A DNA stretch of 64,000 nucleotides from NCBI RefSeq assembly GCF_001865995.1, contig NZ_MLQQ01000040.1, forward strand, positions 186,001-250,000, in the 5' to 3' direction. Under the pieces are notes generated by a model, which was not told where the DNA came from, searched no databases, and saw only the letters and a program-made list of their open reading frames with translations. Numbering within the stretch: position 1 is the first letter of the stretch; each line of letters begins with the position of its first letter. This DNA comes from Anaerobacillus arseniciselenatis. Lineage in GTDB: Bacteria; Bacillota; Bacilli; Bacillales; Anaerobacillaceae. The position numbers and the translations under genes are program-made. Shown here one piece after another: positions 1 to 64,000 of the stretch.

Positions 1-1614
1 ACCACGTAAGTTTTTGATATTTGTCATTACGACGTCCAATCCTACACCGCGTCCTGATATATCTGTTACCGTATTTGCAGTTGAAAATCCTGGTTTGAAT
101 AGTAATAAGTTGATCTCTTCTGATGTTAATTGATCCTCAGGGGAAATCAGATTTTTTTGTAAAGCTTTTTCATAAACCGCTTCCTCATCAATCCCTTTCC
201 CATCATCAATAATCTCAATCACTATGCTTCCTTCTTGGTGGAAAGCATTAAGCTCGATTGTACCCTCTCTCGGTTTACCTTTGGCCACTCTTTCTTCAGG
301 GAGTTCAATTCCATGGTCAACAGCATTTCTTACTAAGTGCTTTAGGGGATCGGTAATTTGTTCAATTACTTTTTTATCTAAATCGGTTTCTTTACCGTTT
401 AAGACAAGTTCAATTTCTTTTTCTTTTTCTAAAGCGAGATCCCGAACCATCCGTTGGAAACGCATAAACGTTGCTCCTATCGGGATCATACTCGTGTTCA
501 TCACTTCTTCTTGAACAATACGAATAATTTTATCTACTTCCTCAAAAGCATTCAATACCTCTCTTTGTTGCTCCTTTTTCCCATTTTGAACACCTGTCGT
601 TACTAATGATTTAACTCTTGATTGGGCAATAAGGAGTTCTGCTAGATGGTTTAAAATATTTTCAAGTTTTTCCGTTTCTACGCGGATCGTATTACTAGAG
701 TTCGATGATTTAATATTCGCTTTCGAACTCGTTTCTTTTTGAAGTGAACTATCTTTTTGTAACTGTAAAATACCGGCTTCCTCAAGCATCATACCTACGT
801 TCTTTAACTTTTCGAATGCGCCTTCAATATATTGCGATGTAAGCGTTCCATTCGTAATTAATAGCTCTTTCGTGCCTCGATCCCCTTTAAACCATTCATG
901 TGCTTTACTAGTAATATCATCAATTTGAATATCATTTTCGTCTAATACAAAAATAAAAACATTTTTAATTGCTTCAACACTTTCAGTAGATTTTAAGAAG
1001 ACCGTCCAACTTAAATGAAATTGATGGGGGTCTAGTTCTCGTAACTCTGGAACCGTTTCAGTTTTCGAAAAAACTTGTAATAGCTCTCCAACTTCCTCAA
1101 GCTCATAAATAAGCATTAAAGGATCCGTTCCGGTTTCAAAAATATCAGGTTGGAAATTTAGTTCAAGCTTATAAAAATTATTTTTTTCAGAAGGGTTATC
1201 TGTACAATTAGTAGTACTTATAGTCTCCTTATTAATTTCAATAGATAAATCTGAAATGAGCTCTTTTAAATAGTTCATTTTTCCTTGTACTGTGCTTCCT
1301 TCTAAATCGCCGTCACTTACCATTTGCTTTAATAGATCATAGCCTCGAAACATTGCATTTGCAACTTCATCGCTATATGAACTGCTACCCTCACGAATTT
1401 GATCTAATACATTTTCTAAATGGTGGGCGATTTCACTAATCGCCTCAAAACCCATTAAACCTGCCCCACCTTTAATGGTGTGCATCGCTCTAAAAACAGA
1501 ATCGACCCACTCTTTATCTTCGGGACTTTTTTCTAATTCAATAAACCCTTCTTCAAGAACTTCTAGGTTTTCCATCGTTTCTTCAAGAAAAGTTTCAATC
1601 ATATCATCACTCAT
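1..1614 (-). CDS. cheA: Chemotaxis histidine kinase CheA, 3' end outside the window
   Basis: This is the first 538 codons of a CheA kinase, which autophosphorylates in response to receptor signals and passes phosphate to CheY-type receivers. An N-terminal Hpt domain carries the phospho-acceptor in RAMHTIKGGAG (His45). A variable linker follows, then a P3 dimerisation region, then the ATPase with an N box (HLVRNAVDHGIE), a G-type motif (DDGKGID) and DISGRGVGLDVV at the very edge. The CheW-like P5 domain lies beyond the window. ATG at 1614 follows the ribosome site TGAGGTGA. No stop was seen in the portions of the frame checked by eye. It is the fourth gene of an operon with an MCP-like protein, a STAS protein and a receiver. 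That company differs from the fla/che CheA of B. subtilis, so this may be a second chemosensory system (inference). Confidence 0.93.
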   Translation of the reverse strand, partial: MSDDMIETFLEETMENLEVLEEGFIELEKSPEDKEWVDSVFRAMHTIKGGAGLMGFEAISEIAHHLENVLDQIREGSSSYSDEVANAMFRGYDLLKQMVSDGDLEGSTVQGKMNYLKELISDLSIEINKETISTTNCTDNPSEKNNFYKLELNFQPDIFETGTDPLMLIYELEEVGELLQVFSKTETVPELRELDPHQFHLSWTVFLKSTESVEAIKNVFIFVLDENDIQIDDITSKAHEWFKGDRGTKELLITNGTLTSQYIEGAFEKLKNVGMMLEEAGILQLQKDSSLQKETSSKANIKSSNSSNTIRVETEKLENILNHLAELLIAQSRVKSLVTTGVQNGKKEQQREVLNAFEEVDKIIRIVQEEVMNTSMIPIGATFMRFQRMVRDLALEKEKEIELVLNGKETDLDKKVIEQITDPLKHLVRNAVDHGIELPEERVAKGKPREGTIELNAFHQEGSIVIEIIDDGKGIDEEAVYEKALQKNLISPEDQLTSEEINLLLFKPGFSTANTVTDISGRGVGLDVVMTNIKNLRG

Positions 1615-1629
1615 TACAGTCACCTCACA

Positions 1630-2009
1630 TTAACGAACAAATTTCTTCACAACTCCAACTAATTGATCAGGCTGAAACGGCTTAACAAGCCAGCCTGCAG
1701 CTCCAGCTTGCTTTCCCTCCATTTTCTTCTTATCTTGTGATTCTGTCGTAAGTACTAAGACTGGAACGAATTTAAACTGTGGCTTCTTTTTTACTTCTTT
1801 AATAAATCCAATACCGTCTAAATTAGGCATATTAATATCGGAAATGATCATCGCCGGTCGTTTCCCTTGTTGTTGAAGTTGTTCTAGTTTTTGTAGACCA
1901 TCTTGCCCATCCACAGCCGTTTCTACTACGTAACCATTTTTTTCAATGTATATTCTACGGAAGCTCTTACCGTTCTTGAGTCATCTACAATAAAAATAAA
2001 TTTACTCAT
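1630..2009 (-). pseudogene. CheY-like response regulator, reading frame broken by one base
   Basis: A single-domain receiver split over two frames. Reading from ATG at 2009 gives MSKFIFIVDDSRTVRASVEY, which contains the acidic pair DD of a receiver, but the frame hits TAG at 1928-1926. The rest, from AVDGQDGLQKL to the stop at 1630, is in another frame and holds the phosphoacceptor region (MIISDINMPNLDG), the conserved Thr (VLVLTTES) and the Lys (WLVKPF). The frames would join perfectly if the run of seven T on the plus strand near 1937-1943 had eight. Causes could be a sequencing slip, a real lesion, or slippage at the A-run. The gene sits 3 bp after the STAS gene and just before cheA, so it is the expected CheA target. 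The ribosome site AAAGGAG precedes the ATG. Confidence 0.85.
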
Positions 2010-2012
2010 AAG

Positions 2013-2282
2013 TTAAATATTCTCCTTTATTAGTATTGTTTCTAAGCTCAATTTATTGAGTAGTGTTAAAATCGGTTCTTGCATATTGATGATTTCAAAT
2101 GATAGATTATTGCTGTCACAATGTTTTTTTAGTGAAATTAGTAATTGTAGACCAGCTGTATCAAGGTCTGTTAAACGAGCTGCATCAATTTGACACTTCT
2201 CATTATCACCGACATATTGAAGAAGTTCTTCTTGAACTTCTATACAATTAAATACTGAAATTGATTCGCCAACAGCATACAT
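2013..2282 (-). CDS. STAS-domain protein in a chemosensory operon
   Basis: An 89-residue single STAS domain, of the anti-sigma-factor-antagonist or MlaB fold. The core is ARLTDLDTAGLQLLISLKK around residues 35-53, where the D-T-A-G stretch matches the loop that in SpoIIAA-like proteins carries a phosphorylatable Ser or Thr (here Thr42). ATG at 2282 has the strong ribosome site AAGGAGGAG. It lies between the MCP-like gene (12 bp upstream) and the receiver (3 bp downstream), so it is co-translated with a signalling pathway. STAS proteins occur in some non-classical chemosensory clusters, but the partner here is not evident. No anti-sigma kinase is seen nearby, which argues against a sigma-factor switch. 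Confidence 0.8.
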   Translation of the reverse strand: MYAVGESISVFNCIEVQEELLQYVGDNEKCQIDAARLTDLDTAGLQLLISLKKHCDSNNLSFEIINMQEPILTLLNKLSLETILIKENI

Positions 2283-2294
2283 CGCCTCTCCTCC

Positions 2295-4136
2295 TTAAAA
2301 TAAGGTCAATTCTCCGCCCTCATCACCTACATCGTACTCTTCATCTTCTAAGACATTACTAGCTGCGACTCGGTCGTAATATGTAGTAAGTTGTTCAATA
2401 ATTTCATTTAATTCTTTATCCGTCGTCGACCACTCTTGTAAGTTTGCTTTTTCCAAAGTTGCTAGTTTACTTTTTCCGACTTCTTCTGAAAGCTCGATTA
2501 AATCGTTAGTTATTAATTGTAAAGATGATGGTAACTCTTTTCCTTGATTCATCTTTAAAGTTAGGTAATCAACTTCCTCGATTAACTTTTTTCCAGTTTC
2601 TCCAGCTGGTTGTACAGCATCCAGGACTAACTGTTGTATCATATTTAAATTTTGTAACGACTGCTGTGCAGTATCGTACATTGTTTCAATCATATGTTCA
2701 TTCGTTTTTAGCATCTCAAAAAATTGGTTTAGATCTCCTGATAACGTTGCTTTTAAATCGATCACAAACTGCTCGTTTTTATTAACATCATTAATAACTC
2801 TTTCAGAAATCCGTTCAATTTCATTGCCAAAAGCGCCTACTTCTCCATCTAATCTAGCAAGTTCAATTCTGCTCAAAATGTTTAGTCGCTGCAAGTAACC
2901 TACTTTATTTTTAATCACATTAAATTGTTGTTCAATTTGTGTCATTTCCGTATAAAAAAAATCACCAATTTCATTAAAGCTTACAAGGTCGCTTTTTAAT
3001 GTATCTAATTCTCTTTTGAAATTTTGAATAAACCCTTTTACTTTAATAAAAATCTCTTCAATTGTATTGTTGTCATTGGGACGATCACCACTTAAAAATT
3101 CGGCCACTAAACTACTTTCTTCATACGTATCATCTAAGCTTGCTTTTATTGTCAAAATCGGTTCCTCTACTTTTCGGAGCGATTGTTCTATTTGATCTTG
3201 TATACTTAATAACAAATTAATAGATAGATCAATTACTTTTTCAACAAAAGTTAAAAAATTTAATTGATCTTCATACTGTTCTTCAGCCTGTAATGAAACA
3301 CTATCTATTCCTTCAAATATACTATTTAAACAGTTAGTAACACTTTCTAAACTTTGTCTAATTAAGTCTTGGCTTTGAATCGCAATCATTAAGTCTTGAA
3401 CAGGTTTTACCGCTAACTCAATATTATAGTTGGCTTCTCGTAACAATTGACTAACCGTCTTGAGTGAGTCAAAAACTTCATTAAATAAATTTTGAAACTC
3501 TTCTACTTTTATATTTGAGAGCTGATCACTATACTTAAGCATATGACTTAATTTTTCTGTAAACGCATCTTTCCAAGAACTTAACTTAGCTGAATGCTCG
3601 TATATGACTCCGTATTGACCTTCTATTTGGTTCGAAAAGTCTTTTATATTCTCTGAAATTACTCCGAACGCTTTTCCGCGATCACCAAGACGGGTCGAGT
3701 GTATAATCGCGTTCATCGAAACAATTTCGATATCTGTAATATGCTCCTTTATTTCTTCAATAATCTGCATTAATTGTTCAAGTCCATCTACTTCAGAAGA
3801 ATCATTGTTTGTAAGAAACCTCTCGATTGTTCTACTCAGCTTCTTTTCATCAAACATATTCATTATCGAAACTGAAAAACTATCTCTCATATCATGAAGA
3901 AGTTGTGCTAATCGATAGGCATCATTTTTATTTCCCACAGTTTCTTCATCAGACATTTCATTGTAAACAAAGTAGTTTATTAATATTTCCATTTCTTCAG
4001 CATTTAGCGCAATTTCTGTTTCAATTTCTGGTAACCTCGCATATATACATCCATAAATGTCTTCTGTTTGATCGATAAATTGCTGAAGATGCTGATTAAT
4101 TCCAGTTACTCTTTTTGTTAACCTATTAGCATCCAA
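2295..4136 (-). CDS. Soluble MCP-like coiled-coil signalling protein
   Basis: A 613-residue, almost wholly helical protein with no membrane segment and no recognisable sensor domain. Residues 139-170 (VSMNAIIHSTRLGDRGKAFGV...) resemble the receptor hairpin tip, whose usual form is LLALNASIEAARAGEHGKGFAVV, but the Glu and Ala residues that contact CheA and CheW are altered. A second, weaker tip-like segment lies at 414-450 (LNILSRIELARLDGEVGAFGNEIERIS). It opens the STAS-receiver-CheA operon, so it is probably that pathway's scaffold or receptor (inference). The start is TTG at 4136 with GGAGGTG upstream. It is longer than a simple MCP signalling domain, and methylation-site heptads are not obvious. 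Family name not known to me. Confidence 0.75.
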   Translation of the reverse strand: MDANRLTKRVTGINQHLQQFIDQTEDIYGCIYARLPEIETEIALNAEEMEILINYFVYNEMSDEETVGNKNDAYRLAQLLHDMRDSFSVSIMNMFDEKKLSRTIERFLTNNDSSEVDGLEQLMQIIEEIKEHITDIEIVSMNAIIHSTRLGDRGKAFGVISENIKDFSNQIEGQYGVIYEHSAKLSSWKDAFTEKLSHMLKYSDQLSNIKVEEFQNLFNEVFDSLKTVSQLLREANYNIELAVKPVQDLMIAIQSQDLIRQSLESVTNCLNSIFEGIDSVSLQAEEQYEDQLNFLTFVEKVIDLSINLLLSIQDQIEQSLRKVEEPILTIKASLDDTYEESSLVAEFLSGDRPNDNNTIEEIFIKVKGFIQNFKRELDTLKSDLVSFNEIGDFFYTEMTQIEQQFNVIKNKVGYLQRLNILSRIELARLDGEVGAFGNEIERISERVINDVNKNEQFVIDLKATLSGDLNQFFEMLKTNEHMIETMYDTAQQSLQNLNMIQQLVLDAVQPAGETGKKLIEEVDYLTLKMNQGKELPSSLQLITNDLIELSEEVGKSKLATLEKANLQEWSTTDKELNEIIEQLTTYYDRVAASNVLEDEEYDVGDEGGELTLF

Positions 4137-4243
4137 TATTTACACCTCCAAAAAAGGAAATAACTATAGCAGCATCTTTTACGATATCGCCACATGTAAC
4201 TTTAAGCCAGATTTATATAAACAATTCCTTCAATGTGTAATGA

Positions 4244-4357
4244 GTGAATTTCATAATTACCTAAATCGAGCCATATCAAACTATATGTAATTGCGAGCGA
4301 ATTAACGCAACTACATATAGATACGTAATGGCGATAATATGAATTATGAAATTCATT
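4244..4357. repeat. Family A palindromic repeat, copy 1
   Basis: About 114 bp bounded by TGAATTTCATAATT and its inverse AATTATGAAATTCA. The inside carries GCCATAT, GCGAGCG and ATGGCGATAAT. It is a MITE-like element upstream of the MCP-like gene. Together with the terminator at 4543-4580 it fills most of the gap 4137-4586; nothing else is recognisable there. Confidence 0.85.
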
Positions 4358-4542
4358 AAATACCAAAATATCTAGATTTAATTTCCTATTACTATATTAC
4401 CATTAATTTTAAATTAGTAGGATATGTTTACACATTCGTCATAAATTTCATTTCGCGAAATATCGTAACGGTCGTTTGCGAAACTCGCCCGTGAGTAATA
4501 ACTTCCACCAATATTATGTAATAATTACTTAGGATAAAATAT

Positions 4543-4580
4543 CAAAGGCTTCTACCAATCAATTCGGTAGAAGCCTAAAA
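4543..4580 (-). terminator. Terminator after the IDEAL-domain gene
   Basis: Ten-base stem GGCTTCTACC/GGTAGAAGCC with a 9-base loop, followed on the minus strand by TTTGATATTTTAT. Confidence 0.75.
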
Positions 4581-4586
4581 AAGATG

Positions 4587-4883
4587 CTATTCTTCTAATT
4601 GGATTGTAAACTCAAAACCTTGTTCTCGACATGTAATTCCATCTTTATACTTAGCTAAAAACTTATTATACTTTTCGGTAAGCTTTTCAAATTGGGCTTT
4701 ATCACCTATTTCTAAAGTATAATCAACCTCTTTTTGAATACTTGATTTTTGATATTGGTAAACCGAAACCTCAATTACCATTTGTGCATATAAGGAATCA
4801 AAGATCTCTGCAGAAGGCCCACTATGGTTTTTCATTAAAGAGAGTTGCCTTAACATGTTTTTGTTGATCGCATACTTTTCCAT
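4587..4883 (-). CDS. Small IDEAL-domain-like protein
   Basis: A 98-residue soluble protein. Residues 50-78 (IQKEVDYTLEIGDKAQFEKLTEKYN) resemble the short IDEAL domain found in several small Bacillaceae proteins, in which an I-D-x-A-L-D-like helix is followed by G-D-K-x-x-F and a second helix. The rest is charged and not recognised. ATG at 4883 has AAAAGGAGGG upstream, and its own terminator follows, so it is a single-gene unit. Role unknown; proteins with this domain are often regulatory adaptors, but nothing here shows a partner. Confidence 0.6.
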   Translation of the reverse strand: MEKYAINKNMLRQLSLMKNHSGPSAEIFDSLYAQMVIEVSVYQYQKSSIQKEVDYTLEIGDKAQFEKLTEKYNKFLAKYKDGITCREQGFEFTIQLEE

Positions 4884-4997
4884 ATAAAACCCTCCTTTTC
4901 TCTTATTATAATCAATTTGTTTATTTTTTTCAACTTTCAGATTTTTTAGTTACTTTACAATACAATACCCTAATGTTACTTATCTCAAACTCATTTT

Positions 4998-5134
4998 CAT
5001 ACAAAACGTTCATGAAGATAATCGTCACCATCTAATATGTAAAAGAACGAGCAATATCCCTCTCTTCGCTGTAAACCTCTAACGAGTTTTGGAGGCTCGT
5101 TCAGAAAATCACCCTCCTTTTTTTCATATAAAAA
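4998..5134 (+). repeat. Family B hairpin repeat, copy 1
   Basis: Starts CATACAAAACG, then ATCGTCACCATCTAATATGT, the core CTCTTCGCTG and GGAGGCTCGTTCA, and ends TTTTTTTCATATAAA. It lies between the IDEAL-domain gene and the pcp terminator; nothing else is seen in 4884-5129. Confidence 0.8.
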
Positions 5135-5168
5135 TAGGCATTAAGAAGATAAATCCTCTCAATGCCTA
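5130..5168 (-). terminator. Terminator of pcp
   Basis: Stem TAGGCATT/AATGCCTA (5135-5142 and 5161-5168) followed on the minus strand by TTTTTATATG. Confidence 0.85.
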
Positions 5169-5195
5169 TAGTTTTAATGTCTTATAAATAAACCA

Positions 5196-5813
5196 TTATT
5201 TTGTTAAAGATTGTACGATGATCTTTAATGCGTTTAGTTGAGTTTCAAATGACATGCTTGGAGTATTCGGCTTGTCAATGACCATTTTTGGAGTAGCAGG
5301 GAAGTGAATAAATCCTGCTTTGATATTTAGTTTGTTTTGTTCGATATAATGTAAAATGCCATAAAAAGTGTTATTACATATATATGTCCCAGCACTGTTT
5401 GAAATTTGAGCTGGAACTCCACTGTTTTTAAGTTCATTAACAATCGTTCGAATTGGTAAAGTTGAAAAAATCCCATCTGGCCCTTCAGGAAAAATTTTTT
5501 CATCTATTGGCTTATCGCCTCGATTATCTCCTTTTAAGCCTTCACCGGCTGTGTCTTTTATATTAATACCGATCCTTTCGACGGTTACTGCTGCTCGACC
5601 GTATGCAAGACCACAGCAAATAATAAAGTCTGGGATTTCAGATACAACTTTTTTTATGAGTTGTTTTACACAATCTTCATAGACAACAGGTAATGTTGTA
5701 GTTACAATGTCTACCCCTTGAATACCTTCTTTTTGAAGAGTATTGGCCATTTTTTCAGTAGGGTTGACCGTCATTCCGCCAAAAGGCTCAAACCCTGTTA
5801 CTAAAACTTTCAT
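5196..5813 (-). CDS. pcp: Pyrrolidone-carboxylate peptidase
   Basis: A 205-residue cytoplasmic cysteine peptidase of family C15 that removes N-terminal pyroglutamate from peptides. All three catalytic residues are in their usual contexts: Glu79 in TVERIG, Cys146 in GTYICNNTFY and His170 in FIHFPATP. The N-terminal signature VTGFEPFGG is present and the length matches the family (about 200-215). ATG at 5813 follows AAAGGGAGAG. It is divergent from fnr with 160 bp between them and has its own terminator, so it is monocistronic. Identification is firm; physiological substrates are not shown. Confidence 0.96.
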   Translation of the reverse strand: MKVLVTGFEPFGGMTVNPTEKMANTLQKEGIQGVDIVTTTLPVVYEDCVKQLIKKVVSEIPDFIICCGLAYGRAAVTVERIGINIKDTAGEGLKGDNRGDKPIDEKIFPEGPDGIFSTLPIRTIVNELKNSGVPAQISNSAGTYICNNTFYGILHYIEQNKLNIKAGFIHFPATPKMVIDKPNTPSMSFETQLNALKIIVQSLTK

Positions 5814-5894
5814 CGTTTTCTCTCCCTTTATTGTCTATTTCTTAGTTACTTTTATTATAAAGTACTTTTTCTAAAAAAGAAAATTACTATTTTA

Positions 5895-5922
5895 TTCACA
5901 GAGTTTTCGATAGTTATATGAT
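5895..5922 (+). promoter_or_regulatory. Possible promoter of fnr
   Basis: TTCACA and TATGAT separated by 16 bp, about 50 bp before the fnr start. The match is moderate and was chosen by eye; no clear Fnr box (TGTGA-N6-TCACA) was found around it. Confidence 0.35.
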
Positions 5923-5973
5923 ACCTTTAATTGAAGAGGTAAATGGTCCTGTAAATTAGGAGGGGGGGGTAGC

Positions 5974-6678
5974 GTGAAAAAAGAGAAAAAATTAACCTTC
6001 TTTGATGGATTGCGTGAGGAAGAACAACAATTATTGTTATCAAAAGGAACCGAAATTTCCGTCCAAAAAGGCACGTCTTTATTCTTAGAAGGAGACGAGC
6101 CTAACCACATATACTTAATACAGTCTGGAAAAATACGCTTAAGCAAAACATCAGCAGAAGGAAAAGTATTATTTTTTGAACTAAAAGAAAAAAGTGATTT
6201 AGTCGGTGAATTAAGCTTGTACAATAGCCTAAAAATTAGCTTTAATGCTGAAGTGATTAGTGACGCAATAATGATACGTTACGACCGCTCTACTATAGAA
6301 GAAATATGCACTGAAAACGGGGACATTGCTATAGCGTTTATGAAATGGTTTTCAGCACATAACAATTATATATTAGCCCAATTTCGCGACCTTATTTTTT
6401 GTGGAAAAACGGGAGCACTTTACTCAATATTAATTAGGTTAAGTAACAGTCATGGAAAAGTCAACAAGGACGGTATTTTTATTAATAAAAAACTAACTAA
6501 TCAAGAATTAGCTAATTATGTAGGAGCTACAAGAGAAAGTGTGAGTCGAATGTTAAAAAGTCTAATTAGCGAAAATATTATATCGGTCGACTCGAAATAT
6601 ATTACCATCCATCAAATTGGTTATTTACAAGAACACTTACGTTGTGAATACTGCACTTTTAGTGAATGTAAATTATAA
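5974..6678 (+). CDS. fnr: Fnr-type oxygen-sensing transcription regulator
   Basis: A 234-residue Crp/Fnr regulator: an N-terminal cyclic-nucleotide-like beta barrel (residues 10-105), a long dimerisation helix and a C-terminal HTH (LTNQELANYVGATRESVSRML). The C-terminus has Cys224, Cys227 and Cys232 in C-x2-C-x4-C spacing. That is the arrangement of B. subtilis Fnr, whose C-terminal cysteines plus an Asp hold the 4Fe-4S cluster. Asp139 in QFRDLIF is the likely fourth ligand. E. coli Fnr uses N-terminal cysteines, which are absent here. The start is GTG at 5974 after a strong AGGAGGGGG. It would switch on anaerobic genes such as nitrate respiration; no narK is adjacent in this window. Confidence 0.88.
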   Translation: MKKEKKLTFFDGLREEEQQLLLSKGTEISVQKGTSLFLEGDEPNHIYLIQSGKIRLSKTSAEGKVLFFELKEKSDLVGELSLYNSLKISFNAEVISDAIMIRYDRSTIEEICTENGDIAIAFMKWFSAHNNYILAQFRDLIFCGKTGALYSILIRLSNSHGKVNKDGIFINKKLTNQELANYVGATRESVSRMLKSLISENIISVDSKYITIHQIGYLQEHLRCEYCTFSECKL

Positions 6679-6799
6679 AAAAAGCCTTCTTGTTGTGACT
6701 GGGCCACAGGCGTTGTGAAAATAGCAAACCACAAGTCCATTCACAATCGAGATCGCAGACTTTAATATTGTATTTCTTTATCTTAGAGGGTGGGCAAAA

Positions 6800-6886
6800 G
6801 TGTCTGACACCACGCGCAAACTACTTTATATAGACAAAAAGGCTTTAATGTATGTCTATATGTAGGGGTGAAACGGTGTCTGACAC
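6800..6886. repeat. Paired GTGTCTGACAC palindromes around an inverted repeat
   Basis: GTGTCTGACAC occurs at 6800-6810 and 6876-6886. Between them TATATAGACA (6827-6836) pairs with TGTCTATAT (6853-6861). The gap 6679-7076 also holds family A copy 2; no gene is seen. Confidence 0.6.
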
Positions 6887-6897
6887 TTGTTTTGTCT

Positions 6898-6975
6898 GTA
6901 GTTGCGTTAAATCGCTCGCAACTATATATAGTTTGATATGGCTCATTTTAGGTAATTATGAAATTCACTCAGATG
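6898..6975 (-). repeat. Family A repeat, copy 2, truncated
   Basis: Reverse-orientation left half of the element: it runs from GTTGCGTTAAATCGCTCGC to TATGAAATTCACTCAGAT and lacks the other end. Confidence 0.75.
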
Positions 6976-7076
6976 CGATAAAAGAAAAATTCTTGACAAT
7001 TTGTTCATTTCCATGTGAAATAAACTTATGAGTAGTAAAAGCTCCTAGGTAGATTGTTTAAAGGTGGGAAAAATGA

Positions 7077-7448
7077 ATGAAATATAAACGCGAAGAAACG
7101 TTTCGTTATGAATTTACTGAAGAATTTAAATGCCTTTTCAAAATTATAAATATAGATGGAGTTAAGCATGATAGTAGTACTAGCGAAGGATTAATTCTTG
7201 ACCTAAGCCCTAGTGGATTAAAGCTTTTCTCACCGTTAGATATACCTTCTGAAAAAAACATCATATTTCAGATTGAATTCACTTTAAATAAAAATACAAT
7301 TAAGCTACCTGCATTAATTATTTGGAAGAAAGACGTTGGAAACGGATTTCATTATGGACTTCAGCATCAAAGTACAGATGAAGATACACGTTTATTAATT
7401 GATGAATTAAAATTGTATGCCAAAAATAATATATTGGAGAAACCATAG
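7077..7448 (+). CDS. PilZ-domain protein, likely c-di-GMP effector
   Basis: A 123-residue single PilZ domain. The second half of the c-di-GMP binding signature, DLSPSG (residues 42-47), fits [D/N]-x-S-x-x-G. The N-terminal arginines are Arg5 and Arg10 in KREETFR, one residue further apart than the usual R-x3-R, so binding is likely but not certain. No membrane segment or second domain. TTGACA at 6993-6998 may be a -35 element. A strong terminator follows, so it is transcribed alone. PilZ proteins commonly control motility or pili; the pilus locus at 48-64 kb is a possible but unproved client. Confidence 0.82.
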   Translation: MKYKREETFRYEFTEEFKCLFKIINIDGVKHDSSTSEGLILDLSPSGLKLFSPLDIPSEKNIIFQIEFTLNKNTIKLPALIIWKKDVGNGFHYGLQHQSTDEDTRLLIDELKLYAKNNILEKP

Positions 7449-7485
7449 GCGAGCTTTCTCACTGCTAAATATTATTAAAAATTAA

Positions 7486-7538
7486 TAAAAAAGACTATTT
7501 AAAAGCTCCAATGGGGGAACTTTTGAATAGTCTTTTTT
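7486..7538 (+). terminator. Terminator of the PilZ gene
   Basis: Long hairpin AAAAGACTATT...AATAGTCTTTT with an inner stem (AAAAGCTCC with GGGGAACTTTT) and a terminal T-run on the plus strand. Confidence 0.85.
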
Positions 7539-7594
7539 GTGATAGTAAAATGTAGAGTAAATATTCTTTACCGATTTGTAGTTGCCTAGTTTGG

Positions 7595-7930
7595 CTATTT
7601 AATTAATTGATAGCCAATTACTTTAAAGCCGTGTCCTTTTAAAAAGCGGATACTTAAATTTTTTAAAACTGGATCGGAAGCCACAACGACAATTTCCCCT
7701 TTTGCAATTTGATTGTGATGTCGTTTCAAATAAGCGTAAGGAAGGTTATATGCTCCTTGAACTGGCTTATGTGATGCATCTTGATAATCTCTAACATCTA
7801 CAACGACAACATTCTTTTCACTAGCATTATGGCAAAAATCCTCCAAACTAGGTACTTGCCATACAGGAAAATGTCTTTGATATAAATAAAACATGATAAC
7901 TACTATAATAGTAAATATGAAAATATACAT
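7595..7930 (-). CDS. Membrane-anchored rhodanese-like protein without active-site Cys
   Basis: About 111 residues: an N-terminal membrane helix (IFIFTIIVVIMFYLY) followed by a rhodanese domain with VVVVDVRDYQD and GAYNLPY. The active-site loop reads VVVASDPVLKN, with no Cys in the usual VVVCxxGxRS place, so sulfur transfer is unlikely and the domain is probably a binding module. ATG at 7930 is preferred because AAGGTGAG lies just upstream; the longer frame starts with a GTG inside that site. B. subtilis has comparable small anchored rhodaneses, one of them YqhL, but orthology is not shown. Gene neighbours give no clue. Confidence 0.75.
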   Translation of the reverse strand: MYIFIFTIIVVIMFYLYQRHFPVWQVPSLEDFCHNASEKNVVVVDVRDYQDASHKPVQGAYNLPYAYLKRHHNQIAKGEIVVVASDPVLKNLSIRFLKGHGFKVIGYQLIK

Positions 7931-8105
7931 CGCTCTCACCTTATTGTTTAGCGTATTGTGTCATAAAGACTATTATAGTAAATTCTTATCCTTTCGCCAA
8001 GAGAAATGTTTAAATTGAATATACTTTTTTCTATAAATATTATTGGTCGAGTTTCTATTTTTTAGTGCTAAGTACCATTTGCTCGACGACTTCAGTTAAG
8101 CTTCT

Positions 8106-8894
8106 TTAACTTTTCACGGTTTCTTGTTCCGGTTTTGATCGATCAGCGTTGATGAAGTACGTTTGGACGATTCCAAACACACCCCCAACTACCCAATAAA
8201 GAGATAAAGCCGATGGAAAGTTGATCGCAAAAAATAAAATCATCAAAGGCATGATATTATTTAAAACCGCTAACTGATTATTTGCGCTAGATTGTACTGC
8301 CGAAACTTTCATTTGAATAAACGTAGTTACCGCAGCTAATACCGGTAATATATAAAATGGATCAGGTGCACCTAAGTCAAACCAAAGAAACGAATGCCGT
8401 GCTATTTCCTCCGTTCTCATAATTGCGTAATAAAATGCAAGCAATATCGGCATTTGAATTAAAACAGGAAGGCAACCACTACTTATCGGGTTAACTCCTT
8501 CTGCTTGAAACAAATTAATCATTTCTTCTTGCAACTTTTTTTGTGTTTTTTCATCTTTATCACTATACTTCTCTTTTAATTCATTTATTTTTGGTTGAAG
8601 CTGTTGCATCGCTTTCATATTTTTTGTCTGTTTTATCATTACTGGTAATAACATAACTCTTATCAAGATAGTAACTAATATGATTGAAAACCCGTAACTA
8701 TCTCCAAATATAAGAGCAGTTTTCATTAATAGCCATGAAAACGGATATACGAGAAAATGGTTAAAGAAACCTGGGCTCTCAGCAGTAATTGGTGTCGTAT
8801 TCATACTACAACCTGTTAAGAAAATGACAAAAATAATGAAAATAAAATTGCAAACCCTTTTTTTACGAAAAAACCGGCGGAGAGTATCCTCCAT
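8106..8894 (-). CDS. yidC: YidC/OxaA-family membrane protein insertase, lipoprotein form
   Basis: A 262-residue insertase that helps membrane proteins enter and fold in the cytoplasmic membrane. A signal peptide ends in the lipobox LTGC (Cys29). About five membrane segments follow, and the functional groove arginine is in VTILIRVMLLPV (Arg79), as in SpoIIIJ and YqjG. The loop with LKEKYSDKDEKTQKKLQEEM is the typical charged cytoplasmic hairpin. ATG at 8894 has AGGAGG upstream. Bacilli usually have two paralogues, SpoIIIJ beside rnpA near the origin and YqjG elsewhere. This copy is not beside rnpA or jag, so it is probably the YqjG-like one (inference). Confidence 0.92.
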   Translation of the reverse strand: MEDTLRRFFRKKRVCNFIFIIFVIFLTGCSMNTTPITAESPGFFNHFLVYPFSWLLMKTALIFGDSYGFSIILVTILIRVMLLPVMIKQTKNMKAMQQLQPKINELKEKYSDKDEKTQKKLQEEMINLFQAEGVNPISSGCLPVLIQMPILLAFYYAIMRTEEIARHSFLWFDLGAPDPFYILPVLAAVTTFIQMKVSAVQSSANNQLAVLNNIMPLMILFFAINFPSALSLYWVVGGVFGIVQTYFINADRSKPEQETVKS

Positions 8895-8946
8895 ATTTCA
8901 TTTCCTCCTCAAATGCATCACAAAATTAATATTACATCATTGCAAG

Positions 8947-9234
8947 TTAACGAAAGGTAGCTACATAAAAAAACGAGATGAAAAACACTGCACAAATCCC
9001 TAATATAAACAAGCTACCATTCACCCATTTTGTTGTTGCTTTAGACTTACCACTATAAAGAGCTACAACAATATAGATAACTACGGCGATTAACATTAAA
9101 AGAATTGCATCTGTAATTGGCCCAAAAACGTTTAACTCAATATTCGTTTTTCGATAAATATCAATATTTACTAGTAAAGCCACAATCCAAGCAATAAAAA
9201 GAAATCCAGCAATACTCATTGAGACTTTTCTCAT
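8947..9234 (-). CDS. Small three-helix membrane protein, unknown
   Basis: About 95 residues from the ATG at 9234, which has AGGTAGGTG just upstream; the longer open frame to 9363 has no better site. Three hydrophobic segments: AGFLFIAWIVALLV, DAILLMLIAVVIYIVVAL and GSLFILGICAVFFISFFYV. There is a short cytoplasmic-type charged loop (SGKSKATTK) between the second and third. It is 52 bp upstream of the yidC start on the same strand, so the two may be co-transcribed. I do not recognise the family. Confidence 0.65.
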   Translation of the reverse strand: MRKVSMSIAGFLFIAWIVALLVNIDIYRKTNIELNVFGPITDAILLMLIAVVIYIVVALYSGKSKATTKWVNGSLFILGICAVFFISFFYVATFR

Positions 9235-9378
9235 TTTTGCACCTACCTTCTTGAATGTCATACTTAGTATTTTTTCCAACATCTTCAATTCCATACAAGA
9301 ACATTGAAATTTACATAAAAATTCGATGTTTTCTTTCCATGTTTCTAACTTATACCTTTCCAACTATCAAAGTTTTTC

Positions 9379-9596
9379 CATAAAAAACCCTCATAACTGA
9401 TCGCCTTCATTATCTGATATGGAAAAAGGCGAATGATTTCCTTCTCTTCGCTGTGAAGCTACTGACCTCAATCACATCATGTCACACTTCCTAGCATAGG
9501 CATCGTGCGGCTTTGCGACGAGTAACCGCAGGAGCATATTATCGCGAATCTCAGAGGCTCACTCAAGAAATCATCCGGACATTCTACATACAAAAA
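9379..9596 (+). repeat. Family B repeat, copy 2, with internal insert
   Basis: The usual B ends and core (CTTCTCTTCGCTGTG, AATCTCAGAGGCTC) are interrupted by about 95 bp (9438-9535) containing GCGACGAGTAACCGCAGGAGCA. The gap 9364-9963 holds this element, two terminators, a kinase remnant and family A copy 3. Confidence 0.8.
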
Positions 9597-9632
9597 GCCA
9601 AATGACACATCTATTGGTCATTTGGCTCTTTT
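9592..9632. terminator. Bidirectional terminator
   Basis: Perfect stem GCCAAATGAC/GTCATTTGGC (9597-9606, 9617-9626) with T-runs on both strands. Confidence 0.85.
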
Positions 9633-9721
9633 ATAAAATTTTTTCAAAGGATTTTTTTAAAAAATATCTTTACTTTTTAAACAAGTAAAACTGTTTTCGA
9701 GAACAACCCCTATTTTATTAT

Positions 9722-9811
9722 TTATGAAAATGTGATTTTTACTTTTGTACCTTCGTTTTCTTTAGAAGCAAAGGTTAGTTTAGCATTGTGTTTTCTTGTT
9801 TCATTCCTCGT
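9722..9811 (-). pseudogene. Possible remnant of a histidine-kinase C-terminus
   Basis: A minus-strand frame ending at TAA 9724-9722 reads NAKLTFASKENEGTKVKITF. This resembles the last strand and G2 region of a histidine-kinase ATPase domain (S-x-x-N-x-G-T-x-V-x-I-x-F/L). There is no start codon or upstream kinase sequence, so it would be a decayed tail. The match is short and could be chance. Confidence 0.3.
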
Positions 9812-9828
9812 TTTCCAACTTTCCATAC

Positions 9829-9869
9829 AAAAAAAGCTTATAGAAACAAATTATTGCTTCCATAAGCTC
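9829..9869 (-). terminator. Terminator of the HemAT-like gene
   Basis: Stem AGCTTATGGAAGCAA/TTGTTTCTATAAGCT on the minus strand followed by TTTTTTTG. Confidence 0.85.
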
Positions 9870-9873
9870 ATCT

Positions 9874-9947
9874 GAGTGAATTTCATAATTCCTAAATCAA
9901 GCCATATAGTTACTTAATGGCGATAATATTAATTATGAAATTCATTA
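9874..9947. repeat. Family A repeat, copy 3, short form
   Basis: Both ends are kept (TGAATTTCATAATT and AATTATGAAATTCA) but the middle is shortened, giving about 74 bp. It lies just past the stop of the HemAT-like gene. Confidence 0.85.
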
Positions 9948-9963
9948 ATCTACTTTTGTGTTA

Positions 9964-11721
9964 TTAGCTTTTGTACCGTCGGCCTGTTTTCTTTTCAGTA
10001 ATTCCTATACTTAACTCATCAAGACATTCTTGAATGGCTACTGTTTTCGATTCTAAATCTTCTAATATTGAATTAATCTCAGCTAGACGCCCTTGCTTCA
10101 TTAGTTCTATCGCCTCTTGTGATAACATTACGATATCATTATGCAACTTTTCAGCTGTCGAAAAGACGGATTGTGAGTGAATAAGCGGATCCTTTTTCAT
10201 CGTATTAAACCACGTAACTAAACGACTCTCCTCGTGTAGAGAAATATCTCCGGAGCTTAAATCATGAAATTCTATCATCGTATTATATATCCACCATTTC
10301 CAAGTCTCGTATTCGGTTTTCATTACTCTTAATAAATTTTCTCCGTTAAGACGTGGAATCGATTTTAAAACTTCTTTTCTTAGTTCATTTACATTAAAAC
10401 TTGCATCATAGATGTTACTGCCCGTTTCCACAGTTACCGTTTTTATTTCATCGACATGGTTTAATACTTCGTTAATTCTCGAGGTGATGTCTTGTGTTGC
10501 TGCACTTTGCTCTTCGGCAATAGCGGCAATATTAGAGGTTGCTCCACCGACGTCTTCAATTCTTGTAATTATTTGATCAAGAACATCGATGGCATCTCTT
10601 GTTTTATCGACTCTTTCTGAAAGCTGTCTAGACATACGATCTGAATTGTTATCCACTTCTTTCGCCTCATCCTGAATCGTTTGAATCGTTGAAGTAATCT
10701 TTTGTACAGATGTATTCGTTTGTTCGGATAATTTACGAACTTCATTTGCTACAACGGCAAACCCTTTGCCATGTTCGCCAGCTCGGGCTGCTTCAATAGA
10801 AGCATTTAATGCCAACAAGTTCGTTTGTTCAGATACATCACGAATAAACGAAACAACCGTCGTCACGTTTTGAATTTCTTTTAAAAGACTGTTAATTTTA
10901 CCTTTTGTTTCAGAAAAATCTTCGGTCATCGAAAGAAAACCGTTTAATGATTCTTCGATGACTTTTTGACCATTATTAGCTTGGCGTATTGTTTCTTCGG
11001 CATTCTCTGACACATTAATCGCATTCGTTGCGACTTCTTCAACCGAAATCGCAAGTTCGTCTGCAGCAGCTGCGACAGCTTCTGCTTCATTGACAGTTAG
11101 ATCAACAACAGCTAATAAATCCTTCATTTTATTAATCTTCGTAATAAGCTCAACAACAGAACTTATATTTGATACAACTTTAAAATCATTTCCTTCTTGA
11201 TAAGACTCAAGGACAATTTGTGAATCTAACGTAATAAACTTTAATAAACTTAATAAAATGTCAGCTAATCTTTCTGGTTGCCCACCAAACTCTTTAACGA
11301 TACTTGGCACTAGATACTCATAAACTCGGATATATGATCCAGTATAAAATTCAGGTGTTAACCGGATTTTACTATGAATATCTCCGATTTTCACACGACT
11401 AGCTATGTAATCTTCATCGATTTTAGCTTTTGGAATTGATTTTAAATACTCGACAAAAGTTTTGGATAACCTCTGTTTTGTACTGTGTTGATCAATAATG
11501 TTTTGTAAATTTGCAAACTTTTCGATCATACCGTAATGTCTTTCTGTGATATCGTGACAATATTTATCGATAATTGAATCAATTTTTTTCACATTGTCAA
11601 GATCACTACTCGTAAGTTGTAAATAAGTTAATTTATTTTCCATCCGTTCAGTTGATTTTATATCTGTTTTTTCGATTGAAGATATTTTCTTATCAACATC
11701 AATTTTTTTTGTAAAAAACAA
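9964..11721 (-). CDS. hemAT: HemAT-like globin-coupled aerotaxis receptor with CZB-like tail
   Basis: A 585-residue soluble chemoreceptor. Residues about 30-185 form a globin sensor with proximal haem ligand His116 in KIGDIHSKIRLTPEFY, matching HemAT of B. subtilis. Residues about 200-460 are an MCP signalling domain with the tip LLALNASIEAARAGEHGKGF. Unlike B. subtilis HemAT (about 430 residues) there is a further 120-residue helical tail with WKWWIYNTM, SRLVTWF and AEKLHND, laid out like the zinc-binding CZB domain. Only one of four expected zinc ligands is kept (the last His); the first His and the Cys read Tyr and Ser. It should signal oxygen to CheA. Single gene with its own terminator; ATG at 11721. 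Confidence 0.88.
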   Translation of the reverse strand: MFFTKKIDVDKKISSIEKTDIKSTERMENKLTYLQLTSSDLDNVKKIDSIIDKYCHDITERHYGMIEKFANLQNIIDQHSTKQRLSKTFVEYLKSIPKAKIDEDYIASRVKIGDIHSKIRLTPEFYTGSYIRVYEYLVPSIVKEFGGQPERLADILLSLLKFITLDSQIVLESYQEGNDFKVVSNISSVVELITKINKMKDLLAVVDLTVNEAEAVAAAADELAISVEEVATNAINVSENAEETIRQANNGQKVIEESLNGFLSMTEDFSETKGKINSLLKEIQNVTTVVSFIRDVSEQTNLLALNASIEAARAGEHGKGFAVVANEVRKLSEQTNTSVQKITSTIQTIQDEAKEVDNNSDRMSRQLSERVDKTRDAIDVLDQIITRIEDVGGATSNIAAIAEEQSAATQDITSRINEVLNHVDEIKTVTVETGSNIYDASFNVNELRKEVLKSIPRLNGENLLRVMKTEYETWKWWIYNTMIEFHDLSSGDISLHEESRLVTWFNTMKKDPLIHSQSVFSTAEKLHNDIVMLSQEAIELMKQGRLAEINSILEDLESKTVAIQECLDELSIGITEKKTGRRYKS

Positions 11722-12012
11722 TGACGTTCCTCCCCTTGAACTAATTAAATTTAGTTATCTTTATTCCCCACTTACTTTCATTTTATCTTTCTAAATGAAT
11801 CTTTCAAGTTATATATTACTTTCTCCCTAATAAAAATAAAAAAGTTCTTTATTTTATCATATTTATTTCACACTGTTTTCAATAATAGTTTGAATGATTA
11901 GTTCTAGAAATTGTAATATTTTTTTCACACCATTGTCAGATATCAATTCTTATTTCACTATTAAATTGCTTTAAACTAAAGATAAGCAAAAATTGCATGG
12001 GAGGTTTTTAAT

Positions 12013-12243
12013 ATGCAAATCAAACTACTAGTGACGACATGTATAAATTGTAAAATATTTGAAAAACGCTTACTCGAAGCGATTGAAACAAAAGGCATCT
12101 ATGCAAATATTGAACGAATTGACTACCTTCCAGACGTATTGAAATTTGGAGTAGTTTATACTCCTGCACTTGTTGTAAATGGACAGGTTGTATCAAGCGG
12201 AAAGCTATTATCAACTGAGGATATTTGCCGACTCATACATTAA
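12013..12243 (+). CDS. Small thioredoxin-like protein with CxxC
   Basis: A 76-residue minimal thioredoxin/glutaredoxin fold: beta strand IKLLVTT, redox motif CINC (Cys10, Cys13), the cis-Pro strand VVYTPALVVNGQVV and a C-terminal helix. It matches the small redox-active disulfide proteins related to archaeal MTH895. No arsenic or metal genes flank it. ATG follows GGGAGG with 8-base spacing. The promoter region 11722-12012 is shared with the divergent HemAT-like gene; nothing else is recognised in it. The substrate is unknown. Confidence 0.8.
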   Translation: MQIKLLVTTCINCKIFEKRLLEAIETKGIYANIERIDYLPDVLKFGVVYTPALVVNGQVVSSGKLLSTEDICRLIH

Positions 12244-12270
12244 GTTGATTTTAAAAGATTACCTAGATTA

Positions 12271-12347
12271 ATGAATTTCATAATTCAATATTATCGCCAT
12301 TAAGTAACTATATGGCTCATTTGAGGTGATTATGAAATTCACTCAGA
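12271..12347. repeat. Family A repeat, copy 4, short form, reversed
   Basis: Runs ATGAATTTCATAATT...ATTATGAAATTCACTCAG, about 77 bp; the reverse complement of the copy 3 type. Confidence 0.85.
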
Positions 12348-12473
12348 TAAATTATGTTTTTCATTATTATAAATGGGAATGATACATATAGAACTTCCAA
12401 CACGTTTTTTCATCTGCGGTCAATGTTAATTAAGCCAATTATTCGAAAAAGCCTTTAAAGAGGAGGTAACCTT

Positions 12474-12686
12474 ATGGAAACAACAAATTTTAATTCCCGT
12501 GATATTGAATCTGCCACTTATGATGACATTACTCACCAGTTATATATTCGTTTCACGAATGGCGATTATTACGTTTATTATGATGTAATGCCGGTTGATT
12601 ATGTAGGTTTTCTATCCGCTGATGACCATAGTAAGTACGTAAAAGATCGACTAACAATTAAATATGATAAACGTAAACTTCATTGA
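12474..12686 (+). CDS. KTSC-domain protein
   Basis: A 70-residue KTSC domain: SRDIESATYDDITHQLYIRFTNGDYYVYYDVMPVDYVGFL followed by a basic end. In this copy the K-T-S-C-like loop region reads SADDHSKYV. KTSC domains bind or accompany nucleic-acid enzymes, such as lysyl-tRNA synthetase fusions, and also occur alone, with no settled function. ATG at 12474 follows AGAGGAGG. It is monogenic with a strong terminator. Confidence 0.8.
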   Translation: METTNFNSRDIESATYDDITHQLYIRFTNGDYYVYYDVMPVDYVGFLSADDHSKYVKDRLTIKYDKRKLH

Positions 12687-12705
12687 TATGCTTGAGGTTA
12701 ATCAA

Positions 12706-12753
12706 GAAAAGGTATTTTATTCGTAAACACCAGACGAATAAAATACCTTTTTG
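12706..12753 (+). terminator. Terminator of the KTSC gene
   Basis: Thirteen-base stem GGTATTTTATTCG/CGAATAAAATACC, followed by TTTTT. Confidence 0.9.
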
Positions 12754-12849
12754 ATTGCTCAGCTTCTGTTGTATTAAAATTGGTTTTTTGGAAACAACAA
12801 ACATGACTTTTACATTTTAATATGGTAAAGCTACAACTTCATGCGGGTT

Positions 12850-12986
12850 ATGTATAAAAAAGAAATGCTCGGTTGATTTTATTGAGTGAGCCTCTAAAAT
12901 TCGTCAGAAGTTTACAGCGAAGCGAGAGAAATCGACCGAGATTTTGCATAGTAGATTGTGAAGGACCGTCAAGAGGGTTTTGTATG
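12850..12986 (-). repeat. Family B repeat, copy 3, reversed
   Basis: Reverse orientation. Arms CTCGGTTGATTT (12868-12879) and AAATCGACCGAG (12929-12940) pair except for one base; core CAGCGAAG and end TTTTGTATGG are as in other copies. It occupies much of the gap before ald (12687-13092). Confidence 0.85.
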
Positions 12987-13019
12987 GAAAAGTTTTTTTA
13001 TAACAACAGTGAAAATTGA

Positions 13020-13049
13020 TTGATTACTGTATAGAAAACGATTTATACT
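13020..13049 (+). promoter_or_regulatory. Probable sigma-A promoter of ald
   Basis: TTGATT and TATACT with an 18-bp spacer, about 45 bp before the ald start. Confidence 0.5.
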
Positions 13050-13092
13050 AAGTTAGGAGAGAAAAATTTTAAATGAAAAAGAGGGATTTATA

Positions 13093-14217
13093 ATGATTAT
13101 TGGTGTACCTAAAGAGATAAAAAACAATGAAAATCGTGTTGCTATTACACCTGCTGGAGTTATGTCATTTATTAAGTCAGGTCATGAAGTTTTTATTGAG
13201 ACAAACGCCGGTATTGGAAGCGGTTTCACTGATGAAGCGTTTGTAGAAGCTGGAGCGAAAATTTTAGATAGCGCTGCAGAGGTTTGGGATAAAGCGGAAA
13301 TGGTCATGAAAGTAAAAGAACCACTCTCTTCTGAGTATGATCATTTTAGAGAAGGATTAATTTTATTTACATATTTACACTTAGCAGCTGAGCCTGAGCT
13401 TGCAAAAGCATTAACAAGCAAAGGCGTTATTGCGATCGCTTATGAAACAGTAGAAGTTAATCGCACACTGCCGTTACTTACTCCAATGAGTGAAGTAGCC
13501 GGTCGTATGGCTTCTCAAATCGGGGCACAGTTCTTACAAAAAAACAACGGCGGAAAAGGAATTTTATTAGGTGGTATCCCTGGCGTTAAACGTGGAAAAG
13601 TAACTGTAATTGGTGGCGGTGTCGTCGGCACCAATGCTGCTAAAATTGCAATGGGACTTGGCGCTGACGTAACAATTATTGACTTAAGTCCGGAACGTTT
13701 GCGTCAACTAGACGATATTTTTGGAAACGACATTCAAACATTAATGTCTAACCCATTAAATATTGCTCAAGCTGTAGCAGAATCAGATTTAGTCATTGGT
13801 GCAGTATTAATTCCTGGTGCAAAAGCTCCAAAACTCGTTACTGAAGAAATGATTAAGACGATGTCTCCTGGGTCAGTAGTTGTTGACGTTGCAATTGACC
13901 AAGGTGGTATTTTCGAAACAGTTGATCGCATTACAACACATAGTGATCCAACATATGACAAACACGGTGTTGTTCATTACGCTGTTGCCAATATGCCTGG
14001 TGCAGTTCCACGTACATCGACAATTGGGTTAACAAATGTAACGATTCCTTATGCACTACAGATTGCTAATAAAGGCGTATATAACGCTGTTATAGAAAAT
14101 AAATCATTAGAGCTTGGAGTCAATGTTGCAAACGGCTCTATCACTTATGACGTGATCGCAAAAGACTTAGGGTACGATTACGTACCTGTTTCAGAAGCAT
14201 TACATCATAGAATTTAG
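13093..14217 (+). CDS. ald: Alanine dehydrogenase
   Basis: A 374-residue cytoplasmic enzyme that interconverts L-alanine and pyruvate plus ammonia with NAD, used for alanine catabolism and in Bacillus for sporulation energy. The signature starts [18 protein letters not shown]. Catalytic Lys75 (VMKVKEPL) and His96 (TYLHLAAE) are present, and the NAD-binding GGGVVG is at 174-179. Length matches B. subtilis Ald (378). ATG at 13093 follows GAGGG. It is a single gene between a family B repeat and a terminator, with no adjacent adeR-like regulator in view. Confidence 0.97.
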
Positions 14218-14256
14218 TTAGAAACGCATTTGTTTAAACAAATATAAGTTGGATTG

Positions 14257-14296
14257 AAAAAGGAACAGGCTCAAAATGGAGTTTGTTCCTTTTTTG
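14257..14296. terminator. Terminator of ald, probably bidirectional
   Basis: AAAAAGGAACA pairs with TTGTTCCTTTTTT. A perfect 16-bp palindrome ATTTGTTTAAACAAAT lies just upstream at 14228-14243. Confidence 0.8.
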
Positions 14297-14351
14297 TTGG
14301 TGTTTTGTGCAAGTACTTTCACCATCTTGAATAAAAATGTCTGTCACTTTT

Positions 14352-14397
14352 CATACAAAACACGCATGACGATTTAACCGTCACCATCTAATATATT
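14352..14397 (+). repeat. Family B repeat, copy 4, left part only
   Basis: CATACAAAACACGCATGACG followed by ACCGTCACCATCTAATAT, ending against the HAD gene stop. The hairpin half is missing. Confidence 0.75.
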
Positions 14398-15219
14398 TTA
14401 AAAGCAATCGCCTAAACTGCTGACAATTAATAAATTATCATGTTTAAATTCTGGTTTAAGGGGATCGATATAAATCGCTTTCATACCCTTTTGCAAGGCT
14501 GGCGCAATTTCATTAATAAAATTGTCCCCGACTGAAACAACTTGCTCTGGCTTTACTTCGTATTGCTCTACTAGCTTCTCAAAAATTTCATCGGTTTTCG
14601 ATGGTTTTTTTGCCGAAGTGACAATGTGTTCAAAAATCCCGTCTAAGTTTAATTCCTTCAATAGCCTACCGACATCATCAATGTCGCTATTTGTTACAAG
14701 AACGATTTTTTTATTTTCTTTTAATTTGGCTAGTCCTTCACTTACCCCAGGAATTGGCTCTAATTTAAACGCTTCTGTCACCATATATTCTTTTGTTTCC
14801 ACATAGCGAGGGTAACAATTTCCAACTCCGTGATGTTTAGCCGCTGCAAATGGCAACCACCAACCGTCACCTATGGCGATCATATTGTCAAAGTCAAATT
14901 TTAATTTCTCATGGTAAAGTTCCTCACGTTTTTCATCAGGCCAAACATCTCCGCCCCAATTTTGAACTTTTACGACGCTTAACGTTATTGGGTCTAATGT
15001 TAATATCGCATCTTGTTTTACATCATAAGCTTTTCCAATTTTGACAGGATGATCTCCTGCTTTCATCTTTTCGTAGTCAGCAAGAAACGCTTGTTTATTT
15101 TCTTCTGGTACATCTATTAAAAGCCGATTTGCATAATAATCAAAATGATCAGTTCCTTCATATAATGTTCCATCTAAATCAAATACAAATAATTCACCAG
15201 TTTTAAACATATGCTCCAT
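14398..15219 (-). CDS. HAD-superfamily hydrolase
   Basis: A 273-residue haloacid-dehalogenase-fold phosphatase. Motif I is FDLDGTLYE (nucleophile Asp14, acid Asp16), motif II VLVTNSD, motif III the Lys in AKKPSK and motif IV VGDNFINE. A cap of about 140 residues sits between motifs I and II and contains WGGDVW and GDGWWLPF, an unusual tryptophan-rich stretch that probably shapes substrate choice. ATG at 15219 has a weak, distant GGAAG; the in-frame ATG four codons later is possible. No operon partner. The substrate cannot be told from the sequence. Confidence 0.85.
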   Translation of the reverse strand: MEHMFKTGELFVFDLDGTLYEGTDHFDYYANRLLIDVPEENKQAFLADYEKMKAGDHPVKIGKAYDVKQDAILTLDPITLSVVKVQNWGGDVWPDEKREELYHEKLKFDFDNMIAIGDGWWLPFAAAKHHGVGNCYPRYVETKEYMVTEAFKLEPIPGVSEGLAKLKENKKIVLVTNSDIDDVGRLLKELNLDGIFEHIVTSAKKPSKTDEIFEKLVEQYEVKPEQVVSVGDNFINEIAPALQKGMKAIYIDPLKPEFKHDNLLIVSSLGDCF

Positions 15220-15327
15220 TATGTACTGCCACTTCCTTTCTCTATGTATAAAAGAGTAGTATATCTTCTTTAAGAAAACAAGTAATTACACTATAGATAG
15301 AATTTTCCCACAACTTGTGATGATTTC

Positions 15328-15495
15328 TATACAAAACGTCCATGACGGTAACCGTCACCAAAGCTACTGACCTCAATTACATCATGAGATACATCTTAGA
15401 ATTTACTTCTTGCAGCTTTGCGACGAGTAACCGCAGGAGTACCTTCCAACGAATCTCAGAGGCTCGTTCACGAAATCAGGTGCCGTCACATACAA
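15328..15495 (+). repeat. Family B repeat, copy 5, with internal insert
   Basis: Same ends as other copies, interrupted at about 15361-15441 by the insert also seen in copy 2 (GCTACTGACCTCAATTACATC, then GCGACGAGTAACCGCAGGAG). Fills most of the gap 15220-15500. Confidence 0.8.
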
Positions 15496-15532
15496 AAAAA
15501 GGATCAACCATTATTGGCTAATCCTTTTTTAT
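15494..15532 (-). terminator. Terminator after the second YrzI-like peptide gene
   Basis: GGATTAGCC/GGTTGATCC on the minus strand, followed by TTTTTTTG. Confidence 0.75.
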
Positions 15533-15533
15533 T

Positions 15534-15683
15534 TTATATTATATGCTTTACAGATATACAGCGCTGTTTATTTTCTTGTAAAATTCGCTCGTTTAATTGT
15601 GCTTTGTGAGCACGTTCAACTTCCGCAACAGAAAATTTCCGCTTTGAAATGGTTATGGTAAAAATAAATAAATGAACTACCAT
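15534..15683 (-). CDS. YrzI-like small peptide, 49 residues
   Basis: Short gene read by eye. It begins MVVHLFIFTITISKRKFS and ends KHII. The hydrophobic N-terminus with F-T-I-T-I-S-K-R is the hallmark of the small Bacillus YrzI family; the C-terminal half is charged and helical. ATG at 15683 has GGGAGG eight bases upstream. It is the last gene of a minus-strand cluster of tiny peptides (15534-15976) ending in a terminator. Function unknown; the N-terminus could lie against the membrane. Confidence 0.75.
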   Translation of the reverse strand: MVVHLFIFTITISKRKFSVAEVERAHKAQLNERILQENKQRCISVKHII

Positions 15684-15713
15684 ACCAAGACCTCCCTTCA
15701 TAATTTCACATCA

Positions 15714-15776
15714 TTAGGTTAAGCCTTTCACCTTTTTGTACCAAGATAATACTGGAAAACAAATCATCATCGTCAT
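15714..15776 (-). CDS. Possible 20-residue peptide between two YrzI-like genes
   Basis: A 20-codon frame starting MTMMICFPVLSWYKK, with AGGGGG nine bases before the ATG. It sits 30 bp before the second YrzI-like gene and 35 bp after the first, in the same direction, so it is probably co-transcribed. Its length and lack of homology by eye keep this tentative. Confidence 0.45.
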   Translation of the reverse strand: MTMMICFPVLSWYKKVKGLT

Positions 15777-15811
15777 TATCAAAACCCCCTATTCATTTAT
15801 TTATTAATAAA

Positions 15812-15976
15812 TTACATTCTACCTAAATAGTTCCATACATGTTGATCCATTTGTTTTGATTTTAACTCATTGAATTGCGCTTCTAACTGATTAATATGAT
15901 TGGCTTTGTTAATCTCAGCTTTTGAATATTGACGTTTAGAAACAGTGATTGTAAAAGCGAATAAATTGAATAGCAT
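15812..15976 (-). CDS. YrzI-like small peptide, 54 residues
   Basis: Begins MLFNLFAFTITVSKRQYS and ends YLGRM. The N-terminal block matches the neighbouring 49-residue peptide (L-F-x-F-T-I-T-[IV]-S-K-R) and the YrzI family. ATG at 15976 has GGGAGGTGA upstream with good spacing, the strongest translation signal in this cluster. The longer minus frame over 15883-16167 is in another phase and lacks such a site. Probably the first gene of the tiny-peptide unit. Confidence 0.78.
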   Translation of the reverse strand: MLFNLFAFTITVSKRQYSKAEINKANHINQLEAQFNELKSKQMDQHVWNYLGRM

Positions 15977-16136
15977 ATGTTCTCACCTCCCTTGCAAAAT
16001 TTAATTATATTAATGAACAGTCTAAATATGACTGACATTTCCTTTTTTCTTTCTACTCTTAGTTTAAGGTAAATAAATCCAATTTCATACAGACGCAGGA
16101 TGGATGGGATTTTTATCGGTCTTAAGACTGAATATA

Positions 16137-16165
16137 ACAAGAAAAGCGCAAGCGCCTTGGTCAGC
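16137..16165 (+). repeat. Family C fragment
   Basis: AAGAAAAGCGCAAGCGCC then TTGGTCAGC, identical to the left end of the longer copy at 30805. Only this end is present. Confidence 0.7.
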
Positions 16166-16189
16166 AATGTATATTCGGTCGATTAACAT

Positions 16190-16218
16190 GAAAAAACCAC
16201 AAGGAAACTTCCCTGTGG
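16190..16218 (-). terminator. Minus-strand terminator hairpin
   Basis: CCACAGGGAA/TTCCTTGTGG followed on the minus strand by TTTTTTCATG. Confidence 0.75.
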
Positions 16219-16284
16219 CGAAAAACACATAAAAATATTGAAAAAGTATTCATACAGCACAAAATAAACTGCACATGCTATATA

Positions 16285-16318
16285 AAAAGCCACAGGTCGT
16301 TACGGACCTGTGGCTTTA
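16285..16318. terminator. Terminator after the 22-residue peptide
   Basis: Stem GCCACAGGTC/GGACCTGTGGC with T-tracts on the minus strand. Confidence 0.85.
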
Positions 16319-16347
16319 TAATTAGATTTAAAACTGTCTAATAAAAT

Positions 16348-16416
16348 CTACGCTTCAGATACCGAACGAAATAAATATTTAGTTTTGTTATTTTGAATTG
16401 AGATTGTAAAAATCAT
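16348..16416 (-). CDS. Possible 22-residue YrzI-like peptide
   Basis: A 22-codon frame starting MIFTISIQNNK with AAAGGAG at proper spacing and its own terminator directly downstream. The F-T-I-S-I start resembles the two YrzI-like peptides 400-700 bp away, so it may be a shortened relative. No other coding signal in 15977-16729. Confidence 0.5.
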   Translation of the reverse strand: MIFTISIQNNKTKYLFRSVSEA

Positions 16417-16532
16417 TTCGTTCAGCTCCTTTCAGTTAATTTTATCTTTCATAGGAAATTATATCCAATAACTAGTTAATTGTAAACACAAATTTGAATT
16501 ATTTTTATCTTTTCATAAATTGTTCACATTTT

Positions 16533-16660
16533 GCAAACAGCGATCATGGCGGTATCCGTCACCATCTGGAAAAGGCGGGTGCTTTCCCTCACTTCACCTT
16601 GATCTTCAAACGAATCTCAGACGTTCGTTCGCAAAAGCACCCGCCTTTTTACATACAAAA
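16533..16660 (+). repeat. Family B repeat, copy 6
   Basis: Arms GGCGGGTGCTTT (16574-16585) and AAAGCACCCGCC (16634-16645) pair perfectly, with T-runs beyond. The stem sequence differs from other copies while pairing is kept. Confidence 0.88.
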
Positions 16661-16663
16661 TCG

Positions 16664-16694
16664 CAAAATTTCCTAAATCGCACGATAGGAAAAT
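16664..16694 (-). terminator. Weak terminator after addA
   Basis: TTTCCTA/TTAGGAAA hairpin with a short T-run on the minus strand. Confidence 0.5.
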
Positions 16695-16729
16695 GTATAC
16701 TGTGACCCATTTTTTTAAAACGATCCATT

Positions 16730-19700
16730 TTATTGAAAGTCAGATTTTGAAACTGAGTTTCGTCTCAAGAAAGTTAACTTTTTTATGGTCTCACGAACTT
16801 GAGTTTCTACCGCATCATCGAATGTAATGGTTTTTAAGCCTTCTTTGCCTGCCCTCATAAAAAACAGTGACATTTCGCTGGCTTTTTCACCGTAAACTTT
16901 TTCAAATGCTAATTTATACAAATAAAGTTGAGGGGTATAGTAGGTTACTAATTGATCATAATTGACTGCTTTATTTGTCTTTAAATCAATTAAATGATAC
17001 TGTCCGTCTTTTTCAACGATTTTATCTATCTCGCCGATCACTATAGCTCCTTCAATTTCAACTGAAAACGCCCACTCATTGGCAACGGTTTTACCGATGT
17101 TTAGTTGCGTAAGCTGCTCATATTTTTCTACTAAATGATCCAACTCTCTTTCATACTTATGTTTGTTCAACTCGTCATCGATGATTGCTAATGCTTCTTC
17201 TTTCGCTTCATCTAACGGAAACCCATTATCGAGAAGTTCACAAGCTCGGTGAACGATTGTCCCGACCGTTGCTCCTGATAGAAGATGCTCTGAATTTTCA
17301 AAGCGGTCTTTCTCATCGTTTTCTTCTTGATCTTCCAACCAACCGTCTTCAACTTTTACAATATATTTATAGTAGTACTTCAACGGATCATTCATATATG
17401 CCATAATTTCTGAAACAGAAAAGGTAACTGGGATGTTATTGTGTTCGACAATGGTTGGTGGAGAATATAACTCGCCCTCTTCAATCCACTCATTTTGCTC
17501 CGGAATCGAACAATTCTCGTTAATATAATGATTTAATTGACCACTTTGCTCACTTGCTGTTAAAAGCATATCGTACCAGGAATTTTTTGAACGTTTATCG
17601 ACCGTTGAAAGAACGAGATAATCTTTCGCCCTTGTTGTCGCCACATAAAATAACCTTTTTGCTTCTTCTACGGCTTGATCTTTCGCTACTTGTTTAATTC
17701 GTTCAAATGAGGGTGAAGATTTTTTGTCAGTTTTCAACGGATCGTTCTCTTTTTCTTTATTATATTGGACAGCAAGACGAACATCTTTGTCAAAACGAAT
17801 ACTTCCTGAATCACCTTTTTGTGCTTTCGCTAAGTCCGGTAAAAAAACTATCGGAAACTCTAAGCCTTTTGATGCGTGAACCGTCATAATATGAACCATA
17901 TTTCCTTCAGCTAACTCTACTTCAGCTTCTCCTTCTTTGTCAGATAAAGCAGCTAATTGTTTTACTTGTTCAAGTAGTTCATCTAAGGATGCCGTTTGAA
18001 ATTGAGCCAATACTTCAATTAGTTTCTCGACATTTTTCACTTGTTGCAAATTATTTCTTTGTAACAACAGTTGTTTTTTTAGTCCTGACTGTTCAAATAG
18101 ATGCTGTAAATATTCACTTTTAGAAGCTTGTGGAACGTACGGGACCCAACGGTCGTAAAATTGTTTTAACTTAGTTAAGGCACCTCGAAGTTCGTCATCT
18201 ATGTTTTCGTCATTTACAAATACACCTTCATAAATATAACTAGCTAAACTCACTTCTTCATCGAGACAATCATCAATCGCTAAAAAGCCTTCAATTGAAA
18301 CTCCGAATAACGGACTTCTTAGTAACGATAAAATATAAAGAGATTCCCACGGACGGTTCACCCATTTTAAAAGATTCAACATGTCGCGAACTTCTTGTTT
18401 TTCGTAAAAGCCAATTCCACCGTAAACAACATAAGGAACCGCTTTATCTTTTAAAGCTTTTTCTAGCTTCGTTAGTTTCGACCTTGTTTGAATTAAAATC
18501 GCAAAGTCACTCCAAGTTGGGGCACGCCAAATTTCCTCATCACTATGTTTATCTGAAACAATCGGTTGTTGTTCTTTCATTAAACCAATCATACGATTCA
18601 CAATCACTTCATACTCTGACTGATGCTCTTGTTCTTGTTGTTGTCCTTGCTCTTGTTCTTGTTCCTCATCTACTTCTGGCTCTGGGGGCACTGTAATCAT
18701 TTCAACGCGACACTGTTGTTCATTTGGACCATTGCGATGACTATTAATGTTTGAATATGAAATTTTATAAGAAGGACCACTACTCGATTCGTCACTGCCC
18801 ATAATTTCATTAAATGCAAAGTTAACAAATTGAATAATACTATCACAAGTTCGATAGTTTGTACTCATATTTATAAATTCTCCGGTTAGCTCTTGCTTAG
18901 ATCGTTCAACTAGCTCCTTCATTAAGCTAACATCTGCGCCACGAAAGCGATAAATCGATTGCTTTCCATCACCAACGACAAACTGATATTGCGGTTTAAT
19001 ATATGTCAACATGTTCATTTGTAGTTGATTTGTATCTTGAAATTCATCGACCATCATATGTCGATATTTTTTTCGACAATCATTTTGAACTTCAGGTCGT
19101 TCTAATAAACTAATCGCTCTTTGTTGTAAATCGGAAAAATCCATCGCCGCCCGTTCTCTTTTTACCTGGTCATACTTTTCATGAAAGACAGCTAGCATAT
19201 GAACAAAAAGTTTGATTATTTGTTTCAATTCTTCGATTTCTTCAGGAGATGGACCCGTTAAAGTTTTCCAAGTTTCTTTTAACGGCTTAAACAACTGTTC
19301 ATAAAGCTCATAAAGTGGTGGGTTACTTTCTTGCCAGCTATTTGATATTCTTTTTGGCATCGACTCCTTTAACTCTTCGTACAAACTAGTCGGATTTTCA
19401 AAAGAGTTATCAGATATAAAAGAGAAATGATCGACAATTTTCTTTTGTGCTTTTTGACTATCATCCAATTCCATGACATATGGACGTGCCGATTGATAAA
19501 ACTGGTAAAGTACTTCTTTTTGAGATTGTTCGATGGCTTTTAATTGCATTTCGATAATCGTCTCACAGTCAAAAAATTGTTCAACTGATGAAACGGAAGT
19601 AATGATTTCTTTCATTTGCCCATAAACAGTTTTGATCGATTCTTTTAATTGATCACGAGTATAATAACGATACAAAGGATGCCACTCGCGATGATATTCT

Positions 19701-20197
19701 GGTGAGTCAAACATCCCCTCAAAAATATCTATCTGCATTAACTTCGCTTGAACGTCATCTAGCACTTGAAAACTCGGAGGGATGTCCGCTTCAAAAGCAT
19801 ATTCATGTAATAATTTATGACAAAAGCTATGAAAGGTTGTAATTAAGGCTGAATCTAATGCTTCCTTTTGCTCCTGCCAAAACTTCACGGCAATTTCTTG
19901 ATCTTTTTTGGCGTATAGTGTTTCAACGTTATTCCGAATTTCTTCAACACGGCCACGAATTCGATCTTTCATCTCACGAGCCGCTTTTTCAGTGAACGTA
20001 ATCGCTACGATCTCTTCTACTGCTGCTCCAATCGTTGTAGTTGCTTCTTTTTGAAGATATTGTTGTAATTTTTTTTCACACAAATAAACGTAACGCTCTG
20101 TTAATACACGAGTCTTCCCTGAACCGGCACCAGCAGAGATAACAACTAATGGTTTTTCACTATATATCGCCGCTTCTTGCTCTTTATTAAAATTCAT
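16730..20197 (-). CDS. addA: ATP-dependent helicase/nuclease subunit AddA
   Basis: An 1155-residue UvrD-type helicase plus nuclease that with AddB processes double-strand DNA ends for RecA repair. Walker A AGAGSGKT at 22-29, then DEFQDTN, GDGKQSIYRFRGAD, TVHASKGLEFPIVFLPD and RLFYVATTRAKDYL. The C-terminal nuclease has EIDKIVEKDG and LIDLKTNK. Start ATG 20197 overlaps the addB stop as ATGA, implying coupled translation; the longer frame reaching 20245 lacks this logic. An odd run of alternating Glu and Gln (about residues 515-535) interrupts the helicase and is probably a disordered insert. Confidence 0.96.
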   Translation of the reverse strand: MNFNKEQEAAIYSEKPLVVISAGAGSGKTRVLTERYVYLCEKKLQQYLQKEATTTIGAAVEEIVAITFTEKAAREMKDRIRGRVEEIRNNVETLYAKKDQEIAVKFWQEQKEALDSALITTFHSFCHKLLHEYAFEADIPPSFQVLDDVQAKLMQIDIFEGMFDSPEYHREWHPLYRYYTRDQLKESIKTVYGQMKEIITSVSSVEQFFDCETIIEMQLKAIEQSQKEVLYQFYQSARPYVMELDDSQKAQKKIVDHFSFISDNSFENPTSLYEELKESMPKRISNSWQESNPPLYELYEQLFKPLKETWKTLTGPSPEEIEELKQIIKLFVHMLAVFHEKYDQVKRERAAMDFSDLQQRAISLLERPEVQNDCRKKYRHMMVDEFQDTNQLQMNMLTYIKPQYQFVVGDGKQSIYRFRGADVSLMKELVERSKQELTGEFINMSTNYRTCDSIIQFVNFAFNEIMGSDESSSGPSYKISYSNINSHRNGPNEQQCRVEMITVPPEPEVDEEQEQEQGQQQEQEHQSEYEVIVNRMIGLMKEQQPIVSDKHSDEEIWRAPTWSDFAILIQTRSKLTKLEKALKDKAVPYVVYGGIGFYEKQEVRDMLNLLKWVNRPWESLYILSLLRSPLFGVSIEGFLAIDDCLDEEVSLASYIYEGVFVNDENIDDELRGALTKLKQFYDRWVPYVPQASKSEYLQHLFEQSGLKKQLLLQRNNLQQVKNVEKLIEVLAQFQTASLDELLEQVKQLAALSDKEGEAEVELAEGNMVHIMTVHASKGLEFPIVFLPDLAKAQKGDSGSIRFDKDVRLAVQYNKEKENDPLKTDKKSSPSFERIKQVAKDQAVEEAKRLFYVATTRAKDYLVLSTVDKRSKNSWYDMLLTASEQSGQLNHYINENCSIPEQNEWIEEGELYSPPTIVEHNNIPVTFSVSEIMAYMNDPLKYYYKYIVKVEDGWLEDQEENDEKDRFENSEHLLSGATVGTIVHRACELLDNGFPLDEAKEEALAIIDDELNKHKYERELDHLVEKYEQLTQLNIGKTVANEWAFSVEIEGAIVIGEIDKIVEKDGQYHLIDLKTNKAVNYDQLVTYYTPQLYLYKLAFEKVYGEKASEMSLFFMRAGKEGLKTITFDDAVETQVRETIKKLTFLRRNSVSKSDFQ

Positions 20198-23145
20198 TTC
20201 CACTCCCCCTCTCCTTGTTCGATCTGTTCTTGTGTTACCCGACACACTGATTTATACACACAGTTATTCATGCATTTAAGTGGTTTTACCGAAAAGTCGT
20301 TGCTACTTCCTTCCCAAAGATCTTTTAACCGTTTTTTCAGCTCGTATTTAGCGAGCAGTGCTTCAGCTTCTAGTGTTTCTTCTTTCGTCGCGCTCGAATG
20401 TATACCAAATGCATTTTTCGATCCGAAATGTTCTTCGCGCCAAACACTGTTCCCGGCTCGTTTTGCAGGCTCACGTAATGAAATATAAGAGGCGCCGTGG
20501 GCAGTAATATCAGTAGGCATCTCAGCAAAAAGGTTTGATAAATCAATTTCGTAGTGTCCGTTTTCTAAACGGTTTTGCATCGCAACTAAATAAAGTGGTA
20601 ATTGTAACTTCAAGCCTGGTCGAACTTCTTTTTGAAAGTTTAAAGAAGCAAAACCAGATTTATAGTCATAGATGACAAAACCGTGCTCGTCTATATCGAT
20701 GCGATCAATTTTTCCAGACAATGTTACAGTTGTGTCTTCATCAATTTTAATGTCAAGCTCAACTTTCTCTTCTAAACGAAATAAATGCATTTCTTTGAGT
20801 TTGCGATTTTCCCAAAAATGCTTTCTCTCAGCAAACCACCACTTTTTAAGCTTTTTCAACCATTCTTCTTTTTCAATCGAAAGTTGTAGCTTCGAAAAAT
20901 CTAAGTGATTGGCTTCAACTTTTGCCCATTCTTCTTCAAAAATATCGATTAATATCGATTCCGCAGTTTCTTTCAGCTCTTCTGTGAAAGTTGCAAAAGG
21001 TTTCCCGACTAAGTTTTGCTGTTTATAAAACTTTTCGATGATCGTATGGAGCATTGAACCAACATCACGAAAGTCCAAATTCGTTTGTTTTTCCGTTGGT
21101 TCTTTCACATTTAAAACTCGCTCAAGTGCATACTTAAATGGACAAGCCGCATAACTCTCCAACATCGTTACTGGGAATCTATCTTTCCTTAATTTCTCTT
21201 CCCAAGTTGTTGAAACAAATTCTTCACCTTTTTCGAGTTTTTTAATAACTTTTGCTATCCTTTTTAGATGATCAGGAAAATGTTGTACATCCTTACCAAT
21301 TCCGTGATGATAGGCGATTTTTTCTTCATATTCCTGTAAAGACGCACTTGTTTTCGATGCAAAACGTTCCGTTGCGCTATACTTTCGCATTTCAATTATC
21401 GGCTTCCATTGTTCTAAGTAAACGGAAGGAAGTAATGGATTATGAGGATCGACGCCAACTACATAAGAAAAAGACAAATGACTTGCTACACTAAATAGTT
21501 GCATGAAAAATGCATCATCTTTTTCTCGGAAAAGCCGCCTTGACGGGCTAGCAAACGGAATCGGTAAATTATTCAAATCACTTTCTTGGAAATATCCACT
21601 TAACTTATGCCCTTTCGGAAACTTACCTTCATTCATTCCTAAAACATATAATGACGCTCCTTGAAATAAGGCGACATCTCGAAATGAATGAAGTGCAATA
21701 CCGTTGACCGGTTCCCTCTCTATGTATAAACTTGATGACTCGAGTCCTTCATACAACCACTCAACGAAAATGTGATAGTGAACGTTCAAATCATCGAGTC
21801 CTTGGTTTTCTAACATTGTTATCTTTGTCGTCATAAAAGAATTAAATTGCTCATAAGCCTTCCATTCTAAGCGAATTTGCTGTAACTTTTCTGTATTTGT
21901 TTCTACCGCGAATCTCTCTTTCCAAATGGCTGTGAAATAGTTCGTTTCTAAAAGCTCTTGCAGTGATTTTAAATAATCGACTAAGCTTGCTTTTTTCGGA
22001 ACAGACTTTCGATAAGTAATCATTTCTTCTACTTTTTCGGTACATTCATCAGGCAAGGCACCTGTTTCAATATACGCTTTTTTAAAATTCATATAGTCAA
22101 CACTTTCTAAAAATTGTAACCGAAGTAAGGTATCAATTAAATCAATTCGGTCCCAACGGTTTAAAAATCTTCCGTTATGCTTCAATAATGATTGATAAAT
22201 GAATTGAAAAAAGAGCGTGTCTTTTAATCGCTTTTTTTGTGGTAGCTTTAAAGGAATGTTTTTATCATTGGCCGTCTTTTTAAGTTTTTCTAAATATGAC
22301 CGTTCATCAACGATTAAAATTCCTACTTCTGAAAATGGTACTTGGTGATTATTTATGACGATTTCTTCTAATACTCCGTTAATTTCCTCATCGATCGTTG
22401 TTGCAGACTTTAGTTCAATGTGAGGTTTTTCAGTGTCAGGTTCAACGGTAACGGCATCACTCATGATCGTAAAACCTAACTTCTTTAACTCATTTTCTGT
22501 TTCTGTAACGATCATTACACCTTTTATTTGTGGGAGATATATAGTAATGTCAAACCCAAGCGATACGAAGTAAGAGATGACCATATATTGCAATGTACTA
22601 AAATCTAAATATCCATCAATGACAATTCCACCAAGTTCAATATCTTCAAGGTTCGTTAAAGAAACAGCTTCATGGATACGGTTTTCCGGGTCAAGAAGAC
22701 GTCGTATTTTTACCCAATTCAATTCATATTCTTTGAAAACTGCTTCCATTTGCTGAAAATGGGCTGGGAGTTCATCTACTTTTAAACCCATCCGTTTTAG
22801 CTGTCCGTATGTTTCAGCGTATGCTTTCGCCTTATGACGAAGTTCCTCCGCATTTTGTAAAAATCGATTTTGCTCATTTGACATGAGCTCTTGAAAAAAC
22901 AATGTTCTCTCACTTTCAGAAGCTGGAAAATAATTGATATTTGCTTTCTTTAAAATCAAATCGGCTAAATCATCAAATGTCTTAAAAGCGATCCCCGCTT
23001 TTCGTTTCCTAGCCGCTTGTAAGTATTTATTTGAAGGTAATATGTAATAAACTGGCTTACCGATATCTTTTTGCTTTTGAAAACAGTCGTTTAATCTATC
23101 AACATTTGCTACGGCTTGCAGTGGTGATGGTTTTACAATGAGCAT
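20194..23145 (-). CDS. addB: AddB-like nuclease subunit lacking the N-terminal Walker A
   Basis: A 983-residue partner of AddA, shorter than B. subtilis AddB (about 1166). The C-terminal nuclease is intact: the Fe-S cysteines are Cys668 (YAACPFKYAL) and Cys958, Cys962, Cys968 (C-x3-C-x5-C), and the catalytic stretch is KIDRID...IYDYKSG. The N-terminus, usually a G-x-x-G-S-G-K-[ST] P-loop, instead reads VYYILPSNKYLQAARKRKAG with no such motif. The helicase-like half is therefore probably structural, for DNA contact or Chi recognition. ATG at 23145; a TATAAT-like -10 lies at 23175-23180. Confidence 0.9.
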   Translation of the reverse strand: MLIVKPSPLQAVANVDRLNDCFQKQKDIGKPVYYILPSNKYLQAARKRKAGIAFKTFDDLADLILKKANINYFPASESERTLFFQELMSNEQNRFLQNAEELRHKAKAYAETYGQLKRMGLKVDELPAHFQQMEAVFKEYELNWVKIRRLLDPENRIHEAVSLTNLEDIELGGIVIDGYLDFSTLQYMVISYFVSLGFDITIYLPQIKGVMIVTETENELKKLGFTIMSDAVTVEPDTEKPHIELKSATTIDEEINGVLEEIVINNHQVPFSEVGILIVDERSYLEKLKKTANDKNIPLKLPQKKRLKDTLFFQFIYQSLLKHNGRFLNRWDRIDLIDTLLRLQFLESVDYMNFKKAYIETGALPDECTEKVEEMITYRKSVPKKASLVDYLKSLQELLETNYFTAIWKERFAVETNTEKLQQIRLEWKAYEQFNSFMTTKITMLENQGLDDLNVHYHIFVEWLYEGLESSSLYIEREPVNGIALHSFRDVALFQGASLYVLGMNEGKFPKGHKLSGYFQESDLNNLPIPFASPSRRLFREKDDAFFMQLFSVASHLSFSYVVGVDPHNPLLPSVYLEQWKPIIEMRKYSATERFASKTSASLQEYEEKIAYHHGIGKDVQHFPDHLKRIAKVIKKLEKGEEFVSTTWEEKLRKDRFPVTMLESYAACPFKYALERVLNVKEPTEKQTNLDFRDVGSMLHTIIEKFYKQQNLVGKPFATFTEELKETAESILIDIFEEEWAKVEANHLDFSKLQLSIEKEEWLKKLKKWWFAERKHFWENRKLKEMHLFRLEEKVELDIKIDEDTTVTLSGKIDRIDIDEHGFVIYDYKSGFASLNFQKEVRPGLKLQLPLYLVAMQNRLENGHYEIDLSNLFAEMPTDITAHGASYISLREPAKRAGNSVWREEHFGSKNAFGIHSSATKEETLEAEALLAKYELKKRLKDLWEGSSNDFSVKPLKCMNNCVYKSVCRVTQEQIEQGEGEWK

Positions 23146-23272
23146 TCAATCACTCCTTAGTTATACTTAAGTCAATTATACTAGAATTATCCATATAACG
23201 AAATAGCAAAAGGGAATATATGTTCTATTAATTATACCATTATCTCGTTTACAATCAAGATAAGTTGTAAAA

Positions 23273-23311
23273 GGAGGGCAATTTCCTTCTCTTCGCTGTA
23301 TAACTCTATCC
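23273..23311 (+). repeat. Family B repeat, copy 7, core fragment
   Basis: GGGCAATTTCCTTCTCTTCG followed by CTGTATAACTCTATCC; both ends are missing. The gap 23146-23358 otherwise has only a promoter-like TATAAT and a terminator. Confidence 0.65.
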
Positions 23312-23313
23312 AA

Positions 23314-23346
23314 CAAAAAAAGACCTTCAAACATAGGAAGATCTTT
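23314..23346 (-). terminator. Terminator of the metallo-hydrolase gene
   Basis: AAAGATCTTC/GAAGGTCTTT on the minus strand, ending in TTTTTTTG. Confidence 0.8.
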
Positions 23347-23358
23347 GTAGACTTCAAA

Positions 23359-24099
23359 CTAATTATCAAGATCAATTTTTAACCCCTTACTAGCTAATAG
23401 CACTTCTCCAGTAAAAATTGACCTCGCTTCATCTACCAATTGCTTTTGATCACCGAAATGAGGCAAATGAGTAAGCATTAATGTTTTCACATTTGCTTCT
23501 TTGGCAATGGTTGCCGCATCAATACTATTCATATGACCGTACGGTTTTCCGTCTTGACCACTATAAAAGCTTGTTTCGCAAATAAATACATCAGCATCTT
23601 TTGCAAATTGATGAAACTCTTTCATATAGCTACTATCGGCAGTATAGACAAGCACCTTTCCGCCAACTTCAAAGCGCATCGCAAAACACTTAACTTTATG
23701 ATCAGTTTCCATAAATGTAATTCGAAACGGGCCAACACTTGAATAATTGTTCTCATTATAAATAAATGACAGAACATGTGGGGGTTTTGCTAATTTCTGA
23801 AATTCAGCTTGGTCATAAGGATGCCCGTAAATATGAAGTGACTGCTCTGTCTTTTTTAATTGTTGATCGATCAGGCGACTGTATTGCAAACAACCAATAT
23901 CTGCAATATGATCATGGTGGTAATGCGAAATAATTACCGCATCAATTTCTGCCAAACTGCAATAATTTTGCAATTGCGATAACGCACCACTACCACAATC
24001 AACTAACAATGTAAAACCTTCGTGCTCTAATAAATAACATGAAGTTGCCTCATTCGCTTCAGGGTAGGCACCCCACTGACCAACTACCGTTAGTTTCAA
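23359..24099 (-). CDS. MBL-fold metallo-hydrolase (YhfI-like)
   Basis: A 246-residue metallo-beta-lactamase-fold enzyme. Metal ligands are visible in SHYHHDHIAD (H-x-H-x-D-H, here H-Y-H-H-D-H), in VYTADSSY, and in the later His residues of PYGHMNS and LTHLPHFG. It resembles the RNase Z-like or phosphodiesterase branch, including B. subtilis YhfI. The start is most likely TTG at 24099, eight bases after AAGGAGTG; the GTG at 24108 falls inside that site. No nearby gene hints at the substrate. Confidence 0.85.
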   Translation of the reverse strand: MKLTVVGQWGAYPEANEATSCYLLEHEGFTLLVDCGSGALSQLQNYCSLAEIDAVIISHYHHDHIADIGCLQYSRLIDQQLKKTEQSLHIYGHPYDQAEFQKLAKPPHVLSFIYNENNYSSVGPFRITFMETDHKVKCFAMRFEVGGKVLVYTADSSYMKEFHQFAKDADVFICETSFYSGQDGKPYGHMNSIDAATIAKEANVKTLMLTHLPHFGDQKQLVDEARSIFTGEVLLASKGLKIDLDN

Positions 24100-24161
24100 A
24101 AAAATCACTCCTTTTTATAAGGGTTTAAGTTGTTGTCAGAAGGGTCACAACCTATCTACAA

Positions 24162-24374
24162 CTACTCCTCTACCCTATTCCACGTTTTTCCGTCAGTACT
24201 ATTTCTCGTTATTTTATCATCTTTATTTCTTTTGCGAAATGCTTGTTTATCTAGTTCTCCTGGGATAACACCGAATTCTGTATCTGTGACGTCTTGAATA
24301 ATCGCTGGATTATCCGTTTCTTTTAAAATTGAATTAATTTGCTTTTTTAATAAATCTTTGTACGATTTTTTCAT
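24162..24374 (-). CDS. Small basic protein, unknown
   Basis: 70 residues, starting MKKSYKDLLKKQINSIL and ending DGKTWNRVEE; rich in Lys, Asp and Asn, with no membrane segment. ATG at 24374 has GAAGGAGGAC upstream, a strong site that supports a real gene. Possibly transcribed with the MBL gene 62 bp downstream. I do not recognise the family. Confidence 0.65.
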   Translation of the reverse strand: MKKSYKDLLKKQINSILKETDNPAIIQDVTDTEFGVIPGELDKQAFRKRNKDDKITRNSTDGKTWNRVEE

Positions 24375-24512
24375 AAATATGTCCTCCTTCTTTAATTTCC
24401 TTTCATTTTTATTTTCAATAAACTTTACGCAACTTATTCATGCTAAGGAGAATATTAACGTTAAAGTAGCAAATTATAACCTATAGATAATTCGCCAAAA
24501 GGAGAATTGATG

Positions 24513-25712
24513 ATGGAGAATAAAATTGAAGTTAAAAATTTAACGAAAATTTTCGGGTCCAACCCGAAAGAAGGCTTAAAACGCTTAAAAGAAGGGCAAA
24601 GTAAAGAAAAAATCCTTGATGAAACAGGCTTAACAGTCGGTGTAAATCAAGCGAGTTTTAAAATCGAAGAAGGCGAATTTTTTGTCATTATGGGGTTATC
24701 AGGAAGTGGTAAATCAACATTAATTCGCTTAATTAATCGCTTAATTGAACCAACTGCTGGTGAAATTTTAATCGACGGGCAAAATATAACGACGATGAAT
24801 AAAACTGAACTAATGAATACTCGCCGAAAAAAGTTAGGCATGGTATTCCAAAAGTTCGCTCTTTTTCCTCATCGTACAGTTACTACTAATGTTGAATATG
24901 GTTTAGAAATTCAAGATGTTCCAAAAGAGGATCGCAACAAAAGAGCATTAAAGTCTATTGTAGATGTTGGTTTGAAAGGGTATGAAGACAGCTATCCTGA
25001 TGAGTTGAGTGGTGGGATGCAACAGAGAGTTGGACTAGCTCGAGCCTTGGCTAATGATACCGATATTTTACTAATGGATGAGGCTTTTAGCGCACTAGAT
25101 CCACTTATTAGAAAAGAAATGCAAGATGAATTATTAACCTTACAAAGTAAATTAGGAAAAACGATAATATTTATTACACATGACCTTGATGAGGCCCTTA
25201 AATTAGGCGATCGAATTGCGATTATGAAAAACGGACATATTGTCCAAATTGGTACTCCAGAAGAAATCTTAGAAAATCCAGCGAACCAATATGTTTCAAG
25301 CTTTGTTGAGGATGTTGATCGTTCGAAAGTATTAGTAGCATCAAACATTATGAAAAAACCTGATGTTATCACAACTTGGAAAGAAGGCGCAAGAGCTGCA
25401 ATTAAAAAAATGGAAGATGCAGGCCTATCAAGTATTTTTGTTGTTGATAAACAGAAAAACCTAAAAGGATTATTAACGATCGATGATGCGATTAAAGCCT
25501 ATAAAAATAATTCTTGGGTAGAAGATGTACTCATCCATGACTACCATACAACATCACCGGATACACCGTTAAATGATTTGATTCAAATTGCTACAGAAAC
25601 AAAGTACCCAATCGCTGTGGTAGAAGACGAAAAACTTAAAGGAATTATCGTTCGAGTGTCAATCTTATCCGGATTAACTTTCGGTAAAGTCAAGGAAGAG
25701 GTGACTGACTAA
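24513..25712 (+). CDS. opuAA: Glycine betaine/proline ABC transporter ATPase
   Basis: About 399 residues. An ATPase that powers uptake of compatible solutes during osmotic stress. Walker A GLSGSGKST, signature LSGGMQQRVGLARAL, Walker B ILLMDEAFSALDP, then two C-terminal CBS domains (about 270-395) that in this family sense ionic strength. The long N-terminal part with GSNPKEGLKRLKEG is typical of OpuAA and ProV. ATG at 24513 is eight bases past AGGAG; the ATG one codon earlier is also possible. The stop overlaps the permease start by one base (TAATG), so the transporter is one operon. Confidence 0.93.
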   Translation: MENKIEVKNLTKIFGSNPKEGLKRLKEGQSKEKILDETGLTVGVNQASFKIEEGEFFVIMGLSGSGKSTLIRLINRLIEPTAGEILIDGQNITTMNKTELMNTRRKKLGMVFQKFALFPHRTVTTNVEYGLEIQDVPKEDRNKRALKSIVDVGLKGYEDSYPDELSGGMQQRVGLARALANDTDILLMDEAFSALDPLIRKEMQDELLTLQSKLGKTIIFITHDLDEALKLGDRIAIMKNGHIVQIGTPEEILENPANQYVSSFVEDVDRSKVLVASNIMKKPDVITTWKEGARAAIKKMEDAGLSSIFVVDKQKNLKGLLTIDDAIKAYKNNSWVEDVLIHDYHTTSPDTPLNDLIQIATETKYPIAVVEDEKLKGIIVRVSILSGLTFGKVKEEVTD

Positions 25713-26545
25713 TGAATTACTTCCATCTACCTTTAGAAGAATGGACGAATCGTTTTGTTAATGAATGGTTAATCCCTGTATTAGGTGGGTTCTTTGACTC
25801 GATTAGTAATATTGTTGGAACATTTATTTCTTGGGTTACAAACTTATTACTGTTTCTCCCAGCTGAGCTTATGGCATTAATATTAATTTTTTTAGCTTGG
25901 CGCTACGCAGGAGTTGGGATTGCTGTTTTCACTTTTATTGGATCACTATTTTTAGGCTCTGTTGAACTATGGGATGCTGCAATGCAAACTTTAGCCATCG
26001 TTATTGTAGCAACACTTTTTTCCATCGTCATCGGAATTCCAATTGGGATATGGAGTGCGAAGTCCCCGATTGTAAATAGTATAGTAAGGCCTATATTAGA
26101 TTTTATGCAAACATTACCAAGCTTTGTTTATTTAATTCCAGCGATTTTATTGTTTGGTTTAGGCGGTGTACCAGCTGTAATTTCAACGTTTGTATTCGCG
26201 ACCCCCCCTGCAGTTAGGATGACAACATTAGGAATAAAACAAGTGCCTACGGATGTCGTGGAAGCTGCTCGAGCATTCGGATCAACGTATTGGCAAATGC
26301 TCACAAAAGTACAATTACCAATGGCAATACCAACAATTATGGCCGGTATTAACCAAACGATCATGTTAGCTCTTTCGATGGCTGTTATTGCTTCAATGAT
26401 CGGTGCACCAGGTTTAGGTTCTGTCGTGTTAGCTGGTATTTCAAGGGTCAATGTCGGTTTAGGTTTAACAGGTGGTTTAGGTATTGTTGTACTAGCCATT
26501 GTTTTAGATAGAATTACACAAGGTATTGGTGAAAAAACGAAGTAG
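25712..26545 (+). CDS. opuAB: Glycine betaine/proline ABC transporter permease
   Basis: A 277-residue inner-membrane permease with about six to seven helices and the ABC coupling loop EAARAFGSTYWQMLTKVQLPMAIP. Gly- and Pro-rich helices such as MALSMAVIASMIGAPGLG are typical of the OpuAB/ProW family. Translationally coupled to opuAA. A 118-bp gap separates it from the binding-protein gene; no hairpin of note is seen there. Confidence 0.93.
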   Translation: MNYFHLPLEEWTNRFVNEWLIPVLGGFFDSISNIVGTFISWVTNLLLFLPAELMALILIFLAWRYAGVGIAVFTFIGSLFLGSVELWDAAMQTLAIVIVATLFSIVIGIPIGIWSAKSPIVNSIVRPILDFMQTLPSFVYLIPAILLFGLGGVPAVISTFVFATPPAVRMTTLGIKQVPTDVVEAARAFGSTYWQMLTKVQLPMAIPTIMAGINQTIMLALSMAVIASMIGAPGLGSVVLAGISRVNVGLGLTGGLGIVVLAIVLDRITQGIGEKTK

Positions 26546-26663
26546 TTAGTTTAAAAAAACGCCTATTGTTGAAAAATAATTTTGTAAGATTATCGTAAAT
26601 CATGAAAGACTTAAATTTAGGTATCAACATTTATTTTTAAGAAAAAACGAGGAGGATTTAATT

Positions 26664-27557
26664 ATGAAACAGTTGAAATGTATGTTGCTCACGTTTGTTG
26701 CATTTTTATTAATCGTTGGTTGTGCACCAGCAGAAACACCAGAGGAAACACCTGGAGACGATACAGCACCTGCTGAAGATGTAGGAGATCAATCAATTAC
26801 TTTTGGAGTAACACCTTGGACAAGTACAATACCACCTACAACGATTGCAATGTTAATCCTTGAAGACATGGGATATGAAGTTAACCAAATCGAAGCAGAT
26901 GCTGGTGGGGTTTATACAGGGTTATCTCGTGGAGATATTGATGCTTTTATGGATGCATGGTTACCGGATATGCACGAAAGTTATATGGAACAGTTTGGAG
27001 ATAACATTGATAGTACCTCGGTAAGTTACCCTGATGGTGAATTAGGTTGGGTAATTCCTACTTATGTAGAAGAGGTTAATTCTATTGAAGATCTTAAAGG
27101 AAATGAAGATCTTTTTGACGGTGAGATATACGGCATTGAAGAAGGCGCCGGCATGACGTTAACATCTAGAGAAATGATCGAAGAATTTGATTTAGATTTA
27201 GACTATGTAGCTTCAAGTGAAGGTGGTATGCTTGCACAAGCGGCTAGAAACATTGGTGGGGATAGACCAGTATTATTCCTTGGGTGGAGACCACATCCAA
27301 TGTTCGTTGACTATGACTTAAAAGTGTTAGAAGGTCAGGAAGAACATTTTGCAACTTCAGAAGTTCACGTTTTAACAAATATTGAATTTCAAGAACGTGT
27401 TCCAGAAGCATATGAATTTTTAAGTAATTGGAGCATTGATGTTGGAGACATTGAGCAAATGATCGTTGAAATTGATGACGGACGCTCTGCAGAAGAAGTT
27501 GCTCGCGAATGGATTGATAACAACCAAGATAAAGTTGCTGAAATGAAAGGTGAATAG
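26664..27557 (+). CDS. opuAC: Glycine betaine-binding lipoprotein
   Basis: A 297-residue extracellular binding protein with a lipoprotein signal (lipobox LIVGC, Cys20) and an acidic Thr/Pro/Glu linker that tethers it to the membrane. The aromatic betaine cage is visible in GVTPWTSTIPPT, DAWLPDMHESY, LGWVIP and LGWRPHPMF, the layout of OpuAC/ProX-type proteins. It has its own strong site GAGGAGG and a terminator, so it can be made in excess. The strongly acidic surface would suit a salt- or alkali-tolerant host (inference). Confidence 0.93.
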   Translation: MKQLKCMLLTFVAFLLIVGCAPAETPEETPGDDTAPAEDVGDQSITFGVTPWTSTIPPTTIAMLILEDMGYEVNQIEADAGGVYTGLSRGDIDAFMDAWLPDMHESYMEQFGDNIDSTSVSYPDGELGWVIPTYVEEVNSIEDLKGNEDLFDGEIYGIEEGAGMTLTSREMIEEFDLDLDYVASSEGGMLAQAARNIGGDRPVLFLGWRPHPMFVDYDLKVLEGQEEHFATSEVHVLTNIEFQERVPEAYEFLSNWSIDVGDIEQMIVEIDDGRSAEEVAREWIDNNQDKVAEMKGE

Positions 27558-27594
27558 CTGATTCTGAGGTAACTGTAAATAAAGTTGTGTTTAG

Positions 27595-27627
27595 CGCCCG
27601 GTTATGTTGTTGCATAGCCGGGTTTTT
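27595..27627 (+). terminator. Terminator of the opuA operon
   Basis: CCCGGTTATG/CATAGCCGGG with loop TTGTTG, then TTTTT. Confidence 0.9.
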
Positions 27628-27643
27628 AGTTGTAGTGTAGGGG

Positions 27644-27925
27644 TTGAGCGCTTCATTATGCACGTATTTTACAGTTAATTCCTTTTTCGTGCATATTGAG
27701 CGTCTCAATGTGTACGTATTTTACAGTTAGTTCCTTTTTGTGCATATTGAACGCCTCACGCGCACGTTTTTTACAGTTTTATGCATGTTGAACACCTCAA
27801 TACGCACCAATTTTACAGTTAATTCCTTTTCCGTGAGCATTGAGCGCTTCATTGTGCATGAATTTTACAGTTAGTTCCTTTTTCATACGCATTGAACACT
27901 TCATTAATACACGCTTTTTATATTT
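27644..27925 (+). repeat. Tandem array of a 52-bp unit, about 5.5 copies
   Basis: Units start at 27644, 27696, 27747, 27788, 27840 and 27892. Each begins TTGA[GA]CGC-like and contains TTTTACAGTTAATTCCTTTTT. The third is 11 bp short and the last is cut off. No gene in 27558-27973. Confidence 0.85.
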
Positions 27926-27933
27926 ACAATATC

Positions 27934-27968
27934 AAAAAAGCCCTAACCAATTGGTTAGGACTTTTTTT
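27934..27968 (-). terminator. Terminator of the rplU-prp-rpmA operon
   Basis: CTAACC-AATT-GGTTAG stem with T-runs on both strands. Confidence 0.85.
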
Positions 27969-27973
27969 AGCTA

Positions 27974-28264
27974 TTAAGCTTCTTGTGCTACTGGGTATAC
28001 ACTTACTTGCTTTCTGTCACGACCAACGCGCTCAAACTTAACAACGCCGTCTACTTTAGCGAATAAAGTGTCGTCTCCACCTTTACCTACGTTTACACCT
28101 GGGTAAATACGTGTACCACGTTGACGAACTAAGATTGATCCGCCAGTTACAGCTTGACCGTCAGCACGTTTCGTACCAAGACGCTTCGAGATTGAGTCAC
28201 GACCGTTCTTTGTACTACCTACCCCTTTTTTCGATGCGAAAAATTGAAGGTTCATTTTTAACAT
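27974..28264 (-). CDS. rpmA: 50S ribosomal protein L27 with cleavable N-terminus
   Basis: 96 residues. L27 reaches the ribosomal peptidyl-transferase centre with its N-terminal tail. It begins [17 protein letters not shown]: the extra LQFFA block is the Firmicutes extension that must be removed by Prp after the Phe-Phe pair. The dedicated protease is encoded just upstream (13 bp). The body with [20 protein letters not shown] is standard. Confidence 0.97.
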
Positions 28265-28277
28265 GAGAATTCACCTC

Positions 28278-28610
28278 CTAGGTTTCCCTAATTTTAATAT
28301 GTTTACCGTACTGTTCACTAATTGAAGTAAGTGAGACAACCATTGCTTCTAAAAGAAGCTGCACTTTCTCATAAGTTTGCACGTTCAAATCGGTTGGAAC
28401 TGTGCAGCGGAGAAAGCCACCGTCGTCTTCCATATCTACTTCTAGTTGAACATTACATAATTTATCGATTGCATTGACTGCTCCGAAAGAAACGGCTGAA
28501 ACACCTGCACAAACAATATCTTGTCCATGCGGACCAGCTTCGGCATGGCCTTTCATTTCAAACGACGCAATTTTGTTGTCTAACTCGCGAACAACTTTTA
28601 CCGTAATCAT
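28278..28610 (-). CDS. prp: Ribosomal-processing cysteine protease Prp
   Basis: A 110-residue protease that trims the N-terminal extension of L27. The catalytic pair is exact: His22 in GHAEAG and Cys34 in IVCAGVSA, as described for staphylococcal Prp. Known in B. subtilis as YsxB. It lies between rplU (9 bp) and rpmA (13 bp) in the conserved order. Two acidic loops are as in the family. Confidence 0.96.
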   Translation of the reverse strand: MITVKVVRELDNKIASFEMKGHAEAGPHGQDIVCAGVSAVSFGAVNAIDKLCNVQLEVDMEDDGGFLRCTVPTDLNVQTYEKVQLLLEAMVVSLTSISEQYGKHIKIRET

Positions 28611-28619
28611 GCCGATACC

Positions 28620-28928
28620 TTATGCGTTGATCTTTTCGATAACAACTTTAGTGTAAGGTTGACGATGACCTTGCTTACGACGGTAGTTTTTCTTTGCTTT
28701 GTACTTGTATACTAACATTTTCTTAGCGCGACCAACTTTTTCTACTTTCGCAGTAACAGTTGCTCCTTCTACGAATGGAGCTCCTACCTTTACAGCGTCG
28801 CCACCAACCATTAATACGTTGTCAAAGCTTACCGTTTCACCAACTTCAGCATCTAACTTTTCAATATAGATCTCTTGACCTTCTTGAACTTTAACTTGCT
28901 TACCACCAGTTTCAATAATTGCGTACAT
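28620..28928 (-). CDS. rplU: 50S ribosomal protein L21
   Basis: 102 residues from [14 protein letters not shown]; ends with the conserved [13 protein letters not shown]. The frame extends upstream to 28964, but the ATG at 28928 follows the strong AAGGAGGTGC. It heads the L21-Prp-L27 operon, driven from the promoter at 29054-29083 through an L21-type leader. Confidence 0.97.
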
Positions 28929-28933
28929 TAACG

Positions 28934-29036
28934 TGCACCTCCTTATAATACTCAGACTCGCCACTAAAGGTGCTTTTGCCTAGGCAAAATCTTAAAACCC
29001 ATTTGTGAGCGGTTATAGCTCTTTGGAGGTTATCCA
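28934..29036 (-). ncRNA. L21 mRNA leader (autoregulatory)
   Basis: The structured 5' leader of rplU has the conserved GATAACC, GCCTAGGC and ACTCAGACTCGCCACT-type blocks. GCACCT on the transcript (28968-28973 on the plus strand) can pair with the AGGTGC that includes the ribosome site (28935-28940), so folding could hide the start. This is the kind of leader through which L21 is thought to limit its own synthesis. Confidence 0.8.
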
Positions 29037-29053
29037 AATAACTAACAAAAAAT

Positions 29054-29083
29054 ATCATACCATAAGCAAGGATGGGGAGTCAA
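29054..29083 (-). promoter_or_regulatory. Sigma-A promoter of rplU
   Basis: TTGACT and TATGAT, 18-bp spacer, on the minus strand; an excellent match just upstream of the leader. Confidence 0.8.
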
Positions 29084-29084
29084 T

Positions 29085-29275
29085 AATGTTTTAGTTTTGA
29101 GTGTTGAGTTTTGAATTTTGAGTTGTGCGTTGTGTTGGTTTTGCTTCGTAGCTTTGCTTTCAATTAACTCAACACTCTTCACTCTTCACTCAAAACTCTA
29201 AATCCTCGAGCACTTCGGTAGCTTCGCTCACACAATTTTTAATTTTGAATTGTAAATTTTAAATTCTAGATTTAA
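29085..29275. repeat. Family E AT-rich word repeat, copy 1
   Basis: TTTTGAGTGTTGAGTTTTGA on the left and its inverse (CTCAACACTC, CTTCACTCAAAACTC) on the right, with an AATTTTTAATTTTGAATTG tail. It could form a long imperfect hairpin beyond rng. Confidence 0.7.
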
Positions 29276-30743
29276 CTTCCTCCTCGCTCCCTATAAAGCG
29301 GATCGCAAAGTCGTTTTGGTTGAGCCAGGGATTGGCTTTGACGAAAATTTGATAGTGAAGAGTCTCTTGCAAACGATTGATATGTACGTCTTTCTCCCCT
29401 TTTAAAATAGGGGCGACACTTGGAGGTACTTCAACGAGAAGTGCTTCACTATCCATTCCTTTATATTCCCACAGTGCACGTTCTATTTTATGAGCAACAG
29501 CTTCGTTTGAAAGAACTTTTCCTTTTCCAATACAGGTTGGACATGTAGTTGAAACGCTATCTTGTAAATTTTGACGGGCTTTTTTTCGAGTCATCTCTAA
29601 TAAACCTAATCCTGTAAATCCTAAAACATTTGTTTTTGTACGATCGTTCCTTAATGCTTTATGAAAGGATGCTAGGACTGTTTGTTTATCTTTATCTTGC
29701 TTCATATCAATAAAGTCTATTACGATAATTCCGCCTATATCTCTCAATCGCAATTGTTTGGCGATTTCTTTCGCTGCTTCGATATTTGTTTTTACAATCG
29801 TATCATGTAAATCTTGCTTTCCAGTGAACTTCCCAGTATTAACATCAATAACCGTTAACGCTTCTGTTTGATCAATGACTAAATACGCACCGGTTTTCAA
29901 CCAAACTTGACGACGGAGCGCTTTATCAAGCTCTGCTTCGATATTATAATGTGAGAAAACCCCTTCACGTTGCTGATAAAAATTTAGCTTTTTTAACAAA
30001 CTCGGATACGGCTTAAATAACTCTTTTAAAAGCATGTAGTCTTTCATAGAGTCAATAATAATTTCATCAACATCTTCAAAATTAAAATCTCTAACGACTT
30101 TCTCGATGATCGAACTGTCTTCATGAATGAGGACTGGAGGTTTTAAATTTTTTCCTTCTTTCCAGACGTCTTCCCATAGCTTTCGTAAAAAATGTAATTC
30201 TTGAGCGACTTTTTCTTCGGTTAACTCTTCGGTCGCTGTACGAATGATCATTCCTTCGTCATCTTGGCATAAAGATAATCCGATTTTTCGCCACTGCTCA
30301 CGTACATCTTCTGTTTGCATACGCTTTGAGACACCGACGTAACCACCGTTAGGCATGTATACCATATATTTACCTGGGAATGAAACGACTTCCGTAAGTC
30401 TCGGCCCTTTTTTACCAAATCCCTCTTTCGTTACTTGAACTAAAATTTCCTGTCCTACAGTGACAAATTCCGAAATAGAACGCTCTTTTTTCAGCTCATC
30501 TTCTTCATCTAGTTGTTGAAAGCTGACAAGTTCATCTCGATATAAAAAACCATTCTTCTCTTGTCCAATATCAACAAACGCTGCTTGCATTCCCGGCAAA
30601 ACGTTAACTACTTTTCCTTTATAAACATTTCCAACAATTTTATTAACCTCAGGTCGTTCAATAAAAAATTCTACTACCTTTTTATTTTCGAGAATTGCTA
30701 GTCTTCGTTCATTTGTTAGCATATTAAAAATAAATGTTTTCAA
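29259..30743 (-). CDS. rng: Ribonuclease G/E
   Basis: A 494-residue endoribonuclease for RNA maturation and turnover. An S1-like domain (residues 35-120, VYKGKVVNVLPGMQAAFVDIG) is followed by the RNase H-like catalytic part with VIDVNTGKF and IIVIDFIDM (metal-binding Asp). The zinc-link region has CPTCIGKGKV. B. subtilis lacks this gene, but many other Bacilli carry it. Start TTG 30743 after AAAAGGGG. It lies between spoIVFB and the L21 operon on the same strand. Confidence 0.93.
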   Translation of the reverse strand: MKTFIFNMLTNERRLAILENKKVVEFFIERPEVNKIVGNVYKGKVVNVLPGMQAAFVDIGQEKNGFLYRDELVSFQQLDEEDELKKERSISEFVTVGQEILVQVTKEGFGKKGPRLTEVVSFPGKYMVYMPNGGYVGVSKRMQTEDVREQWRKIGLSLCQDDEGMIIRTATEELTEEKVAQELHFLRKLWEDVWKEGKNLKPPVLIHEDSSIIEKVVRDFNFEDVDEIIIDSMKDYMLLKELFKPYPSLLKKLNFYQQREGVFSHYNIEAELDKALRRQVWLKTGAYLVIDQTEALTVIDVNTGKFTGKQDLHDTIVKTNIEAAKEIAKQLRLRDIGGIIVIDFIDMKQDKDKQTVLASFHKALRNDRTKTNVLGFTGLGLLEMTRKKARQNLQDSVSTTCPTCIGKGKVLSNEAVAHKIERALWEYKGMDSEALLVEVPPSVAPILKGEKDVHINRLQETLHYQIFVKANPWLNQNDFAIRFIGSEEEVKSRI

Positions 30744-30804
30744 TTTTGTACCCCTTTTTTAATAAAAATGCAAGCACCCGCCTTTATACTTTATCCTTAG
30801 TAAG

Positions 30805-31020
30805 CAAGAAAAGCGCAAGCGCCTTGGTCAGCCCTGAAAAGCGGTGGAGAGCCAGCGACGATTTATCTCCTCTTGATTTATCATCTTCGATTAGATAAAT
30901 ATCGATGGATCGAAGCGCTCGAAGGGCTACCAAGCTGCTCCTGCGCCACTACGTTTGCTCGTCGCAAGGCAGCAAAGAAGTTTATTCAAGAAGTTGCCTC
31001 GCTGAAGCTAGACACCTTTC
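30805..31020 (+). repeat. Family C GC-rich dispersed repeat
   Basis: Starts AAGAAAAGCGCAAGCGCC and contains CTCCTGCGCCACTACG followed by TTTGCTCGTCGCAAGG. More GC-rich than its surroundings; the same modules recur near 9.5, 15.4, 16.1 and 52.2 kb. A 61-codon frame inside is not judged real. Gap 30744-31148. Confidence 0.75.
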
Positions 31021-31070
31021 GTGTTAGGATGTTATCAACAAATCATTTGTATTTATAATTTCCTAGACGA

Positions 31071-31100
31071 TTAAAAAGACTAACCGTTAGGCTAGCCTTT
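31071..31100 (-). terminator. Terminator of spoIVFA-spoIVFB
   Basis: On the minus strand AGGCTAGCC pairs with GGTTAGTCT through G-T wobbles, then TTTTT; on the plus strand the same stem has mismatches. Confidence 0.65.
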
Positions 31101-31148
31101 GAATATTTTAAAATTATATCATTTTTCCGCCTAAACACCAAAAGATCG

Positions 31149-32015
31149 TCATGGTGGTGATAGTTTAGCGATCGGTTCGGTTGCTTTTTTTTGTTCAAAA
31201 AACGCCTTCAAAACTACTTTTTCTTGAATAATTCTTTTAGGAGCCACCGATGGGTCCTTTAAAATCACTTTATGCCTTACTCCTCGTCGAAAACATTTTA
31301 ACACTTGTTGAACAGTTAATTTTTCAGAAACAAACACTGGAACTGTTTCAATAAAAGGTTCAGCCTGTCGATAATACCTTTCCATTAAAAAACGCATATA
31401 CGCAAAGCTACGTTTGCGCCAATCAAAATAATGAGTAAAAAATATAAAGGAAAGAACGATCCACAGATTTAAATGAAATGGAAACAAGTACATACTTGTC
31501 AATGTAAAAATACATAGTAATATGAATGAAGTCTTCAATGTAACTTCTAAACTTTTTTGAAAAGGCATTTTTATTGAATAAAATAAATATAATAACTTTC
31601 CGCCATCTAAAGGCCAGATAGGTAATAAGTTAAAAGTAAGCACCATTAAATTATGCATTATAAACATTTGATGATCAGCGACTGTCCAAAATTGATAAGG
31701 AAGTAATAAAAAGGAAAGACCTATTAACCACACGTGCTGTAATGGTCCTGCAATAATGACGATAAACTCCTCTTTTAAAGGACGATTTCCATATTCTTCA
31801 ACTTCGGCAACTCCACCAAATGGCAAAAGCTCTATTTTACGTATTCGCCATTTAAAGTATTGAGCAGCCACACTATGTCCAAGTTCATGTATCAATACGA
31901 TGCTAAACATCATAATTATTTCTTTAAAGTGACCAGTGATTACGCCTGCCCCGATGACAAACCAAAATAAAGGATTAATTTTTATTTTTTTCACTAATTC
32001 TAGCACGCTAATCAA
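31149..32015 (-). CDS. spoIVFB: Intramembrane metalloprotease SpoIVFB
   Basis: A 288-residue site-2-type protease in the membrane surrounding the forespore that cuts pro-sigma-K late in sporulation. Zinc site HELGH with His43, Glu44 and His47; the third ligand Asp137 is in PLDGGK. These numbers match B. subtilis SpoIVFB exactly. A C-terminal CBS-like part follows the six membrane helices. It overlaps spoIVFA by 8 bp, so the pair is coupled. Confidence 0.96.
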   Translation of the reverse strand: MISVLELVKKIKINPLFWFVIGAGVITGHFKEIIMMFSIVLIHELGHSVAAQYFKWRIRKIELLPFGGVAEVEEYGNRPLKEEFIVIIAGPLQHVWLIGLSFLLLPYQFWTVADHQMFIMHNLMVLTFNLLPIWPLDGGKLLYLFYSIKMPFQKSLEVTLKTSFILLCIFTLTSMYLFPFHLNLWIVLSFIFFTHYFDWRKRSFAYMRFLMERYYRQAEPFIETVPVFVSEKLTVQQVLKCFRRGVRHKVILKDPSVAPKRIIQEKVVLKAFFEQKKATEPIAKLSPP

Positions 32016-32796
32016 AGGAGATCACTTCAAGAGGATTAATAAATGTTTCACCTTCTTTTAACGCAAAATAATAGTAACCTTTGTTTTCTTGTATCGATGC
32101 AGTTCCAATCGTACTTCCTGCTTCAACGTAATCATATAAACTCACTTCAACATTGTCTAACATTGCATACCACGCCTCTCCTCCGTCATGATGTGCAATA
32201 ATTACCGTCTTACCTAAATTCTCTTCTTCGGCAACAAACCTTACCATTCCACCTTTAGCCGCTTCGACATTGGAGTTAGAAGTCGTCTCAACAATCACTC
32301 CTTTTCCATCTTGTTCAAAGCTTCTTGCAATTGTACCCGTTGCAGGAACTGCATAAGCTACATTAATATTCTCATTTTCATAATCATCCAATGCGATATT
32401 TGTATTAGTCGGTAACAGAGCTAACGGCTGTCCAAATTGGTCTTCATACCAAACAGCTACAGTATCAAATTGAAACTCTTTTTCAAATGAATTTTGAACA
32501 AATTGCCTCGCTCCTTCAAACTGTGGCGCACCTGTTTTAAACATGATTCCAACGACAAGAAATAAACAAATAGCCACTAAAGTTTGCATAATAAAAACAT
32601 CTTTACGGAAAAGCTTTTCTTCTGGCTGCACACTCCCTTTTGCATCTGTAGGAAAATAATAGTCAGGCTCGTCTCTAAATTCGCTATGACTAGGATAATA
32701 CTGAGGTTGAGACCGTTCCTTCTTTTCTACCGTGTGATTAAACTTCTTCCTTCTTGCTTCAATTTTGCGACGAATTTTATCTAATCTGTCCGCCAT
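32008..32796 (-). CDS. spoIVFA: SpoIVFB regulator SpoIVFA
   Basis: 262 residues. It anchors and holds SpoIVFB inactive until the spore signal arrives. A charged cytoplasmic N-terminus, one membrane helix (about 68-88) and an extracytoplasmic M23/LytM-like domain with KTVIIAHHDGGEAWYAMLDNV. Proteins of this type are themselves cut by SpoIVB. ATG at 32796 follows AAAAGGGG. Confidence 0.93.
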   Translation of the reverse strand: MADRLDKIRRKIEARRKKFNHTVEKKERSQPQYYPSHSEFRDEPDYYFPTDAKGSVQPEEKLFRKDVFIMQTLVAICLFLVVGIMFKTGAPQFEGARQFVQNSFEKEFQFDTVAVWYEDQFGQPLALLPTNTNIALDDYENENINVAYAVPATGTIARSFEQDGKGVIVETTSNSNVEAAKGGMVRFVAEEENLGKTVIIAHHDGGEAWYAMLDNVEVSLYDYVEAGSTIGTASIQENKGYYYFALKEGETFINPLEVISFD

Positions 32797-32811
32797 CTAT
32801 TTCATCCCCTT

Positions 32812-33110
32812 TTTAAGTGTAGAGTTTTAGTTTTAGTTTTAGTTTTGAATTTTGAGTGTTGAGTTTTAAGTTTGTGTGGGTAGATTCGTAGAGGTTAATT
32901 TACAATTTACAATGTAAAATTTACAATTGTTTAAGCTTCTCGAGGGACCTTTTTGTAATTTATAATGTAAAATGTAAAATTTACAATTTAAAATTCGTTT
33001 AACTGGTTGAGGAAGTTTTAATTATTCACTATGTAAAATTCAAACTTTAACTGTTTTATCACCTTTGAGAAGCTAAAATAATTCTAAATTTTGAATTTTA
33101 AATTCTTAAT
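32812..33110. repeat. Family E AT-rich word repeat, copy 2
   Basis: Blocks of GTTTTAGTTTTAG, TTTTGAGTGTTGAG and repeated TAAAATTTACAATT. The gap 32797-33297 holds only this, family B copy 8 and a terminator. Confidence 0.7.
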
Positions 33111-33152
33111 TAAACATATGACTTGTCCTCTGTGGATATACCTTTTAATTTT

Positions 33153-33215
33153 CATACAAAACCATCATGGCGGCATTCCCGTCACCATCTAACATGAAAA
33201 GTCGGGCGAGGATCC
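33153..33215 (+). repeat. Family B repeat, copy 8, left part
   Basis: CATACAAAACCATCATGGCG, then CCGTCACCATCTAACATG, and ends near GGCGAGGATCC. The hairpin half is absent. It shares its right edge style with copies at 38228 and 46316. Confidence 0.8.
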
Positions 33216-33247
33216 AAACCAACTAACCACTAACCAACAAACCAACT

Positions 33248-33284
33248 AAAAAAAGAGAAAAGCCACAGGGCTAATCTCTTTTTT
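33248..33284 (-). terminator. Terminator of the phn transporter operon
   Basis: AAAAAAGAGA/TCTCTTTTTT hairpin with T-run on the minus strand. Confidence 0.75.
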
Positions 33285-33297
33285 ATAAAATATGAAA

Positions 33298-34101
33298 TTA
33301 AACGATCTTTTTACGGATATAAGCACTTAAGTAGTCGATAATCGTTACGACGACGATGATGATAATTAACATCATCCCAACTTGTTCCCATGCACGTTGG
33401 TTTGAAGCAAGGATGATCGGTGCACCGATACCACCGGCACCAACGATTCCAAGCACTGTTGAAGCACGTACGTCAATTTCAAAACGGTAAATGGCGTAAG
33501 ATGAAAACTCAGGTATAACTTGTGGAATAACGCCGAACCACATCGCTTGAAGGCGACTTGCTCCACTAGCTTTTAACGCTTCGACAACAGTCATATCAAT
33601 TGATTCAATTACTTCTGAGTATAGTTTTCCTAACATACCGATCGAGTTAATCCCAATCGCTAATACCCCAGCATACGGTCCCATACCTACAGAAGCTACG
33701 AAAATAACCGCAAATAAAATCTCTGGGAAAGCGCGAATACCGTTTAAAATCCCTTTACCAATGCTCGAAAAGTGACCACTCATGTTTTTCGCTGCTAAAA
33801 ACCCAATCGGTATCGCTAAAATGGCACCAATCATTGTACCGGCAAATGCTATCGCTAATGTTTCAAACATATAGCCAATATATTGAGGAATTCTTTCATG
33901 TACGACTGGATCAAAAAATGTATCGAAAAACAGCCTTTTAAACATATCAAAAGCCGATAAACTTGAACCACTGTAACTTAAATCTGTTGTTGTGAAGGCG
34001 ATCGTATAGAGAGTCGCTAAAATAAATGTAATAAAGCCGAATTTCATCCAATATTTTGTACGGTCTGGTCTTTGAATGTTATATTGTTTATCTAAATTCA
34101 T
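33298..34101 (-). CDS. phnE: Phosphonate-type ABC permease, second copy
   Basis: A 267-residue membrane permease with the ABC coupling loop EALKASGASRLQAMWFGVIPQVIPEF and the family signature FEIDVRASTVLGIVGAGGIG. It pairs with the next gene; 1-bp overlaps link phnC, phnE1 and phnE2. PhnE permeases take phosphonates, phosphite or phosphate depending on the binding protein. No C-P lyase genes are nearby, so the actual substrate is open. Confidence 0.9.
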   Translation of the reverse strand: MNLDKQYNIQRPDRTKYWMKFGFITFILATLYTIAFTTTDLSYSGSSLSAFDMFKRLFFDTFFDPVVHERIPQYIGYMFETLAIAFAGTMIGAILAIPIGFLAAKNMSGHFSSIGKGILNGIRAFPEILFAVIFVASVGMGPYAGVLAIGINSIGMLGKLYSEVIESIDMTVVEALKASGASRLQAMWFGVIPQVIPEFSSYAIYRFEIDVRASTVLGIVGAGGIGAPIILASNQRAWEQVGMMLIIIIVVVTIIDYLSAYIRKKIV

Positions 34102-34919
34102 TATACTAATCTCTCCCTTATACGGGTACTGATCATATCAATAATCGTGACGGCAATGAACGTCATAATAATAATTGTTGCTACATTATCAAACCTGAAC
34201 AAGTTTAATTGTTGACGTAAAATTTGACCGATACCACCAGCACCTACAAAGCCTAATACTACCGATGCACGAACATTGATTTCTAGAACGTACAATGAAT
34301 AAGAAGTAAAATGAGGTAAGATTTGAGGCATTGCACCGTACCTAATTACTTGAAAAACATTTCCGCCACTAGCACGAATTGCTTCTAATGGTCCTTTATC
34401 AATCGATTCGATAGACTCACTTAATAACTTAGCTAAAATTCCTAATGAAAATAGAAATAATGCCCCAACCCCTGAAAGTGGACCTAGTCCTACAACCGCT
34501 ACTAAAATTAGAGCTAAAATTAATTCTGGAATGGTACGAAGTACGTTCATCCCAAAACGAACTATTGAATATACATATTTGTTTGTATTAATATTTGACG
34601 CCATTAAAAAGGCAAACGGCAAACAAAATAATGTTGCTAAAGTGGTACTAAGTAAAGCCATATTCCACGTTTCTAATAGTCTAGTAGAAACGGTTTTATA
34701 GTAACTCCAGTTTGGTGGAAATAAATCGTCTTTCACAAAATCTATTACGTGCGGAAATCCAGTGATAATTCTATTTGGGTATGCTTTTGTAAAAAAAGCA
34801 GCAATTGCATATAGAAGTACAACGACAAGCACGATGATCGTCATTCTTGTTTTCGTCTGACGAGGGATAATAGGAATGCGACCATTATTATTTTTTTGTG
34901 GCTTTGTAACTGGTTGCAT
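34101..34919 (-). CDS. phnE: Phosphonate-type ABC permease, first copy
   Basis: A 272-residue paralogue of the downstream permease, with EAIRASGGNVFQVIRYGAMPQILPHF and LEINVRASVVLGFVGAGGIGQ. Having two PhnE genes implies a heterodimeric channel. Start and stop overlap neighbours by one base each, a tight operon. Confidence 0.9.
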   Translation of the reverse strand: MQPVTKPQKNNNGRIPIIPRQTKTRMTIIVLVVVLLYAIAAFFTKAYPNRIITGFPHVIDFVKDDLFPPNWSYYKTVSTRLLETWNMALLSTTLATLFCLPFAFLMASNINTNKYVYSIVRFGMNVLRTIPELILALILVAVVGLGPLSGVGALFLFSLGILAKLLSESIESIDKGPLEAIRASGGNVFQVIRYGAMPQILPHFTSYSLYVLEINVRASVVLGFVGAGGIGQILRQQLNLFRFDNVATIIIMTFIAVTIIDMISTRIRERLV

Positions 34920-35692
34920 TACTTTTCATCTCCTCCAAGAACGTCATCTTCTTTAATTTTACGTCCATAAATCTCTTCAAACGTTTTTTCAGTTACAGAA
35001 CTTGCTGGACCATCAAAAACAACTTCCCCTGCTCTCATTCCGATAATACGATCAGCGTATTCCATAGCCATATCAATAAAGTGAAGGTTGACCAATGTAG
35101 TAATATTGTCCTCACGATTGATTTTCTTTAAATCTTTCATTACTATATGCGAAGTTGGCGGATCAAGACTAGCCACTGGCTCGTCTGCCAAAATTACTTT
35201 CGGTTTTTGTGTTAATGCTCTAGCAATACTTACACGTTGTTGTTGTCCACCGCTTAGTTGATCTGCACGAATGTAAGCTTTCTCAACGATTCCAACACGA
35301 TCTAAACTTTCTAACGCTAATTTTACGTCTTCTTGCGGGTATAAACCTAATAAACTACGGATTGTACCAGTATGGCCTAATCTTCCTGATAATACATTTT
35401 TTAAAACAGAAGTTCTTTTTACTAGATTGTAATTTTGGAAAATCATTCCAATCTTTGTTCTTAATTGGCGAAGCTGTTTTTCTTTAAAATTTAACGTATT
35501 TTCACCGTCAATAATTAATTCACCTTCTGTAGGCTTTACTAGCTGATTGATACTACGAATTAAAGTAGATTTACCAGCACCTGAAAGACCTACTACAACG
35601 ATGAATTCACCATCATTTAATTTTAAATTAACATTTTTTAATCCTTGATGCCCATTTGGATAAGTAAGTGACACATTTTTGAATTCAATCAT
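34919..35692 (-). CDS. phnC: Phosphonate-type ABC transporter ATPase
   Basis: A 257-residue ATPase. Walker A GLSGAGKST, Q-loop FQNYNLV, signature LSGGQQQRVSIARAL, Walker B VILADEPVASLDP and H-loop LVNLHFIDMA, the last typical of PhnC. ATG at 35692. It lies 188 bp after phnD, with a terminator between, so phnD can be made in excess over the pump. Confidence 0.92.
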   Translation of the reverse strand: MIEFKNVSLTYPNGHQGLKNVNLKLNDGEFIVVVGLSGAGKSTLIRSINQLVKPTEGELIIDGENTLNFKEKQLRQLRTKIGMIFQNYNLVKRTSVLKNVLSGRLGHTGTIRSLLGLYPQEDVKLALESLDRVGIVEKAYIRADQLSGGQQQRVSIARALTQKPKVILADEPVASLDPPTSHIVMKDLKKINREDNITTLVNLHFIDMAMEYADRIIGMRAGEVVFDGPASSVTEKTFEEIYGRKIKEDDVLGGDEK

Positions 35693-35832
35693 TTTAGCTA
35701 ATCCCTCATCTTTTCTTTTAAAATTCTTTTAATATCGTTGTTTTCGGAATAGTTTTCTGTTACATACCAATAATTACCTCTTGACTTTAGACATCAGACA
35801 ACTAAAAGCGAAACATTTACGAAAACAGCCTT

Positions 35833-35872
35833 TAAAAAAGGGAGAAGCTTATTGGCGTCTCCCTTTGATTTT
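35833..35872 (-). terminator. Terminator between phnD and phnC
   Basis: AAAGGGAGACGC/GCTTCTCCCTTTTTT on the minus strand. Probably partial, as phnC follows in the same direction. Confidence 0.8.
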
Positions 35873-35880
35873 TAAAAATA

Positions 35881-36813
35881 TTATTGAGATAATTGATCTT
35901 CAAATATTGCAAATACATCACGTACTACATCGTACTCTTCAGATGTAGCGGCTTCGATTGCATCCCAAGTATAAACTTCGTTCATAATTTGGATCATTTC
36001 CTCATCATCATTGAATGCTAAGAAAGCATTTGTAATCGCTTCTTTTAACTCTTCTGGTAAACCAGCACGTAATGAAATCGTATCGTTAGGAATTTCATTA
36101 GTGTAGCCAATGACACGGATCTCATCCATAATTTCTGGTCTTTCAGCTTCAAAACGGTCACGAGCATCTTCAAACGTAGTCGCAAATGCATTTACATCGT
36201 CTAAAATTGCACCAATTGCACTATCGTGTCCACCAACAACTACTTGATTAAAATGAGCATCTAAGTTTTCAACTCCGATGTCCATTAAGTGTGCTGCTGG
36301 GAATAAGAAACCAGATGTTGATAATGTATCTGGATAGTACCAAGCTAAACCTTCTGCTTCTAATAGATCTTCAATTGTATGAATGTCAGAGTCTGCATTT
36401 ACTGAGAATTGGGCACGGTATGAAGCAGAACCATTACGAACTGATTTTAAAATCACTTCAACATCAGCACGATTTTCAGCTTGTACAAATCCAAACGGAT
36501 TTAAGAAACCAATGTCAATATGTCCTGTTCTCATACCTTCTACAAGGCCTACAAAGTCGACCATAACTCGAGCTTCAACTTCAATTCCAAGAACTTCGCT
36601 TAACTTTGCTTCAAGTGGTTTTACAGTGTCAGCAATTCTGTCTGCTTCTTGAGACGGAATAAAGCCCATCGTTAATTTGTCAGGCATTTCTACAGTAGCT
36701 TCAGAACCTGTTTGTTCTGTATCTTTACTAGCTTCTTCTGAACTTCCACATGCGGCAACAACTAACATCAACATTGCAGTTAAAACTAAAAGTAAATACT
36801 TTTTCAAGATCAT
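35881..36813 (-). CDS. phnD: Phosphonate-type substrate-binding lipoprotein
   Basis: About 310 residues. Signal peptide with lipobox VAAC (Cys22) and then the PhnD fold: LTMGFIPSQEADRIADTVKPLEAKLSEVLG, MRTGHIDIGFLNPF and VVVGGHDSAIGAI. It delivers the substrate to the PhnC-PhnE pump. ATG 36813 (or TTG two codons on) follows GTGAGGG; the longer frame to 36852 is less likely. Related proteins bind phosphonate, phosphite or hypophosphite, and the sequence read by eye does not settle which. A family A repeat lies upstream. Confidence 0.9.
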   Translation of the reverse strand: MILKKYLLLVLTAMLMLVVAACGSSEEASKDTEQTGSEATVEMPDKLTMGFIPSQEADRIADTVKPLEAKLSEVLGIEVEARVMVDFVGLVEGMRTGHIDIGFLNPFGFVQAENRADVEVILKSVRNGSASYRAQFSVNADSDIHTIEDLLEAEGLAWYYPDTLSTSGFLFPAAHLMDIGVENLDAHFNQVVVGGHDSAIGAILDDVNAFATTFEDARDRFEAERPEIMDEIRVIGYTNEIPNDTISLRAGLPEELKEAITNAFLAFNDDEEMIQIMNEVYTWDAIEAATSEEYDVVRDVFAIFEDQLSQ

Positions 36814-36923
36814 GACCCTCACTTTATGTTTTTTTTCTTTCACAATAGACATAGTAGCACAATGCTCTACAATTTAGTGTTTGGTTTACACTATCTTTAC
36901 AAACTTTTAAACTTTTATTAATA

Positions 36924-37012
36924 GAGTGAATTTCATAATTACCAAAAATGAGCCACATCACGCAACTATATATTGATCTTAGTGGCGGAATAATGAATTA
37001 TGAAATTTATTA
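36924..37012. repeat. Family A repeat, copy 5
   Basis: TGAATTTCATAATT...AATTATGAAATTTA, about 89 bp, between phnD and the inositol phosphatase gene. The rest of 36853-37284 is AT-rich with no gene. Confidence 0.8.
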
Positions 37013-37284
37013 AATAATATGAGTTTTAAAATATACGTATATTTTCAGTAACAAATGTCGACAATGTTCACCAAAAACTCACATTTACTACTATACATCA
37101 TTTGATTTTGTTTTGTCTCTATAAAATTACTAAAAAATAAAAGATTTTTATATTTAGAAAATAAAGAAAAGTGTTTCTCAAGAATAATACTTTTAATATA
37201 TACTATTAAAGGAAAATATTATATAAAAAGGTGGTTAGAGGGCATTTTTTTGGCCCTTCACATAAACTGCGAAGAGCCAAAAAA

Positions 37285-38073
37285 TTAGTTAAAATACTGT
37301 CTTATTTCCGATGCTAAACCAGGTCTTGAGAATAACGTTGTAGACGTATTTGTCATATTAATCTCATTTCCCATTAATGTTGTCGCTTCGCCACCTAATT
37401 CTTTGATTAGGATGATCCCGGCGCCAATGTCCCACGGTGAGAGACGAAAGTCAATATAGGCGTCAATTCTACCTACTGCAATCCAAGCAATTTCTAATGC
37501 GGCTGAGCCTATGTATCTAACTCCTCTTGCATTTTCAATAATTGGATATAACTTCTTCTCGTCAACTTTTTCATTTGGAATTGTCCATAAACTATTTACG
37601 CTAATCATTGCTTCTGCCATTGTTACTTCTTGTAAAGGGCTAATTTTTTCATCGTTAAGATACGTCCCTTTTCCTTTTAAAGCATGAAATAGTTCGTCTT
37701 TGATAGGGTCGTAAATGATCCCCATAACTGGTTCACCTTTGTCGTAAAAAGCTACTGAAATCGCAAAATTCATTTTTTGATTGACGAAGTTCGTCGTTCC
37801 ATCAATTGGATCAATCACCCAAACTTTTTCTTCAGCAAAGTTATATTCTTGATTTTGAACCGTTCCTTCTTCACCTAAAATAAAGTGGTCAGGATAGTGC
37901 TGGTTTATTTTTGTAGCATAATATTGTTCGATTTCTCGATCTTTTTTTGTCACAAGATCTGAAGCTGATGTTTTAAACTCGACCTCGATCGTTTCTTGAA
38001 CGCTTTTTCGCAGGTTTTCGCCTGCTTCCTTTGTCCATGTTTTTGCTAATTCATATAAAGATTCATAATTCAT
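37285..38073 (-). CDS. Inositol-1-monophosphatase family phosphatase
   Basis: About 262 residues. Metal-dependent sugar-phosphate or nucleotide phosphatase of the SuhB/IMPase family, as B. subtilis YktC. Motifs: GEEG, then WVIDPIDGTTNFV (metal site 1) and SPWDIGAGIILIKELGG (site 2). ATG at 38073 follows TGAGGTGA; the open frame continues to 38115 without a better site. It stands alone between minD and the phn cassette. Confidence 0.92.
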   Translation of the reverse strand: MNYESLYELAKTWTKEAGENLRKSVQETIEVEFKTSASDLVTKKDREIEQYYATKINQHYPDHFILGEEGTVQNQEYNFAEEKVWVIDPIDGTTNFVNQKMNFAISVAFYDKGEPVMGIIYDPIKDELFHALKGKGTYLNDEKISPLQEVTMAEAMISVNSLWTIPNEKVDEKKLYPIIENARGVRYIGSAALEIAWIAVGRIDAYIDFRLSPWDIGAGIILIKELGGEATTLMGNEINMTNTSTTLFSRPGLASEIRQYFN

Positions 38074-38099
38074 GTTTATCACCTCAAAAACTAATTTTT

Positions 38100-38237
38100 C
38101 ATAGAAAACCATCATGACGATATTCCGTCACCATTTAACATGTAAAAGAACGATCAACTTCCTTCTCTTCGCGGTAAACTTCTATCGAATTTTAGAGGCT
38201 TGTTCAGGAAATCGCTCGTTCTTTTTTCATAGAAAAT
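38100..38237 (+). repeat. Family B repeat, copy 9
   Basis: Full copy. Arms AAAAGAACGA (38144-38153) and TCGTTCTTTT (38216-38225) are perfect complements; core CTTCTCTTCGCGG. Confidence 0.88.
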
Positions 38238-38290
38238 CCTCATGGCGGCAGGCATGCCGCCATCATCTAACATGAAAAGTCAGGCGGGGG
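38228..38290 (+). repeat. Family B repeat, copy 10, left part
   Basis: Starts CATAGAAAATCCTCATGGCG inside the end of copy 9 and ends near AGTCAGGCGGGGGTCC. The tandem arrangement suggests insertion at or recombination with the earlier copy. Confidence 0.75.
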
Positions 38291-38349
38291 TCCTAACCAA
38301 CTAACCACTATCCACTAACCACTAACCAACCTAATTTATTGTTTTCAAA

Positions 38350-38383
38350 TTTTAAAAAGCTAGCAAGAATTTACTTGCTAACT
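38350..38383 (-). terminator. Terminator of the mre-min operon
   Basis: GTTAGCAAG/CTTGCTAGC hairpin then TTTTTAAAATTT on the minus strand, 47 bp past minD. Confidence 0.85.
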
Positions 38384-38429
38384 TTGGGACAATATTCTTT
38401 ATCATACTATAATAACGTTAAAACGACAA

Positions 38430-39227
38430 TTATGATCTAATTCCAAAAAATTTCTTCACCTTCGTAAATACCCCTGTATCTTCCTCTAATGACATTAAAG
38501 GAACTGTTTCACCTAAGATTCTTCTTGCAATATTTCGATAGGCGATTGAAGCACGGGTATTCGGTTGAAACGCAATTGGTTCTCCTTTATTTGATGCTTT
38601 AATCACTTCATCATCATCAGCGACGATCCCTAATAATTCGATCGCTAAAATGGAGACGATTTCATCGACGTCTAACATATCACCACTTTTCATCATATGA
38701 CCACGAATACGGTTTACGATCAGTCGTGGTGACTCCATGTCTTCCTGCTCTAATAAACCAATAATTCGATCCGCATCACGTACAGCTGATGTTTCTGGTG
38801 TCGTCACAACGACAGCTTTATCTGCCCCAGCGACGGCATTTTTAAAACCTTGTTCAATTCCTGCAGGACAGTCAATAATGACATAATCATACTCTTCTTT
38901 TAATTCTTTAACGATCACTTTCATTTGTTCTGGATTTACAGCAGCTTTATCCTTTGTTTGCGCTGCTGGTAAAAGCATTAAACATTCAAAACGCTTGTCT
39001 TTTATTAGTGCTTGCTGAAGACGACAACGCTCCTCGACGACGTCAACAATATCATAAATAATACGATTTTCTAAACCCATGACAACATCAAGATTACGTA
39101 GGCCAATATCTGTATCTACTAAACAAACCTTTTTTCCTGAAAGTGCAAGCGCAGTTCCAATATTTGCAGATGTAGTTGTTTTTCCAACCCCACCTTTACC
39201 AGAAGTAATTACAATCGCCTCTCCCAT
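38430..39227 (-). CDS. minD: Septum site-determining ATPase MinD
   Basis: A 265-residue ParA-like ATPase that carries MinC to the membrane and keeps division away from the poles. Deviant Walker A KGGVGKTT at about 10-17, switch region DCPAGIEQGF, and a C-terminal amphipathic helix (FTKVKKFFGI) for membrane binding. It follows minC, with a family E repeat between them. Confidence 0.97.
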   Translation of the reverse strand: MGEAIVITSGKGGVGKTTTSANIGTALALSGKKVCLVDTDIGLRNLDVVMGLENRIIYDIVDVVEERCRLQQALIKDKRFECLMLLPAAQTKDKAAVNPEQMKVIVKELKEEYDYVIIDCPAGIEQGFKNAVAGADKAVVVTTPETSAVRDADRIIGLLEQEDMESPRLIVNRIRGHMMKSGDMLDVDEIVSILAIELLGIVADDDEVIKASNKGEPIAFQPNTRASIAYRNIARRILGETVPLMSLEEDTGVFTKVKKFFGIRS

Positions 39228-39242
39228 GCGAAATTCCCCTTT

Positions 39243-39352
39243 CTAAGTTCAATGTAAAATTTAAAATGAAAAATTTATAATTATTTGAGAGTAGCGCTAC
39301 GAAGCATTACGTTCATCAATTTTAAATTATAAATTGTTAAATTATACATTGT
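39243..39352. repeat. Family E AT-rich word repeat, copy 3, inside the min operon
   Basis: TTCAATGTAAAATTTAAAATG, GTAGCGCTAC palindrome, then TTTTAAATTATAAATTGTTAAA. Lies between minC and minD, usually closely spaced genes. Confidence 0.65.
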
Positions 39353-40017
39353 TAAACGTTTGTTATTTTCGGACGCAATTTCCCCATATGTTGGACACGT
39401 TCGATCGCAATCTTATTGTCTTTACCGATATAAGCGCATTCCATTTCATGAACTTCGTTATCTTTTGTATCTGGTGAGCGATTGACAACTTCAGCAATTC
39501 GCAACTGTGACGGTTCCATTTTCGACGCTGTGATCACTGAATCTTCATTCCCATCACACCCTGCATGGGCAATGCCACGCAAAACTCCCATTACATAAAT
39601 ATTTCCGGTTGCCATCACGGTTCCACCTGGGTTTACGTCACCTAACAGAAGAAGGTCCCCTTGTATTTGTAACACTTGTCCTGATCGAATTACTTTAACA
39701 ACCGTTGATGTTTGCGCCTCTTTCCTTAAGCTTTCCGCATCTTCTTTGGTAATTACATTTGAATCAATGGTATTGATCACCAAATTTTTCCTATCGTTAA
39801 TCACGGTTTTAATTTGCTCTGTTTGCTCCTCAGTTAAATAACGATTGCCGACTGATACTTTTACTTCAACGGCCGGTCCTTCTCGTGTTTGAGAATATTT
39901 CGATGAAAGCTTTTCTTCAAGCTCATTAACTAATTCAGGAAACGAACACTCGTCGTTTAGATATAAAATTAGGCCTTCTTTGGTTCCTCTAACCGTAACA
40001 TAGTTTGTTTTTTGCAT
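39352..40017 (-). CDS. minC: Septum site-determining protein MinC
   Basis: 221 residues. Inhibits FtsZ ring formation away from mid-cell. The N-terminal FtsZ-contact domain (1-105) is followed by the C-terminal beta-helical MinD-binding domain with GDVNPGGTVMATGNIYVMGVLRGIAHAG. Usual length. Ends 124 bp before minD. Confidence 0.95.
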   Translation of the reverse strand: MQKTNYVTVRGTKEGLILYLNDECSFPELVNELEEKLSSKYSQTREGPAVEVKVSVGNRYLTEEQTEQIKTVINDRKNLVINTIDSNVITKEDAESLRKEAQTSTVVKVIRSGQVLQIQGDLLLLGDVNPGGTVMATGNIYVMGVLRGIAHAGCDGNEDSVITASKMEPSQLRIAEVVNRSPDTKDNEVHEMECAYIGKDNKIAIERVQHMGKLRPKITNV

Positions 40018-40047
40018 GATCCAAAGTTCACCTCAACTTTCTTATAT

Positions 40048-40608
40048 TCAACGTTGCCACCTAAAATCCTTTTTTCTTTTGTTTATTTTTTCTTCAACAT
40101 CGTCATTTTTTTGCAAAAATAATAAAAACTTTCGTAGTGGAAAGGCAATAATAATCATAAATACACTATTTACAACTAAACTTGGTAAAAGTCGTTCATA
40201 TAAAAATTGTTCATGAGCAAGGTTCGTTATTCCGACCATAAAATGAATTCCGTACACGAGATAGTCAAGAACAAGCGTTCCAAAAACTGCGGTTATAATT
40301 AATAAGTATAAATTTTTTTGAAAGATTTTATATGTAAATCCTAGCAAATATGCTGTAAAAAACATACTAAAAATATAAATACCAAGCACATGTGTATAAA
40401 TTACATCTTGAAATAAACCTAAAACAATTGCATAAATACCTCCAGTTGTTCTACCTAAAAAAATCGTAATTACGATAACAAATATAAAGGCAAAGCGTGG
40501 AATAATGATTGCTTCAGACCCAAAGCGGTCTGGTGAGAAGACTTGGAAAACGGTTCCTTCTATGATAAAAAGAAGGAATATAAAAAAGGGAAGGAGACAG
40601 CGAATCAT
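40048..40608 (-). CDS. mreD: Rod shape-determining protein MreD
   Basis: A 186-residue integral membrane protein with five or six helices, a partner of MreC in the elongation complex. ATG at 40608 follows GGGGAGGGGG and overlaps the mreC stop by a few bases, so translation is coupled. Sequence is poorly conserved in this family; the position between mreC and minC makes the call firm. Confidence 0.92.
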   Translation of the reverse strand: MIRCLLPFFIFLLFIIEGTVFQVFSPDRFGSEAIIIPRFAFIFVIVITIFLGRTTGGIYAIVLGLFQDVIYTHVLGIYIFSMFFTAYLLGFTYKIFQKNLYLLIITAVFGTLVLDYLVYGIHFMVGITNLAHEQFLYERLLPSLVVNSVFMIIIAFPLRKFLLFLQKNDDVEEKINKRKKDFRWQR

Positions 40609-40609
40609 A

Positions 40610-41488
40610 TTAATCCCCCTCCCCGTCATTTAACATAATAGCTTCAATCGTAGGAGCACCGCGCTTTACGATTAGTACATAATCTAAATTATGAAAACTA
40701 GCTGACGGCTCAATATATGCGTTTTTCGTTAAACCATATTCATCAGCTTCGACACTCATTACTTCCCCTATAAGCAAGCCTTTAGGGAATATGCCTCCTA
40801 ACCCTGACGTAATGACTGTTTGTCCTACTTCGATTTTGGCGTCTGCTTCAATTTTCCTTAGCATTAGCGCCCCCGTTTGCTCATCATACCCTTCAATAAA
40901 ACCGTATACTTCAGTGTCTTCAGCATCGACCATAGCTGATATTCTGTTTGTACGATCATGATCAGTAAGAAGCTGTACAGTAGATGTAAACTGTGACACA
41001 TTGTTTACTTTTCCTACTAAACCTTTGGAGGTTATGACTGCCATATCAACTTCAACGCCATGTTGTTCTCCTTTGTTCACACCAATAAACTCGTTCCAAC
41101 GATCAGGGGAACGATGAATAACTAAGGCAGGCTTTAACTCATGGTCAAAAAGACTTTCTTCTATATCTAACGCTTCTTTTAATTGATCATTTTGTCGTCG
41201 AAGAACATTTACTTCTACGGCAATTTGTGCATAGTCGTCTAAATGTGCTTTTAAGATTCTGTTTTCTTCATACAAGTTTCGCATCTCATCAAGATTCTCA
41301 AATAAACCCGCTACGTAATGAGCGGGTTTATTAAATGTGGACTGGACCCAGCCCACTGAGTCTTTCATGAACTGCTCAGGCCATGTTAAACTTCGTCGAT
41401 CACTCATGGAATAGCCAATTAATGCCACCAACAGAATAATACTAACGAGAAGCACTATTAGTCTTTTATTTGAGAAAAATTGGGGCAT
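40610..41488 (-). CDS. mreC: Rod shape-determining protein MreC
   Basis: About 292 residues. One N-terminal membrane helix, a coiled coil (RNLYEENRILKAHLDDYAQ) and an extracytoplasmic beta domain with VITSKGLVGKV and TSGLGGIFPKGLLIGEV. It scaffolds cell-wall synthases along MreB. ATG 41488 follows AAGTAGGTG; three extra in-frame codons upstream lack a site. Confidence 0.95.
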   Translation of the reverse strand: MPQFFSNKRLIVLLVSIILLVALIGYSMSDRRSLTWPEQFMKDSVGWVQSTFNKPAHYVAGLFENLDEMRNLYEENRILKAHLDDYAQIAVEVNVLRRQNDQLKEALDIEESLFDHELKPALVIHRSPDRWNEFIGVNKGEQHGVEVDMAVITSKGLVGKVNNVSQFTSTVQLLTDHDRTNRISAMVDAEDTEVYGFIEGYDEQTGALMLRKIEADAKIEVGQTVITSGLGGIFPKGLLIGEVMSVEADEYGLTKNAYIEPSASFHNLDYVLIVKRGAPTIEAIMLNDGEGD

Positions 41489-41501
41489 TGAACACACCTA
41501 C

Positions 41502-42539
41502 TTACTTCCGATTTGAACGTACTGTAATTCCAGCCTTCGAACGGAATAAATGAAGATTTTCTAACGCTCTTCCCGTTCCTAGGGCTACACAATCTAATGG
41601 ATTTTCCGCTACTAATACAGGCATATGTGTCTCATCACTTAAAACACGATCCAAATTACGTAATAATCCACCACCACCAGTTAAAACAATTCCGCGATCC
41701 ATAATATCAGCCGCTAATTCAGGTGGTGACTTTTCTAATGTATTTTTCACTGATTCAATAATTGTGTTAACTGTATCAGCAAGCGCCTCAGCAATTTCTG
41801 TTGCCGTAATTGTAATTGTTTTCGGTAAACCAGTCACTAAGTCTCGACCACGAATGTCCATATCTTCAATTCCATCAGGGGTACCTGCTGAACCAATCTC
41901 AAATTTAATTGCTTCTGCTGTGCGCTCACCGATCATTAAATTATAAACTTTCTTAATGTACTGAATAATCGAGTCATCCATTTCATCCCCAGCTACGCGA
42001 ATCGACTGACTCGTCACAATTCCTCCAAGAGAAATAATTGCCACCTCTGTTGTACCACCACCGATGTCAACAACCATACTACCCGTTGGCTCCCACACAG
42101 GAAGGTCAGCACCAATTGCTGCAGCAAACGGCTCTTCAATCGTATATGCTTCTCTTGCTCCGGCTTGTTTTGTTGCATCTTCTACCGCACGCTTTTCAAC
42201 GGCTGTAATTCCTGAAGGAACACAAACCATTACATTCGGTTTACGCGTAAAAATAGATCTATTTTTCTGAGCTTGTCTAATGAAATATTTCATCATTGTC
42301 GCCGTTGTATCAAAGTCAGCAATAACTCCATCTTTCATCGGACGAACCGCAACAATATTGCCTGGCGTACGTCCAATCATATTTTTTGCATCATTACCAA
42401 CAGCTTCTATTGTACCTGTATCTGTGCGAATCGCAACTACAGAAGGTTCACGGACAATCACACCTTTTCCCTTCACGTATACGAGTGTATTTGCAGTACC
42501 TAAATCGATTCCTAAATCTTTTGAAAAACCACCAAACAT
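41502..42539 (-). CDS. mreB: Rod shape-determining protein MreB (actin-like)
   Basis: 345 residues. Filament-forming ATPase guiding lateral wall growth. Phosphate-binding loops [12 protein letters not shown] and [12 protein letters not shown]; the C-terminal [10 protein letters not shown] is standard. Only 13 bp from mreC. A 620-bp gap precedes it, with TATAAT at 42618-42623 as a possible -10, so it may have its own promoter. Confidence 0.97.
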
Positions 42540-42689
42540 CTATGTATCTCCCTTCAATGGAAAGCGTAAATCGCTATTTATGTAATTTCATGAGGTATTA
42601 TTAAATCCATAACCTTTATTATACTAAAAATAAATTAAAAAGGATAGAGATTTCAAAACGAAATGTAAATGTAAATTTACTGACAATTA

Positions 42690-43168
42690 TTTTGAATGTA
42701 CAATTTAAAATTAAAAATTAAAAATTCTTGTGGGTAGTGCTTTGGTGTACCAGTTTTGAGTTTTGAGTTGTTGATTGTAATGCTTCGAAGCTACAATTTA
42801 CAATTCTTGTGTGTAATTCTACGAAGCTTTTTGTAGTGAAGCTCCGTAGCTAATGTACAATTTAGAATGTTTATAAGCAATGCTTCGATGTGCCTAATTT
42901 GGATTCCAATTTTTAACTATCAGTTTTGAGTTTTGAGTGTTGAGTGTTGAGTGTTGAGTTGATGGAATGTAATGCTTCGAAACGTGTACAATTTACAACT
43001 AAAACTTTAGAAATTTTGTACGTAGCACTTCGAAGCACCAATAAATCATTTGCAATTTTGTAGTTGATAATTAATGCATTGTAAGTTTTGAGTGTTAAGT
43101 TGGTGGAAGTTGAGCTTCGAAGCTACACCCACAAAAACTCAACACTCTTAACTCAAAACTCAAACATA
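42690..43168. repeat. Family E AT-rich word repeat, copy 4, largest
   Basis: Many blocks of TTTTGAGTGTTGAG, ACAATTTACAATT and CTTCGAAGC. The last part (43085-43165) is a long palindrome, TTTTGAGTGTTAAG against CTTAACTCAAAACTC, reaching the radC stop. No gene in 42540-43159. Confidence 0.75.
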
Positions 43169-43849
43169 ACCTTTCTCTTTTAAGCTCACAAATTTTTGAT
43201 CACCGATAATGATGTGGTCTAAAAGTTCTATTCCAACCACTTTTCCGCTCTCGGCAAGGCGTTTTGTCACCTCAATGTCTTCTCTACTTGGCGCAGGGTC
43301 TCCACTGGGGTGATTATGAAGACATATGATCGATGCGGCCGAATAACGAAAAGCTTCTTTAAAAACTTCCCTTGGGTGAACGATCGAGGCATTCAAGCTT
43401 CCGATAAAAATTGTTTTTTTGTGAATGACATGATTTTTCGTATTTAAATACAGAGAGACGAAATGCTCTTGCGTCAAAAAGCGCATATCTTCCATCACAT
43501 AATTAGATACATCTTCAGGTGAACGAATGATGATGCGATCTTCCATTTGCAACTTATGAACTCTACTTCCTAGTTCAATAGCCGCAAGAAGCTGTACCGC
43601 CTTCGTATCACCTATTCCTTTAATTTTTTTTAACTCTTCAACCGTTGATTCTTTTAAAAATTTTAAGCCGTTGAAATGGTGCAATATCCGTTGTGATAAC
43701 TGCAACACCGATTCTTGCTTCGTTCCTGTCCCTAAAAGAATAGCAATTAACTCTTGATTTGATAAAGCTTTCGACCCTTCTTTTAAAAGGCGTTCCCTCG
43801 GCCTTTCACCATGCGGAAAATCACGGATCATTAATGGTTTCACTTGCAT
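43160..43849 (-). CDS. radC: RadC family JAMM-domain protein
   Basis: 229 residues. An N-terminal helix-hairpin-helix (IKGIGDTKAVQLLAAIELG) and a C-terminal JAMM metal site HNHPSGDPAPSREDIEV. Once linked to DNA repair, but its function is uncertain; some relatives matter in competence. Conserved position between maf and mreB. ATG 43849 follows GGGAGGAG. Confidence 0.93.
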   Translation of the reverse strand: MQVKPLMIRDFPHGERPRERLLKEGSKALSNQELIAILLGTGTKQESVLQLSQRILHHFNGLKFLKESTVEELKKIKGIGDTKAVQLLAAIELGSRVHKLQMEDRIIIRSPEDVSNYVMEDMRFLTQEHFVSLYLNTKNHVIHKKTIFIGSLNASIVHPREVFKEAFRYSAASIICLHNHPSGDPAPSREDIEVTKRLAESGKVVGIELLDHIIIGDQKFVSLKEKGYV

Positions 43850-43911
43850 ACATACTCCTCCCTTTTTTTCGGGAGAGCGATTTCAATCGAGTAAAACAAG
43901 GAGGTTATTTG

Positions 43912-44490
43912 CTACTCCCGATGACGAATTAAGTGTTGAAAGTTTTTTAACTCTCTCACTGTCCTCGCTAACGGTAAGCCGACAACATTAAAATAACAAC
44001 CATCGATTTTATTGACGAATAGTGCACCTAACCCTTGAATTCCATAAGATCCTGCCTTATCAAAAGGCTCGCCACTTCCAATATAGCTTTCAATATCACT
44101 CTCTTCTAACGGCAGAAATGAAACAATCGTTCTTTCATGAAAACTGACCGTTTTTTCATCGGATATGATTGCTACACCTGTATACACTTCATGATTTTTT
44201 CCCGAAAGAAGGCAGAGCATTTCTTTTGCTTCTTCTTCATTATTAGGCTTTCCCAAAATCTCGCCATTTATAGAAACAATTGTATCTGCTCCAATAATAA
44301 TACAGTCTTCGTGACGCAAAAAAACATCACGTGCTTTTCTTTTTGCAAGTTGTTCAACTACTTGATCTGGAGTTTCGGTTTGGTTAAAAGATTCGTCAAC
44401 TGAGCTAGTGGAAATAGAAAATTCGAGCTGCGCTTGCTCGAGCAGCTGCTTACGACGAGGTGAGCCAGAGGCTAAAATGAGTTTTTTCAC
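43912..44490 (-). CDS. maf: Maf nucleotide pyrophosphatase
   Basis: About 192 residues. Hydrolyses non-canonical or canonical NTPs (dTTP/UTP type) and is linked to septum formation and competence in Bacillus. Motifs LASGSPRRKQLL, SSVDESF, GADTIVSING and GSYGIQGLGALFV. GTG 44490 follows AAAGGAG with correct spacing and is preferred over the longer frame to 44541. Confidence 0.94.
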   Translation of the reverse strand: MKKLILASGSPRRKQLLEQAQLEFSISTSSVDESFNQTETPDQVVEQLAKRKARDVFLRHEDCIIIGADTIVSINGEILGKPNNEEEAKEMLCLLSGKNHEVYTGVAIISDEKTVSFHERTIVSFLPLEESDIESYIGSGEPFDKAGSYGIQGLGALFVNKIDGCYFNVVGLPLARTVRELKNFQHLIRHRE

Positions 44491-44700
44491 GGAGATTCTC
44501 CTTTGCAAAATAGATTTTTTTAATAGCTCGTCACTCGGCACACTTTACTATCCAGGCAACGATTTTTCACTCGCAATGCGAAGAACTATTTGTACAAAGG
44601 AAACTACTTTTAGAATACCAAATTGTACAAATATTTCAATTACTTTTATGTAAAATTTTCGACTCAATTTTCTAATTTTCAACTTCAAAAAGGGTTGAAA

Positions 44701-44748
44701 GGGTAAGAAAAACTTAGAACTGAACACCCTAAGCTTTTCTTACGTTTT
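44701..44748 (-). terminator. Terminator of the aspartase-like gene
   Basis: CTTAG/CTAAG hairpin extended by GTAAGAAAA/TTTTCTTAC, with TTTTTCTT on the minus strand, right after the stop. Confidence 0.65.
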
Positions 44749-44749
44749 T

Positions 44750-46165
44750 CTATTTAAATAATAAATCGGCTCCAGCAATACCTGGCGCTGTCATTTCATT
44801 TGCATCTAAAATTACGTTTAACTCTTCTTCAGATAAAATTCCCTTTTCAATACAAATTTCTCGTACTGAGCGTTTCGTTTGAATCGCTTCTTTTGCAACA
44901 CGCGCTGCTACTTCATAGCCTACGTGAGGGTTGATCGCCGTAATAATTCCAACACTTTGCTCCACCATTTCACGGCAATGCTCAATATTTGCGGTAATAC
45001 CATCAATTGCATATTCACGGAACACTTTCATGCCATTTTGAAGGATAGAAAGTGACTGAAGTAAATTAAAAACTAAAACAGGTTCCATTACATTTAACTC
45101 TAACTGACCCGCTTCTGAAGCTAGTGAAATAGTATGATCATTTCCAATCACTTGAAATGAAATTTGATTCACAACTTCACACATAACAGGATTTACTTTA
45201 CCTGGCATAATCGAAGAACCTGCTTGCCTCGGTGGTAAGTTAATTTCATTTAAGCCTGTTCGTGGTCCTGAACTCATTAATCTTAAATCATTCGCTGTTT
45301 TTGATAAGTTAATCGCCAAAATTTTTAAAGCACTAGATAACTCAGTGTACGCATCTGTATTTTGTGTTGCATCGACTAAATCGTCTGCACTTTTAAACGG
45401 TAATCCTGTATGCTCTCCTAAATATTTAGCAACAAGAGTAATATATTCAGGTAAGGCATTTAAACCTGTTCCGACAGCTGTCGCTCCCATATTTATCTCA
45501 TATAAATGATCAACTGAATTTTTAATTCTTTTTAAATCGCGAGACAACACTCTTTTGTATGCGCCAAACTCTTGACCAAGGCGAATCGGTACAGCATCTT
45601 GTAAGTGGGTACGTCCCATTTTTATAACTTGATCGAATTCTTTTTCTTTTTCTTCCATCGCCAAAATTAAGTCATCTAACGAACTTGTTAAGCCTTTTGC
45701 CAAGTGCAAGCAGGCAAGGTGTATCGCGGTCGGAAACGTGTCATTTGTTGATTGAGCCATATTTACATGGGTGTTTGGACTGACGACCATATAGTCACCT
45801 TTCGTTCCCCCAAGAATTTCAATCGCACGATTAGCAATTACTTCGTTAGCATTCATGTTAAAAGAGGTGCCAGCACCACCTTGGATTGAATCGACGACAA
45901 AATGTTCTGTTAGCTTTCCATCGATCACTTCATCACTAGCCCGAACGATTGCATCGGCAATTTTTTTGTTCAAAACTCCTACATCACGATTGGCCATTGC
46001 TGCCGCTTTTTTCACATATCCGAAAGCTCGAATCAACTCTTTATGTGGCGGATAGCCAGTAATCGGAAAGTTTTCAATTGCCCTTGCGGTTTGGATCCCG
46101 TAATAAGCATCTTGCGGTATTTCTTTTTCTCCCATTAAATCTCGTTCAATGCGAACATCTGACAT
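44750..46165 (-). CDS. aspA: Aspartate ammonia-lyase (aspartase/fumarase family)
   Basis: 471 residues. Splits aspartate to fumarate and ammonia. Family signature SSIMPGKVNPVMCE, active-site TGxxHxH-like RTHLQDAVP, and GGAGTSFNMNANEVIANRA, which favours aspartase over fumarase. ATG 46165 follows GGAGGTCC; the frame extends to 46222 without a good site. The gene interrupts the spoIIB-maf order known from B. subtilis and has its own terminator, so it looks inserted. No ansA or regulator is adjacent. Confidence 0.9.
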   Translation of the reverse strand: MSDVRIERDLMGEKEIPQDAYYGIQTARAIENFPITGYPPHKELIRAFGYVKKAAAMANRDVGVLNKKIADAIVRASDEVIDGKLTEHFVVDSIQGGAGTSFNMNANEVIANRAIEILGGTKGDYMVVSPNTHVNMAQSTNDTFPTAIHLACLHLAKGLTSSLDDLILAMEEKEKEFDQVIKMGRTHLQDAVPIRLGQEFGAYKRVLSRDLKRIKNSVDHLYEINMGATAVGTGLNALPEYITLVAKYLGEHTGLPFKSADDLVDATQNTDAYTELSSALKILAINLSKTANDLRLMSSGPRTGLNEINLPPRQAGSSIMPGKVNPVMCEVVNQISFQVIGNDHTISLASEAGQLELNVMEPVLVFNLLQSLSILQNGMKVFREYAIDGITANIEHCREMVEQSVGIITAINPHVGYEVAARVAKEAIQTKRSVREICIEKGILSEEELNVILDANEMTAPGIAGADLLFK

Positions 46166-46315
46166 TTGTTTGGACCTCCATCTCTCTAAAACCATTTTAT
46201 CTATTTTTATTATATACAACATCTTTATTTATAAATTGAATAGCGGAAAATGTCAAAGTAATTTAATTTAATTTAAAGTTGCGAGCTAATCCAAACTCGT
46301 AAGTCATTTTATTTT

Positions 46316-46378
46316 CATACAAAACCCTCATGGCGGCATGCTTTCGCCACCATCTAACGTGAAAATTCGAGCGAGGTT
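46316..46378 (+). repeat. Family B repeat, copy 11, left part
   Basis: CATACAAAACCCTCATGGCG, then GCCACCATCTAACGTG, ends near GGCGAGG-like GAGCGAGGTTGG; the same truncated form as copies 8 and 10. Confidence 0.75.
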
Positions 46379-46423
46379 GGTCCGAGTAAACTAGCCACTA
46401 ACCAACAAACCAACTATTCACAT

Positions 46424-46453
46424 ACAAAAAGAGGCTATTGGAATTAGCCCCTA
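46424..46453 (-). terminator. Terminator of spoIIB
   Basis: GGGGCTA/TAGCCTC hairpin then TTTTTG on the minus strand. Confidence 0.75.
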
Positions 46454-46468
46454 GATTTACGTATTTTT

Positions 46469-47599
46469 TTAAAGTGTTGTTATTAATTGTTCGTAAGTTG
46501 TTAATCCATTGAGTAAGTGTTGTTGGACTTGCCAGAGATCTGCTTCTGAATTTGAAGAGATGAAATTTTGAAGCGAATCATAAGCACCAATCAATGCACT
46601 TTGAAATGCTGAAGCTAGTGGTTGTTGGACTTCATTATTGGAAAACGCATCACCAAGTACTAAAAATTCGTCATGAATTGCTTTTAAATCAGAGAGCATT
46701 TCCTCTGTATATAACGAGCCTCCGTTTGCAAAACCGTTCACCGATAAAAGTGTGATTTGCTGATACAGATCAACTCCCGTTTGTAAAAACGATGCTTGGC
46801 CATCATTTTCTACAACACCGTTTGCGGACACTGCGTATGGTTTTAAATAAACTTCTTGTCCATTTGCATCATATATGTTACCAATGACTCTTGCTTGTTC
46901 ACGGTCTAACCCAAGTCCGATAAATAAGTAAACACGGTCACTCGTTTCTGCTAATGTAGCGGCAAACCCATTTTCTTTAATGACTTGAGCAGTTTCATCA
47001 CCTGTTTCTACTTGAGAAAAAGCTCCCCCTTGAACCACTTCAACTCCTAAAACCGGAATTTCGCCTTTCATAGCCACTGTCGGTACTTCATTGGACACTG
47101 GGGCTTGTACAGGGTTAGTAGCAGGTGTTGACGTTTCGTTCGTTTCCCCAGTAAAAATCGTTAACATCATAAAACCAAAACTTACACCGACGATAATCGC
47201 TGACATGACGATACCAATAAGTCCTAATGGCAAAGCTTTTAAATTCAAGTTAAACTCAAATCTCTTTTTCTTCTTCCTCTTTATGTGCGGAAGCTTTGGA
47301 GAACGTTCGCTTTTACCATCATCCCAGTATGGCGCTTCAAGCTTACTTTTATCACGACGCCGTTCTCCTAAATCAACGACCTTAGGTGAAGATTGCTTTT
47401 GTGTATTATCAGAAAGCAGCCACGGAAATTCGTCATGCTCGTCCTTTTCTTGTGTTGCAGAAATTTCTTCTGTTGCAGTAATCTCTTGATTTAACACCTC
47501 TTCATAAGCCTGCTTATCCTTCTCTAACTCTTCATACGTTTTCTCTTTTCCGTTTAGCACAATTGAAATTCGCCGGTCATTCTTCTTAATATTGTCCAT
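46469..47599 (-). CDS. spoIIB: SpoIIB-like SPOR-domain sporulation protein
   Basis: 376 residues. Acts at the asymmetric septum during engulfment. A long charged cytoplasmic part (1-120), one membrane helix (about 127-150, GLIGIVMSAIIVGVSFGFMML), a Thr/Pro linker and a SPOR domain (about 185-255: VEVVQGGAFSQ and DRVYLFIGLGLDREQARVI) that binds denuded peptidoglycan. Assigned mainly from domain layout and its position beside maf and the prepilin-peptidase region, as in B. subtilis. Confidence 0.85.
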   Translation of the reverse strand: MDNIKKNDRRISIVLNGKEKTYEELEKDKQAYEEVLNQEITATEEISATQEKDEHDEFPWLLSDNTQKQSSPKVVDLGERRRDKSKLEAPYWDDGKSERSPKLPHIKRKKKKRFEFNLNLKALPLGLIGIVMSAIIVGVSFGFMMLTIFTGETNETSTPATNPVQAPVSNEVPTVAMKGEIPVLGVEVVQGGAFSQVETGDETAQVIKENGFAATLAETSDRVYLFIGLGLDREQARVIGNIYDANGQEVYLKPYAVSANGVVENDGQASFLQTGVDLYQQITLLSVNGFANGGSLYTEEMLSDLKAIHDEFLVLGDAFSNNEVQQPLASAFQSALIGAYDSLQNFISSNSEADLWQVQQHLLNGLTTYEQLITTL

Positions 47600-47682
47600 C
47601 TACTGCCAGCTCCTTTCTATTTTTCAATTTATTATATTCTATTAATTTCGATTGATAGATAGAACTAGAAATTTCTTTTATT

Positions 47683-47875
47683 AATTTATAATTTACAATT
47701 TAAAATTATTTTGTGGGTGGTCGTGGTGGTTTTTTAGTTTTGAATGTTGAGTCTTTGGTGGGTAGTTCAGTGGTGTTAGTGTTGAGTTTTGAGTTTTGAG
47801 TTTTGAGTTTTGAGTTGCGTTGTTGGTAGTTCAATGGTGTTTTTTTTAGTTATTAAGTGGGTGGTTCTTGAATTA
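47683..47875. repeat. Family E AT-rich word repeat, copy 5
   Basis: TTATAATTTACAATTTAAAA then several TTTTGAGTTTTGAG words. Gap 47600-48103, no gene seen. Confidence 0.7.
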
Positions 47876-48028
47876 TTTTTGCAGATTTTAGTTTACATTA
47901 ATTTATAATAATTTGTGGTTGTAGGACTGATTAAATGATTTTGCTTATATCAGTAGTAAAACTCTATTAATATAAATGTATCATAGATAAGGAGAAAAAG
48001 AACAAGACATTTGTCGGTTTGTTCTTAT

Positions 48029-48061
48029 GAAAAAAGAGCACGAATATAAAATCCGTACTCT
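48029..48061 (-). terminator. Terminator of the pilus operon after pilO
   Basis: GAGTACG/CGTGCTC hairpin then TTTTTT on the minus strand. Confidence 0.85.
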
Positions 48062-48103
48062 AATGAGTTCTTCTAATAGATTACTTATATTTTCACAATT
48101 CTT

Positions 48104-48790
48104 TTAATGATTGTAAAGTGGATTTTCTCTTTCGCGAGGTGCTGGATGAATAACTTTCGGTAATTCATCTTTTAATTGTGGTAGATGTGGGTAGTAGTAG
48201 GCGCTGACAGTGACTAAAAACTCGAGAATATCAGTTTCGTCATCAATCATCACTCTTTCATCTGTACCAATAAATGAGATAGAATCAATCCCGATAATCC
48301 GTGGAAGGCGATCGATTTCTGATAAAAATTGAAACAGCTCTTCATATGAGTTTGCGCGAACTGAGAAGTTTACCGTTATTTGTTTTAAACTAGCACTATC
48401 TTCAGCCGCTTCCCCAGTATTCTCATCGCCCTCTTCAGTTTCAATGAACACCGCATCACGATTTTGGTCAATATCGATTGATAATATATACGTATTCGAA
48501 AGTGCTTCTACTCGTTGAAAATCTAATAAAAGTTGATCGACGAGAGGCTCAACTGGAAGCTTTCGTTGTAAGTAAGTCGTTTCCTCTTCGACTTCTTCTT
48601 CATCATCAAAACTTCTTTCTTCTAAAAGCTGTAACATTTGTTTTTCTGTTTTGAGTTGATTTTCTGCATTCGTTCGTTCATTAAACTTTGGAGAAACTGT
48701 ATAAACATAGCCGCCACTCAATAACATCATAACAATGATAACACCAACAATGAGGGTGACTATTGCTTTTTTCGTAAAAGAGATGTTCAT
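48104..48790 (-). CDS. pilO: Type IV pilus assembly protein PilO-like
   Basis: 228 residues. One N-terminal membrane helix (VTLIVGVIIVMMLLSGGYVY), a coiled coil, and a PilO-type ferredoxin-like domain with PVEPLVDQLLLDFQRVEALSN and ITVNFSVRANSYEELFQFLSEIDRLPRIIGID. With PilM and PilN it forms the assembly platform at the membrane. Start ATG abuts the pilN stop (TAAATG). Confidence 0.88.
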   Translation of the reverse strand: MNISFTKKAIVTLIVGVIIVMMLLSGGYVYTVSPKFNERTNAENQLKTEKQMLQLLEERSFDDEEEVEEETTYLQRKLPVEPLVDQLLLDFQRVEALSNTYILSIDIDQNRDAVFIETEEGDENTGEAAEDSASLKQITVNFSVRANSYEELFQFLSEIDRLPRIIGIDSISFIGTDERVMIDDETDILEFLVTVSAYYYPHLPQLKDELPKVIHPAPRERENPLYNH

Positions 48791-49369
48791 TTAGTCTTCC
48801 TCCTTTACGGAAAATGCTGAACGGTCAACAACGAGTTCAAAATTGGCAACGTATCGTGGTAAAAAATCATTTTCTCGTTCTTCAACGAGTTCAATCGTCT
48901 CTGTATTGACACTATATAAGCTCACCGACGAAATAAGGGGCGATTCGTTTAAAGCAAAGTGATAGGCTGCTACTGAACTTATTTGATCAAAGTACACTTG
49001 AAAAGAAACTGTGTCAGGATGGTTGAAATCAAAATTATTAAAATAGCCGTATTCCGGTAGTAAATAAACGAGCTCTCTTAAAAGCTCAGAAGATGGAATA
49101 ACACTGGTCTCTGTTCTTTCAACCAACTCTTTTAAATATTCATAATGAGAAATTGGCTGTTCATCCAACATTTGTTGGAGTGTTGCTATTTGTTCCGTAA
49201 CTGTTTGGCGTTCGGCATCAATTTGTTCAATATCATTTTGAACGCTATCATGAACAAATTTAAGAGAAGCAACACCAATAAGAAGTATGCTTATAATAAT
49301 TGCTACAATAAGGTAATATGTAACGTCTTTTTTACGTTTTTCGGTAAGTAAATTAATTTCAACTAACAT
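48791..49369 (-). CDS. pilN: Type IV pilus assembly protein PilN-like
   Basis: 192 residues. The short cytoplasmic tail VEINLLTEKRKKD is the conserved PilN segment that docks into PilM, followed by a membrane helix (YYLIVAIIISILLIGVASL) and a coiled coil. It overlaps pilM by 11 bp. Confidence 0.9.
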   Translation of the reverse strand: MLVEINLLTEKRKKDVTYYLIVAIIISILLIGVASLKFVHDSVQNDIEQIDAERQTVTEQIATLQQMLDEQPISHYEYLKELVERTETSVIPSSELLRELVYLLPEYGYFNNFDFNHPDTVSFQVYFDQISSVAAYHFALNESPLISSVSLYSVNTETIELVEERENDFLPRYVANFELVVDRSAFSVKEED

Positions 49370-50357
49370 CGTAAACCTCTTTTTTTAAGGCAAGTCCAAC
49401 TACTTCGTGAAAACGAATTGGCACTTGCTCACCATTGATCGTTTCGACATCTTTATCATGAAGCATCTCAACAGAAATATCAAATGTTTGTTTGCAGCTA
49501 GTAGCGACTTTTTCTAAGTACGGATAATCACCCGTTAAAAGCATTTTAGTAATGCCTAGGTTTCCTTGATGAACGGTTGAGCGATAAAAGTTCATGATCC
49601 GCTCTAATTCTGTGATTATATCTTGAACTTGTCCATTAATTTCTGCTTCAGTACCTTGCCAAACGCTTCCTTCTGAAGCTTCATTAATTAATTTCCATTG
49701 ATCTTCGTCAATTGAAAGCTTAATGTTACGCATAAAAATCGGTTTCTGGTCGTGGAAAATCGTAATGTTCATTTTTAATATATCTAGTTGCACGAACAAA
49801 AAATGATCTGACTTGTTATCACGATCAAGTTCGTGAAAAAGTCGGTAATATGATAATGCTGAGATGTCGGCAGCATTCGGTTTGAGTTTTGCTGTTTCTA
49901 GTAGATCGGAAAATTGTTGCACCATATTTTCAGGTGCAGCAATTAGCAAAATATCACGCTGACCATCGCGTTCACCTAGGTCATGGACGTCTAACGCTGG
50001 CTCGTCAAAAGGTAAATGAATTGATGCACCGATGACTGTATATAAGTACCCTTTAAGCTCGTCTTTTTTGACGGTAAGTGGTACTTGTTCTTTACGTAGT
50101 ACTGTATAATCATTCGGGACAATGAATTGAACGTGATGCTTTTTTATGCCCCATTCATGAACACATTGCTGTAAAATGGCTTCTAACGTATCTGGCTCTA
50201 AAATCTTTCCATCACGAACAACCCCTTGTGGCAAGTACCTTTCGCCAAAGGAGTGAATAGCTGTTAATTCAGGACGTTTCGCATGGACGAAGCGAATGAC
50301 ATGATCCTTGATTATAATTGCTGTTCGCGCTTGTTTTTTACTTGGAAATAGTGCCAT
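49359..50357 (-). CDS. pilM: Type IV pilus assembly ATPase-like protein PilM
   Basis: About 332 residues. Actin-fold cytoplasmic protein linking the pilus motor to PilN/PilO. Begins MALFPSKKQARTAIIIKDHVIRFVHA; includes SYYRLFHELDR and KMLLTGDYPYLEKVA. The true start is probably the ATG at 50357; the longer frame begins with GTG in its own ribosome site. Confidence 0.87.
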   Translation of the reverse strand: MALFPSKKQARTAIIIKDHVIRFVHAKRPELTAIHSFGERYLPQGVVRDGKILEPDTLEAILQQCVHEWGIKKHHVQFIVPNDYTVLRKEQVPLTVKKDELKGYLYTVIGASIHLPFDEPALDVHDLGERDGQRDILLIAAPENMVQQFSDLLETAKLKPNAADISALSYYRLFHELDRDNKSDHFLFVQLDILKMNITIFHDQKPIFMRNIKLSIDEDQWKLINEASEGSVWQGTEAEINGQVQDIITELERIMNFYRSTVHQGNLGITKMLLTGDYPYLEKVATSCKQTFDISVEMLHDKDVETINGEQVPIRFHEVVGLALKKEVYDVS

Positions 50358-50385
50358 AGTGTTCACCACGATTCTTTTTTCTAAT

Positions 50386-50440
50386 TTAAAATGGACAATT
50401 TATAATTTATAATTTAAAATTTAAAATTTAAAATTAAAAT
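50386..50440. repeat. Family E AT-rich word repeat, copy 6
   Basis: TTTATAATTTATAATTTAAA with TTTAAAATTAAAATGG between pilM and the peptidase gene. Otherwise the gap 50370-50586 shows nothing clear. Confidence 0.55.
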
Positions 50441-50586
50441 GGGACGCAAGAGAGTTGATTTAATGCTAAAGAGTCTACCACGCATTTATAGTGGTACACA
50501 TACTAATGTGACAAAGTAATGTCACTATCTATACTTTAAAAGCTGTCACTTTCAATTTTAACAAACCTAACCAACCAACCAACCAA

Positions 50587-51348
50587 CTACCCAACAAAAA
50601 ACAAACTCCAATACCAATTTAAAATTTCAGTTTCAAAAAAGTAAACTAGTAATGTAGCCATAACAATGTATGGACCGAATGGAATTGGTTTGCCGCGTTG
50701 CATTTTTTTTGTTGCTAATCCAATTATACCAATAATAGACCCAATTAAGGTAGAGAGAAAAAATGCGAGTAAGACGCCTTGCCATCCTAACACAATTCCA
50801 ATGACAGCAAAAAGTTTAATATCGCCACCACCCATGCCCCCTTTACTAATGACGGCAATCGCTAATAGGAGAATAAAACCGATCGCAGCACCTAATAAAG
50901 GATCCCACCAAACTTCAAGTGGTGCAATTGTATAGCGGAGGATTAGTAGTATTGGTGCAAAGAAAAGCAGTACTTTATCTGGAATAATCATGTAATGAAT
51001 GTCCGAAATGAAAACGATAACGAGTAATGAGATAAAAACCAAAGCAACAATCGTTTCCCATTGGAAGCCGAAATGATAGAAAGCATACACAAATAAGCCA
51101 CCAGTCGCAGCTTCAAAAAATGGGTATATAGGCGAGATTTTCGTCCCACAGCCTTTGCATTTTCCTTTTTGGAAAAGATACGAAAAAACCGGGACCAACT
51201 CCAGCGTCGATAAGGTTCTTCTACAATTAGGACAATGCGAGCGTGGCCGAACAATTGACTCATTTTTCGGCACCCGCAAACCGACAACGTTGAAAAAAGA
51301 CCCTAGGATTAGGCCTAGGGTGAGGGTGTAGAGGTAAATGTATATCAT
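50587..51348 (-). CDS. pilD: Prepilin peptidase/methyltransferase (PilD/ComC)
   Basis: 253 residues. Membrane aspartyl peptidase that cuts prepilins after Gly. Two CxxC pairs in the N-terminal zinc loop (Cys39, Cys42, Cys64, Cys67), which go with methyltransferase activity, and catalytic Asp residues in SDIHYMIIPD and GGGDIKLFA. About seven further helices. Occupies the comC position next to spoIIB and should also serve competence pseudopilins. Confidence 0.95.
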   Translation of the reverse strand: MIYIYLYTLTLGLILGSFFNVVGLRVPKNESIVRPRSHCPNCRRTLSTLELVPVFSYLFQKGKCKGCGTKISPIYPFFEAATGGLFVYAFYHFGFQWETIVALVFISLLVIVFISDIHYMIIPDKVLLFFAPILLILRYTIAPLEVWWDPLLGAAIGFILLLAIAVISKGGMGGGDIKLFAVIGIVLGWQGVLLAFFLSTLIGSIIGIIGLATKKMQRGKPIPFGPYIVMATLLVYFFETEILNWYWSLFFVG

Positions 51349-51380
51349 AAGTATTGCCTCATTCTTTAAATAATTTCTTA

Positions 51381-51791
51381 TTAATCTCTATCAAAAGTTA
51401 CGTTCCCAGCAGAACCCGAGGCAGTTCCTTCACTATACTCTATGGTAACTTCAGGAACATTGTCTTCAAAAGTAACTGACCACTCCGGAACTGTTGAATC
51501 CCAAGGGTCATTTAGGTCGCTTTCAATAAACTCTGCAATTGCCTTCCCCTCATCAGTATCATCAACATAAGTACCATTTGGAACATTATTAGAAGCAGCA
51601 TACAATCTGGATGCACTCAACAACATTTCAGCATTTGCAACAGCTGCATTTTCTCTGCTTTTTTCGATGATACCAGCAATACTTGGCACCGCAATTGCGG
51701 CTATTATTCCCAAAATAACTACTACAGCGAGTAGTTCAATCAACGTCAAACCTTTTTGGTTTTTTAATCTTTTTAATAAAAGTTGTCTCAT
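51381..51791 (-). CDS. pilA: Major type IV pilin
   Basis: 136-residue prepilin. Class III signal NQKG with cleavage after Gly14, mature N-terminus LTLIELLAVVVILGII with Glu at mature position 5, then an amphipathic helix and an acidic 90-residue globular part ending GNVTFDRD, with no cysteine pair. Strong ribosome site AGGAGGAG. The highest-expression pilin by context: alone between pilC and pilD with its own 650-bp upstream region. Confidence 0.93.
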   Translation of the reverse strand: MRQLLLKRLKNQKGLTLIELLAVVVILGIIAAIAVPSIAGIIEKSRENAAVANAEMLLSASRLYAASNNVPNGTYVDDTDEGKAIAEFIESDLNDPWDSTVPEWSVTFEDNVPEVTIEYSEGTASGSAGNVTFDRD

Positions 51792-51870
51792 TTTTTGTTT
51801 CTCCTCCTAAAAATTTACTATAAACATATGAATGCTACTGTCTTACAATATAACGTTACTGATCTTAAAT

Positions 51871-52004
51871 CATTACAAAACCCTCTTGACGATTTGTCGT
51901 CACCATCTAGAGTGAAAAAGGCGGACGATTTCACTCACTTCGCTGTGACCTTCTGACGAATCTCAGAGGCTCGTTCACGAAATCATCCGCCTTTTCTCAT
52001 ACAA
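51871..52004 (+). repeat. Family B repeat, copy 12
   Basis: Arms GGCGGACGATTTC (51919-51931) and GAAATCATCCGCC (51979-51991), one mismatch on the plus strand that is a wobble on the minus; core CACTTCGCTGTG. Confidence 0.88.
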
Positions 52005-52013
52005 ATAATGGCA

Positions 52014-52066
52014 ATAAAAAGACCAAATCGCTGTTCATAGATTGAGTTATAAACAAAATTTGGTCG
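52014..52066 (-). terminator. Terminator after pilC
   Basis: GACCAAAT/ATTTGGTC with a long loop, then TTTTT on the minus strand; separates pilBTC from pilA. Confidence 0.65.
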
Positions 52067-52152
52067 GTTGCACTACTTGCTCCTGATCATCTAAGTGCCC
52101 ACGTACAGATGAACGATCATAACATCCATTATTTGGTTTTGTCTTAAAGTGC

Positions 52153-52334
52153 GTGTTCAAAAAGGAGGATGATCAGAGCCGAGGAGGTCGAGGCGGCGAA
52201 GCTTCGAGCAGCGGAATGTATGCTATTAATACATGAGCAATGTTTCCGTGCGACGAGTAACCGCAGGAGCAGCACAGAAGCAAGCCAACGATGAGATTCG
52301 ACAGCTATGATTACCGGACTTTTTGAACTCCCTC
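52153..52334. repeat. Family C repeat with inverted ends
   Basis: Ends GTTCAAAAAGG and CTTTTTGAACTC are inverted; the inside has GCGGCGAAGCTTCG and GCGACGAGTAACCGCAGGAGC. Of a type seen widely in Bacillus genomes. With copy B12 it fills 51792-52440. Confidence 0.75.
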
Positions 52335-52440
52335 TTAAACGTTTAAAAAAATTATTAACACTATTGTATTATTAAATATAAAAATGTTCTAGTACTTTTA
52401 TGATAAAAATATGAAATTTTTAAGATTTCTTTAAGACTTT

Positions 52441-53646
52441 TTACCCAACGGCATCAAAAATTTCGAACATCGGCATGGCAATGGCTGCGACGATAATACC
52501 GACGATGCCGGCAAGGACGACAATCATCAGAGGTTCGATTAATGATTTAATTCGTTCGGTGGCCGTGTCTACTTCTGTTTCGTAAAATTCAGCGACTTTA
52601 TCTAGCATCGTATCTAAATTACCCGTTCTTTCACCGACGTAAACCATTTGTGTCACTAACGGTGGAAAAATCCAATGGGCTTCCATCGGCCCTGCAATTG
52701 ATTCACCTTTTTCGAGTGAAGTACGTGACTGGCGAATGACCCTAGCAACAACTTCATTCCCAACGATCGTTTCGACGATCGAGATCGCTTGTAAAATCGG
52801 AACTGATGAAGAAAATAACGAACTTAACGTTCGAGTCATTCTCGCAAGAGCTGCTTTTTGGAGCATTGTTCCGAAAACCGGTATTTTTAAAATGAAATAA
52901 TCAAAATAATATTTGTACTGAAGATTGTCTTGGATCAATTTATAACCAATAACCTTCGCGATCACAAAGACAACGAGTAACCACCAAAACGACTTAAAAA
53001 CATCTCCAGCTGAAAGCACCATTTGCGTAATCAGCGGTAGCTCGGCATCGAAGGAACGAAACATATCCGCAAACGTCGGCACGACAAATGATAATAAGAA
53101 AACGACAACAACGACGGAAATCGCGCCGATCACAGCTGGATACATAAGTGCTGAAATCACTTTTTGCCGTGTTTGATATTGTTTTTCGTAGTAATCGGCA
53201 AGACGTTCTAATATTTCGTCTAAGTTACCGCCAGCTTCACCGGCTTTTACCATGTTCGTAAACAGTGGCGGGAAAATTTTTCGATTTTTTTCAGCGGCCT
53301 CTGAAAACGGATTACCGGCACGAAGTTCTTCTTCAATCGCTTTTAAGGCACTTTGCAGCTGTTTTGAGCTTGTCTGATCTCCTAATATTGCCGTTGCATC
53401 AACGACAGATATACCTGCTTTTAAAAGCGTTGAAAACTGCCGTAAATAAATAACGAAATGCTGCGGCTTAACTCCACTACCGATGGAAATATCTTTATAA
53501 AGGATGCCTGTTAATTCTTCCATTTTACGAACGTGGATCCCCTCGGCTTTTAGTTTTTCACGGGCTTCTCGCTCTGTAAAACTTTTTAAACGTCCTTCGA
53601 CAAGCATTCCGTATTTATCTCTACCTCGATATTTAAAATAAGCCAT
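52441..53646 (-). CDS. pilC: Type IV pilus platform protein PilC
   Basis: 401-residue membrane protein, GspF fold, with two repeated cytoplasmic domains (FVIYLRQFSTLLKAGI...; ALARMTRTLSSLFSSSVPI...) and three helices. It transmits motor motion to pilin subunits. Start overlaps the pilT stop by one base (TAATG). Confidence 0.94.
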   Translation of the reverse strand: MAYFKYRGRDKYGMLVEGRLKSFTEREAREKLKAEGIHVRKMEELTGILYKDISIGSGVKPQHFVIYLRQFSTLLKAGISVVDATAILGDQTSSKQLQSALKAIEEELRAGNPFSEAAEKNRKIFPPLFTNMVKAGEAGGNLDEILERLADYYEKQYQTRQKVISALMYPAVIGAISVVVVVFLLSFVVPTFADMFRSFDAELPLITQMVLSAGDVFKSFWWLLVVFVIAKVIGYKLIQDNLQYKYYFDYFILKIPVFGTMLQKAALARMTRTLSSLFSSSVPILQAISIVETIVGNEVVARVIRQSRTSLEKGESIAGPMEAHWIFPPLVTQMVYVGERTGNLDTMLDKVAEFYETEVDTATERIKSLIEPLMIVVLAGIVGIIVAAIAMPMFEIFDAVG

Positions 53647-54686
53647 TACGAATTCAACTCACTTACGTACGGACGAGCAACCTCTTCTAAAATACGCTTT
53701 TGTTCTAAAAGCTCTTTGATCGACATTTCTAACGTATGCATCCTAGATGCTTTGCTCGTTTGCATAACACTATGGATTTGATGGATTTTTTCGTTACGTA
53801 TAAGATTCTTAATCGCTGAATTGTTAATTAAAATTTCCGTTGCTGCAGCTCGTCCTTTTTTATCTGCGGTCGGTAAAAGGCGCTGTGAGCAAATTGCAGC
53901 TAACACAGAAGCAAGCTGAATTCTCACTTGCGGCTGCTGATTCGGGGGAAAGACGTCAATAATTCGATCGATCGTTGCTGGCGCATCTGTTGTATGTAAC
54001 GTTCCTAAGACGAGGTGCCCAGTTTCAGCAGCAGTTATCGCTGTTGAAATCGTTTCTAAATCACGCATTTCTCCGACTAAAATGACATCAGGATCTTGGC
54101 GCAGGCAAGCCCGTAGTCCGTTGGCAAAGTTCTGTGTATCAAAACCAACTTCACGTTGATCTATAATACAAAGACGATGTTTATGCAAATATTCAATCGG
54201 ATCTTCTAATGTAATAATATGCTTTCGATACGTAGAATTCATATGGTCGATCATTGCAGCTAATGTCGTTGACTTACCACTTCCGGTAGGTCCGGTAACG
54301 AGAACAAGCCCTTGTGGCTTTTTCGCGACCTCTTTTAAAACGTTTGGCATTTTTAACTGCTCAAGCGTCGGGATCGATGTTGGAACGACGCGGATCGCCA
54401 TACTAATGCATGAGCGTTGAAAAAAAGCGTTAACACGGAAGCGTGATACTCCAATTAACCCGTAAGAAAAATCGAGCTCCCCTTTTTTTAAAAACGACTT
54501 CCAAAGCGTTTCAGAAATAATTGCTTTTGCCATTCCTTCTGTATCATCCGGCAATAACTTCTCTTTGCCGTATTGCTTTAACTCCCCATTAATCCGCATG
54601 ACAGGAGGAACTCCAACTGTTAAATGTAAATCAGATGCACCGTATTCAAAGGCTGCTTTTAATAATGCTTCTAACTTTTGTTTCAT
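53646..54686 (-). CDS. pilT: Pilus retraction ATPase PilT
   Basis: 346-residue hexameric ATPase that retracts pili. N-terminal PAS-like part with GASDLHLTVGVPP, Walker A GPTGSGKST, Asp box ITLEDPIEYLH, Walker B VGEMRDLET and His box LHTTDAPATIDRIIDVFP. Presence of PilT implies retractile pili and twitching. ATG 54686 follows AGGAGGG, 13 bp after pilB. Confidence 0.96.
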   Translation of the reverse strand: MKQKLEALLKAAFEYGASDLHLTVGVPPVMRINGELKQYGKEKLLPDDTEGMAKAIISETLWKSFLKKGELDFSYGLIGVSRFRVNAFFQRSCISMAIRVVPTSIPTLEQLKMPNVLKEVAKKPQGLVLVTGPTGSGKSTTLAAMIDHMNSTYRKHIITLEDPIEYLHKHRLCIIDQREVGFDTQNFANGLRACLRQDPDVILVGEMRDLETISTAITAAETGHLVLGTLHTTDAPATIDRIIDVFPPNQQPQVRIQLASVLAAICSQRLLPTADKKGRAAATEILINNSAIKNLIRNEKIHQIHSVMQTSKASRMHTLEMSIKELLEQKRILEEVARPYVSELNS

Positions 54687-54699
54687 TTTTTCGTCCCTC

Positions 54700-56358
54700 C
54701 TAATCATCAATGGCAACACGTAAAATTTCTTCTACTGTCGTTAAACCTTGTTTTACTTTCAATAATCCATCGTCAATGAGAAAAATCATTCCATTTTCCA
54801 TAGCATAATCACGGATCGCTGAAGTTGATTGATTGTTCATCATCATTTGGCGAATATCATCGTCAACAACGAGAATTTCTTGGATCGCTACACGCCCTTT
54901 ATAACCAGTCGTATTACAAACGCCGCACCCTTTACCGCGATACGTTTTGCCAACTTTCATACCACGACGTACAAATAAGTTTTTTTCCATTTCTGTAGGC
55001 TCATACTCCTCACAACATTCACGGCATATTTTTCGGACGAGGCGTTGCGCAACAATTCCTGAAAGTGACGATACAACTAAAAACGGTTCGATCCCCATAT
55101 CAATCAGTCTTGGAATCGTCGCAATCGCGCTATTCGTATGCAACGTGCTTAAAACTAAGTGCCCAGTTAAAGAGGCCCGGATCGCAATTTCGGCGGTTTC
55201 TGTATCACGTATTTCTCCGACCATGACAATGTTCGGGTCCTGGCGGAGAATGGAGCGTAACCCAGTTGCAAACGTTAAACCGACATTTGAATTCACTTGC
55301 ACTTGGTTAATGCCTTCAATTTGATACTCGACAGGATCTTCTACCGTAATAATATTTACTTCATCACTATTTAAGTGATTGAGAGCTGCATAAAGTGTTG
55401 ATGATTTCCCTGACCCCGTCGGACCAGTAATTAAAATAATTCCCGATGGCCGTTTAATTAAATTTAAAAAATGTTCGTAATTAATTTTATTAAAGCCAAG
55501 CTGAGATAACTTGTTTAGGGCATTCCCTAAATCTAAAATACGGATCACTATTTTTTCCCCGTAAACGGTCGGTAACGTTGAAATACGTAAATCAACCGAC
55601 GTAAAATCTAGGGTCACTTTAATACGACCGTCTTGCGGAAGTCGAGTTTCAGTAATATTTAAGTTCGCCATAATTTTCACACGTGCTATTAAGACATTTT
55701 GTAATGACTTCGGTAATGCTCGCTCGGTTTTTAAAACACCGTCTACACGGTAGCGTACAAGAACTTTCTTTTCTTGCGGATCAATATGAATGTCACTCGC
55801 CTTTTGTTGCAACCCTGTTAATAAAATTTGATTGACGAGGCGTATTGCCGGAGCATCGTCCTCACCTGTAGCACGATCAGTAATATCTCCTTCAAGGTCA
55901 TCGGACAAAATTTCTTTCATAGATTCGTCTAAAGAATAATGTTTATTAATCGCCTGCAAAATTTCTTCTTTGGAAGCGATGACTTGCTTGATTTGAAAAC
56001 CTGTTGACATTCTTAAATCATCGACCGCGATGTAATCCATTGGATCCGCCATCGCAATGAGTAGTTCATCACCGTTCTTTTTTAAAGGGATTAAAATATT
56101 TCTTCTAGCCACTTCTTTAGGAACCGTGTTCATTAACGTTGTATCAATCGGATAACGATGTAAAGAGATGTGTGGAATCCCGAGTTGAAATTCTAACACT
56201 TCGATCAATTGCTGTTCAGTTATATAGCCACGTTCAAGTAGAGCATCGCCTAGTTTTTGACCTCTTTTCTTGTGTTTTAACGTTTCTACTAGCTGCTGTT
56301 GTTTCAATATCCCTGCTTCAACGAGTAGATCGCCTAACCGTTTTCGTTGTTGTGCCAT
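54700..56358 (-). CDS. pilB: Pilus extension ATPase PilB
   Basis: 552-residue extension motor. The N-terminal MshEN-like region holds two tandem copies of the motif R/K-L-G-D-x-L...G (RLGDLLVEAGILKQQQL and KLGDALLERGYITEQQL), known elsewhere to bind c-di-GMP. Then Walker A GPTGSGKSS, VEDPVEYQIEG, VGEIRDTETAE and a zinc four-Cys element (CRECCEEYEP...GKGCGVC). ATG 56358 follows GGGGTATTT; a family A repeat lies directly upstream. Confidence 0.95.
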   Translation of the reverse strand: MAQQRKRLGDLLVEAGILKQQQLVETLKHKKRGQKLGDALLERGYITEQQLIEVLEFQLGIPHISLHRYPIDTTLMNTVPKEVARRNILIPLKKNGDELLIAMADPMDYIAVDDLRMSTGFQIKQVIASKEEILQAINKHYSLDESMKEILSDDLEGDITDRATGEDDAPAIRLVNQILLTGLQQKASDIHIDPQEKKVLVRYRVDGVLKTERALPKSLQNVLIARVKIMANLNITETRLPQDGRIKVTLDFTSVDLRISTLPTVYGEKIVIRILDLGNALNKLSQLGFNKINYEHFLNLIKRPSGIILITGPTGSGKSSTLYAALNHLNSDEVNIITVEDPVEYQIEGINQVQVNSNVGLTFATGLRSILRQDPNIVMVGEIRDTETAEIAIRASLTGHLVLSTLHTNSAIATIPRLIDMGIEPFLVVSSLSGIVAQRLVRKICRECCEEYEPTEMEKNLFVRRGMKVGKTYRGKGCGVCNTTGYKGRVAIQEILVVDDDIRQMMMNNQSTSAIRDYAMENGMIFLIDDGLLKVKQGLTTVEEILRVAIDD

Positions 56359-56390
56359 ATAAATACCCCGTTTATTAATTAAAATTAATT

Positions 56391-56507
56391 GAGTGAATTT
56401 CATAATTACCTTAATTAAGCCATATCAAACAATATGAAGTTGTGAGCGGTTTAACGAAACTACATCTAGGTACTTAATGGCGATAATATTGAATTATGAA
56501 ATTCATT
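56391..56507. repeat. Family A repeat, copy 6
   Basis: Full-length form, about 117 bp, with TGAATTTCATAATT and AATTATGAAATTCA ends; sits between the first VanW-like gene and pilB. Confidence 0.85.
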
Positions 56508-56524
56508 AAAACAGCTTAACTTTT

Positions 56525-57892
56525 TTAATATCCTTTCGTTGGTTCTTCAAACATTTGATCGTCATCATCGCTAATGTCATCCTCACTGTCACCAGGGCCT
56601 TGACCAAGTTGTGAAGTTTCGGCCTCACCGTTATCCACAACTTCCGAACCGCCATTTTCACCATTCCCATCGGTGATCGATGATGCATTTTCCTCATCAC
56701 CAATTGTCCCTTCATTTCCTAATGGGGGATTTTCCGTTGGTCGATCTTGTAAACTCCAAAGCTCAATACTATGAACAGGAGGATAAAAGTCTTCAAATAA
56801 TCGTTGTTCATTTATGAGTTGACTGTTTTCTATACTTCTTTGTTGGCGGTATACTTCAACAAAATAGCCATTTTCACCATTGTTGATTACTTGACGGTAA
56901 CCACTTCTTTTCTCATTAGAAAAACGAACAATATTTCGCGATTCAATCTCTCGTTCGTTTTTCGTCACAGCAGAAAATAAGTAAGGGAAAGCGATACCTT
57001 CTAACGTAACTGTAAGTTGCCCCGCCTCATAAGCGAGAAATAATGTATACGGATAATAATTAATATTTTCAACAATTAAATCAGCAAAATCAGGTTTTAC
57101 AATGGCATCAAATCCTAACTTAGCATAAGGTGGTAAGTTCTTACCGATATGGCGTTCTCGTATTAAAAAATTCGTTTGTAAAAATGCTTCGTAAAGTGCT
57201 GTCGCTAACACATTTAACGATTCACCTTCAACAACGACTGCCCCCTTTCCTTGCATTTGTTGTAAAAGTGAAAAAGTCTCTCGAGCGTCAATAACGATGC
57301 CATTTAAGTTGTTCGCCCATTGCTCAAGCAAAAGTGTACTTTCAATATTGGAAATGACGGTATGAGCAACTTGATCAGTTTCATGCTGCTGAGCTACATA
57401 TTCATTTAAATCTATGTACAGAGAAGTAGTCGAAAGAGTAGCTGCATGACTTTTGACAAGCTCTTGTACTGCTTCAACTCGAACTTCATCATTAGGGATT
57501 TCATAAGAAAAGCTCTCAACAGCTTCAGTAATCACAGCTTCTGGGATTGAATTGTATAACATAGTGCTTCCTGCATCTAACATTTGTAAACTTTCGGAAA
57601 CGAAAAATTGTACATGAGTTGCTGGAACTTCAACCAGTTCGTCAAAATAAACAAACTTATAATTCGTACTGTTTACCCATTTTTCAATTTCCCCTTCTAG
57701 TTTTTCCTCGGCTTCCTCTATCGTTAAGCCACTCATTGGTACTGAACCGACAAACGTACCTTCAGGAAAATAATTATCTTTCGGGAAATACGTTTCAATC
57801 GCCTTCCCACCACCAAAGGAGAATAAAGCTATAAATGTTGTACAAAAAAAAATGATTAAAAATGCTCTGAAAAATAGCCGAACATTATTCAC
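56525..57892 (-). CDS. VanW-like cell-envelope protein, paralogue 1
   Basis: About 455 residues. Membrane helix near the N-terminus, then a repeat-like domain (GSVPMSGLTIEEAEEKLEGEI) and a VanW-type domain (about 197-294: DARETFSLLQQM, NVLATALYEAFL, IRERHIGKNLPPYAKLG). The usual VanW GGxCQVST stretch is replaced by NVLATAL, so the Cys is missing. The C-terminus is a Gly/Asp/Glu-rich tail ending KGY. GTG 57892 follows GAAAGGAG and is preferred over the ATG 16 codons earlier. Lies in the pilus operon; probably exported and wall-associated (inference). Confidence 0.78.
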   Translation of the reverse strand: MNNVRLFFRAFLIIFFCTTFIALFSFGGGKAIETYFPKDNYFPEGTFVGSVPMSGLTIEEAEEKLEGEIEKWVNSTNYKFVYFDELVEVPATHVQFFVSESLQMLDAGSTMLYNSIPEAVITEAVESFSYEIPNDEVRVEAVQELVKSHAATLSTTSLYIDLNEYVAQQHETDQVAHTVISNIESTLLLEQWANNLNGIVIDARETFSLLQQMQGKGAVVVEGESLNVLATALYEAFLQTNFLIRERHIGKNLPPYAKLGFDAIVKPDFADLIVENINYYPYTLFLAYEAGQLTVTLEGIAFPYLFSAVTKNEREIESRNIVRFSNEKRSGYRQVINNGENGYFVEVYRQQRSIENSQLINEQRLFEDFYPPVHSIELWSLQDRPTENPPLGNEGTIGDEENASSITDGNGENGGSEVVDNGEAETSQLGQGPGDSEDDISDDDDQMFEEPTKGY

Positions 57893-57941
57893 GCTTTTTC
57901 TCCTTTCTTTATTTAAAGCTTCCGACATTAATATCGGCATA

Positions 57942-59033
57942 CTATAAATCTTTTTCTAGCTGCTCAAAAAGCTTCGTTCTTTTCTTGAGAACAGATTCCT
58001 TTTGTGATTGTTTATCTTCAGCTGGATTTTGTTTTTGTTTATGTTCAGTTTTCATGTCAACTTTTTGATCGGGCATTAAACTTTCTTGCTCATCATCTTT
58101 TTTAACTTCTTCAATTTCATCGATCAAACCACGGTCATCTATAATGAGTTCCGCTTCTTCAACGATTTCATCATCATCTTTGTGATCGTCTTCTTCGATA
58201 CTTAACTTTCGTGAACTAGCTTCGTAAATATTAGCAAGATCATCTTGATCAGAAAAATCTCCAAGGTCATATAGTTCAATTTCATCCGAAGTAGATAAGT
58301 CATCTGAACTTTCTTGTGGGGTGATTTCATCGTTATTTTGTGAAAGATGCACCTCGTTCTTCTCGATTGTTTCATCTTTATTCATAGTTCGAGGCTTTGA
58401 TTCTATTTCGTGTTCAATTAAAAATTGCTCAATTGCATCTTCAATTTCGTTGGTGAGTTCTGTTTCGTTTTGATCAAAATTTGTGACATTAGTTACACTC
58501 ACTTTTAAGGCTTCACTATTTAACACATTTTCTTCATTCGAAAATAAAACATCAACTACGACCTCATCGTCTCCCGCACCTTCACAGCTAAGTTTAGTGC
58601 CCACATCTTGTTCTTCCAACTTTTGCTTTTCGGCTTTTAAAATTGCATCTATGCTCGCTTGATCGAGCCTTCCGAAAACAGCTTGTTCTCCTACTGCCTC
58701 TTTTGACGGTTTCACTTCTACTACCGGAGGATTAACAGAACTATCTTCTGCTTTCCCAGCGTTTTTCGAGGGTGGCGGAGTTTTGGAAATTTGCGATTTC
58801 GAAAACTCTCGTTGCTTAGAAATTACAAAAGAAAAAAATAGTAGTAAAAACGTAAAAGCAGTTATTGCAATATAAAACGGATAAAACGCATGAAGTAAAT
58901 TCGTTAATACAAAAATCAATAAAGAAATAAACACAATTTTAATTAATATTTTTGTACTTAATTTTAATGGTGACACAACGAGTAAAGTCCACAGCAGCAC
59001 AGCTGCAAGAATTGCTAAAATATATTCAATCAC
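57942..59033 (-). CDS. Membrane protein with long acidic disordered tail
   Basis: 363 residues. Three N-terminal hydrophobic segments (about 2-22, 27-48, 50-72) and then 290 residues very rich in Glu, Asp, Ser and Lys, with no fold visible, ending QLEKDL. GTG start after AAGGGTG. Between the prepilin-like gene and the first VanW-like gene in the same direction, so probably part of the pilus module, maybe a scaffold. I do not recognise it; the tail is likely cytoplasmic or outside depending on topology, which I cannot decide. Confidence 0.7.
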   Translation of the reverse strand: MIEYILAILAAVLLWTLLVVSPLKLSTKILIKIVFISLLIFVLTNLLHAFYPFYIAITAFTFLLLFFSFVISKQREFSKSQISKTPPPSKNAGKAEDSSVNPPVVEVKPSKEAVGEQAVFGRLDQASIDAILKAEKQKLEEQDVGTKLSCEGAGDDEVVVDVLFSNEENVLNSEALKVSVTNVTNFDQNETELTNEIEDAIEQFLIEHEIESKPRTMNKDETIEKNEVHLSQNNDEITPQESSDDLSTSDEIELYDLGDFSDQDDLANIYEASSRKLSIEEDDHKDDDEIVEEAELIIDDRGLIDEIEEVKKDDEQESLMPDQKVDMKTEHKQKQNPAEDKQSQKESVLKKRTKLFEQLEKDL

Positions 59034-59148
59034 CGATGAATCACCCTTTACGATAGCACTATGTCTTATTACCTATAATAGTAATACATTTTGAAACTGA
59101 TTAATATTAAAATATATGGCGGCATTTTAAAAATTTTTATATTAAAAC

Positions 59149-60462
59149 TTAATAGCTATAATTATAATTTGTTTCAGGTGTTAATAGTTCCCAATCCCAT
59201 TCAGGATAAAGAGTTATCATGTCTCGATCACCAATCGAAACACCACTGCAGTTTGCTTCGAAATCTTCGGAGGAGGTGTTAACTAGATTTGGCCTATTAG
59301 TAGTATTAGCAAAGATATTTGCACCGGAAACGTTATTCCCATTTATCTCTAAGTGGCCTTCTACACATATTCTTGAACTATTATCAACTGTCACATTGTT
59401 CATCGTTGCATCCCCACCAGTATAAACCGTACTATTATTGTTAAAAGAAATGTTATTGCCTTCAAAATCAGCATTTTGGCCAACATATATGATTGAATTA
59501 CTCGCATTTTGAATGTTCCCAGAAAAAGTCGCTGAACCCAATATTTCTATAATGGAATTAAAAAGACTATTCATATTACTATCGATCGTCGCATCTTCTT
59601 CAACATGCAGTTGTAAATTCGTTGTTCTGTTCATATTTTTTGTCGTAAATTCTCCCTCGACATAAATGAGTGAATTTGTAAAACGGTTTGTATTACTCTC
59701 TAATAAAAATGACTCAGTTACATGCAATGTAGAACCATTTAGTGTATAATTTCCTCTAGGAATTTCTATAGTTCCATTATAAGAACAATTCGTATCATCC
59801 TCATCAGTACAAGTTGGTAATCCTGTCGGTTTTGAAATTAAACTCCCATCAAAAGTTCCATCTCCTGGTGTCGTACCGTTTCCACCACCATTACTTCCAT
59901 CTTCATCTCCAATGTTGATGTTAATAAAGGCATCTATAGGAATATTAATAGTAGTTTCCAACCCAACGATCTTTATATTATTACTTCCTTTACTAACAAA
60001 ATTAAATTTCAACCCATTTTGATCCTTTGTAACTGTAACATTATCACTTTCAATATCAAAATAATGCTGCAATTGTTCGTTTACATGCATTGGTCTTGTA
60101 GTCAAAGTTGGAATATCGACTGTTACTTTCCAAACATCAGCAATAATCCCTCTCAAAGTAGATATCTTTTCTTCATCCGTTAAAGTATCAAAATCGTCGA
60201 CCTTATCTATCTCCTTCTGAATTAAATCAGCAGTAAAAGGATCTTCTAAAACACTCTCAATAGCATCTAATATCAATGTATGATAATGTACAACACCCAT
60301 CTCTGCTAACGTAGTAGCTTGAACATTATCTTCGGACATATTAATTTGACGATAAGAGGTTAGAGCATTGCCAGCTAACATGATAAATAATAATGAAAAA
60401 ATTGTAATCATAATTAACACTAAAACAAGTGCATAACCTTTTTGATTATTGTGTTTTTTCAT
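59149..60462 (-). CDS. Prepilin-like protein with beta-solenoid-like tail
   Basis: 437 residues. N-terminus MKKHNNQKGYALVLVLIMI resembles a PilX-type class III signal (cleavage after Gly9) but lacks the Glu at mature position 5. Then a helical part, a Gly-rich linker (SNGGGNGTTPGDG), and from about 215 a run of short strands rich in Asn, Thr, Ser and Ile (LIYVEGEFTTKNMN, IIEILGSATFSGN, IIYVGQNADFEGN, TVYTGGDATMN, RICVEGHLEINGN), spaced about 18-22 residues like rungs of a beta-solenoid. A possible pilus-tip subunit or adhesin. Cys pair in PTCTDEDDTNCSY. Overlaps closely with the minor pilin gene upstream. Confidence 0.75.
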   Translation of the reverse strand: MKKHNNQKGYALVLVLIMITIFSLLFIMLAGNALTSYRQINMSEDNVQATTLAEMGVVHYHTLILDAIESVLEDPFTADLIQKEIDKVDDFDTLTDEEKISTLRGIIADVWKVTVDIPTLTTRPMHVNEQLQHYFDIESDNVTVTKDQNGLKFNFVSKGSNNIKIVGLETTINIPIDAFININIGDEDGSNGGGNGTTPGDGTFDGSLISKPTGLPTCTDEDDTNCSYNGTIEIPRGNYTLNGSTLHVTESFLLESNTNRFTNSLIYVEGEFTTKNMNRTTNLQLHVEEDATIDSNMNSLFNSIIEILGSATFSGNIQNASNSIIYVGQNADFEGNNISFNNNSTVYTGGDATMNNVTVDNSSRICVEGHLEINGNNVSGANIFANTTNRPNLVNTSSEDFEANCSGVSIGDRDMITLYPEWDWELLTPETNYNYSY

Positions 60463-60468
60463 TAATTA

Positions 60469-60972
60469 TCACCCTCTAATTTTAGAAATAATCGTTTCTA
60501 CTTCAACTTGGGAATTGATATTTTCTCGATCAGTAATAACAATTTTTATAGGTAAATCAATTCTATTAGGAAATACTTCTATATAATGTTTTTCATCAGA
60601 AAGATAAGAAAAAATATAATCATCTTCATTGTCTACTTCTTGTAATTCCAATCCACCGCTTGTGTATAGTGAGTAAAAATATTTTGTATTCGAAAAAGTA
60701 CTAACCATTCCCGGACTCTCAATTGTAATTTTCGTCCCATTTGGATTATTATCGATAATGATCGTGTAATTTTCGGGGGCTGTTTGATGAATTCTCGTCA
60801 ATGACGTAATAAATAAATTCGCTTCCTGTTGCATAAATGAAGTGTTTTTTAAACGATCCGAATAATTTAACCCTTGGAATAATACTGCCCAAATAACTGT
60901 TATAACAATTGAAAAAATGGCCATTGCTAGCAATAATTCTACTAATGTCATCCCTTTATCTGTTTTTAGCAT
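60469..60972 (-). CDS. Minor pilin, PilW-like
   Basis: About 167 residues. Prepilin signal TDKG with mature MTLVELLLAMAIFSIV and Glu5; the rest is a small beta-rich domain. ATG 60972 is one base after the previous stop (TAATATG), so coupling is likely. Longer frame to 61008 overlaps the upstream gene. Minor pilins prime pilus assembly; closest type by context PilW or ComGF-like. Confidence 0.82.
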   Translation of the reverse strand: MLKTDKGMTLVELLLAMAIFSIVITVIWAVLFQGLNYSDRLKNTSFMQQEANLFITSLTRIHQTAPENYTIIIDNNPNGTKITIESPGMVSTFSNTKYFYSLYTSGGLELQEVDNEDDYIFSYLSDEKHYIEVFPNRIDLPIKIVITDRENINSQVEVETIISKIRG

Positions 60973-60973
60973 A

Positions 60974-61465
60974 TTAGTTGCCACCATTCCTATAAACAAT
61001 ATAGCCATATAGCTTTGTTAGTTCACGGCTGTCATCATCCTGTACAACAGTTGCCTCAACTTTATACAGTTTGCGTACATCACTTAACTCTGGCTCTTTA
61101 TTTATTTTAATTGAAATTAATAATCCTTGCCTTTTAGTTAATAAAAGATAATAATTTTCATCTACATCGATATCCTCTATTAAATTTAGCGAAATGTAGT
61201 AAGGGTTATTTTGATCATAAATATTAGTAGGCTGTGGATTCGTATTCAAATTATTAATAAACTTGGGACCAAAATCATTTTGAACAATCACAAGTTGTTG
61301 CTTTGCTACATTCACAGCTCTCATTTTTTCATCAGTTATTTGATTAAATGTTCCTATTTGAGGAAAAAAAGTTAAAAACGCGATAAAAACAATTGTTAAA
61401 ATAGAAAAGGCAAGTAGCACCTCTAATAATGTTAATCCATTATGATTTTTAAGATATTTTTCCAC
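60974..61465 (-). CDS. Minor pilin, PilV-like
   Basis: 163 residues. Prepilin signal NHNG, mature LTLLEVLLAFSILTIV with Glu5. The following domain is strand-rich (YYISLNLIEDIDVDENYYLLL). GTG start at 61465 with only a weak upstream site. First of the minor-pilin trio. Confidence 0.82.
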   Translation of the reverse strand: MEKYLKNHNGLTLLEVLLAFSILTIVFIAFLTFFPQIGTFNQITDEKMRAVNVAKQQLVIVQNDFGPKFINNLNTNPQPTNIYDQNNPYYISLNLIEDIDVDENYYLLLTKRQGLLISIKINKEPELSDVRKLYKVEATVVQDDDSRELTKLYGYIVYRNGGN

Positions 61466-61657
61466 GTTTCAACACCATACCTTTTCTTTTAAGAAGCCAG
61501 TCGCTATCGTTTATAATCTTATTTTCCTATAAAATAATAAATAATTCTATCGTTTGTGATAAAAATGTTTTCTCTTATCACGTTACGATATGCTTTCTTA
61601 TGATAAAAAGGAACTGGGATAACAATTCCCAATTCCTTTTCCATTTAATTACGCTAT

Positions 61658-62821
61658 TTAATACCCCTTGCCACCACTGTCATGTTCCGCACTTTGACGT
61701 CCGTGCACTTCAATGCTAGCTACAGGAAGATAAACATCATAAGAGATCCACTCTTTCTCCGAGTGACCACTCGCCTTTTGACGAACACGATGGACAGTAA
61801 TTTCTTGGCCATATTGACCTTGTTGTTTAATTGTCGTCCCTACAACCTTGTCATCGGATTCAACGATTTTTTCGTAATCGATTGTTTCGCGATTCGATAG
61901 TTCGATGCTATACGTATCTTCAAACGGTATTCCTGTTAATGTCGCTTTTAATGCATGTTCTTCAATTTCAAAGCTTAAAACGTAAGAAGTTGCATTCGGA
62001 TTGTAAATCTTTAAATCCTTTTCCCTATCAACTCTTGCTTCTAAACCTAACTCGCTATACGGTGGAAGGGTCGAACTAATATGTCTTTCTTTAATCTCAA
62101 TATTTGTTTCCAACATTAGCTGATAAATAGCGGTTGCAATGACACTGTACACTTGATCATTAATGGAATCATTTCGGTTTACTCTTAAAACCTCAGCAAA
62201 GGAGAATTGTTGTTTCGGCTTTAATTGAAAATCGTCAAAGAATAGTACCGCTTTAATTAGCCTATTCGTTTTAAATACGTTCGCAAGTTCTACAGTAGAG
62301 ATGATTTTTTCTTCTTCCTCTAAATAGTCATGAACATTAATAATTAAACGCCCTATTTGCAACGTTTGCCCGTATGTACGTAGGTCTTCATGAAGTGACG
62401 CCCAGTCTAAGTTGACTAGTTCTTTTTCTCGAGTTAATTCGTGAATAACGTTTGATACGTAATCGTCGTTAACATATACTCGTAAAGGCCAGCTAGTGCT
62501 ATTGCTTTTGTTATTTAATGTTTCTTCAATATCAAAGAAAAATAGCTCTGCACTACTAACATTGACTTCTCGATCTTTATAATAAAAAGAAACTATCGTC
62601 GTATCTTTCCATTTGGTTACTTCAGTTTCTAGCTTTTCCATCGCAATACTTTTCGGAAGTTCGCTTATAGAAATGCCTGAAACAGTAACACCTTTTTTTA
62701 TGTCTTGTTTAAAAGAATCAAAAGTATAAGATATACCGTAAACAAAGACGATTAGAAATAAAGTACTAATCGTCAATGTCATAAAAGGGAATATTGCCTT
62801 ATTTAAATATTTGGAAGCCAT
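61658..62821 (-). CDS. VanW-like cell-envelope protein, paralogue 2
   Basis: 387 residues. Same plan as the protein at 56525: membrane helix (MTLTISTLFLIVFVYGI), repeat-like domain (GVTVSGISISELPKSIAMEKLE), VanW-type core (about 195-290: KPKQQFSFAEVL, SVIATAIYQLML, IKERHISSTLPPYSELGLEA), lacking the Cys of classic VanW, and a C-terminus ending KGY. The two are collinear over most of their length, so they arose by duplication. 18 bp after the PRC-barrel gene, in the pilus operon. The acidic tail of paralogue 1 is missing here. Confidence 0.78.
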   Translation of the reverse strand: MASKYLNKAIFPFMTLTISTLFLIVFVYGISYTFDSFKQDIKKGVTVSGISISELPKSIAMEKLETEVTKWKDTTIVSFYYKDREVNVSSAELFFFDIEETLNNKSNSTSWPLRVYVNDDYVSNVIHELTREKELVNLDWASLHEDLRTYGQTLQIGRLIINVHDYLEEEEKIISTVELANVFKTNRLIKAVLFFDDFQLKPKQQFSFAEVLRVNRNDSINDQVYSVIATAIYQLMLETNIEIKERHISSTLPPYSELGLEARVDREKDLKIYNPNATSYVLSFEIEEHALKATLTGIPFEDTYSIELSNRETIDYEKIVESDDKVVGTTIKQQGQYGQEITVHRVRQKASGHSEKEWISYDVYLPVASIEVHGRQSAEHDSGGKGY

Positions 62822-62839
62822 TTAAAGTGCCTCCTTATT

Positions 62840-63616
62840 TTATTCTTCTACATTCATTGATAATTCGACCATTCCAGATGGACCGTCATTGTGAACAGCT
62901 AAAATAAGATCTTTCGTTAGCTCTGTTCCGTTTTTAATAAGAAGTTCCCCTGATTTATTGTAAATATCAGAAGTAACCTTCTTTCCTTCTAAAAGGGTGA
63001 TTTGTCGCTCTAAAAATGCTTGAGAAATATCTTCTTCCTCTTCTTTTTCAACTGCAACTTCTTCTGTGGCATCTTCTACGGAAGGGATCTTTTCTTCTTC
63101 AATTTTCTTTCCGTTAAAAAGTTCCTCAATATTGTTTAAAAAATATTCATTGGCATCTTCATTTACAATTAAAATATCTTTACCAAATGTGTGTACATGC
63201 TCGCTTGCAAGAACTACTTCTTCGTCTTTAGCTACGTTTAACTGTAATGCGATAATGCTCCCATTGTCTTCGTTAATGAAGTACTCATCGACTTTACCTA
63301 GTAACTGACCTTTTTTACTCATAATACGAGCGCCATTTATTTTAATGTTTTTAGTCACTAAAGTATTAGCAATAGGAATCTCTGTCAAATCAATAATATT
63401 CGTTTCGCTTTCAATCGTAACCGCAAAGTCGCCGACACCGATTACTTTTTTAAACGGTACTGCCTTTACGCTAATTTGCCAATCCTCATGATGAACAGTT
63501 ATAAAATCAATGGTACCGTGTTCAGGATTTACAACTAATGACTTTACTGTTCCTAATTCTTTCCCATCATTGATACTAATGATCGGTAACCCAACTATTT
63601 GTTTACTCGTCTTCAT
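62840..63616 (-). CDS. PRC-barrel domain protein
   Basis: About 258 residues. Two tandem PRC-barrel domains: KQIVGLPIISINDGKELGTVKSL... (1-85) and ARIMSKKGQLLGKVDEYFINEDNGSI... (90-160). Then an acidic linker (EEVAVEKEEEEDIS) and a C-terminal part with GKKVTSDIYNKSGELLIKNGTELT. No membrane segment. PRC barrels are protein-binding modules in RNA processing and envelope assembly. Probably first fully visible gene of the pilus accessory operon. ATG 63616 follows GTGGTGAAA. Confidence 0.78.
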   Translation of the reverse strand: MKTSKQIVGLPIISINDGKELGTVKSLVVNPEHGTIDFITVHHEDWQISVKAVPFKKVIGVGDFAVTIESETNIIDLTEIPIANTLVTKNIKINGARIMSKKGQLLGKVDEYFINEDNGSIIALQLNVAKDEEVVLASEHVHTFGKDILIVNEDANEYFLNNIEELFNGKKIEEEKIPSVEDATEEVAVEKEEEEDISQAFLERQITLLEGKKVTSDIYNKSGELLIKNGTELTKDLILAVHNDGPSGMVELSMNVEE

Positions 63617-63701
63617 TCGTTTCACCACACCTATACGTATTCTTTATTTCAATTTTCCTGACAAAATTATTCACTATATTATTTTACCATGAAATTTGTC
63701 G

Positions 63702-64000
63702 TTAGCTTTGAAAAAACTTTTTTTCAAAGAAAGTAATTTCTTCTTTTATAACCATCTTATTATTATAACGTTGCTTTAACCTGTTTAATAGGGTTTTTAG
63801 TTTGTCAAATTGTTCCGTTTCAATATAATGATCTCGAAGTATTGATGCAAACAAGTAATAATCATTATCGTGTAAACCGTCTTTTGCATGCTCTAATACA
63901 AGTTGTTCGAAATCTTGCGGATGAATTTGTTCTTTATACCATAATAGTTGTCCAACGAGAGTATCCATTAAGTCACGATTTAGCGGTTTAGGAACCGCGT
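63702..64000 (-). CDS. Unknown helical protein, 5' end outside the window
   Basis: The frame is open to the right edge: upstream of the Met at 63968 it reads AVPKPLNRDL without a stop, and no ribosome site precedes that Met. The visible 99 codons are helical (LLWYKEQIHPQDFEQLVLEHAKDG; DHYIETEQFDKLKTLLNRLKQRYN), in the manner of TPR-like repeats. 86 bp upstream of the PRC-barrel start. Not recognised. Confidence 0.6.
   Translation of the reverse strand, partial: AVPKPLNRDLMDTLVGQLLWYKEQIHPQDFEQLVLEHAKDGLHDNDYYLFASILRDHYIETEQFDKLKTLLNRLKQRYNNKMVIKEEITFFEKKFFQS

Follow-up and report, generated by a model that had tools for sequence, protein, structure and literature searches.

We consider it fairly likely, from comparative sequence evidence, that the VanW-like proteins encoded beside the type IVa pilus genes of Anaerobacillus arseniciselenatis, a spore-forming relative of Bacillus, act as a scaffold without catalytic activity by which the pilus machine is docked in peptidoglycan and, jointly with this, that such proteins were adopted as a dedicated pilus component in the order of this bacterium and in some other Bacilli. 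In one-membrane bacteria, which have no secretin, the way in which a pilus crosses or grips the thick Gram-positive wall is poorly understood. The locus described here points to specific subunits that can be deleted, present in many environmental Bacillaceae, and to a possible natural substitute, a PilO-SPOR fusion. The window is the whole stretch of DNA that was analyzed (64,000 nucleotides; positions 186,001 to 250,000 of contig NZ_MLQQ01000040.1), and all features below are on its minus strand.

Layout of the pilus locus

The gene order reported in the earlier note was confirmed, namely, a PRC-barrel protein, VanW-A, two minor pilins, a solenoid prepilin, an acidic membrane protein, VanW-B, pilB, pilT, and pilC. 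The locus extends past pilC to pilA, pilD, pilM, pilN, and pilO and is a complete type IVa pilus locus, in that PilB, PilT, PilC, PilD, pilin, and PilM-N-O occur together (by profiles; PilD by sequence and position). The extension ATPase gene pilB (54700..56403) matched T2SSE at 452.7 bits, NF053729 at 57.9 bits (cut-off, 38), and MshEN at 74.9 bits, and it has a c-di-GMP motif. It is followed by the retraction ATPase gene pilT (53646..54719; TIGR01420, 482.8 bits versus a cut-off of 319.1), the platform gene pilC (52441..53646; T2SSF, 225.1 bits), and pilA, which likely encodes the major pilin (51381..51791; N_methyl, 33.9 bits). The prepilin peptidase gene pilD (50587..51348) was assigned from sequence and position, with homologues in related loci. 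Then come pilM (49359..50369; PilM_2, 62.5 bits), pilN (48791..49369; assigned by position and a PilN score of 21.3 bits, slightly below the cut-off of 22.8), and pilO (48104..48790; PilO, 26.5 bits versus a cut-off of 22). The membrane protein encoded after pilO (46469..47599), which we take to be SPOR/SpoIIB-like, has a module that four loci without VanW carry as a fusion with PilO; the window's own protein had no match to Pfam SPOR. The secretin PilQ was sought with PF00263, which had no match in the window's genome (80% complete) and matched 6 of 14 control genomes; absence of a secretin is expected for a monoderm.

Upstream of the PRC-barrel gene lies the C-terminal part of another acidic membrane protein (63702..63998), the rest of whose 465 residues falls outside the window; it has three transmembrane helices, a long acidic region, and a conserved, helical-looking C-terminal domain. 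A "TPR" label for this open reading frame was dropped, being backed by no profile. The PRC-barrel protein (62840..63628; Pfam PRC, 48.3 bits) is without a transmembrane segment and is 73% identical to its counterpart in a genome of the same genus. VanW-A (61658..62821; Pfam VanW, 33.7 bits over profile positions 61 to 129) consists of a transmembrane helix and a degenerate VanW ectodomain. A terminator-like hairpin called by consensus scan alone follows it (61609..61630), and the locus may therefore comprise two transcription units, split after VanW-A; such scans gave 25 terminator-like matches in 18 kb versus 11.5 expected, and promoter-like matches showed no excess over chance (65 versus 60.6 expected).

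The two minor prepilins are a weakly GspI/ComGE-like protein (60974..61465; N_methyl over its cut-off, GspI and ComGE under theirs) and a protein matching N_methyl and TIGR02532 (60469..61008; 27.2 bits for the latter versus a cut-off of 16.3). The next product, a PilX/GspK-like prepilin (59149..60462; ComGG and GspK models below cut-off), had been read as a solenoid protein, a reading now backed by structure prediction. An AlphaFold2 model built from ten sequences (mean pLDDT, 70.8) has a pilin-like head and a beta-helix tail at residues 225 to 374, where the pLDDT is 76 to 89 in blocks of ten. The protein is a possible tip protein and would occupy the end of the pilus. The short-type acidic membrane protein (57942..59033) has three transmembrane helices and an acidic tail predicted from charges to be cytoplasmic, and VanW-B (56525..57940; Pfam VanW, 34.3 bits) contains half a VanW domain without the active site.

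VanW-like proteins and their tie to pilus genes

VanW-B is built of a long transmembrane helix, a PG4-like domain, the half VanW domain, a G5 domain, and a disordered acidic tail, and its AlphaFold2 model has a mean pLDDT of 86.1 (85 to 98 in blocks over residues 61 to 400). Both window copies match the second half of the Pfam VanW profile (positions 60 or 61 to 129 of 130; cut-off, 27), and PF04294 was matched by 63/63 aligned members at an E value of 0.01. The G5 domain was recovered by both fold (Foldseek E value, 1e-6) and sequence profile (E value, 9e-6) and is found by Pfam in 40 of the 63 members, the window copy by itself scoring 11.3, below the cut-off of 23. A free VanW-G5 relative was also seen (L193). 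For the PG4 part of the window copy, the three top structural matches were all to Ldtfm with Z scores of 5.9 to 6.5 (all below 8); Pfam PG4 had no match in this copy and exceeded its cut-off in the copies of three other loci (L180, L186, and L187). The VIA-align list named sensible relatives for the PG4 and G5 parts and none for the middle VanW half, for which it is uninformative. On these matches, the predicted ectodomain is composed of wall-binding kinds of domain (PG4-like, VanW, and G5).

Co-occurrence ties the VanW-like gene to pilus loci. Among 150 genomes of the same order, a VanW homologue was present in 97, PilT in 110, and both in 94 (Fisher P value of 5e-19, which is only a guide because the genomes are related). 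In 92 of these 94, the two genes have the same orientation and VanW is upstream of pilT, no more than 8 kb from it; in the other two they are on different contigs. The earlier note had considered that these genes might be found mostly without pilB; within the order this is not so. The three VanW genomes without PilT have partial pil loci that lack pilB. In 79 of 80 pilus loci from named relatives, VanW sits upstream of pilB in the same orientation, at most 3.1 kb away; the exception (L206) starts at a contig end. In Alkalihalophilus pseudofirmus OF4, the locus (L215) encodes the acidic protein, VanW, and PilB. In a wider sample of the class, typed from 99 of the listed matches (at least 47 bits, second pieces left out), 56 of the 57 matches of at least 150 bits adjoined PilT. 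VanW was near PilT in 76 genomes of this sample. Five of these are family f50 matches about 7 kb away, and 71 is the safer number because the one inspected (L195) proved to be a canonical VanW that has its Cys and is encoded on the opposite strand.

Within the order, the VanW-like gene is thus a usual part of the locus and not the accessory that it had been called. Many other pilus loci of Bacilli are without VanW: it was missing from 17 of 109 loci in the order (15 when a locus at a contig break, L130, and the second locus of one genome, L123 of G126, are left out) and from 68 of 144 PilT genomes in the class sample (73 if the five doubtful matches are discounted). Therefore, not every monoderm pilus needs VanW. 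As for the pair of VanW-like proteins described earlier, both are real here and the pair is special to this genome. Two VanW reading frames occurred in only 2 of 97 VanW loci, the window and L041, where neighboring pieces of 224 and 261 residues were taken for one split gene, and the pair was rejected as a general feature. VanW-A clusters with VanW proteins of the same genus, and the two window copies belong to different lineages that occur together here.

Loss of the active site

Since 2024, the VanW family has been described as L,D-transpeptidases (PMC12729407, PMC11986978), and a catalytic Cys-His-small triad is stated in a review. The view that VanW proteins belong mainly to vancomycin resistance is accordingly out of date, and a resistance function was rejected here on family and gene context, because the family is one of transpeptidases and these copies sit in pilus loci. 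In the free VanW proteins examined, Cys and His were present in 36/36 (31/31 canonical and 5/5 other), the canonical set being the genome's own protein and the 30 best-scoring PF04294 matches, found with a search model seeded with Cys-bearing sequences. From their invariance and the triad of the review, we infer that these residues are the catalytic ones, and the dead-enzyme reading of the pilus copies follows from this assignment. The pilus copies of the order and the named loci (158 of at least 330 residues, identical ones counted once; 95 and 63, respectively) kept the Cys in 0/158 and the His in 6/158, and most of the active-site segment is missing from all 158, each with gaps in at least 10 of the 19 canonical columns that precede the Cys motif; conserved residues of the fold were kept. 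VanW-A likewise lacks both residues. Pilus copies from other families of Bacilli had the Cys in 1/14 and the His in 5/14. By this sequence evidence, the VanW-like pair are degenerate members of the VanW family and probably pseudoenzymes derived from L,D-transpeptidases.

A tree was built from 32 of the 158 pilus copies, 14 of the 31 canonical proteins, all 5 other free proteins, and all 14 copies from other families. The pilus copies formed one clade with long branches (SH-aLRT, 94, just below 95), within which L186 and L187 split off first; L187, from an outlying family, retains the full active site. This suggests that VanW was probably recruited to the pilus once and that the active site was then lost stepwise. 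The copies span a gradual transition between an enzyme and a presumed scaffold, including one pilus-locus copy in which the active site is still present.

Proposed wall docking, comparable systems, and rival readings

It had been proposed that the extra genes anchor the pilus in, or pass it through, a wall that has no secretin. For the VanW-like proteins this proposal is supported: they are tied to pilus loci and composed of wall-binding kinds of domain, which makes wall docking of a secretin-less pilus the best inference. Their ectodomain would bind peptidoglycan beside the PilM-N-O-C platform, dock the machine in the wall, bear the pulling force, and keep the filament passage open in the absence of a secretin. 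The proposal does not extend to the acidic and PRC-barrel proteins, which are unlikely wall anchors because the acidic tail is predicted to lie in the cytoplasm and a transmembrane segment is missing from PRC; they are probably cytoplasmic partners, the acidic protein (with PRC where present) acting on the inner side of the VanW-like protein. Across the 109 loci, PRC occurred only together with the acidic protein and VanW, and the acidic protein only with VanW; in related loci PRC accompanies the acidic protein in its long form, and in L250 PRC and acidic protein are fused. The acidic proteins contain 26 to 45% Asp plus Glu versus 3 to 8% Lys plus Arg (30 listed of 56) and have a transmembrane region, an acidic cytoplasmic region, and a helical C-terminal domain, with topology taken from charge and helices judged from sequence.

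In this architecture they resemble FimV/HubP of gammaproteobacteria, which serves type IV pili as FimV and is described as having a peptidoglycan-binding ectodomain, a transmembrane segment, a long acidic cytoplasmic region, and a helical C-terminal domain (PMC12918733, PMC5285504); here these parts would be split between the VanW-like and acidic proteins. However, two or three proteins replace one, PG4-like, VanW, and G5 domains stand in place of LysM, and among 36 acidic-protein members searched with NCBIfam and Pfam, there was no match to LysM or to any FimV-named profile (one member had one weak TPR match), and FimV membership was rejected for lack of a profile match. LdtCd4 and LdtCd5 of Clostridioides difficile have in common with our proteins a membrane helix, a VanW domain, and probably PG4 (PMC12729407, PMC11986978); unlike them, the proteins here have lost the Cys-His pair and the active-site segment, possess G5, and are pilus tied, so a cross-linking role is not expected. 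The AMIN domains of PilQ (PMC5285504) and GspB/OutB of type II secretion (PMC9239104) also bind the wall and thereby dock machines for type IV filaments in peptidoglycan, but they are tied to an outer-membrane secretin, of the kind not found in the window's genome. The large PilO of Streptococcus sanguinis is likewise part of a monoderm machine, and Pelicic speculates that it anchors the machine in, or passes the filament through, the thick wall (PMC6916266). Here, by contrast, PilO is unfused where VanW is present. The wall-binding SPOR module was fused to PilO in 4 of 410 reading frames matching PilO/PilN models, all four in VanW-less loci and none in VanW-bearing ones; in 13 of the 17 VanW-less loci of the order, PilO is 161 to 316 residues long with no SPOR fusion. 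A fuller scheme is tentative and somewhat doubtful as a whole: a disarmed L,D-transpeptidase, recruited once in Bacilli as a wall-docking subunit, would form with the acidic hub and PRC-barrel protein a complex like FimV/HubP but split, reaching from the wall into the cytoplasm, and the PilO-SPOR fusion would have replaced it in some lineages. In literature searches of open-licence papers, a link between VanW and type IV pili was absent from the listed titles and beginnings of abstracts; in those of the listed papers that were opened, "VanW" proved to be the name of an author, and VanW was not mentioned in the pilus papers searched in full text.

The descent from a cross-linking enzyme family, the conserved fold residues, and the intact active site of the early-branching L187 would also suit a pseudoenzyme that regulates wall chemistry, binding stem peptides or partner enzymes (active L,D-transpeptidases or endopeptidases) and locally blocking or recruiting either cross-linking or cutting, which would open a hole at the pilus. 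We regard such a regulator, more than an anchor, as unlikely, given that the active-site segment is deleted in every copy from the order and the named loci; that no wall enzyme was seen among the labeled genes of the loci weighs little, as it concerns labeled genes only. Less probable still is a role in surface adhesion for a protein coregulated with the pilus. The clear G5 domain speaks for it, since G5 domains of staphylococcal Aap and SasG are, according to paper titles, part of zinc-dependent adhesion modules, but the ectodomain has a single G5 and is held at the membrane through one helix, pilB adjoins, and the gene is lost together with PilT.

Scaffolding of the pilus machine in the wall is thus preferred to both, and also to simple inertia, in which VanW would be an old neighbor of the pil locus without pilus function. 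The joint loss with PilT, the separate clade in the tree, and the loss of the active site, among the copies examined, in pilus-locus copies only make inertia very improbable, even though the cassette persists in one place where the pil genes are gone (G157, L192). Inertia also draws on the phylum sample (146 PilT and 150 VanW matches among those listed), in which 22/22 same-contig pairs within 100 kb had VanW upstream of pilT in the same orientation, at a distance of 15 to 100 kb; the corresponding counts among the listed matches were 1/7 pairs at 100 to 300 kb and 3/13 beyond. A nearer pair, with VanW upstream of pilT in the same orientation and about 11 kb away, was seen in G469 and lies outside the 22/22 count.

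The pilus locus and its two VanW cassettes

The stretch under study forms the upstream portion of a complete minus-strand type IVa pilus locus, in which genes for a PRC-barrel protein (62840-63628), a VanW-like protein (VanW-A, 61658-62821), two minor prepilins, a PilX/GspK-like prepilin, an acidic membrane protein and a second VanW-like protein (VanW-B, 56525-57940) are followed by pilB, pilT, pilC, pilA, pilD, pilM, pilN and pilO. The closest named locus was that of Anaerobacillus alkalilacustris (L200; PilB, 84%; PilT, 88%), which points to an Anaerobacillus-like spore-former as the source. PilB has an MshEN domain as well as a c-di-GMP motif (57.9 bits versus a cut-off of 38), the solenoid prepilin was modeled from ten sequences as a pilin-like head plus a beta-helix (mean pLDDT, 70.8), and a search of the source genome (assembly 80% complete) found no secretin.

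A second acidic membrane protein, 465 aa long, extends past the window edge, and an ORF at 63702-63998 encodes its end; the genome therefore has two cassettes, acidic-PRC-VanW-A and, beside pilB, acidic-VanW-B, which are of different lineages. In FastTree analysis, VanW-A clustered with two genomes of the same genus (local support, 97) and VanW-B with A. alkalilacustris (local support, 100); the PRC protein was 73% identical to a same-genus PRC protein, and the pil genes were nearest those of A. alkalilacustris among five loci compared. A terminator-like hairpin (61630-61609) lies between the cassettes. The likeliest history is that an older cassette was kept and the pil genes downstream of it were replaced. 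Genome G157 offers a parallel, with one locus (L191) of acidic-VanW-pilB and another (L192) in which acidic-PRC-VanW precedes the SPOR gene and pil genes are absent from the interval; the L192 cassette is about 300 kb from the pilus locus with its own VanW. In genome G126, two pilus loci (L123 and L134) are adjacent, one with VanW and the other without.

Both acidic proteins have three transmembrane helices and an acidic tail predicted from charge to be cytoplasmic, and the PRC protein has no transmembrane helix. Of 111 same-order pilus loci, two were omitted because pilB or upstream sequence was missing; of the 109 scored, 36 had VanW, acidic and PRC genes, 41 VanW and acidic, 15 VanW alone and 17 none, and no other combination of the three occurred; the 17 include L130, at a contig break, and G126's second locus, L123. 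The conserved C-terminal domain of the long acidic protein tracked PRC (both in 35 of the 109 loci, neither in 72, discordant in 2), and in locus L250 the acidic and PRC proteins are fused into a single 767-aa protein. The layout of the set resembles that of FimV/HubP as described in an excerpt of PMC12918733, but sequence likeness to FimV/HubP was not found here. The PRC protein also has a C-terminal stretch of about 60 residues past the PRC matches, where no Pfam model was over the cut-off.

Dedication of the VanW-like gene to the pilus

By computation, the VanW-like gene is dedicated to the pilus in this order. In 150 order genomes, a VanW-B homologue was present in 97 and PilT (counted if over the cut-off) in 110, with both in 94, VanW only in 3, PilT only in 16 and neither in 37 (Fisher P value = 5e-19). 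In 92 of the 94, VanW and pilT shared a strand and VanW lay upstream by at most 8 kb; in the other two (L148 and L149), the genes were on separate contigs, and VanW was close to a contig end and next to pilus genes. The three VanW-only genomes (L145-L147) partly kept the pil set, with pilB missing. Of 80 named PilT loci, 79 had a VanW-like gene within 3.1 kb upstream of pilB, and the remaining locus begins at a contig end; the 80 are mostly from Bacillaceae. In a class-level sample of 250 genomes (144 with PilT), 56 of 57 matches of at least 150 bits adjoined PilT, and 68 of the 144 PilT genomes (73 if five doubtful matches are discounted) had no nearby VanW-like gene. Outside Bacilli, no VanW-pilT pair less than 5 kb apart occurred among the matches listed for the phylum sample (219 genomes). 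Among those same matches, from other Firmicutes, VanW was upstream of pilT and shared its strand in all 22 same-contig pairs within 100 kb (distances, 15-100 kb), versus 1 of 7 pairs at 100-300 kb and 3 of 13 beyond; this suggests that the pilus copy came from an old neighbourhood.

Loss of the VanW active site

VanW proteins are described in excerpts of PMC12729407 and PMC11986978 as L,D-transpeptidases with a Cys-His-small residue triad. PF04294 matches in the order fell into two groups, plus a few broken copies: one full length (mostly 140-182 bits) and one restricted to the second half (roughly positions 60-129), in which no listed match exceeded 42 bits. In 31 canonical proteins (the VanW of the source genome and the 30 top-scoring PF04294 matches, a nonrandom sample), the sole invariant Cys column lies within GGGICQ; in 97 pilus copies this column was mostly Ser or Asn, and the segment preceding it was missing in 95 to 97. 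The Cys was kept in 31/31 canonical proteins, 5/5 other free proteins, 0/158 pilus copies (95 from order loci and 63 from named loci) and 1/14 pilus-locus copies of other Bacilli, and the His in 31/31, 5/5, 6/158 and 5/14, respectively. At least 10 gaps across the 19 canonical columns before the Cys motif were found in 158/158 pilus copies, 6/14 copies of other Bacilli and 0/5 other free proteins. We infer that the invariant Cys and His columns are the catalytic residues.

The active site appears, from sequence comparison, to have been lost stepwise. Pilus-locus copies in some families outside the order retain the active-site segment; L187 has both Cys and His, replaced by Ser and Asn in its sister L186, and L180-L185 retain most of the frame and lack the Cys. 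PG_binding_4 and full-length VanW were over the cut-off in L180, L186 and L187, and G5 as well in L180. A 65-row tree grouped all 46 pilus copies in one clade, apart from the 19 free proteins (SH-aLRT, 94, a modest support with some long branches). Within this clade, L186/L187 branched first and L180-L185 next, followed by a clade of 38 rows (support, 100) that contains the copies without the segment. A single origin of the pilus copies is probable by computation.

The computed domain make-up of VanW-B was consistent with a binding role. Its model had a mean pLDDT of 86.1 (blocks of 85-98 across residues 61-400), with a G5 domain at about residues 320-398 (Foldseek E, 1e-6; profile E, 9e-6); Pfam G5 was over the cut-off in 40 of 63 members, the window copy not among them. 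Residues 77-186 resembled part of the transpeptidase Ldtfm, which has a peptidoglycan-binding domain; Ldtfm filled the top three rows of the structure comparison (Z, 5.9-6.5, with rmsd 2.9), a level too low to stand alone.

Putative wall docking and the SPOR-PilO alternative

The VanW-like protein, we conclude, is a pseudoenzyme retained for binding, presumably to the wall. One helix would anchor it next to PilN and PilO, PG4, half VanW and G5 would extend into the wall, and the protein would hold the pilus machine against retraction force. An excerpt of PMC6916266 has Pelicic speculating that PilO of monoderms may ease the filament's passage across the thick wall or anchor it there. In 4 of the 17 VanW-less loci (L095, L096, L129 and L141), PilO is 463-502 aa long, and its C-terminal half shows homology (hhalign probability, 98.2%) to the SPOR/SpoIIB-like protein that other loci encode after pilO. 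A SPOR model run over 410 ORFs matching the PilO model (PilN included) had those four as its only hits (E, 1e-8 to 1e-18), with no VanW-bearing locus among them; Pfam SPOR was over the cut-off in two of the four, and no such fusion was found in the other 13 VanW-less loci. Denuded septal glycan is reported as the target of SPOR, AMIN and LysM motifs in an excerpt of PMC5285504. This kind of pilus and the VanW family are already known; what is new within the open-licence literature, as far as our searches reach, is that a disarmed L,D-transpeptidase serves as a dedicated part of the pilus and has SPOR-PilO as its alternative.

In the window, the SPOR/SpoIIB-like gene whose module is fused to PilO in the four loci (46469-47599) directly follows pilO and is itself followed by aspartase-like, maf, radC, mreB, mreC and mreD genes, read from the sequence without profiles. 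In many related loci, pilO and the SPOR gene are separated by an additional prepilin gene (e.g., L054:1782-2237); none was seen in the window. The maf-radC-mre genes lie downstream of the pilus locus (46469-51348 and flanks), and Bacillus subtilis has folC, comC and spoIIB upstream of maf-radC-mre. comC may be what remains of pilD from a pilus locus since lost, and SpoIIB, a protein of the sporulation septum, may have a history in common with pilus wall docking.
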